From Apteryx mantelli (taxonomy: Eukaryota; Chordata; Aves; Apterygiformes; Apterygidae), in contig NC_089990.1 in assembly GCF_036417845.1 (NCBI RefSeq), positions 3,856,001 through 3,920,000 on the forward strand: a stretch of DNA of 64,000 bases. The letters are read 5' to 3'. The notes under the pieces were generated by a model, which was not told the origin of the DNA, did no database searches, and saw only the letters and a program-made list of their open reading frames with translations. A program made the translations under genes and the position numbers. Within the stretch, counting starts at the first letter, position 1. Every line of letters begins with the position of its first letter. Below are positions 1-64,000 of the stretch, piece after piece.

Positions 1-171
1 CTCTCGGAGCAACCTCCTGCATGCTGCGCCTTCGGACACTGCTCCTCTGGGTTGGACAAAAGCTGCTACGAGACAGCTTCTGCCACCCTCTTGCATTGCA
101 GCCTTGCGTCCCATCCCTTCATGGCGGGACTGGTGTGTTCCTGCACTAATACATCCCTTCCTGATCCCTAG
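1..171 (+). other. ZMYM3: ZMYM3 intron, 3' part
   Basis: This is the end of an intron whose donor lies left of the window. It finishes in a pyrimidine-rich stretch and an AG at 170-171. No other feature is seen in it. Confidence 0.8.
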
Positions 172-349
172 GGAGATCTGGAACACCAAGGACTCTGTGG
201 TTGCCCAGATCGGTTCAGGCGGCTCTTTTCATGAGTTCTGCACCTCCGTCTGCCTCTCCCTCTACGAGGCCCAGCAGCAGAGACCAGCACCTCAGTCTGC
301 GGAGGCCTCGGACACCAGCCGCTGCAGTGTCTGCCACAAACCCGGCGAG
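172..349 (+). CDS. ZMYM3: ZMYM3 exon: MYM finger end and start of the next
   Basis: Acceptor AG is at 170-171 and donor GT at 350-351. It encodes the finger end FHEFCTSVCLSLYE and then CSVCHKPGE, the first CxxC of the next finger. The first base completes a codon split by the upstream intron. Confidence 0.93.
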
Positions 350-3300
350 GTAAACAAAGTCTTTGTCTTTTCTGTGTCCAGGCTGAGGTTCTTGGCTCTT
401 CCTTGGCCCAATGCAGGGCATTTTCCAGGTACTCTCATGACCTGAGGCCTCAGTTCCTGAAGTGGTTTGGGCTCTCTGCCAGGTTCTTTCTTGTCTACTG
501 TGATCCAACCCTCATTCCCAGAAATAAGGCTTCAGCTTCCCCCCACCCTGCAGCCAGTTGCCTCCTGCCACGCTGCTCTCCTGACCGCTCTGCCAATTTT
601 TGGCGAGGAAGGCCGGTTGAGTACACAGTAGCTTCCAGGATGGCTCTTGCCTGAATTTGTTAGCATAGCAGCCCATCCTCCCAAGGGCTGTGGAAGTGGT
701 GCACGTGCATAGGAGGGAGGCCCGTGATGGTCTGAGGGAGTGACAGCAGTGATGTCTCTGCAGATCCAGCATGAGGTCAGCAATGGGAACGTAGTGCATC
801 GTATCTGCAGTGATGCCTGCTTCACCAAGTTCCGGGCCACCAAGGGGCTGAAAACCAACTGCTGCGACAACTGTGGACTCTATATCTACAACAAGGGCTT
901 GCCCCTGGAGTACCTCTTCCATGAAGGCCAGCAAAAACGTTTCTGCAACTCCACCTGTCTCAACAGTTACAAGAAGGTGTGTGGAGTCAGCTGCCTGGGG
1001 CAGGGAGGTCTCCACGGGCACACATCTCCTTTGCTCGGTTTGGCGCAGGACACTGTGCAACAGCAGACAGCCTGAACCCTCTTGGCCTTTTGTTGCTGTC
1101 AAAACATCTTAAGAGATTGCTGTGGAGAAACTTTGAAACTTAAGCAAGTATACTCATTCTGCTGGGGCTGTGACCCAAGGGCCCATCTTTGACCCAAGCA
1201 CAGGTCAGACACTTGATAAGCTGGACTGTCCAGTGACGTTGGTACATGGAGTTAGCATGGGCTGGCTTCTTTTGGATGTCTACCCAGAGCTTGGCTGTAT
1301 CTGTTCCTCTGTGGCCTGAGTAGGCTTCACTGAACTGTCCTGATGGTATTGCCAGGTTCTGCGTGCCTGCCAAGTGTCCCCAAGAGTACGTGCATGCCCT
1401 TGACAATGTGAAGCTGAGGTGCCAATGAGCAAAGGCAGCTTTTCTCTACCGCCAGCTACCTGAACCTGTGGTCTATGAGCTTGGCTCTCACGTCAGGTGT
1501 CCATGTCCTCCCAGCAGGAGAGCCACCCTGCGGTGGATGCAGTGATGGGGTGGGGTATGAGGCAGGCGGGGGATAGGACCTCGCCGGGTGCGATGGGCTC
1601 TCTGACAGCTCTGTTCTGCTCTGCTTGCAGAAAAACACTCGGGTCTACCCATGCATGTGGTGCAAGACGCTGTGCAAGAACTTCGACATGCTGCCCAACG
1701 TGGATCGCAGTGGCAAGATGGGCCTGTTCTGCTCCATTTGCTGCACTACCTCCCACAAAGTGAAGCAGTCAGGCTTGGTTGGTAAGAGCACCCACGTACA
1801 GGGATTCAGTTAGCTTTCCACTCTAACTCCTTCTTTTGCTTGTGGTTGAGACTGGAAGGAAGGCATGTTGCTCACATGGGAAGGTGTCTGGGGAGGAGTC
1901 CAGGGAGATAAGTGGAAAGATATTTGGAGAGGGAGGCACCCTTGCAGCACATAATTATTCTAATGCTGAGGGGTGGTGTCTGTTGAGAATGCAGGAAGCA
2001 ATGGTAGTGCTGTACTGTGCTGGCATTGCCCTTTCCGCTACATGGAGCACTGGGGTGTCCAGGAGTGGGAATGGTCTCTGCTGACTGGTGCAAGTATTGC
2101 AGGCTGTTTTGTCCAAATTCCTGTAGAGCCAGGGTCACTTCTTTGAGCCACTCTGCTCTCCATCCATGTTTAACGTTTCTGTCCTAGCAGAACTTGGTGC
2201 TCTTAGTTTCCTGGAGTTCTTGTCCCTTCCTTTCTGGTTATAGCTTGACAGACTGAGGATGAGTGAGTAGCCTACATGCCATCCTCAGAATCCAGTCCCA
2301 CGTCCTGTGCTGCTGCCCTCACCGATTCCTGTCTGTTTCATCAGGTCCCCCTAGACCCTGCAGCTTCTGCAGAAAGAGTTTATCTGAACCCTGCTATTAC
2401 AACAAGACAGACCGGGTTGTCTACCAGTTCTGCAGCCCCAGCTGCTGGACCAAATTCCAGGTACTGAAATATCCTTCATGCTGGGCTGGGCCCTAGAGCC
2501 TCCTGCCTCTTTTCACACTTGGCACAGGCTGCAGGAAGGTCTCTGCTGGAGCACCTGAGTTCCAGTGCTCGTAGCTGCCAATTATTCACTCTTGGCCTTA
2601 CCTCCCCTCCCCTCAGCTGGGATAAGCCTGGCTGTAGCTCTCTCCTGTCTATCAGCTTATACCCAGCGGGAGTGCTGTACAGAGCTGTGTTGCATGAGCG
2701 GTTGTGGGATACAGTGGCCTTACATGGGCACAAGCCTCGCAAAGCACAGTGGGCACCCGCTAGCATGGTGGAAAGGAGCAGAGCTGCCCTCTGAGCCAGG
2801 GATCACCAAGGAACAAAAATCTCCCAGAACATGTCTAGAAATTTAAAATCAGCAGGCCTGGATACATCACATCTAGTAGTCCTTAAAGGCTTGGCTGACG
2901 GTTTTTATCTTCTGGTGTAAAGTTTTAGCATATATGAAGTCTTCATGGTATTCAAAGGCAATTTAAAGAACAAAGCAACAAGCAGAAGGACCCAGGAAAC
3001 TTAGGCCAGGACATGCATTGGGCAACTGAGAAAACCTGCAGAATCTAGAGGTAGAGATTTAGTTAAGGGCAGTTGCAGTGTTTTGGGTTTTTTTTTGTTT
3101 TGGGAGGTTGTTTTTTGTTTTTATTTTCTTTTTTTAATCCTTGATGTAATCCTTTGCTGAGATCACAAATCATGTTGGTAAGGGTAGCTGAAGAGTTGTT
3201 ACAGCTGTAGACCTTCTTAAGGCACTTGAATTATTGCCACGTAAAAGCAGCATTATAAAGTATGAGAAAAGCCATGCACAACCTGGATTAGGAACTGTCT

Positions 3301-6300
3301 TATTGACAAATCTCAGGACACACTTGTGAAAGAAACCCTTGGAGGGAGTATTTCAGGATGGCTTCTTGGGGATCAGTATTAAGCCCAAAGAGTTCAACAG
3401 CTTCATCAGCAATCTGGAAATAAAGTCAGCATAAGTGTGCTAAAAATTTTGCGGATGAAACAAAAACTAGCGGAGTGTTAACTCATGTTGAGATCAGGAC
3501 AGTCATAAAAAGCAGTTGGATTGCTTGACCAGATTGGCTCCTCGTAACAGGCACTTAAGTACAGGTCAGTGCAAGATCCTACATCAGCCTTACTCAAGTA
3601 ATGTGGGGGTGTAAGGCCCATAAAGTAAGGATTTTGAAAAGGCTCTGGGATTAAAGCAGATAAGCCATTCAGCATGAGCTCCCCATCTTAAAACTATAGC
3701 AGAAAGGATTAGTTAAATTATTGGAAGTACTAGCAGGAGAGCAGGGAATTAAAGTTTGGGGGCCAGGGAGAAAAAGGACTGCTGAGAATGTTGAACAGAT
3801 GGGAAGGATAGTCATCTGATGTCCACATTATTTTTAATGTTGAAGAAAAATTGGAAGTGTGCTGAAAAAAGCCACAAAAATCATTTTGGGGCTTGAAAAA
3901 TGCGGTATACTTGCAGAGCACCTTATCAAAGGTTATCAGAAACAAAACCAAGAAGATGACTCTATTAATAAATCTATCACTGGGGACAAGACACCAAGTG
4001 CTAAATGACACTAAAACTAGCAGAGGAAGGTGAGATGAGAACAACTGCTTGAATTCTGAAGTTATGTTACCCTGAAATTAGAAACCAGGCACATGTGCTT
4101 CAAGAGCTTTTAGAGAAAGTCTAAGGAAAGATAGCAGAGTCCCCATCTCCTGGTGTTTTCAAATCCAGAGAGCTGGCAATCTGAAAGCTTGCTTACCTGA
4201 CAAGGCTTGAACCCAGTACCCTTGCAAGCAAAGTGGAATTGCCCAGGCCTCTGTTAGCCAGGAGCTTGGTGCACAATCTGATGGACTGACTCTGAGCCAC
4301 TGACCACGGGAGCAAGGGCAGTGAGGGCTGTGAGCGGTGGAGGAGGCAGGGTGAGCAGCAGCAGCGGTGCAGAATAGGTGCTCCTTGAGCTCCGTACACT
4401 CCCTCCATGCACTGTCTTTGTATTCTGCAGCGCACCAGCCCAGAAGGTGGGATCCACCTGAACTGCCATTACTGCCACAACCTTTTCAGCGGGAAGCCGG
4501 AGATCCTAGACTGGCAGGTGAGACCTTTTCCCCAGGGGCGTGTTGAGGCTGAGGGCAACCCTGGGGAGGACTGCAGAGCTGCTTCCTTTCCCGGTTCAAG
4601 GGTTAGAGCTCCTTCTGCACCAGCGCTTTGAACTGCTTAGCTATAGAGATGTGGCTGGAAACCATGCCCTCAGCATGATGTCATGTTCAGCAGGAGGTCA
4701 GCAGGGCAGAGCTAGGGCAGGAGGAAACCTCTTCTGCTAAGCTGCATGCCAGGAGAGCTGGGGACTTGGAGACAGTCTCCTCAACCCCACAGTCTTGCTC
4801 CTGCTGCGCCAGCAAGCTTTGGGACCTCCTGCCAGCTTGGCTGACCTGGCGACGGTCTCTTTGGCAGGACAAAGTGTATCAGTTCTGCTGCAAGGACTGC
4901 TGTGAGGACTTCAAGCGGCTGCGTGGGGTAGTGTCTCAGTGTGAGCACTGCAAGCAGGAGAAGCTGCTGCATGAGAAGATCCGTTTCTCTGGGGTGGAGA
5001 AGAACTTCTGCAGCGAAGGTACTTGGGGAAGGCATGGGAGAGGCAGAGCGCCCCTGCCAGCCCATGCTGGGGGAGGAGAAGAGAGCATGGAGTGGAACAG
5101 AGGGGAGACTGGCCAGGCCCTGGGGCAAGAGCCTCACCATGCAGTGAAGGGAGGATTGTCGTGGGGATGGCTTGCTGTCCAGCCAGGCCCTAGGGCAAGA
5201 TCTTTACCGTTCATTGTGTCCTTGGGGAGGGCTTTCTCACAGCTTTTCTCTCTCTGGGGGCTGGGGAGACAGCAGGTGGCAGCTCCGCTCCTCCTGTCAT
5301 CATGCACTTCTACGCTCTTGCGTCTGGGCTGGCCTGACCTGGCCTTGCCCTGCCTGCTGGGTTCCTGCACACAGGAGGTTGGAGTCAGACTCTTCCTAGA
5401 AGCATGGAGGTGAGAGATGGCAAGTCCCCATGAGGTCCCATCTTATCCCAGCCCCAGGGGCCAGTGCTGGATTGTTCCCTACAGTGTGTTGCGTGTGCTC
5501 TGTTGTCTCCGCAGACCTGGATTCTGGTCATGTTTGGGTCAGGGAGGCCCCCAGTTCATCCTGGGAAGGTTTCACTCCTATTGTTTCTCCGCAGGGTGTG
5601 TGCTTCTTTACAAACAGGATTTCACCAAGAACCTGGGCCTGTGCTGCATCACCTGCACCTACTGTTCTCAGACCTGCCAGCGGGCGGTCACCGAGCAGCT
5701 GGAGGGCAGCACCTGGGACTTCTGTAGTGAAGACTGCAAAAGCAAATACTTGCTCTGGTACTTCAAGGTCAGTATTGGCACTGGCAGCTTGTGCTAAGTG
5801 CTGTGGTGGGCACGGCACCCAGATAAGTGGGCATTGCACTGACGAAGTTCGCACTGCTGGAGTCTGGCTGGCACTGCTGCGGAGAACCTGGCACTGCTGG
5901 AGTCCTGCCTGGCAATGACGGGACACTGCTACGGGGAAGCTCACGTAGCTGGAGTCCCCAGCTGATCCTGCCAGAGCACTGCACTGAGGAAGCTCACAGT
6001 GCTGGATCCGCGGCTAGTGCTGCTGTGAGAAGTTCGCACCGCTGGAGTCCCCGGCTGGCACTGGCAGGGCACTGCTGTGGGGAAGCTCACAGCACCTTGC
6101 CATGTGCACCTTTCACTGGAGAGTTGTGTTGCACTCGGAGGGGGTGTGGTTAGTTACTCGTTGTTTCTCTCCTGCTGATGCGGGCTTTAGGCAGCTCGGT
6201 GCCATGCCTGCAAGCGTCAGGGGAAGCTGCTGGAAACCATCCACTGGCGAGGGCAAATCAAACACTTCTGCAACCAGCAGTGTCTGCTGCGATTTTACAA

Positions 6301-9300
6301 TCAACAGAACCAGCCCAACCTGGACACGCAGAAGGGGCCCGAGAGCCTGCTGAACAGTGAGTAGGAGGGAGGGAGGGGACCTGCATAGCTCAGTCCGAGA
6401 GACACAGGGAAGACCGAACAGCAAGGGGTGGAAGCTTCCTGCCTGGGACTGGATGAGACGCTAGGGAACAATCCTGCACTGGCCCCTGGGGGGGGAAAGG
6501 ACGGAGTGGGACCTAATGGGGCTTCTCCATCTCTAACGTCTATGGTTCTATGACACACAGGGCCCAGACGGGAGGAGCCGGTGCCAGCGTGCTGCCTGTA
6601 GCTCACACTCTTAGCGAGGATACTCAGGGATTTAATGGGCGACTCCATCCTCATGTTGCCAGCGGAGAGCTCGATTTACAGGGTTAGGGGACAGCGTGGT
6701 TTGGCATGATAATCCACCTGCAGCCCCACACCACCTCCGAGCTGTGACCTTCTCAGATCTCATAAGCTAAGCAGGATTGGGCCAGGTCAGTGCTTGGATG
6801 GGAGACATTCAAGGAAAACGCAGGGTGCTGCAGGAAGTGGTGTTGGTGATGCTGTAGGTGGGCTCTCCTCAGTCAGAGCTGAACCTGTAATGATCTTGAG
6901 GGAGCACTGAGCTGCTGGAGGCACTCTGTTTTGTGATGGTAGATTGAAGTCCTACCACTTATCCAAAGATCCCTGGCAGCTTTGGGGAGTTGCCAACCCC
7001 GTGTCCCGGATAACCCGATTCTGCATCTGTGGAGTTCCAGCTGGAGAGGAGATTTTCACTGCCTGTTGCCCCATTTCCTATCATTAACTTGAGCCAGTTG
7101 TTTATGGAAGATTGCAAAGTGCTTTGGGGTCCCTCAGGATGGAAGGTGCTCATAGTGACAGTGACAAGACATCGCTTGGCCCTCGGACACTGGCTTAGTC
7201 TCATTCTGCTTGGTCTTTCATAGGCCAGGGTCTTCTAGACAATCTGATCTGGTTAATAAGGTGCCCACAGCTTGTGGTGTGAATTGTTTGGTGTCTCAAG
7301 CTGTGACAGATACCGGTATTGCAGGCTCAGGGCTTTGCTGCCCCCCTGGAGTTCCACAAGGTCCAAAACCCTGGCTAGGATGGACCAAGGAGGGGAAACC
7401 AAGACAAGGACCTTCCATGAGAGATCCTGTTCCCAGTCTCCAGACCTTCTGGTTCCTCTCTTCTGACAGCAGTGGGCTAATTGCAAGATGGGGAAAGCAA
7501 AGGATGTCAGGACCGCTTAAAGAGCGAGGCAGAGCTGCTCTGCCAGAAGTAGCAGTTTCCCCCAGCCAGAGGAACCCTGGCCTACCATCCAAGAGCCATG
7601 CCGTGTAAATGCCGTGCGAGGCAACAGCCAGGCATGCTCGAGTTGTAGCACACTGGAGTGACCTGGATAAAGAACTGTTGGTTTCTGCTGGCACTGGGTG
7701 CCCAGAGGGAGAGTGCTTGACGGGGCACAGTGTCTTGCTGCCCAGTAGAGGACGAGGTGTTAAGTTTGTCTGTTCCTGTAGCTAGCCCAGTGATTCCACA
7801 GTCCTAGCCATGCTGTTGGATTTGTCCTCTTTGCTTTCAAGGCATATCAGATCTGGGGGACCTGTAACGCTGCTTTTGGGACACAGGCACAGCAAGCAAG
7901 CCGCTACCTGTTGAAGGAAGCATCTATTTCACACCTTTTGGCCATTGCCTCTTGGAGCCGTGGACCACAGGACTCTCTTAAGTACCCTCTCCACCACCAC
8001 GGATCGCAAGAATTCCCTGAGCGCCCCCTTCCACCACATTTCTGGAGACAGCTGAGAGCTTTTTTGTTTAGCGTGCGGGGCATTGCCCATCACTCTGCCA
8101 ACGAGGCCTTTGCGTGAGCCCTGTGAGCCAGAGGACTTCGAGGGCAGCCGAGGAGATGCCCTGCCGCAGTGGTGAGTGCTTGGCTGAGCACAAATTTCAG
8201 GCTGCTCCAGCAGCCATGGAGTTTTGTAAAAGCAGCATTGTAAGTGTTACTGATGGCGCTGGGCCCTCTGTGTGTCCTGGCACACCTGTCCCTTGTCTGT
8301 TGTGGGATGGCTGTGGACGTCCTTGTCCTAGGACCCATGACATGCTGGTCAGCTTGCAGTGAAAGGGTCCTGGGAGCCAGGGCCTGCTTACACAGAGAGG
8401 TTTTAGAAGAGCCAGCCCAGCGTACTGTGCAGGGGATTTTGGGGAGCAGCTCATCAGCATGTGGCATGGAATAAGTGCTGCCTGGTCCAGCCAGGGTCTC
8501 CTGTGGACCTGGCAGCAGACTTGCTAGCTCACAAGGGACTACCTGGTTTCAGCCCCATCTTGGGCAGAGCTGCTGATTACTTACTTCTTCTTTTGCTGCC
8601 AGTGGTTGCCTAAGACTTCATTCCTGTGACCGAGTGGCTGCTGCCAGCCTGGTGATCTTGAGACTGCTTGCTGGTGATAAAAGTGGCAGTTCCTTTAATG
8701 GGAACAGTGTCTGTGTAACAAGGTGATTGAGGAGCTTCTGCTGCAGAACTGTGCCCAAAGACTTCTGAGAGGAACTGGCTCTGCCCAGGGCTATTCAGCT
8801 GGAGAGGAGAGGGCCAGAAGTCAATAGTTGGTGCAGATGATGCTTCAACAGCTCCCGGCTGGTTTTGGCTTGAGAGCCAAGAACAAACTGCAGCTTGGAT
8901 GGAGGCCTGGATATGTAGCGCATGGAGCTCTGTTGAGGAAGATCTTCTTGCCCACAGTCTTAAACCCTTGGCTTGTGGGACACTGAACTTTACTTTTGAT
9001 TCCACTGCAGCAGAGACTCTGCTCGTACCCCCACAGCCTGTCTTTCCCCATTCAAGTCATTGATGGTTTTTGTCTAGGCATGCTGCCTATCCACTTTGAA
9101 CTGGTCATGGGGACATCTTGGACCCATTGACAGAGTTGCAGATGCTGTAGCTGAGTGCCCAGCTGCAGGCCAGGGAGCTTTCTTGGACTGGCACTTATCT
9201 GTCCTCACCCACCTGTAGCAGTCACCAAGTGAATCCTGCTGTGCCTTTGTTTGCTCAAGGACTGTCCTGCATTTCCTCAGGACAGCGGATATCTGCGTAG

Positions 9301-12300
9301 TGCAGATGACTTTAGGTTGGTCCTTTGGGAGTCTGGGTCTTACCTGTGAAGAGCCTATCGCTAGGAGATGTGGAGGGACCTGCCACTTCCTTTGGGTGTT
9401 AAGGCCTGCTGCTTTCTTTGCAGGTGTCTCCTTCATGCATGGCCCATGGTTAGTCAGTGCTAGAGAAGGCAGTTCTTTCTCCCAGCCGCATGGGTAACCA
9501 GGGCTCACAGGACCCTTGGATAAAGGTGCAGCAGCCCGTCTGTGAGATGGGTGCAGGTTCTTTGCAGACCGAGCAAGCTGGAATCATCTGAGCCCGGATG
9601 ATACCATTATCACAGAGACTAGGGTCTCTGCCACGCGCACCTTTTACCTGCCGGTGATCTGCCCTTTCCTTAGGGGGAATGGACTGTGTTGCCAGTGCTG
9701 TGGCAAAGCTGTGTCTGTGCTTTCTGGGGTATCTCGTAGCACTGCTGCTAGCTCTGTCACCTTCTTCCTAGGGATCTCGAAGCACTTTGCCAAGATATTT
9801 GTCGCAGGGAGATGGAGGCACGGGGAGGGGCCATGGCTCGGTACAGCAAGCCAGTAGGCAGAGCTGGGAATAGAGCCCTGGATTCCTCTCTCTACAAGGG
9901 GCTGGGATTTCTCCTGACCTGCTGTGATGGGGATGGGGTGGACAGTAGGGGAGCACAAAATGACATGGGAATGACTTGATTTTGGAGTTCTAGTGTCTTC
10001 TGAGCTGCTAGGACTAGAGATTTTGGAATGACTAACTGTTCCTGGAGTGGCCCAGGACCAGTTTCTGGAGAGCCTGTCCCTGCCCTCTGGCCTGTGGCTG
10101 CTGCCATCTCCAGTCCCAGCTGTGGGACCTGTTAGCCTAGGAGCTCTCTAACTAAGAGTCATTGCTTTCTCTTACAGGTCAGACTTCTGAGCCAAAACCA
10201 CCCGCCTCTTCCCCACAGAAGGCAGAGACTAACATGGTAAGGCCTGTTCGAGGTAGGAGTTCTCAGGATAGCGCAGAGGGGTGTCCCCAAAAGAGGATGT
10301 TTGCCGTTCCCCAGGGAGAATTTGTTCTCTTACAGCCTATGTGTTTTAAGATGGTGGTGGCCTGGGCAGTGGGAGCTGAGAGGGGCTGCTATGGAGGGCA
10401 GCATGAGCATATCTCCTGCCAAGGGGGAGAATAACCATTCCCCAGGAATCAGACATGAGCACCAGAGCAGTCTGCCGCTGTGGCGTTGTCCCATCCTTGC
10501 ACAGTGCTCCCCCGTGCCTGGACACGGGGTCACTGTCCCTCTGCGTTCCCCTCTGTCCCGTGGGGTGGGAGCGACTGGTGCCAGACTCCCTGCTGGCTGT
10601 TGCAGGACTGCTGCAGGGCTTGCTGGTTGCCAGGATCAGCTTGGCAGTCCTTTGGCCAGATCTGACCGTGGGAGCATGCGGGCCTGGGAGCACTGAGCAA
10701 GTCTCGGACCAGAGCCTGTGCACTGGGGACTGCCAAGCTCTGGGAAGCGCTTTGGCCTAAGGTCTGGGATTGTCTCTAGCTGCACCCGCAGTTGGGAAGA
10801 GGTGGCACTGCCTCTCCTGGACACCAACCTGTTGCTTTCTGGATTTCCTCAGTTGTCGGCGAAGACCTCCTCAGCCCAGATGTCTCCAGCTGCGCCGCCT
10901 CCCCCGCCCCCTCCAGTTCCAGCCACCCCTCGGAAGAACAAAGCTGCTATGTGTAAACCACTGATGCAGAACCGGGGCGTTTCCTGCAAGATAGAAATGA
11001 AGTCCAAAGGATGTCAGACAGGTAGGGAGACGAGACGCATCTCTGCTGGATTACAGCTGTGTTTCTGTTGGAGAGGCAGGCAGCATGTCCGTGCTCCAGA
11101 CTGAGCGCGAGTTCAGCTTGAAATGCTCTACAGCACCCCTGGGTGTTTGGCACCATGCTGAGGAGCGTCCGGGCAGCGCAGTGCACGCGCTGCAGGGCTA
11201 GATGTAGGCAGCCCGTTCCCGTCAGCGGCCAAAGGAGAACTGCAGAGAGCACTGCAGCGTTATCCTGCTTCCAGGCAACCTTTCTCCTCTTCTTGCATGC
11301 GGGGCAGCTCCTCTTTCTCTGGAGGTCGTCAGCTTGCCTGAGGGGCCGTCTGCCGAGCAAGTTCCACCGTGTAGCTGCTCTTGGGCATGTGTGTAGCCTG
11401 TAGCATATGCAAGGGAGCTAGACCTCTCGAAGGGGCAGGGCTTGCGCCTCTGGCTAAAGGCAAGCCTTTCCTGTTGCCGGGGTGCGTTTGGCTTGCTGCT
11501 GCAGCTCTGCCTGTAAGCTACGGCAGCTGGTGGCTGGAAGGGCTGTGGCACTGGACAGCCGTACGGGCATGGCAGTGCGCAGCCGGATTGGGTGGAGGAG
11601 CTGTTGGGAGCAAGCTCACTGACATACTTTTGCTCTTGTCAGAGGCTGACTGGAAGCCCCAGGTGATTGTGTTGCCAATCCCCGTCCCGATCTTCGTGCC
11701 TGTGCCTATGCATATGTACTGCCAGAAAGTACCTGTGCCTTTCTCCATGCCTGTCCCGGTAAGCAACACGCTCCACCTGCTCCTGTTCTCTGTTACTGTC
11801 TTGACCCTGCCGTGCTGCAGCCTCTCTTTGCTTCTCTGTCCGTCCTTTTCCTCTGCCTCTGCTTTTACAGCAGCCAGCTGTGCCAAAACCCCTTGTGGGC
11901 ACAGCCCATGTCTGATCTCTGCCTGGTGTGCTGCTGTCAACAGGTGCCTGTGCCAATGTTCTTGCCCACCACACTGGAGAGCACAGATAAGATAGTGGAG
12001 ACCATTGAGGAGCTGAAGGTGAAGATCCCTTCCAACCCGCTGGAGGCTGACATCCTGGCCATGGCTGAGATGATTGCGGAGGCTGAGGAACTAGACAAGG
12101 CCTCCTCAGACCTGTGCGGTAGGTTCTGCCATGATTTGGTCTGGCCCAACAGTGGGGATCACGCGGGGTTTGCCCACCCCTGGAGCCAGACCATCTGCCC
12201 TTATTGCCGCTCCTCTAAAAGCCTTCGAAAGGCAGCAGCAAAGAGCAAGTGCTAGCCTGCTGTTGAGGCACCAGGGAGCAAGTGCCGCAGCAGGTAGCGG

Positions 12301-15300
12301 TGTCTGCCACTGCCCCTTTCAGAGGTGCCAGTGCTGTGGCACACATGCAGCACCATTAGTTTATTCACGTGGCTTTTCAGGCTCTGACTTAAAATGGAGC
12401 TGCTCAGCAAGGAGACTGGGAATCTTGACCTCACACATCTTTCTGGTTGGGGGCTGCCTTCCCCAAGCCCCAATAGGCTGTAGCTGGGGAGAGGACAAAG
12501 GACCAATGTCTTACTGTCCGGGGAAAGCTGGACAGTGCAGCCATCATGGGACTGCTGTGTGGGGTTGCTCTGAGCACAGGACAGTGCCACACAGAGCCTG
12601 ACTTTGTTTTCTAGCTGTCACAGGGAAAACAGCCAGAAGGATTTCTTTAAAGTTGAGTTTCTCGATCTGCTTTTGCATTGCAGACCTGGTGAGTAACCAG
12701 AGTGCAGAAGGACTCCTGGAGGACTGTGATCTATTTGGGCCAGCACGGGATGATGTGTTGGCTATGGCTGTCAAGATGGCAAACGTCCTCGATGAGCCTG
12801 GCCAGGACCTGGAGGCTGACTTCCCTAAGAGTAAGAGCTCGGTGAACTAGGCATGCAGGGCTGCTTGTGCTGCAGTGGGCTCTTCCTGCTGCCCTTGGTC
12901 CACCTTTGCCAGCAGCATTAAGAGCTGCACGCTGTGAACTCCCTCCCCAGGCCCTCTGAGTGACCAGGTTTGAGGCCAGGAACTGAGAATCTGGCAGGTG
13001 ATTGCTCACAGCAGTGGGTAGGAGATCACGGCTTTTGAACAAGTCTGTATTTGCCTAGACTAACTGACCTGCTGTGGATACATTTCTGCAGAGAAAAGGG
13101 AATGGGAAGCTGACTTAAATATCACAAAGAGCAGGGCAGAGGTGCTGGCATGCTTATGGGTGATTCCAGGGGATCCAGCGAAGCCTGAGAGAGACCTGAA
13201 CAGAGCAGAACATCTGGGAGATGGCGGGATTGCTGTGCATGTCCTTCAGAGGGCAGAAAATGGAAAGGAAGGGCAGGAACAAGCAGGAACACAGCAGTGC
13301 TGAGGCAGGATGCTAGCAGCGAAGGACAGAGAATTGGGATGCTTGTGCCAGGCTGTCCCCGGTGCTGGCAAACTGTCAGAAGGGGGAATTTGGGGCTCTG
13401 GTTAGTCTAAAAAAGCTTAGCAGCTCTGGCAAGTGATGCTGTTTCTTTTGTTGGGCTGTGGCTAAAAGTTCATGCCAGGCATGGGTGGAGGGTGTGAAGT
13501 GGTGGGTTGCTTGTTCTCTCCTCATCCTGCTGTAAGAAGCAGGTGAGAGAGGTCCAGGACAGAGCTGTAACCTGGCTTAGACTCCTGCCTGCCTCTTATC
13601 TCTGCCGGGGACAGAATGAGATGTCTTGACTGAGCCCTTTTGCTTGTGTTTCTTGTCAGACCCGCTAGACATCAACCCCAGCGTGGATTTCCTCTTTGAC
13701 TGTGGGCTGGTGGGGCCAGAAGATGTGTCCACAGAGCAAGACCTGCCTCGTGCTGTCCGAAAGGTGAGCTCTTAGTCAGTGCTGCCTGCTCAGAGCTCCG
13801 TGGGCTTGGAGCTGGAGCTGGTATCTGGGAAGTACTCCAAGATGAAGTGTGCTAGAGGCTGTGGTGTGCTGAGGAGGTTGTGCCCTCTCCCTTCTGGGCA
13901 TGCCTGGACCATGGGCCTCTCCTTGAAAGGAAATGATACTTGCCTGTTACTTTGGAGGGGCCTTGAACGCCACAGGCCACGTGAGAGCCAGGCTCTTCAG
14001 CTGTGGTCCTCGTAACTAATGGACCTTGTTGGGTCGGCTGTCAGCAGAAGGCTGCCTGGGGGCATGGACGCAAACGCACTGAGAGGGAGCTGGCTGTCAG
14101 CAGGTTCGAGGGGTGGCCAGGACTCTTGCATCTGTCCCAGGTTACATGCCCAGCCTCACAGTACACTTCTCTGCAGGGGCAGAAGCGCCTGGTGCTCACT
14201 GAGAGCTGTTCCCGGGACTCAATGAGCAGCCAGCCCAGCTGCACAGCGCTGAATTACTCGTATGGTGTGAACGCCTGGAAGTCCTGGGTGCAAGCCAAGT
14301 ACGCAGGGGGAGAGACCAGCAAGGGAGAGGAGCTGCGCTTTGGTCGTAAGTGCCCTGTCTGGATGCGGTGGAGTGGCAGAAGCTTCCCTGCAGTCAGGGC
14401 TTGGTGTGTTGAGGTGCTTCCCGGCCTTGCAGGCTGCTGACTGAGGCTGCCTTGCTTGCTTCCACAGCCAAGCCCATGAGGATCAAGGAAGACATCCTGG
14501 CCTGCACAGCTGCTGAGCTCAACTATGGCCTGGCCCAGTTTGTCAAGGAAATAACACGGCCCAACGGGGAACGCTATGAGCCAGACAGCATATATTACCT
14601 CTGCCTCGGCATCCAGCAGGTGAGGGAGGGCTTGCTGCTCTCGAGTCCTCTGCAGCCAAACCTGGGGGTCAGATATGGCAAGGGGAGCTAATACTCTTTA
14701 TTCTGCTTTCTGGGGACCCAGAGAGGTTCGTTAGCCTCTGATCTTCGGTGCCTCACCCCAAGATAGGAACCCACCTGGTTTGGTCTCTGTTCCCAGCCCT
14801 AGCAGACAGGGTGGCTGCTATTCCCTGGCCTTGCACCTTTCATGCACACCCTTAAGGAGGGCTGGGAGATCTCCCCAAAGTCAGTCCTTTCTTCAGCACC
14901 AAGTCCGCTTTGTCAGGCTTTGAGCCTGCCCCTGCAGCGCTGACTGTGCAGGGAGGGCTCTGGGTGCACCCTGGGCTCTCTGGGGAGGGTTTGTGCCCCA
15001 GGTGCTGCCACGTCTCTCTTGACTGTGTGTTCTGTCCTTTCTAGTACCTGCTCGAGAACAATCGTATGGTGAATATATTTACAGACCTTTACTACCTGAC
15101 CTTCGTGCAGGAGCTGAACAAGTCCCTGAGTGGCTGGCAACCCACAATCTTACCAAACAGTATGTGTCTGCAGATTACCTTGAGTCACCAAACACACACA
15201 CACAGTTTCTGCTCCTAGCCTTGGCTCCTCCAGTCTGATTGTGCTCCCCCAGCCTCTGCTCGCTTCCTTGGCATGGAGACCGCAGTCCTGCTGTGCGTTG

Positions 15301-17314
15301 GGGACATAATGAACTATTTCTTACCCGCACCAGCAGCAGAGCCAGTCTGGTTTACACCTCAGCAGCTTCTCTTGCCCAGAGTCAAGGTGGCTGGGAACAG
15401 AGCACGGCTGCTTTGTGCCCTGGTGCAGCTTGAATCTTTACAACACTTCACAGCCATGTCTCAGCCTTTTGGCAAAGAGGACACCAAGCCAGGAGGCCTG
15501 ACGGCCCATGCCGGCTTTGCGTTCCCAGCCCGTGGGTGGGTGAGCCCTGCGCACTGTGCGGGCAGTGTTGGCCAGGGCTGCTGTGCTGCTGTCTCCCTTG
15601 CGAGCAAATTACCTTAGAGCTCTGCAGAGGCTGTTTGGGATGCCGTGATCTGGGCTCCCTCTCCCAAGGTGTCTTGTCCGTGGTTAGTCCAGCCTCTCTT
15701 CTGCATGCTGGCTGTTCCAAGTGGACGCCTTTGCTTCAAACCTGTGTGTCTAGGCAGGAGCTGGCCATGTCTGTCCTGCCTGCTGCTCTTCCTTTATCTC
15801 CCACTGAATGTGGTGGAGCACTGACCTGGAGTTCACTCTGTGGCCGTCTGTACAGATAAGCTGTTAGCATTGATCTGGGTTGTGGCCCGTGGTTTGGCCA
15901 CGCTCTGGGATGGTTCATGGCTGGGCAGAACCAACATTAGCTCCGCAATGGCTCTGGAGAAGTAGCCTCCTAGAGCCGTTTTTCTTGGCTCCACAACACT
16001 GCCCTGTGCACACAAAGTGAGTGTTGTGAAGTACAGCTCGCTTGCACTGCTGAGCTGAGCTTGTCTGCCCGGGGTGACGGGAGAGCTCCAGACCCACATT
16101 CCCCAGATGTATGGAGCTGGATCCCAGGCAGGCACATCATTCTCCTAGTTCCCTCCTGAAAGAGCCTGGAGCCTGCACAAGGCCACTGTGAGTGTGACCT
16201 GATTGCTCCTCTGTGTGTTGCAGACGCAGTTTTCTCACGTGTTGAGGAGGAGCACCTCTGGGAGTGCAAGCAGCTGGGTGTTTACTCACCCTTTGTGCTC
16301 CTCAACACCCTCATGTTCTTCAACACCAAGTTCTTTGGGCTGCAGACAGCAGAGGAGCACATGCAGCTGTCTTTCACCAATGTGGTGCGCCAGTCCCGCA
16401 AGTGCAACACAGCCCGTGGCATGGCGAAGGTGGTGAGCATCCGCTACTACGCTCCTGCCAAGCAGAAGAAAGGCCGAGGTAGGGTCTGCCTGAGCACCTG
16501 TCTCTCCTTCCCCCTGCCTCCCCCGTCAGGTCCCAACCGTGATCCTGCTCTGTCCCCCTCTGCAGATGGTGGTTCTGGAAAGCGGAAGCGTGAGGAGGAG
16601 GTGCCAATCCTGGAGCAGCGGGAGAACAGGATGAACCCTCTCCGATGCCCTGTCAAGTTCTATGAATTTTATCTCTCCAAATGGTGAGGCTTTCTTCGGA
16701 GACGGGACGCATGTCCTTTGGGGGCTACCTTGCAGTTCCAGTGGGACCCTGGAGAGTGGCTGCTGCTTTCCGCACATGCAGCATTAGTCCTCGAGTGTAA
16801 AGCCTTGCCTGGGCTCTGTACTGCTTGCAGCCCGTGGTTGAGGAAACAGTTCTCTGGCTCCTTCCACTCCTCGCCTCTCATGAGGCACGCAGAGGCATCG
16901 AGTGTGCATCTTGGTGCTTGGCTGCCTAAGGAGTTTGGTCCTGAGCGAGGAGCTCCAGGCCTTGTCCTGCTGGAGGCTGAGACTGACAACCGAAGCAAGT
17001 CTGAGCCCTCCTTGATAGCCGGGAGGGCGTGCTAGGCTTTCCAAGGCCCTGGTGGGGTGGGAGGCCCCAAGCGCCGTGCTGCTCTCCCAGGACTCACCCT
17101 CCTCTCTCCTCACAGCCCCGAGAGCCTGCGGAACCGGAACGACATCTTCTACCTGCAGCCCGAGCGGTCGTGCATCGCCGAGTCGCCCCTCTGGTACTCG
17201 GTCATCCCCATGGACAGGAGCATGCTGGAGAGCATGCTGAACCGCATCCTGGCCGTGAGGGAGATCTACGAGGAGCACAGCCGCCTCGGGGGCCTCGAGG
17301 ATGACATGGACTGA
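172..17314 (+). CDS. ZMYM3: ZMYM3 gene (partial; last 20 coding exons), zinc finger MYM-type protein 3
   Basis: The 20 exons join in frame to about 1003 residues plus stop, against about 1370 for the human protein, so roughly the first 370 residues lie outside. In order the protein shows a run of MYM-type zinc fingers (repeated CxxC and FCxxxC pairs, 172-6356), a proline-rich linker (10178-11758), an acidic segment with KIVETIEELKVKIPSNP (11944-13763) and the conserved C-terminal domain shared by the ZMYM2/3/4 and QRICH1 family (14177-17314) with a basic KRKREEE patch. The family is nuclear: ZMYM3 associates with LSD1/CoREST/HDAC complexes and, in human cells, with BRCA1-A at damaged chromatin. 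All junctions are GT-AG and phase-consistent, with no frameshift or premature stop. Identity is very firm from near-verbatim matches such as CPVKFYEFYLSK. ZMYM2 and ZMYM4 are less likely, and the GJB1 and NLGN3 neighbours agree with ZMYM3. Confidence 0.98.
764..976 (+). CDS. ZMYM3: ZMYM3 exon: MYM fingers
   Basis: This 213-nt exon of 71 whole codons encodes HEVSNGNVVHRICSDACF, then a complete finger from CCDNC to FCNSTCLNSY. Donor GTGTGT starts at 977. Confidence 0.95.
1631..1781 (+). CDS. ZMYM3: ZMYM3 exon: MYM finger
   Basis: This 151-nt exon has acceptor TTGCAG before 1631 and donor GTAAGA at 1782. It encodes one finger, from YPCMWCKTLCKNF to GLFCSICCTTSHK. Confidence 0.95.
2345..2460 (+). 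CDS. ZMYM3: ZMYM3 exon: MYM finger
   Basis: This 116-nt exon encodes PRPCSFCRKSLSEPCYY to YQFCSPSCWTKFQ, a complete MYM finger. The acceptor is ATCAG and the donor is GTACTG at 2461. Confidence 0.95.
2835..4165 (+). mobile_element. Old CR1-type LINE fragment in a ZMYM3 intron
   Basis: The A/T-richer stretch retains scattered CR1 landmarks in order: an opening like aaatcagcaggcctggataca, a central 'ttgggg atcagtatt' region, a 'gcggatgaaaca' remnant of the usual gcagatgacac, and a 3' part with 'tggtgttttcaaatccagag'. No reverse-transcriptase reading frame survives. The outer limits are approximate. Confidence 0.6.
4431..4517 (+). CDS. ZMYM3: ZMYM3 exon: first half of a MYM finger
   Basis: This 87-nt exon encodes RTSPEGGIHLNCHYCHNLF and GKPEILDWQ. 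The second half of this finger is on the next exon. Confidence 0.95.
4868..5018 (+). CDS. ZMYM3: ZMYM3 exon: MYM fingers
   Basis: This 151-nt exon closes one finger (YQFCCKDCCEDFKRLRG) and carries most of the next, from SQCEHCKQEKLLHEK to KNFCSE. Confidence 0.95.
5595..5767 (+). CDS. ZMYM3: ZMYM3 exon: MYM finger
   Basis: This 173-nt exon encodes GCVLLYKQDF, CCITCTYCSQTCQRAVTEQL and WDFCSEDCKSKYLLWYFK. It ends on a codon boundary before GTCAGT. Confidence 0.95.
5800..6095. repeat. Degenerate tandem repeat, roughly 60-bp spacing
   Basis: Units built from 'gctggagtccccggctggcac', 'agagcactgc' and 'ggggaagctcac' recur four to five times with indels. It lies wholly within an intron, and apparent reading frames across it follow the repeat. 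Confidence 0.7.
6191..6356 (+). CDS. ZMYM3: ZMYM3 exon: last MYM finger
   Basis: This 166-nt exon starts AARCHACKRQGKLLETIHW and closes with HFCNQQCLLRFYNQQNQPN. The acceptor is CTTTAG. The in-frame GCAG just after the junction is not used, because the conserved A-A-R residues are retained. Confidence 0.94.
6718..7170 (+). mobile_element. 5S-rRNA-derived SINE (SINE3 type)
   Basis: The head at about 6718-6840 clearly resembles 5S rRNA. It keeps 'aagctaagcaggattgggcc', 'gtgcttggatgggagac' and 'gggtgctg', which cover the internal pol III promoter. The body ends near 7165 in 'aaagtgctttgggg...ggaaggtgctc', a tail style common to LINE-mobilised vertebrate SINEs. The rRNA part is diverged and flanked by non-rDNA, so this is a retroposon and not a 5S gene. 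The family name is not assigned. Confidence 0.75.
9763..9905 (-). mobile_element. MIR/CORE-type tRNA-derived SINE fragment
   Basis: On the + strand the sequence reads as the complement of a MIR-type element: 'gatggaggcacggggagg', then 'acagcaagccagtaggcagagctgggaatagagccctgg'-like DNA split by small changes. This is the familiar tRNA-related half seen in reptile and mammal genomes. Confidence 0.65.
10178..10236 (+). CDS. ZMYM3: ZMYM3 exon: linker
   Basis: This short 59-nt exon encodes SQTSEPKPPASSPQKAETNM. It matches the start of the mammalian Ser/Pro-rich linker and lies after a 3.8-kb intron. It is the least conserved exon of the window's ZMYM3. Confidence 0.88.
10853..11021 (+). CDS. ZMYM3: ZMYM3 exon: proline-rich linker
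   Basis: This 169-nt exon encodes a poly-proline run followed by ATPRKNKAAMCKPLMQNRG and SCKIEMKSKGCQT, both typical of ZMYM3. Confidence 0.95.
11643..11758 (+). CDS. ZMYM3: ZMYM3 exon: PVP-repeat segment
   Basis: This 116-nt exon encodes WKPQVIVLPIPVPIFVPVPM and CQKVPVPFSMPVP, a characteristic valine/proline repeat. Donor GTAAGC starts at 11759. Confidence 0.96.
11944..12118 (+). CDS. ZMYM3: ZMYM3 exon: conserved acidic segment
   Basis: This 175-nt exon encodes FLPTTLESTDKIVETIEELK and the acidic helix-prone ILAMAEMIAEAEELDKASSD. Confidence 0.97.
12684..12830 (+). CDS. ZMYM3: ZMYM3 exon: acidic segment
   Basis: This 147-nt exon encodes LVSNQSAEGLLEDCDLFGPA and AVKMANVLDEPGQDLEADF. The donor is GTAAGA at 12831. 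Confidence 0.97.
13660..13763 (+). CDS. ZMYM3: ZMYM3 exon: acidic segment end
   Basis: This 104-nt exon encodes PLDINPSVDFLFDCGLVGPE and STEQDLPRAVRK. Confidence 0.97.
14177..14345 (+). CDS. ZMYM3: ZMYM3 exon: start of the C-terminal domain
   Basis: This 169-nt exon encodes GQKRLVLTESCSRDSMSSQ and YSYGVNAWKSWVQAKYAGGE, the start of the conserved C-terminal domain. Confidence 0.97.
14468..14619 (+). CDS. ZMYM3: ZMYM3 exon: C-terminal domain
   Basis: This 152-nt exon encodes KPMRIKEDILACTAAELNYG and RPNGERYEPDSIYYLCLGIQ. Confidence 0.98.
15045..15159 (+). CDS. ZMYM3: ZMYM3 exon: C-terminal domain
   Basis: This 115-nt exon encodes YLLENNRMVNIFTDLYYLTF and VQELNKSLSGWQPTILPN. Acceptor CTAG is at 15041-15044. 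Confidence 0.98.
16224..16478 (+). CDS. ZMYM3: ZMYM3 exon: C-terminal domain
   Basis: This 255-nt exon encodes VFSRVEEEHLWECKQLGVYS, MFFNTKFFGLQTAEEHMQLS and VVSIRYYAPAKQKKGR. Confidence 0.98.
16566..16683 (+). CDS. ZMYM3: ZMYM3 exon: basic patch and C-terminal domain
   Basis: This 118-nt exon encodes GSGKRKREEEVPILEQREN and CPVKFYEFYLSK. The KRKR stretch could act as a nuclear localisation signal. Confidence 0.98.
17116..17314 (+). CDS. ZMYM3: ZMYM3 terminal coding exon
   Basis: This 199-nt exon encodes PESLRNRNDIFYLQPERSC, WYSVIPMDRSMLESMLNRI and a slightly variable end GLEDDMD before TGA at 17312-17314. Confidence 0.98.
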
Positions 17315-18460
17315 GCGGGGGGCGCTGCCGGGCTGGCTCCGCTCCAGCCTTGGACGCCTCGTCTCCCTGCCTCCGGCGGCAGGGCAGGGGCCGCGCGACG
17401 TGGGATGGGGGCCTGGTGCTGATCCCCAGCCGGAGTCGCAGCAGCGCTGTCCCCTCATCGTTACCGGACTCAGCCATCCCCCCCCCCCGCTCGCAACAGG
17501 CCTTTCCTCCGCGCGTGGCCCCCGCGCTCAGCCCTGCCTCTCGCCCGGCTGCCCCGGGGGCCGGGCCCTGCAGCACGGTGGCGGCCGAGCCGCCGGGGCA
17601 GCCGCAGCCCCCTTTCCCCTCGCCCTGACGCTACTCCCCCGTCTCCCCGCGCCCCGGGGCAGCGACCGCACAATTCGGCAGAGTGTTATCTGGGACCAGC
17701 AGCCCCCGAGGCTTTTGACGCCCCCCCCTGCGGGCAGCGTCAGCTCCCGGAGCCGGCGGCAGGAACGGTGCAACCCCGCTGCCCGGGAAGAGCATTTCCA
17801 AGGCGAGGATGGGCCACGGGCAGCCTGAGCGCAGTTGGCTTGGGGGGGACGACTGGTGTCCCGCGCGGGGAGGCAGGCGGGTGGGCTGCCGATGGGCAGT
17901 GGTGTGGGACACCCCCCCCCCCCCCCTTGGCACACAGCCTGCCTGCATCCCCCGCTTTTGTCAGCGTTTTCCAAGGCGGCGGAAAACACCCTGACGGACA
18001 CGGCTCAGGGACAGCGCCGTCCCTCCATGCCCGCCGTCGCCTTCCGCGGCCCCTGGGGGACCTGAGCCTCGCGTCTCCCCCCCCACCTCCGTGCTGCAAG
18101 CTGGACGGGGCTTGGGGGAGAGCAGGGTCTGCCCAGCCTTCCTCCTCCTCCTCCTCCTCCCGCTGCGAGGCCCCGGCGCCCGGCCTGGGGCAAGCTTGGC
18201 TCCGGCTTTGCTGTTCCCTCCTGCCTCCTGCCCCCTCCTCGTGTCCTGTTCGGTTTTCCTGAGCTGTACATGGGTCTCGGCACCGTCTGTTGAGCCTGTA
18301 TATATATTGTTGGGGCCCTGGCCCGGGGCCCCGCGTCCTCTGTGTCCACGTGGAGAGTGAGCTGCTCACCAGTCTTGTCGTAGTGATCGCAGGGCGGTAG
18401 GACTAACCCTGTGTCTCTGGAAACCATTCATTTCAAATAAAGATGCAAAAACCCGCTGGC
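17315..18460 (+). other. ZMYM3: ZMYM3 3' UTR
   Basis: This is about 1.1 kb of GC-rich sequence between the TGA and the poly(A) signal, with C runs at 17480 and 17911 and a (TCC)n stretch at 18141. No conserved coding frame is present. Confidence 0.8.
18436..18441 (+). terminator. ZMYM3: ZMYM3 poly(A) signal AATAAA
   Basis: This canonical hexamer lies about 1.12 kb after the stop codon, in 'ttcaaataaagatgcaaaa'. Cleavage is expected around 18455-18465. Confidence 0.85.
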
Positions 18461-18544
18461 AGCCCCTGCTTTCTCCCGAGGGCGAGGCGCTGCCCTGGGT
18501 GCGGGAGCCGGGAGCGGCGGTGCAGGCGCCCACCGTGCCCTCCC

Positions 18545-19430
18545 AGCCTGGGCTCCTGTGCACCCGGTCCCCGTGCGCTGACCTTGTGGGCTGGGCGCTG
18601 TGCACCCCATCCCTGGGCACCCTGACCCTGTCTGCTCGTCCCCGTGCACCTTGTCCCCGTGCACCTCCTTCCTGCGCACCCTGACTTTGTGTGTACATCC
18701 CTGTGCACCCCGTCCCCATGCACCCTGTCCCTGTGCATCCTGACCTTTTATGTCCATCCCCTTGTACTCTGTCCCCATGCACCGTCCCTGTGCACCCCGT
18801 CCCTGTGCACCCTGACCTTGTGTGTCCGTCCCCTTGCACCCCGTCCCCATGCACCCTGTCCCTGTGCATCCTGACCTTGTATGTCCATCCCCTTGTACTC
18901 TGTCCCGATGCACCGTCCCTGTGCACCCCGTCCCTGTGCACCCTGACCTTGTGTGTCCGTCCCCTTGCACCCCGTCCCCATGCACCCTGTCCCTGTGCAT
19001 CCTGACCTTGTATGTCTATCCCCTTGTACTCTGTCCCTCTGCACCCTGTCCCTGTGCACCCTGACCTTGCGTGTCCATCCCCATGCACCCTGTCCCCGTG
19101 CACCTCATTCCTGTGCACCCTGACCTTGTATGTCCGTCCCCGTGCACCCTGTTCCTGTGCACCCTGACCTTGTGTGTCCATCCCCGTGCACCCTGTCCCC
19201 GTGCACCTCCTTCCTGTGCACCCTGTCCCTGTGCACCCTGTCCCCGTGCACCTCCTTCCTGTGCACCCTGACCTTGTATGTCCATCCCCTTGTACACTCT
19301 GTCCCTGTGCACCCTGCCCTTGTGTGTCCATCCCCGTGCACCCTGTCCCTGTGCACCCTGTCCCCGTGCACCTCCTTCCTATGCACCCTGTCCCCATGCA
19401 CCCTGTCCCCGTGCACTTGCCTGCGCAGCC
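18545..19430. repeat. 15-bp minisatellite (GTGCACCCTGTCCCC-type) with higher-order structure
   Basis: About 59 variants of a 15-bp unit run head to tail between the ends of ZMYM3 and the alpha connexin. A longer block of about 131 bp repeats at 18689, 18820 and 18951, judged by the 'gtgtgtccgt'-type marker, so amplification occurred at two levels. Because the unit is divisible by three, long apparent reading frames appear on both strands. They encode only five-residue periodic sequence and are not genes. Confidence 0.93.
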
Positions 19431-19745
19431 CGCACTGTGCCGCTCACCCTGCATGCGCTGCCCTCCCCCCGTGCGCCACCGGCCCCCGTGCACGAGGTGC
19501 TGCCCACCCCCTCCACCCCGCTGCAGCGTGCCGCTTCCTAGTGCCCGTCCCCCTCCCCATGCACTGGTGGCCCTGTCCTCCCCCCGCCGGCAGCCACCCC
19601 GGCAGCCCCGGGAGCAGGCGCCAGGCAGCCAGGAGATACTGCAAGATCCTTAGAGGGAGCCTTTGGGACCCCGCTGAAGCCGGCGAGGTGGCAGCGCCGG
19701 GGGGGCCGTGCCGCGCGCCGAGCAGGAGGCCAGCGAGGTGCCGCG
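19431..19745. other. Spacer between minisatellite and connexin 3' end
   Basis: This is GC-rich unique-looking DNA. No gene or recognised repeat is seen in it. Confidence 0.6.
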
Positions 19746-19749
19746 GGCG

Positions 19750-19755
19750 TTTATT
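19750..19755 (-). terminator. Poly(A) signal AATAAA for the alpha-type connexin
   Basis: On the + strand it reads TTTATT. It lies about 105 bp past the connexin stop codon and is the only AATAAA or ATTAAA between that stop and the minisatellite. It supports a transcribed gene rather than a dead copy. Confidence 0.75.
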
Positions 19756-19860
19756 AACTCCCAGCCGGGCCGCGCTCCCGCCCCGTCACCCCCGGGCGCG
19801 CTCGGAGCCGCCGCGGCCCCGCGCACGCCGGGGGGGCCCAGCCCCGTCCCATGGCCGCGC

Positions 19861-20601
19861 TCACACCGCCAGGACCCCCGGGCGCCGCTTCCCGCGGGGC
19901 TGAGCGCCCGGCCGGCGCTTGGTGGTGGCCAGGTGGTAGATCTCGGCGAGGTTGAGCAGCAGGGAGACGCAGGCCACCGCCAGCATGAAGAGGAGGAAGA
20001 CGGTCTTCTCGGTGGGCCGGGAGACGTAGCAGTTGACGGCGTTGGGGCAGGGCCAGCGGCGGCAGGCGTAGAGGGGCTCCAGCTCGAAGCCGTACAGGGC
20101 GCACTGGCCCGCCATGAAGCCCACCTCCAGCAGCGCCTTGGAGACCACGCTGCACACGTAGGTCCTCAGGACGGCGCCCCGCATGCGGCCTCGGCCACGC
20201 ACGTCCCGGCCGGGGCACTGCCGCCACCGCCGCCGCGGGGTCCCTCCGCCGGCCCGTGCCGCCGCCGCCGCCGCGCGCTGCCGGACCTTCTCCTCCTGGC
20301 GCAGCAGGTGCAGGACGTGGCCCAGGTAGACCAGGCTGGGCGTGGAGACGAAGATGATCTGCAGCACCCAGAAGCGGAGGTGGGAGATGGGGAAGGCGCT
20401 GTCGTAGCAGGCGCTCTGGCAGCCGGGCTGCTGCGTGTCGCAGGCGAAGCCGGCCGGCTCGTCGCCCCAGGCGCGCTCGGCGGCCGCCCCCAGCACCAGG
20501 ATGCGGAAGACGAAGAGGACGGACAGCCACACCTGCCCCACCGCCGTCGAGTGCTCCTGCGCGCCCTCCAGCAGCCGCCCCAGCAGGCTCCAGTCCCCCA
20601 T
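19861..20601 (-). CDS. Alpha-type connexin, GJA3 (Cx46)-like, short C-tail, 246 aa
   Basis: This is a gap-junction subunit with four membrane segments, expected in the plasma membrane. It starts [20 protein letters not shown]. The first extracellular loop keeps the three cysteines ([12 protein letters not shown]) and the second keeps CRRWPC and CPNAVNC with SRPTEK after it. Segments [18 protein letters not shown] and [20 protein letters not shown] are closest, from memory, to GJA3, with GJA8, GJA4 and GJA5 less similar. The cytoplasmic loop is Ala/Arg-rich. After the fourth membrane segment only about 22 residues follow, ending GVLAV, whereas GJA3 proteins run to about 400 or more. The single coding exon is normal for connexins. 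It lies 382 bp downstream of GJB1 on the same strand and converges on ZMYM3. All structural residues look intact, so function is likely. Orthology is not settled. Confidence 0.9.
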
Positions 20602-20983
20602 GGCGCCGCGGCGAAGCCCCGAAGACGCCCGCCGAAGCCCCGGTGCTCCCCGGCCGCGCCGACAGCTCCGTCCGTCTGTCTGTCCGTCCGGCAGCGGGCG
20701 AGGGGTTAGTTGGGAGCGCGCCGGCCGCGGGTCCCATTGGCTCGCTTGGCGAGCGGCGGATGACGCGGCCGCTGGGAAAAACCTTTTTCCCTTCTATTTT
20801 TGGTCTGGGCGCTTTTTCTAAAGATACTCGGGGCTGCAGGGGACGGCGCCGGGGGAGGCAGTGGGGGCAGCGCGAGCCCTCAGCCGCCGCTCGGCGCCGC
20901 CACCGACCCCGCCGGTCCCCGACGGCGAGGAGAAAGGAGGGAGGCAGCGCCGGGGGGAGGCAGCTTTAGCGGCGGCGGCGGCT
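20602..20983 (-). promoter_or_regulatory. Inter-connexin spacer with possible proximal promoter
   Basis: The 382-bp gap holds, on the - strand, a CCAAT box (20736-20740, about 135 bp before the connexin ATG) and an A/T element CCAAAAATAG (20794-20803) like a CArG or weak TATA site. There is no AATAAA or ATTAAA; the only weak variant is AATAGA at 20793-20798. It may hold the alpha connexin promoter and 5' UTR as well as the GJB1 3' UTR. Confidence 0.4.
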
Positions 20984-21823
20984 CTAGCAAGCCGAGCAGC
21001 GGTCGCCCTTCTCCTGCAGCCCGGGGTTGCGGCGCAGCATGTCCTTGAGGGAGCCGTCCTGCTCCGTCAGCAGCTGGTTGATCTCGTTCTGCTTGTACTC
21101 GGAGGAGAGCTTGTGGCCATAGAAGGAGCTCTTCCCCGACGGCGGGTTGGAGTCCGGCTGGCCGCGGCGGGCGCACGCCCGCACCACCAGGTACACCAGC
21201 TCTGCCATGTTGAGCACGATGCAGATGCCGGAGGTGACCAGCATGAAGACGGTGAAGATGGTCTTCTCGGTGGGCCGCGACACGAAGCAGTCGACCGTGT
21301 TGGGGCAAGGGTAGGCCTCGCACTTGACCAGCCGCACCATCTGGTAGCCCGGGTAGATCATGTAGAAGAGGTACATGAAGACGGCCTCGAAGAGCAGCCT
21401 GAACACCACGCTGCACACGTACGTCCACCACAGCGAGCCCGCGATGCGCATCTTGTGCTTCTTCACCTCCTCCAGGTGCTTGGCGTCGCCGTGCCCCGTC
21501 AGCACCAGCAGCTTCTTCTCCTGGTGCTGCTGGTAGGCCACGTGCATGGCCACGAGCAGGGCCGGCGTGGTGACCAGGATGAGCTGCAGGGCCCACAGCC
21601 GGATGTGCGAGATGGGGAAGAAGTGGTCGTAACAGACGCTGTTGCAGCCGGGCTGTTGCGTGTTGCAGGTGAAGGCCGACTTCTCGTCCCCCCAGACGCT
21701 CTCGGCCGCCACCACCAGCACCATTATCCGGAAGATGAAGATGACGGAGAGCCAGATGCGGCCGATGGCGGTGGAGTGGCGGTTCACGCCGCTCAGGACC
21801 GTGTAGAGGCCGGCCCAGTTCAT
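20984..21823 (-). CDS. GJB1: GJB1, gap junction beta-1 protein (connexin 32), 279 aa
   Basis: This connexin forms gap junctions in liver and in the non-compact myelin of Schwann cells and oligodendrocytes; loss in humans causes CMTX1 neuropathy. It starts [20 protein letters not shown]. Loop one has [12 protein letters not shown] and loop two has CEAYPC and [15 protein letters not shown]. The tail contains [20 protein letters not shown] and ends DRCSAC, including the C-terminal cysteine motif known to be prenylated in Cx32. Length is 279 against 283 in human. The entire frame is in one exon, and a splice acceptor (CCGCAG) lies 12 bp before the ATG, as in mammals. Its neighbours ZMYM3 and NLGN3 match human Xq13.1. 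Confidence 0.98.
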
Positions 21824-21835
21824 GGTGCCTCACGT
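21824..21835 (-). other. GJB1: GJB1 5' UTR part of the coding exon, after the splice acceptor
   Basis: Reading on the - strand, CTCCCGCAG precedes ACGTGAGGCACC and then ATG. The AG is at 21837-21836. This is the typical connexin layout with the 5' UTR split just before the start codon. Confidence 0.8.
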
Positions 21836-22156
21836 CTGCGGGAGCGAGCAGCGAGAGGCGGCATTAGAGACCCCCGGCGCAGAGAGCCGCCGTGGCCCGG
21901 GAGAGCTGACCGCAAGCCGTCTGCAGCCCGTGGGACAACCACGGGCAGGAGGGACCCCAAGAGGTGCCCGGAGCCTGCGGACGCTGCAGGGAAGAGGGTG
22001 AAGCACCCGCTGGGGCCCAACCTGCACCCGGCACCGCGCTGTCCGGCAGGGAGCAGCGGACCAGGGAGGAACCCCGCAGCCGCCCCGGTCTCCGCGCGCC
22101 CAGTGCCACCCCGCACCCCCCCTCCGGGGCCGACTGCCCCCCCAGGCGGCACCTAC
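21836..22156 (-). other. GJB1: GJB1 short 5' UTR intron (predicted)
   Basis: It is a 321-bp intron from donor GTAGGT (22156 downward) to acceptor CCGCAG. Its size is close to the short intron after the neural first exon of mammalian GJB1. Confidence 0.65.
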
Positions 22157-22265
22157 CTGCCGGCGAGGACGGGTGCCGGGAGCTGCCCGCAACGGCCCCT
22201 CTAAGGTCTCATGTCTCCGGCAGCAGAGCGCTGCTCCGCCTGCCCTCGTCTCTGTCCGCCGCTGC
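22157..22265 (-). other. GJB1: GJB1 predicted non-coding first exon (nerve-type)
   Basis: The exon ends at a strong donor CCGGCAG/GTAGGT and begins about 25-30 bp after a TATA box. It contains a minimal upstream reading frame, ATG-AGA-CCT-TAG, at 22212-22201. The 5' end is estimated from the TATA position. Confidence 0.6.
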
Positions 22266-22288
22266 CCTGCACTGGAAGTCATATGCTG

Positions 22289-22320
22289 CTTTATAAACTA
22301 TTTGCATACAAAGGGGCCTT
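22289..22320 (-). promoter_or_regulatory. GJB1: GJB1 proximal promoter: TATA box and SOX/octamer composite
   Basis: On the - strand the DNA reads CCTTTGTATGCAAATAG followed by TTTATAAAG. That gives a SOX-type CTTTGT (22313-22308) abutting the octamer ATGCAAAT (22307-22300), and TATAAA (22295-22290). The promoter is about 470 bp above the ATG, close to the known distance of the mammalian neural P2 promoter, which is driven by SOX10. A GGGGCC/GGCCCC palindrome lies just upstream. Confidence 0.6.
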
Positions 22321-23345
22321 TATGGGCCCCTGAACAACACGCTTTAGCATTCAGATCCAACGCCCCGACTTCCGCCCACCCCGGCCAAACAAAGTGCCTG
22401 TGTGCTGCCTTCCCGCGGCCCCGCGCCCGCTCCCACCTGGCCCTGCGCACCGCTCGGGCGCCGGCTCCCGCCGCGGCCGCCCCGCCGGATGGCCACCGCC
22501 ACGGCCACCCCGCTGCCCTGCCCGGCGGCACCCGGCCCGTCGCCGCGAGTTAGGGCAGCCGGGTGTCCCCGGTCCCACGGGCATCGCTGCCGGCCACCCG
22601 TGCTGCAGAGCTGAGGTTTCCACCGTGCCCCGCTGGCTCGGGACTGTCCTGGCTGGGAGGGTCCCCTCCTGGGTACCGCGTCCCGTGGGCTACCAGGGTC
22701 CCGGCGCCTTCGCTCCCAGGCATCCCGCTGCCAGCGGGCTGGCCGCCAGCGGGGATGGCGAAACACGGAGGCAAAGCAGCGCCTGGGTAAAGGGCACTGC
22801 TCACCGCCGCAGAATTGGCAACCGCCGCAGCCCTGCGCGGGGAACGGGGTCCCGCGGGGCCGCCTGGCGCGCCGCTGCCCCCCGCGACGCCCTGGTGCCA
22901 CGTCCCTCGGGTTCCCCCCACACACCCCAGCCCCCAGGCAGGGAGCAGCGGGCCTGGCGCAAGCCACGTGCGAGCGACCCGCGGGGCCGGTGGCGTGCCC
23001 GGGGGTCCCAACGCTGCCGGCCCCCTGCCCCGGGGAGCTGGGAGGCCGAGCGGTACCGGTGGCAGCGCCCCGTTGCCCACCCCGAAGTGCACCCTGCCCC
23101 TGGCCCCGCGCCGCGGGGGGGGGGGGACACGACACGGCCCCCTCCCCGAGCGCGGCTTGGACACCAGGACGTGCACGTGGGAAGTGGGGCCCGATGGAAA
23201 AATGCCACCAGCCGATAGCCGAGAGTGGGCGCCGACCCCAAAGCAAAAGGGGGGGGGGGTGCAGCGCCCCGCGTCTCGCCCCCGTCCCGCTGCCTCCGCC
23301 CAGGGCCGGGGGCGTCGCGCCCCCCTGCCCGCACCCCACGCTCAC

Positions 23346-23402
23346 CTGACTCGCGGGGACCGCGGTGCCCTGGGCCTGCAGCACGAATGCCTGGACTTTA
23401 TA
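23346..23402 (-). promoter_or_regulatory. GJB1: Candidate second GJB1 promoter and first exon
   Basis: On the - strand a GC box (GGGCGGGAGCGGG) precedes GGTATAAAG (TATAAA 23402-23397), and about 50 bp on there is a good donor GAGTCAG/GTGAGC with the exon end at 23346. Splicing to 21835 would give an alternative 5' UTR. Mammalian GJB1 also has a distal, liver-type promoter, but this one is much closer and the link is inferred. Confidence 0.35.
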
Positions 23403-25383
23403 CCGGGCCACCCGCTCCCGCCCACCGCCCGGCTCCTTCCAGCGCCGCTTCCCCGCCGAGCAAACACCGCGGGCGCGCCGGGGGCGGCCCCCGCCGCGGG
23501 GCGATGCCCCCCCCCGCGATCGCTCCGCTCCGCGCCCCGCTGCGCCTCTGCCCCGCGGCGGCAGCCGGCGCCGGGACCTGGCGCGGGGCAGCAACCGGCC
23601 CCGTCTGCGATTAACCCGCGCCGAGCTCCGCGCCGCCGCCACCCCCCCCCGGGAGCGCCCCCACGGGACCCCGTCCCTCATCCCCTCCCCCCCCCGACGG
23701 GACCCCCGTCCTTGATCCACCCCCACCCCCGACGGCACCCCCCGTCCCTGTCCCCCGACGGAACCCCGCTGGGACCGGCCCCCCCCTTCCTCGCCCTGCC
23801 GGCGGGGCGGCGCGGGGCTGGGGTCGGGCCGGGGGGTGGGGGGTGGGGGGGCCGGGAGCGCCGCCGCCGGGGGGGTGGGGGGGGCGGTGCGGGGGCGGGC
23901 CGGCTCGCCGCAATCTCAGCCCGGCGATAACACCGGCGGCTGAGTCAGACGGGCGGGGGGCTGCGCCCTGCCCCACACCCGCGCCGCGCCCCCGGGGCGC
24001 TGGGGCTGGGGGGGGGGCACGGGGGGGGGAACGGGACGGGACGGGCAGGGTGGGGAGCAGTGGGGCACTGCGGGGTGGGAGGCACTTGGGGGACCAGGCT
24101 GTGTGTCGGGGGGGCGCTCTGGGGGGGGCCAGGCAGGGTGGGGGCGATGGGGCACTATGGGGTAGGGGGGTCTCGGGGGGGGGGGGGGGAAACGGTCTGG
24201 TTGGGGGGGGCACTGGAGGGACTCCGGGGGACCGGGCTTTTGGGGGAGTATGGGGGGTTCCTGGGGGGAGCAGGCTGCTGGGGGGGCACTGGAGGCACCG
24301 GGGGCCCGGGCTGCTGGGGGGCTCGGGGGGGCTCCGGGGGCGGGCGCGGCGGCGGCGCTGCGGCGCGCGGCGGCGGCAGCAGGTGGCGCTGCGGGGCAGC
24401 TCGGCGCCGCCGCCGCCCGGGAGCCGCCGCCGGGGCCGGATCGCTGCCTGCAGCGCCGAGCTCCGGGCCGGGGCAGCGCGCGAGGAGCGACCTCGACTTG
24501 CGAGACTGCACCTGAAAAATAACTAAAAAAAAAGGAAAAAAAATAAGAAGAAGAGGAGGAGGAGGAGGAGGGGAGGAACCTGGACCCTCTCCTATCTTCT
24601 CCAAGGCCGTTGCCGTAGGCATCGGTCCAATTTCCTCGTTGGAGGACTGACGCTGGCAGGGATCGGCGCTCCGCAGCCGTGCAAGGGACCGCTGGCGGAT
24701 CCCTGGCAGGCCCTGGCAGGAGGCGAGAGGTGCTGTGGTGGGCAGCCACGCCGGCCTCCGCCAGCCCTGCGAGGGCCCCGGCCGGGCGAGCTCTCCGCGA
24801 CCTTTGGGCCCTGCCTCTGGACAGAGCCTGGTGTTTGCAGCAGGCAAAAACGATTGTGCAAAAGTCGGCAGACGAGGACAAAATGTACCTAAACAGAGAG
24901 GAAGCACACGTATCTGCACGATGCAGTCCAGCACCGACAAGGATATCAGAGCTGGTCATTAAACGGCTCCACCCCGATTAGCTGGACCAGACATTGCTGT
25001 TGTGTTAATTATGTTAGACACGTCAGATAATGTGGGGTGTGAAGCGGCCGTGACCAGTTTGAAGAGACCTAGTTATGGTGAATTCAGAAGGGTTGCAGTG
25101 AGTCACCACCCGGATGGAAGGGGGGGGGGTGACACAGCGGTGCCTGGTGGGGCCAGGACGATGCTGAAGTCGGCAGGGACCTCACAGCGCTGGAAAATCA
25201 GGGCAGCATCGAAACGATCGAGGAAATCAAGCTCTAAGCGTCACAGAAACATTGCAGATGCCCGAAGGAAGGGGTGCAGTGGGGCGGGCTTTGAAACCCC
25301 CCCCCCCCGCCTTCCCAGCCCACCTTCCCTGGCTCCGGCTGGGGATGGGGACCTGGAGCCTCCCCGCCAGCCGGCACTGCACG

Positions 25384-25390
<7 letters not shown>

Positions 25391-25419
<29 letters not shown>

Positions 25420-25420
25420 G
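25391..25420. repeat. (CA)n microsatellite
   Basis: An uninterrupted alternating CA tract follows a short CG-rich lead-in. Confidence 0.9.
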
Positions 25421-25867
25421 GCCCTGGGTGCCTCTGGGACGGGGGGAGCAGCGTGTGCTACGTGGCTGCGGACACTGTCCCGCTGTGCAGAGCCCGAGCC
25501 CCGCGCTCCTGCTGCCTCCGGCGCCCGCAGCCGGTGGGGGCCGGACCCGGGTCGCTGTTCTGCCCGCTCCGTCCCAGGGAGGCCTTTGCGGTTCGGTTCC
25601 CTCGTGCGTCTCTTTGCCGGCAGCTCCGAGCGCGTGCCCCGAAGCCGAGGATGTCCCGCATCATCGCGCAGCTGTTAATCGCACGTCCCCCGGGCGCACG
25701 GCTTCCCAGGGCTTTTCCGGGGCGCCGGGGAAACTCTGATGACGCTCAAGGACGCCCTGAGCAGACGCGGGAGTTTCGCAGCGACGTGAGCGTTAGCATG
25801 CTCTGCCGCCGGCGCGCGCCCGGGTGGGTCTGCGAGGGCAGGGCTGGCTCCGCAGCGCCGTAACGCT

Positions 25868-25888
25868 GGGGGGGGGGGGGGGGGGGGG
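25868..25888. repeat. Poly(G) run of about 21
   Basis: A pure G homopolymer; a similar run of about 19 lies at 26055-26073. Lengths at such sites are often uncertain in assemblies. Confidence 0.8.
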
Positions 25889-26179
25889 AGCGTCTCCCCG
25901 CCGAGCGGGCGCGTGGGACTGCGGCCGGCCCCACACCACCCATGGGGACGCCCGGCCCTGCAGAGCACGGTGGGGAGGTGCTGGGGGGGGGCCCACAGTG
26001 ATGGGGCAGGGTGACAAGCGCCGGTGGCACCGTGGCCCCTGCGGAGCGATGTGCGGGGGGGGGGGGGGGGGGGCAGAGCGCCCCGCACGCACCCCTTGCT
26101 GCCCGCCGGGCTCCGGCCTCGGCCCCGGCTCCTCCGGCTGCACGCTGGCTCACTGGAGGCGATTCAGGCCCGGTGCCTG

Positions 26180-26193
26180 GTTTCCATGGCAAC
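26180..26193. promoter_or_regulatory. RFX X-box-like site
   Basis: GTTTCCATGGCAAC is a near-perfect inverted repeat, one half matching GGCAAC and the other differing by one base from the RFX consensus. It lies next to an A/T-rich patch in otherwise GC-rich DNA. Confidence 0.4.
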
Positions 26194-26517
26194 TCCCGTT
26201 GAAATTACATTAAAAAGAAATGAAATCAGCTGCTTTTCTGGGTGGCAAGCGGGGGGGGGGGGGAGGGGACCGGGGCGCCCGTGGGGCGGACCAGGCTCCG
26301 TGGGGGGGGGTCCAGGTGCCGGGGGGGGGGACCCCAGTGGGGCTGGGGCAGCAGGGACCCCCCCCACCCCACCCCACCCTGGGGACACGGCGCCAGCGAC
26401 GCAGCGGGGCACCGCGCGCCCCGGGACCTGCCTCCCCGGGGCGGCCTTGGCCCCGGCCCGCGCGTGCGCCAAGAAGAGGGGGGGGCGACACACCGCTATT
26501 AAAAATATCACTTCTGT

Positions 26518-26523
26518 TTTATT
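26518..26523 (-). terminator. NLGN3: Possible distal NLGN3 poly(A) signal
   Basis: AATAAA on the - strand is followed by GU-rich DNA (GGTGTGTCG). It would give a 1.6-kb 3' UTR. It is secondary to the nearer signal at 27286. Confidence 0.35.
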
Positions 26524-26554
26524 TGGAATTTGTTACTCTGCGCGGGTGACAGGG

Positions 26555-26562
26555 TATAAATA
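26555..26562 (+). promoter_or_regulatory. Consensus TATA box at the edge of a CpG-rich block, + strand
   Basis: TATAAATA is followed about 30 bp later by CpG-dense DNA that continues to about 27260. It could start a transcript antisense to the NLGN3 3' end. No protein is recognised downstream. Confidence 0.3.
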
Positions 26563-27265
26563 CATTCTCCGAACAGCGCGCCTCGCCCCGCGGCCCCGCT
26601 CGGCGCCGGTCCGGGCTCCGGAGCGCTGCCCCGCCGGGTGCCGGCGGCTCCGGCCGCGTGCGGCTCGAGGTGACGCGTGGGAGCCAGGGCACAGCCGGGA
26701 GCGCCCGGGCGGACACGGGAATTTGCCCGCCGAGCGCGGGATCCGGGTGCCGGGGCCTGCGGCGGCGCTGGGCTCGGGGCCGGGATGAGGCTGGTTGTGC
26801 CCGGCTGCCGCCGGCGAGGCCGCCCGCTGCCCCCGGCCCCGCGGGTCCGCGTTGCCCCGGCCTCCAGCAGCGCCCGCGCGGGTGTCCAGCCCCGGCCGCG
26901 CACCCTCGCGCCCGCCGGCGACGGGAGCCACCGTCCCGCGCCGCCCGCCGGCCCCACGCACCGCACCGGCCTCGGCCCCTCGCACGGGGCACGAGGGCGG
27001 CAGCAGCGGCCGGAAGGAGGACGAGCCGCGGGGCCGCGGGCAGGCGCCTTGGCGGACGGTGCTCCGGGCGGGACGGTGCCGGCGCGAGCGCGGGGCCCGA
27101 CGGCCGCCCAGGAGGCTGCTGGGCTGCGCTACGCGGGCGACGGAGGAGGGAGAATATCAAAAAATACAAAAGAGCGGGGCCTGGCGGCGCCGGGGGCCGG
27201 GCCCGGCCGGGGGCTGCGGCAGCGGGCGCGGGGCCGTGCTGGGGCCGGGGCACCGCGCACACACG
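26563..27265. other. CpG-dense block downstream of NLGN3
   Basis: CpG dinucleotides are very frequent throughout. Open frames on both strands look like composition artefacts with Ala/Arg/Gly/Pro-rich products. Confidence 0.55.
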
Positions 27266-27285
27266 CTGGGGTTCTAACTGGCTTT

Positions 27286-27291
27286 TTTATT
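27286..27291 (-). terminator. NLGN3: NLGN3 main poly(A) signal AATAAA
   Basis: It lies about 850 bp after the stop codon. Downstream on the - strand comes GU-rich GCGTGTGTGCGCGGTG, as expected for cleavage and polyadenylation. Confidence 0.65.
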
Positions 27292-28141
27292 TTATATCAA
27301 GAACACTTGGTTTAAAATCTTTACAAAGGACAAAACGCGGCGACTCCGTTAGTGTGTAAAGAACTAAAGATCTGCTTAAAAAACGTCTCTGCAAAGAGAA
27401 ACGACTTGACACAAAAGAGATTCTCTGCAGCGCAAAGAGGGGCAGAGGCGCCAAGTCCCCAGCTCGGGGCCGGCTCGCTGCGCTGGGGCCCGAGGTCCGA
27501 CGGCCCCGGGACCGGCCCCAAACCCTGCGCCAGCCTGAGGCTGAGCCCGGGGGCCCTGCCCAGCGCCTTCCGCCTAGCACCGCTGCTCGACACAGTGAAG
27601 GAGCCTTTCCCACGGCACGCTGGATGCCAAACCTCCCGCCGGCCCCAGCGCCGGCCCGGAGGGATGCCGGGCACCGCTCCTCGTCGGCCCGGCGTGCTCG
27701 GCTCGGGTGCAAGGGCGGAGGGCTGGGGACGCCGTCCCGCCGCGGGGAGGCACGGCCCCCGGTGCGAGGAGCCGCGCGGCCGCTGCCCGCCCGTGCCGGT
27801 CCTTGGGCGGGCGCCGGGGCTGAGCCGTGCCCCTCCTGCCGCCCGGCGGGAAGCTCCCGGCAGCATCCGGAGAGTCAAAGCACTTCTCAAAAGTTAGAAA
27901 GGAATGAAAGAAAGAGCCGGGGCGGGGTTGGGGTGGGGGGGGGGAGCGACGCGGGCACCCTCCCCGGCGGCGCCGAGGTCCCGCGGGTCCGGGCTGGGTG
28001 CCGCAGCGCTCCGTGCATCCGGGGGCTCCCGCAGCCCCGCCGGTCCCTCTGCCAGTGTTTGCTGCGTGCGTGTGTGTGTGTTGTGTGCGTGTGTTTTGTG
28101 TGTGTGTGTGTGTGTGTGTGCGTGCGTGGGCCGCCGGGCAG
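27292..28141 (-). other. NLGN3: NLGN3 3' UTR
   Basis: Sequence between the stop codon and the nearer AATAAA. It includes a CA-repeat tract at 28063-28128, just 14 nt after the stop. No other element is recognised. Confidence 0.65.
28063..28128 (-). repeat. CA/TG microsatellite in the NLGN3 3' UTR
   Basis: On the + strand it is an interrupted (TG)n with GC and TTTT breaks. In the transcript it reads as a (CA)n tract directly after the stop codon. Confidence 0.9.
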
Positions 28142-54014
<25,873 letters not shown>

Positions 54015-54054
54015 CGTCTGGGAGGAGCAGCACCAACATCCAGGCCTGAAGCTC
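54015..54054 (-). other. NLGN3: NLGN3 5' UTR segment after a predicted acceptor
   Basis: A candidate acceptor CCCTCGCCCCAG ends at 54055, 41 bp before the ATG. It implies a non-coding first exon farther right, as in mammals. Confidence 0.45.
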
Positions 54055-54899
54055 CTGGGGCGAGGGCTCAGGGCATCCCCATCACAGCAAGCCTCCGACC
54101 TGTCCACCGGGAAGAGCCAGATCCGTGGGGTAAGACAGCCAGGAATCAGCAACGCACAGCCCAGTCGCACCTTCAGCCGGGTGACCTAGGAGCACTGATC
54201 CAGAGAGAAGTGCAACTGCTCTTCAGAGCCTGCGAGCTGCCCACTGCTGTCCACCTTCGAAGGGCACGGCCCTGATGGGATTGCTGACACTGTGGAGAGA
54301 TGGAGGTAATTAACAGCAGACTCACTCTGGAAAGAGTCAAAGGACCTGCGGCACACACAGAGCCAGTGTCCCTGAGCAGGACACTGCTCGGACATGCTGC
54401 CGGGCCCTCCCGCCCCCCATCACCCTTTGCCTCTGCCTGTTCCACTACGCAAGTGGGCAGCTCCGGGAGCAGCAGCGACTCCACAGCCTGAAGGAACAGC
54501 TCAGAGGACAGCTGGAGCAAGCAGGGCATGAACGTTAAGGTGGTGGACCAGGCTTCCCCATGGGGCAGGTCCTACCTTGGGCAGGGCTGAGGGAGCAGAA
54601 GATGCTCACCTGCTAGTGGGGCAGGAGCCCCTGCTCAGCTGCAGGCGGGAGCACGCCAGGGAGAGGAGGAAGAGGACCCCTCATCCTGCAGACACCAGGG
54701 AAACACAGCTCGCTGGCCGGATCGCTCCTGGAGCAAAAGCCCAGGAGGCTGCAGGACCCCTGTGCCACACGCTGGACCCCGGCTGCGCTCATCAGGCCTG
54801 CGCGACCTTGAGAAGGACCTTGCGTTCACCTCCCCGAGGTGAGAGCCCAGACCGCGATGCCCGGAGGACACCCCGAGACGATACGCGAGACAACAAAGC

Positions 54900-56150
54900 C
54901 GAGCGTTGTCAGCACACGCAGAACACGTGCAGGCGCGCAGACAGCGGCTGCCTGTGCACGCAGCGCGGCGCCGGGCAGAGCCCACCCTCGGTGCTCAGAC
55001 GCCCGCCCGCGCCTCGGCTCCGCCGGGCGGTCCGCAGGGCCGGGAGAGCCGCGTGGCTGCTCCGCACGGCGGCACAGCCCCCCTCGCCCCGCACTGCGGG
55101 AAGACGTCGGCAGCGGCTTACAGGGTGCCAAGACGCTGCATCAGCAGGACGGTGCCGCTTCCCCGGCACGGTGCGGCCCCGCGGGGGCAACCTGTCTGCC
55201 ACCTCCGCTGCCGTCCTGCGCGGGCCCACCCGCGCCTTTCCTCCCGGCTCCCACGCTGCGCAGCCCGCGCTCCTTCCCTTGGCTCCATCCCCAGCATCGC
55301 TCCCCCCGTCCTGGCGCCGCCTGCCTCCCACCACCTCCCATTGCCCTGCATCCACGGGCGGTTCAGGCTCTCTCGCCACCTCACACACCAACAGATGGGA
55401 CCCACGCGCTCGGCCCCAGACACCCATCCTGCCGGCCCGCGTGCTCTGCGGACAGCCGTCTTCCTCAACGTGCCTCGGCTCTCCTCCGCGCTTTGGCCGG
55501 CGGTGCAACGCGGGCGCTCTGCCGGCAGGACAGGAGCAGCCACGCCGCTCCCGGGCGGCGTCCCCACCAGCACCCAGCAGCATCTCCTTGACCCCCTTTC
55601 CCCCAACCCCAGGACCTCTGGGCCAGCCCTGGAGAAGCACGCCAGGGTCTTGGTGGGGAGGCAGCAGATGCCGCAGGTGTGCAGCCCCTGCCTGCTGGGC
55701 CGGGCTGGGCAGGGAGCCGCAGAGAGGCAGGGCGGGCAGCGGCTGCCAACGGGGACCTGGGGACGCGTGTCAGCGAGCGGAGCTCCTGCGCCGGGGAGCC
55801 CTCGCTGGAGGCTTGCGTGGCTTTTCAACGCTCTGCCCTTCCCCTGCCCGCGCTGCCGCCTGCCGCATTCGGGTCTTATGTAACCGGCCCCCTCCCTCCC
55901 CCTCGCCGGCGCGGCTGCCTCCCCGGGGGGACGTGGGCGAGGGGAGGCGGCGGAGGCTGCGCTTGCCTACAGACGCGCAACGTTCGCCCTCGCAGCATCC
56001 GAGCGGGCAAGGACGGACGGGAGCGGCGGCGGCAGCCAGAAGGCAGCTCCTCACCTCGGCAGGCGGCTTTACAGCCCCGTCCCCGCTCGGGGGGCCGCTG
56101 CTTCGCGGCGGGTCAGAGGCCACTAGTCCTGTCCCAGCCGTGCGTCCTCC
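54900..56150 (-). promoter_or_regulatory. NLGN3: CpG-rich block upstream of the NLGN3 start
   Basis: The stretch is CpG-dense and has a good - strand donor, CGAG/GTGAGG, at 56055. It could contain the NLGN3 promoter and non-coding first exon. A 551-codon + strand frame crossing it lacks any recognised domain. Confidence 0.35.
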
Positions 56151-59100
56151 TCACCCTGGGAGAGATGACGGCAATGCAACGGCAGGGCACCTCCATTTTG
56201 CCCCCGAGCATCCTTACATGCCCACCTGGTAAATCTCTCCAAAGCTCGGAGGGGAACGGAGTTGCCTTGGAATTACTGGAGCACAAAATAAGGGCTCTGT
56301 GCGGAGGGAAGGAAGTGGCTCTATTCAAGGCTCAGCTGGGCAGGGACTCCACCGAAGGGAGAACACCTCATCCAACGAGGAAAATCCGCAGAGAAAAAAA
56401 AAAAAAAAATACACGAAGGGCGTCTCAAATCTGCACTGCACATGTGCAGGCAATTCGCTGCCGGTCATTAAGGAAATGGGCCCGTGCTGTGCCTGCCCTC
56501 CTGATCTGCCCAGGGAAAACAGCAGGCTCAGAAATCAGTGTATGACAGGCATAATAAGAGACACTCAGCCCAGAAAATCATGTTACTGCATCCAGCCCAC
56601 CCAGGCTGCCCGGTCTGGCAAGGCGGGGAATGCAGACACATTTCCAGAGCCCGCGGAGAGACAGCCGGTAATTCAGGACGAGGAGGGTCCTAGAAACGGT
56701 GGGGAGAAGCGAAGCGCTTGCACTCATGCCCCATGCAAGGTCAGGACGCAGCACAAGGACACCCACCCGGAACGACCCGGAGGGGTGAGCTATCACAACC
56801 GAGACTGATCAGCGCTTTCGTCCTCCAGGCACGGAGACGTAACACGCAGGCGCCCCTGCCTCTACCCGATGTCCACAACCCCTGCGCACCCTCTGTCTCC
56901 CCTCCGCCTTCTCCCGCCTCGCCACGGGAAAGAGGAGAGTGGCACACACTGAACGGGGCTGCAGAGAGAAGCAACGACAACACCGCGCGCCATGGGAGAA
57001 CAACACTGGTATGTCTCCCCCCCCAGAAGGTGCCAAAACCTGGAAAACGAATGCAAGAGCTAATGAAGTGCATCGAGGGACAGAAATACAGCCAAGACAC
57101 CCCGATATGCCAAGCACTGCTATCACAAAGCTGCACAACATCCCTGCTCGCTGCCTCCTCAGAGCAGCGCCCTGGCTGCACCGCTGTCCTTCCCGCTCCA
57201 GAAGCGAACAAACATTCCTCTAATCCTCCTTGTAGCAATTCTCCTCCTTCAGCAGAAGCCTGAGCTTCGCCTAGCAGCAGCATCCCGGGATGCGACGAAC
57301 AGACGGGGACACCCCGACATGCGTCACAGTCGCTGCACTCTCCAGTGGGATCTCGAGCGTGCTTCGGAGCCGGCGTTGCTGGTAGGCGACCTTGCACGCT
57401 CTTCGCTCTCCAAACTGCCCGATTCAGATCTGCTGCACAGCTTCCCTTTGGAAACCATAGGTTAGGATAAAGTCAAATTACTAACGACTGTCATATCCGA
57501 TTTGTATGGCTGGAAGCTACGGGCAGGTTTGATAGCGCCTGTAACTCCCAGCAGAGCCGTTTCAACTGACCAGTCGTCGTTTTTCCTCCACGGAAAGGTG
57601 CACGCCACAGTCCCGCCACCTGTGGCTTACCAGGCGGTTTCCTGGATCAAGGTCTTTTGCAGGGCTGCGGCCACACATTGCCTTGGGCGCTAGGGCTCCG
57701 AGAAGTCCTCCGGCCGAGGGATTTCGCAGCACCACCCGCCGAGGCGGCACGGCGTGGCAAGCCCGCAGCCTGCCAGCTGGGCTGCGCACACAAGGCGCTG
57801 CAAAATTAGGGCTGAATTCACCCCCCGCTTCGCCTCCTCGGAGCGGCTGCAAAGCCTGTGTAACCACCGCGTCCTAGCACAAGAGTGAATCTTCCTTGTA
57901 AAACAGAGCCCGAATCGGATTCTTGCTACGGAATTCTATTATCACGATATTCCTTTGGGGTTTTGTTTAATCCTCACCCGTGGCCTTTTAATAGTTTTCA
58001 AAAAACAGGGAAATACAAAGACAAAAACCATATGTTAAGGCAGAATTCAAGTTCCAAGTACACATCTATAACCCAAGGAAAAATACGTTACAAGACACGC
58101 GACTGTCTCAAATTACAAGCTGTACAGTGCATAGGACACAGAGGGGTAAGTGACATTTGCGACAGCCAAATATGTCCAGATACGGAGATGCACAGTCAAG
58201 GCACACAATAACCCTAATGTTACTTCAGAGAGCCACAATGCGATGACAGTAAAATTCAAATCACAGTATTTTCACATTCGTAACAACAGATTTGATTCCA
58301 TTGTTTTTCAAAGACTTTTTTCCTCCATCTGCTGATGTCCCTGCAGCACAGAATAAAGGCACCCAAACAACCTCAGCAACACGCTTCCAAGCCTTCCTGT
58401 GTTTGGACTGCTTTTCAATTACAAAACCAAAAATGATGCAAACCCTAGATATGGAATTCCCTGCGTTTCAAATGCCTCATTTGGGATGATTACAATATCC
58501 CCGCAACACATCTTACCCTCATATTGCTGTTCTGTGCTCTGCGCTTTCTGCTGTAACTTCACGTTAACATAACATTTAGTGTGGGAATTTAGCCTTAATT
58601 TAACGCCGACAGACTGCCATGAAAAGCAGAGCTCAGCCCTCTTCGCGGAGGGCTCGCCAGTCAGCGGCACCCCCGGGGGCTGTTGCGCGCGCCTTGCATC
58701 GCTGTCTGCTGCCTCCAATGCACGCCTCGAAAGGTTTTAACGCGAGGCTCTCCTGCTCTCTCCGAGCGTTCAAAATAAAGAAACGGAAGATCTGAGAGAG
58801 GACACTTCATCCAGGGAAGTGATTCCCTCACATCCCACGGGTGGTAGAAGCAAAACTTCCCCGGGTTAAGCCGCCTACGGTTCCCCCGCCGTCGCCTGCG
58901 GAAGCGAAGCCAAGCTCGGCCCCCGGCGAAGATGGCTGCTGCTTCCCCGCAGCCTTTGCGAGCGGCGAGGAGGCTGCCAGGAGGAAATAAAGCCTGCCAA
59001 CTGGAAGTGAAACCAGGCCGGTCGGAGCCGACACGGCCAAAGCGGGGACTCCGAGAGGAGCGCGTCGCGAGGAGCCAGAAGAAGAAAGGCTCTGCAGGCA

Positions 59101-60389
59101 TCCCGGGTCGGTCTGCCAGACCGCTGAAAACCGGTGGTGCAAGCAGAGGAAGTGAGGCTGTTAACCGTTAATGATTTTAGTCATGCATCTTCGAAAACAA
59201 ACGCTCTATCGGTATTTCCACAACTGTACTGTCTGCCAGACTGCTCCCTCCCAAACAACAAGACACTCTCCATGGAAACCTGAGCAGGCGGGATCCTGTG
59301 GAAGTCTAAATTGCAGATGCACAGTAAGACGTCTCAACACCAGCCAGAAGAATCGGATCCACACCTTTTCTGGCAGAGGACTGAGGAGTTACGAGCGAGC
59401 GGTGCCAGGCCAGACCAAGGCAGCCAGCCCTCATATGAGAGGAGGTATCGGGCTTGAAACAGCCGCTAACCCAACAGATAACGGAATCTGGGCCAGCCCC
59501 TTCATCCCAGCCCAGCGCGTTGGTGTCCAGCCTCCCACTCCCACGTGCTCAGGCAGATGCCAGCCACAACCAACCCTCAGCTTGTCACGTTGACACGGTG
59601 GTTCTAGGCCCGGCCAGACAGGGACCTCAAACCACCCTGTGGGCTCCAAAGGACGGTCTCATCCCAACATCAGGTGGAGGAGACGTCCCATTGCACCCTG
59701 CGGCCGCTCTGCGGCGCGCAACTCTGCTGACCATCAGAGCCTGTTGCGTCACCACGAGAGGTAGCGGGGGCCTGGCCCTCGCACCCCGACACAGACACGC
59801 GCCCAGCAAGCAGCACGAGAAATCGCCGCCTCTGCTTCGCCAGGGCAAGCTCTCGCCGAACCGTTTCCCCCGGCTGTGCTCCCAGACCACGGGCTGCTGC
59901 TCAGCAGCTCTCACAAGCAGCGCTCGCCTTGCTGCCAGCTGCTAGGCGCTGCTCTCCTCCTGCCAGGCTCTTACAAACAGCCGGTGCCCTCCTGCCTGGC
60001 CTGCAGAGCTGCAGAAACCCGGGAGTGGGGCTGTGGACCCATAGAAACACTGGGGAGCACAGAAGGTGCAGCACAACCGGGCTGCTGTGCTTGTGTCCAG
60101 CTGTCCTGGCGGCTCCTGAAGACCATCCTGCTGCCAGCAGGTCTTGGCTCTCACCTTCCAATGCTCTTGGCCTGGACTGGGGCTTGAGGCTAATACTCCA
60201 GAGGAAAGGTGGTGGTGAAGCGCTATGAACCGTGCCCAGTGGGTCTTTCTGACCCCAGGTTTCCCGGACCACGTAGGAGGCAGACATTTCCCAGCAGGAA
60301 TCACCACTGTGGAAGCAGTTCCCAGGAATTCAGATCCATCAGAGTTCTTGCACAGTTACCAGGGGCTCACAGTTACACTGAAAGGGTAC
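56151..60389. other. NLGN3 5' flank or first intron
   Basis: No coding gene is supported. A lower-GC unique stretch at about 57880-58620 is followed by a CpG-richer patch at 58640-59110, with a YY1-like AAGATGGCTGC at 58929-58939. Confidence 0.6.
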
Positions 60390-61282
60390 GAGTAGGGTTT
60401 CAGAAAGGTCTGCCTTGCTGCTGCTACTACTCAACATTTTCATAAATGACCTAAATGACAGAACAGAATGTGTTTTAAAATCTGCATATGACACCCAGCA
60501 CTTTGGAGGCCAAGATCCGAACTTGACATGCTCCTGACTGAAAAAAGGGCTGAAAGATGTTGGCCAGGGCTGTAAGTCACTGGTAGAGGAAAAAAAAAAA
60601 ATCAACTGCACAAACACTGATTAGGGAAGAATAACGCAACAGCACTTCTGCCAAAAGGGTCATAAGAGTTAGAGGAGTACAAACTGAACGTGAGCCAGCA
60701 TGCCATTGTCATAAAAAAAGGCAAATATACTAGAACGTACAGGAGGACAGCTTATAAAGACACACAAAGCAATTATTGTGCTCTCCTCACAGATTATAAA
60801 GACACATGAAGTAATTATTCTGCTCTACTTCACAGGACTGCTTCATCCCCCAAAAGATTTGGACCAACTGAGAGGCCCCAGAGGAGACCATCAAGAACAA
60901 CAAAAAGCCTGGAAAGCATAGCCTTGGACAAAATCCTGAAAGACCGGGACTAGTCAAGATGACACAAGACAGAGGACAAGTCTTCTTACAACATGCAAAG
61001 GCTACTGCAAAGAAGATCAGAACAGTCTGATGTTGACACTTGTGCTAGGTAGGACACATGATCATATTAACAAAGGAGATGCAGGTAAACATCAGAAAAC
61101 CCTAAAGCTATGCCAGCAAAACTCAGGAGCAAGTTATCCAGGAAAGACTGATCTCTTTCACTGAGGCCTTTCGGTACAGGCTGAATGCATACCTGCAATG
61201 GATGCTGCAGGGTAGCATTGATGGGTAGCCTGAGTGACCCCTTGGAGTCCCCTCCAGCCCAGTTTCCTACATTTCTCATCAC
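60390..61282 (+). mobile_element. CR1 LINE 3' portion
   Basis: Recognisable CR1 landmarks in order are 'caacattttcataaatgacc', 'tctgcatatgacaccc', 'catgccattgtcat', 'gaggaccatcaaga'-type DNA, and the end 'ggagtcccctccagccc...cctacatttct'. No reading frame survives. It carries a 42-bp internal duplication at about 60751-60837. Confidence 0.75.
60751..60837. repeat. Two-copy 42-bp tandem duplication inside CR1
   Basis: 'ttataaagacacacaaagca' and 'ttataaagacacatgaagta' each begin a copy that ends in 'ctcctcacag' or 'ctacttcacag'. Confidence 0.8.
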
Positions 61283-63470
61283 CCCTGGCTGGCAGCTCTG
61301 TCCCTACGCTCAATCATTCAGCCTTTGTCACTACTTGGCCAGACTGCAGCCATGCAACAGCTTGGCCCTGAAGCCTTCAGCATTTAGGAAACTCCAACAG
61401 AGCAGAGCGCTTAAGAGACTTCCCATCACATCTTTTCTCCACTATCTGCAGAGGTCTCCCACAGAGACCATTCGCCTCAGCCCCTCCCCTCCTCCCAAAG
61501 GCACATCTGCAATACCCTCGATATCCAGGCACCACATTCACTCTGACAGCACTGCAGGGGCTCAGCAAGGAGTGGACAGCACAGGGGATGGACTGTCCAC
61601 AGGCCAGCTCCAGGGGAAGAAAACAAACTCCTTGAGCAGGAAAAGCAGTCACAGACCTCATTGTCTTCTGTTTCATGTGCAAGACATGTCCCTGTGACTT
61701 GCCTTTCATAACTTCAATGCATAACACCACTAATGCTTAAACAAAGCCAAACTCCAGAAGTCTACCAGACACTCTGCTGCACATCCTTAGTCCCCGAGGA
61801 GAGGACAAGAGACCATGTTAGAGGTATAATTTAAGTTTCTCAATGCTGCAAGAACATATGTGGGGCAGAAGTTCTTTGACAACTCCCAGACACATGCCAA
61901 CATATCCCCCAGAGCTCACATTCAGATTAGAAAAAGGTTACCCCAAATCCCTAGAAACGGACAATTTCAGTGCCACTTCTACTGTGGTGCCAAAGACCCC
62001 TGCTGCAGTATGGCCTGTCCCCATTTCCTCCAAGCCCTTTAACAAATCTTTCATGAAGGAGCAGAATCTGCCTGTCTCGGGAAGGATGCCAGGCATGGAG
62101 ACAAGGAGAAAAGCAGACCTTTCCCTTGTACACTCTTCAGTCCTTCTAGACGTTTTTAGTGTTGAGTGCCAGCACAACGGTTTGACACCCCCTGCTCCTG
62201 CCTGCTCTAGAAGGCACACAACCCAATAGGTTACATGGAAATGAGCCAGACTTAGCATTAAAAGCTCCGGAAATGCAGGAATTTTTCAGCGTCACTGCGC
62301 TGAGACTGGCGGTGCTGCTGAAGAGCAGCCAGTGAGCACTGCAGCAGGGATGCCACTGGGGTCAGCAGCCAAAACTGCCGACGCAAGCAGAGGTCTGCCT
62401 CCATACAGTACCCAAGCACGACCATGCTTGAAGGTCCAGGTTGTTTCGGAGTGGGCCACATGCTCACCTTGAGCTGGTCTAGATTTAGCATGACCTTCCC
62501 ACTCACTGTTTCCCAGGAGTACGGCAGAAAGCTGAGGATGGGCCACGTGGCCCAGCAAGCAGCTGCTGTGTGAGCAGGAGGCTCTGCCGGGACAGATCCT
62601 TGGCTGCGAACAGGGCAGCAGCAGCCTCTTGGTGGGCTGCCGGGATTCCACGCGGCTGACAGACAGCTGCTGGGAAGTAGGCCGTATAGTGCCACATTCT
62701 GGATAGAAATAATCTGGATTATCTCACGTCGCAGCTTCCCTGACCTCAGAACGAAGAAACAGTGGCAGCATCACCCTCCCTCACCTTGCTGCTTGCACAG
62801 ATTCAATTCACAAATGTTTCCCTGCAGGGGCAGAGGCTAATAAGAATCACTGTCTAAACAGCAAATGCAGTGCCCTGGTCTTGGCACAGACACACACACA
62901 CACTTGCTCCCCAGCCAGAACAACTGGCAGCAAAGGAAGAGAGCCTGACCCAGTCTGCCAGATCAAAGAATCCCTGAGGAGACTCCAGAAGCCCCCTGTG
63001 ACAGGGTAGCCACACACGCTGCCTCCTGAGCTCTTGGCAATAGCTGGATGTGGCCTTGCTGCATCATCTCCTGAGCGTGCCTGGTCCAGCCCGGCAAGAC
63101 AGCTCACCATGGGATGATGCTCTGTGCTGCTTCTTGAAGATCCTAGGGCGTGTAGGCTGCTCAGTGCCTGCAACCCCACCAGCACATCGATCCCGTCCTG
63201 CTTTTACCACCCAGCAGGGGTGTTTAGCCTGTTCCTGCCTCCACAGTCCTGTCTTTCCTGGGTGAGATTTTCACTCCTTTCGCTAGCTGTGCAGTGTTGA
63301 CCTCAGATTTGTGAGTGAGCTTATATTGCAGCATTCCCCGCTGACTCGGGGCGTGCACCAGCCACCAGAAGCGCCAAGCGCACCTCAGGGCCTTGGTGGA
63401 GTCCGCCCAGAAGAGATGAACTGGGAGCCCAGGTTGCCGGGGGACAGCAGCCGCCCAGGTTGCCTCCAGC
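61283..63470. other. Unassigned DNA right of the CR1
   Basis: Mixed-composition sequence with no recognised gene or repeat, apart from a short (CA)n at 62891-62902. MED12, the expected next gene by mammalian synteny, is not seen. Confidence 0.6.
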
Positions 63471-63479
63471 AGCCGAGGA

Positions 63480-63780
63480 GACTTCACCCGGCCAAGGAGG
63501 CGTCGGGCGGAGCGGAGCGGGGCCGGGGCGCGGAGCGGGGCCGGGGCGCGGAGCGGGGCCGGGGCGCGGAGCGGGGCCGGGGCGCGGAGCGGGGCCGGGG
63601 CGCGGAGCGGGGCCGGGGCCGGGGCCGGGGCGGCGCTGTCCGTTCAGCACCGCGCCGGCTCCCGCCCCGGCGGCGAGGAGACCCCGGCGGCGGCCGCGGC
63701 CGCCTCCCGCCCGGGTGCGCGGCGCAGGGACGTTGGACACCAGACGCGTCCGACCCCACCGGCCGGCACCTGGCGAGGCT
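63480..63780. promoter_or_regulatory. CpG island at the right edge
   Basis: Extremely GC- and CpG-rich, with the 18-bp repeat inside. On the - strand a donor-like GGCCGG/GTGAAG lies near 63488. It could be the NLGN3 first exon and promoter, or that of an unseen neighbour. Confidence 0.4.
63515..63634. repeat. 18-bp GC-only-plus-one-A tandem repeat, 6 copies, then GGGGCC units
   Basis: Unit GAGCGGGGCCGGGGCGCG begins at 63515, 63533, 63551, 63569, 63587 and 63605 with almost no divergence, then passes into about three GGGGCC hexamers. Confidence 0.95.
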
Positions 63781-64000
63781 CCTGCGGGATCAGGTCGGAT
63801 TCTCGCGCTTGAGGAGAAGGGCTTCTCCGAGCAGAGCCAGGTCGCGGGGCTGCAGCTAAGACTGTTTGAAAGACCTCAAGTGCTCCTAAGAAAAGAACTT
63901 GATCTCTCAGTCTCTAGTGGACCACTTGTCTGATCAACCGTACGTGGGTTCTTGAAGGAAACACGGGGAAATATGTTTTCTCCCTCATAACCCACAATAC

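What the first reader, a model, noticed from the sequence alone, without database searches (positions are those of the whole stretch)
19861..20601. Extra alpha-type connexin beside GJB1, with an unusually short C-tail
A complete connexin lies between ZMYM3 and GJB1, where I know of no gene in the human interval. It is closest to GJA3, which in mammals sits beside GJB2/GJB6. An alpha-beta connexin pair here mirrors those clusters, so it may be the missing alpha partner of GJB1 from the vertebrate genome duplications, lost in mammals. The tail of about 22 residues removes nearly all the regulatory region of Cx46.
Basis: partly seen in the sequence, partly recalled or inferred. Interest (0 to 1): 0.72.

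Follow-up and report, generated by a model that had tools for sequence, protein, structure and literature searches.

The report
Bird gja2, connexin neighbour of GJB1
This is an intact bird copy of gja2, a gap-junction gene that mammals lost and that sits beside the nerve-disease gene GJB1; the gene is already described in birds and fish, but this copy has an unusually short tail that seems to keep only its anchoring end.

Summary
Window 19861-20601 (minus strand) is an intact 246-residue connexin (Pfam Connexin, E 8e-91), 382 bp downstream of GJB1 on the same strand. It is not GJA3: this genome's own GJA3 lies on another contig beside two GJB2/GJB6-type genes, is 92% identical to mammalian GJA3 over core columns, but only 72% identical to this protein.

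The best identity is gja2 (teleost cx39.9). Published surveys call gja2 a GJA3-related gene of fishes and non-mammalian tetrapods except crocodiles, tightly linked to gjb1 in cartilaginous fishes.

I found this copy's anatomy in none of the listed papers. The tail is 22 residues, against 264 in its own GJA3, but ends in the same Leu-Ala-Val, so the middle rather than the end seems to be gone. The cytoplasmic loop carries charge +11. No AATAAA or ATTAAA separates it from GJB1. The tree is unresolved; expression and channel activity are untested.

The parts
19861..20601 (-). gja2-type connexin, single open coding frame, 246 aa plus stop
   Evidence: Pfam PF00029 E 8.2e-91; best PDB hit GJA3; whole-genome Connexin search row C13:3875927-3876595
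19864..19929 (-). 22-residue cytoplasmic tail, charge +7, no Ser or Tyr, two Thr
19864..19872 (-). terminal Leu-Ala-Val, same as the end of this genome's GJA3 (..RSDDLAV)
   Evidence: PDB GJA3 ends DLAI
20176..20304 (-). cytoplasmic loop, residues 100-142, 67% Gly/Ala/Arg/Pro, charge +11 (PDB GJA3 loop -1)
20032..20067 (-). E2 docking segment: residues 179 A, 187 N, 188 A, 190 N (human Cx46 R180, N188, T189, D191, matched by eye on the alignment)
   Evidence: roles of the Cx46 residues from PMC6487695 passages
19750..19755 (-). AATAAA starting at nt 106 past the connexin stop; the only AATAAA or ATTAAA in the 2.6 kb past the GJB1 stop
   Evidence: 1 of 1000 shuffles of the 300 nt past the stop holds one
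20733..20742 (-). CCAAT box, 141 nt before the ATG; the only ATG between GJB1 and the start codon lies inside this box
20794..20803 (-). CCAAAAATAG, one mismatch from the MEF2 and CArG consensus (weak; consensus recalled)
   Evidence: as good or better in 12 of 500 (MEF2) and 87 of 500 (CArG) shuffles
20676..20709 (-). possible splice acceptor for a 5'UTR intron (CTAAC ... ACAG), 74-78 nt before the ATG
   Evidence: consensus match only
20984..21823 (-). GJB1, 279 aa, 156 of 182 core columns identical to PDB GJB1
28142..54170 (-). NLGN3: open frames that hold coding exons at 28142-29083, 29362-30321 and 53430-54170 were tested
   Evidence: 29365-30321, neuroligin-3 first; COesterase in all three, the first at E 0.0062, below cut-off
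764..16687 (+). ZMYM3-type gene (MYM fingers, DUF3504), convergent with the connexin
   Evidence: the name ZMYM3 from gene order, recalled

Best explanation
The feature is a functional gja2 gene in a bird-like genome, the alpha connexin that stands beside GJB1 as GJA3 stands beside GJB2/GJB6. Shown: the intact reading frame, its place, and that it is neither GJA3 nor a close copy of it. Inferred: it makes a four-pass subunit, six of which form a membrane channel. Its tail has lost the long phosphorylated middle and keeps a PDZ-type end, so it should still be held in junction plaques by ZO-1-like scaffolds while lacking tail phosphorylation, somewhat like the naturally cleaved Cx46 of the lens core. 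It keeps the asparagine that Cx46 and Cx26 use for docking, so junctions with its neighbour GJB1 are possible. Expression in muscle is a guess from zebrafish.
For: Full connexin domain. Nearest GJA3: 136 of 182 core columns, against 121 of 182 for GJA8 and 107 of 180 for GJA1. Own GJA3 lies on C1 with two GJB2/GJB6-type genes within 50 kb, while the window is on C13. PDB GJA3 and own GJA3 agree at 175 of 191 core columns; this protein agrees with own GJA3 at 137 and with PDB GJA3 at 143. At the 16 columns where the two GJA3s differ it sides with the mammalian one at 8, with own GJA3 at 2 and with neither at 6, so it lacks most GJA3 states of its own lineage. Best ML topology puts it outside the two GJA3s (weak). 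The Connexin search gave 23 rows, which I read as 22 loci (two rows are halves of one gene; one row holds two stops); PMC7914757 reports 22 connexin genes in birds. PMC7914757: gja2 in non-mammalian tetrapods except crocodiles, tightly linked to gjb1 in chondrichthyans. PMC7066803 table: cx39.9 and gjb1 in adjacent rows with the same chromosome in nearly every species column that holds both. Duck: GJA3 is listed on chromosome 1 and ZMYM3, GJB1 on chromosome 10 (PMC12802297 passages). Terminal L-x-V/I: 6 of 18 own tails have it, among them GJA3 LAV, GJA8 LTV, GJA5 LSV and GJA1 LEI (names from best match or recall). AATAAA at nt 106 past the stop. The last residue matters for Cx46 and Cx50 plaques (PMC5267330 passages); 11 Cx46 phosphosites mapped by one mass-spectrometry study are all in the tail, and human Cx46 is cleaved between residues 238 and 251 in the lens (PMC9006113 passages).
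Against: No fish, amphibian or other bird gja2 sequence could be fetched, so orthology rests on place, distance and literature. One paper calls zebrafish cx39.9 the ortholog of human CX46 rather than a separate gene (PMC5318405 passage). The ML position is unresolved: cx+GJA3 61/64; cx+both GJA3 53/86, the two GJA3s together 34/28, and AU does not reject cx with own GJA3 alone, p 0.33 (with long-branch warnings). The 8 versus 2 site split is not significant on its own (two-sided sign test about 0.11, my arithmetic). It departs from 9 of 82 columns that five reference connexins share; leaving each reference out in turn gives GJA3 2 of 84, GJA8 2 of 84, GJB2 5 of 87, GJA1 9 of 91, GJB1 9 of 91. 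R180, T189 and D191 of Cx46 are all replaced. The GC-rich loop suggests weak constraint there. The LAV end could be chance: about 0.0015 by whole-protein composition, 0.0004 by tail composition; and of the alpha-like own tails L013 and L017 lack the motif. Against easy transfer from truncated Cx46: Cx46 cut at residue 251 is still blocked by acid in HeLa cells and truncated rat Cx46 hemichannels still respond to PKC; [quoted passage not shown] No expression data for this genome. A spliced extra tail exon is not excluded.
Confidence: 0.85

Rival explanations
1. A lineage-specific copy (retrocopy or segmental) of GJA3 that landed beside GJB1 and evolved fast.
For: Closest to GJA3; single coding frame, as a retrocopy would have, but GJA3's coding frame is also uninterrupted in this genome; AU test does not reject cx with own GJA3 alone, p 0.33.
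Against: 72% identity to own GJA3, below GJA3 versus GJA8 in the same genome (137 of 191 against 151 of 191); sides with mammalian GJA3 at 8 and own GJA3 at 2 of 16 differing columns; an alpha connexin beside gjb1 is already reported in cartilaginous fishes (PMC7914757) and on the same chromosomes in teleosts (PMC7066803).
Confidence: 0.05
2. A decaying gja2: frame still open but under weak constraint on the way to loss; gja2 is reported absent from crocodiles and has no mammalian members.
For: Long branch; Gly/Ala/Arg/Pro 37% against 21% in GJB1 next door at equal third-position GC; tail and loop 64-67% these four residues; substitutions at family-invariant sites.
Against: No stop or frameshift in 246 codons; all six cysteines and the terminal LAV kept; TM2 22 of 24 and TM1 17 of 20 identical to GJA3, though TM3 only 14 of 24; poly(A) signal and CCAAT box in place. 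Three of the odd invariant-site changes (D55, N190, Y192) are also in this genome's GJA5 (L014; name recalled), which I take to be an ordinary connexin.
Confidence: 0.2
3. The short tail is not the real end: splicing near the stop adds a longer tail from a downstream exon.
For: Some connexins have a spliced tail exon (recalled); no RNA data here.
Against: AATAAA 106 nt past the stop, where 1 of 1000 shuffles holds one; the tail already ends like GJA3; a minisatellite follows at 18539-19431.
Confidence: 0.07

Closest known systems
gja2 / cx39.9 of fishes and non-mammalian tetrapods (PMC7066803, PMC7914757)
   Same: GJA3-related alpha connexin linked to gjb1; reported from birds as a group
   Different: Teleost protein is named for 39.9 kDa; this one is 27.2 kDa with a 22-residue tail.
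GJA3 / Cx46 (own copy L011; PDB copy, sheep by recall)
   Same: 75% core identity to the PDB copy; 7 of 16 GJA3-specific columns shared; same terminal Leu-Ala-Val as the own copy
   Different: Different contig and neighbours; own GJA3 tail 264 residues and His where this has Asn at the E2 docking site; PDB GJA3 loop charge -1 against +11
Lens-core cleaved Cx46 (PMC9006113, PMC5267330 passages)
   Same: Similar total length (cut between residues 238 and 251), regulatory tail gone
   Different: Cleaved Cx46 must also lose the ZO-1 end (inference); here the end appears kept and the change is in the gene
GJA5 / Cx40 (own copy L014; name recalled)
   Same: Shares D55, N190 and Y192 in the extracellular loops
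   Different: His rather than Asn at the docking position; tail 135 residues

Membership tests
Connexin family (PF00029) | full-length connexin domain above cut-off | tested here: met
   304 bits against cut-off 31.3, profile 1-224 of 225
Connexin family (PF00029) | three cysteines in each extracellular loop, CX6CX3C and CX4CX5C | tested here: met
   one match of each pattern; CX4CX5C as the general E2 rule is stated in PMC7066803, CX6CX3C is recalled
Connexin family (PF00029) | forms hemichannels or gap junction channels | not testable with these tools
   needs expression; AlphaFold model has four long helices but mean pLDDT 53.7
gja2 orthogroup | GJA3-related alpha connexin, not GJA3 itself | tested here: met
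gja2 orthogroup | tight linkage to gjb1 | tested here: met
   382 bp apart, same strand
gja2 orthogroup | groups with fish and amphibian gja2 outside GJA3 in a tree | not testable with these tools
   no such sequences reachable; with own and reference connexins it falls outside GJA3 without support
gja2 orthogroup | long tail, as the 39.9 kDa of the teleost protein implies (not used to define the orthogroup) | tested here: not met
   27.2 kDa, 22-residue tail
GJA3 orthogroup | place beside GJB2/GJB6 | tested here: not met
   that place holds L011 on C1; the window is on C13
GJA3 orthogroup | about 90% core identity between amniote members | tested here: not met
   own versus PDB GJA3 175 of 191; this protein 137 and 143 of 191

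The most novel reading that the evidence does not exclude
A bird gja2 reduced to a minimal channel: tail middle deleted with the ZO-1 anchor kept, basic cytoplasmic face, an altered docking surface that keeps the Cx32-compatible asparagine, and no canonical poly(A) signal between it and GJB1, so that GJB1 and gja2 are made from one shared or read-through transcription unit as a co-regulated pair that docks with each other.
Probability: 0.12. Interest if true: 0.6.

Novelty: new member of a known kind. Interest (0 to 1): 0.28.

Why it matters
It shows that the alpha partner of GJB1 (the human X-linked Charcot-Marie-Tooth gene) survives in a bird-like genome with its frame intact, and gives a natural test of how much of an alpha connexin's tail is needed beyond its scaffold end. 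If the two genes share a transcript end, studies of GJB1 regulation in birds must take the neighbour into account. [quoted passage not shown] whether that locus is gja2 is not stated in the passage.

Tried and rejected
Gene conversion between the connexin and GJB1 (both read TYVCSVV in TM3, and share exact tracts of 17 and 18 nt): 67 of 91 shared residues (Met and Trp left out) use the same codon, 63.1 expected from codon usage, so no clear excess. Loss of docking from the changed invariant residues: I first read N55D and D-to-N in E2 as damage, but this genome's GJA5 (L014, name recalled) has the same residues, so I dropped it; Ser at position 63 also stands in both GJB1 rows. Relatives by scan: 3 stretches in viral contigs and 73 in genome contigs matched a pattern, none a relative. 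RNA families and tRNAs: none. Tail against the PDB: no hit. The AlphaFold model, from an alignment of two rows, is too weak (mean pLDDT 53.7), so no fold search was run. A protein search for further copies of this protein in the genome did not complete. Ten paper searches, all used; none of the papers listed is about a short-tailed gja2 as far as titles and abstract starts show, several lists were capped, and supplements were not readable. The species names sheep and human for PDB chains are recalled; the outputs give molecule names only.

Full report
What is there. The minus-strand frame 19861-20601 encodes a 246-residue, 27.2 kDa connexin that matches Pfam Connexin over almost its full length and is closest among PDB sequences to GJA3/Cx46. 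The region is extremely GC-rich, so long open frames occur on both strands and frame length is no evidence; the profile match, the six cysteines and the conserved transmembrane segments are.

Where it lies. GJB1 ends 382 bp upstream on the same strand, NLGN3 follows beyond GJB1, and a ZMYM3-type gene converges from the other side. The window is contig C13, 3856001-3920000, of a 1.50 Gb genome whose contig sizes look like a bird's (judgement). The whole-genome connexin search gave 23 rows, which I count as 22 loci; PMC7914757 gives 22 connexin genes for birds.

What it is. GJA3 itself is elsewhere: L011 on C1, 513 residues, within 50 kb of two GJB2/GJB6-type genes. Over 191 core columns, PDB (mammalian) and own GJA3 agree at 175, but this protein agrees with own GJA3 at only 137 and with PDB GJA3 at 143. 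Of the 16 columns where the two GJA3s differ it follows the mammalian one at 8, own GJA3 at 2 and neither at 6. That speaks against a recent copy of this genome's GJA3, though 8 to 2 is not significant alone. Two trees have GJA3 nearest but do not settle the order: 7 rows, and 23 rows, namely this protein, six reference or window sequences and 16 of the 19 other own loci that gave a connexin frame (L023, L024 and L026 were left out, and L028 gave no frame). The published description fits in the points I could test: gja2 is GJA3-related, kept in non-mammalian tetrapods except crocodiles, and tightly linked to gjb1 in chondrichthyans (PMC7914757, sections 7, 13 and 28 and passages; the teleost table and naming in PMC7066803, passages). 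One paper instead calls zebrafish cx39.9 the ortholog of human CX46 (PMC5318405 passage).

How it probably works. The tail is 22 residues. This tail has no serine or tyrosine and charge +7. Yet it ends Leu-Ala-Val, as own GJA3 does. Six of the 18 own tails end in Leu-x-Val/Ile (L009 GJA8, L011 GJA3, L014 GJA5, L016, L018 GJA1, L027), twelve do not, among them the alpha-like L013 and L017 (names from best match or recall). The chance of L-A-V/I is about 0.0015 by protein composition. The simplest reading is loss of the middle with the PDZ-type end kept. That end matters: removing the last residue of Cx50 abolishes plaques and that of Cx46 greatly reduces them (PMC5267330 passages). All 11 phosphosites mapped in one study of Cx46 are in its tail (PMC9006113 passages). 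So I infer a channel that is placed normally and is not regulated by tail phosphorylation. [quoted passage not shown]

Docking. In human Cx46, N188 bonds R180, T189 and D191 of the opposite subunit (PMC6487695 passages). At N188, R180, T189 and D191 this protein has N, A, A and N. Own GJA5 also has the D55, N190 and Y192 seen here, so these need not be damage. Own GJA3 has His at the N188 position. The surface is thus a mosaic, and partner choice cannot be predicted safely; contact with the window's GJB1, which has K, N, T and D there, is possible.

Expression signals. A CCAAT box lies 141 nt before the ATG and AATAAA starts 106 nt past the stop; no AATAAA or ATTAAA lies between GJB1's stop and this gene's ATG, only weak variants (AATAGA, AAAAAG). 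GJB1 may therefore end at the same signal, a testable idea. A MEF2/CArG-like site is weak (12 and 87 of 500 shuffles); it is mentioned because zebrafish gja2 is a skeletal-muscle gene (PMC9073686 passages; another paper ties it to the eye as well, PMC10017553 passages; the original Hirata 2012 paper is not held).

Verdict. A real gene, most likely bird gja2, already known as a kind. The short tail with a kept end is the part worth following; decay of the gene remains a serious rival.

Noticed in passing
L027 (G000 C28:1335486-1336052): A second short-tailed connexin in this genome: 24 residues after TM4, ending GDLTV; it looks like GJD3 (name recalled). Like gja2 it seems to keep the terminal L-x-V.
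   Followed up: partly
L011 (own GJA3): GJA3 of this genome reads PCPH in E2, with His where PDB GJA3 has the docking Asn.
   Followed up: partly
20602-20983: No AATAAA or ATTAAA between GJB1's stop and the gja2 ATG; the first one lies past gja2.
   Followed up: partly
18539-19431: GTGCAC-rich minisatellite (spacings of 15, 44, 59 and 72 nt among others) downstream of the connexin; its minus strand lies in a repeat-rich open frame of 375 aa.
   Followed up: no
about 3300-3700: Decayed CR1-like reverse-transcriptase remnant between ZMYM3-type exons, judged by eye from broken frames.
   Followed up: no
63512-63631: 18-bp GC-rich tandem repeat, 6.7 copies, 97% matches.
   Followed up: no
L028 (G000 C3:97243044-97243640): Weak connexin match with two in-frame stops, E 6.7e-8; perhaps the intron-bearing GJE1 or a pseudogene (guess).
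   Followed up: no
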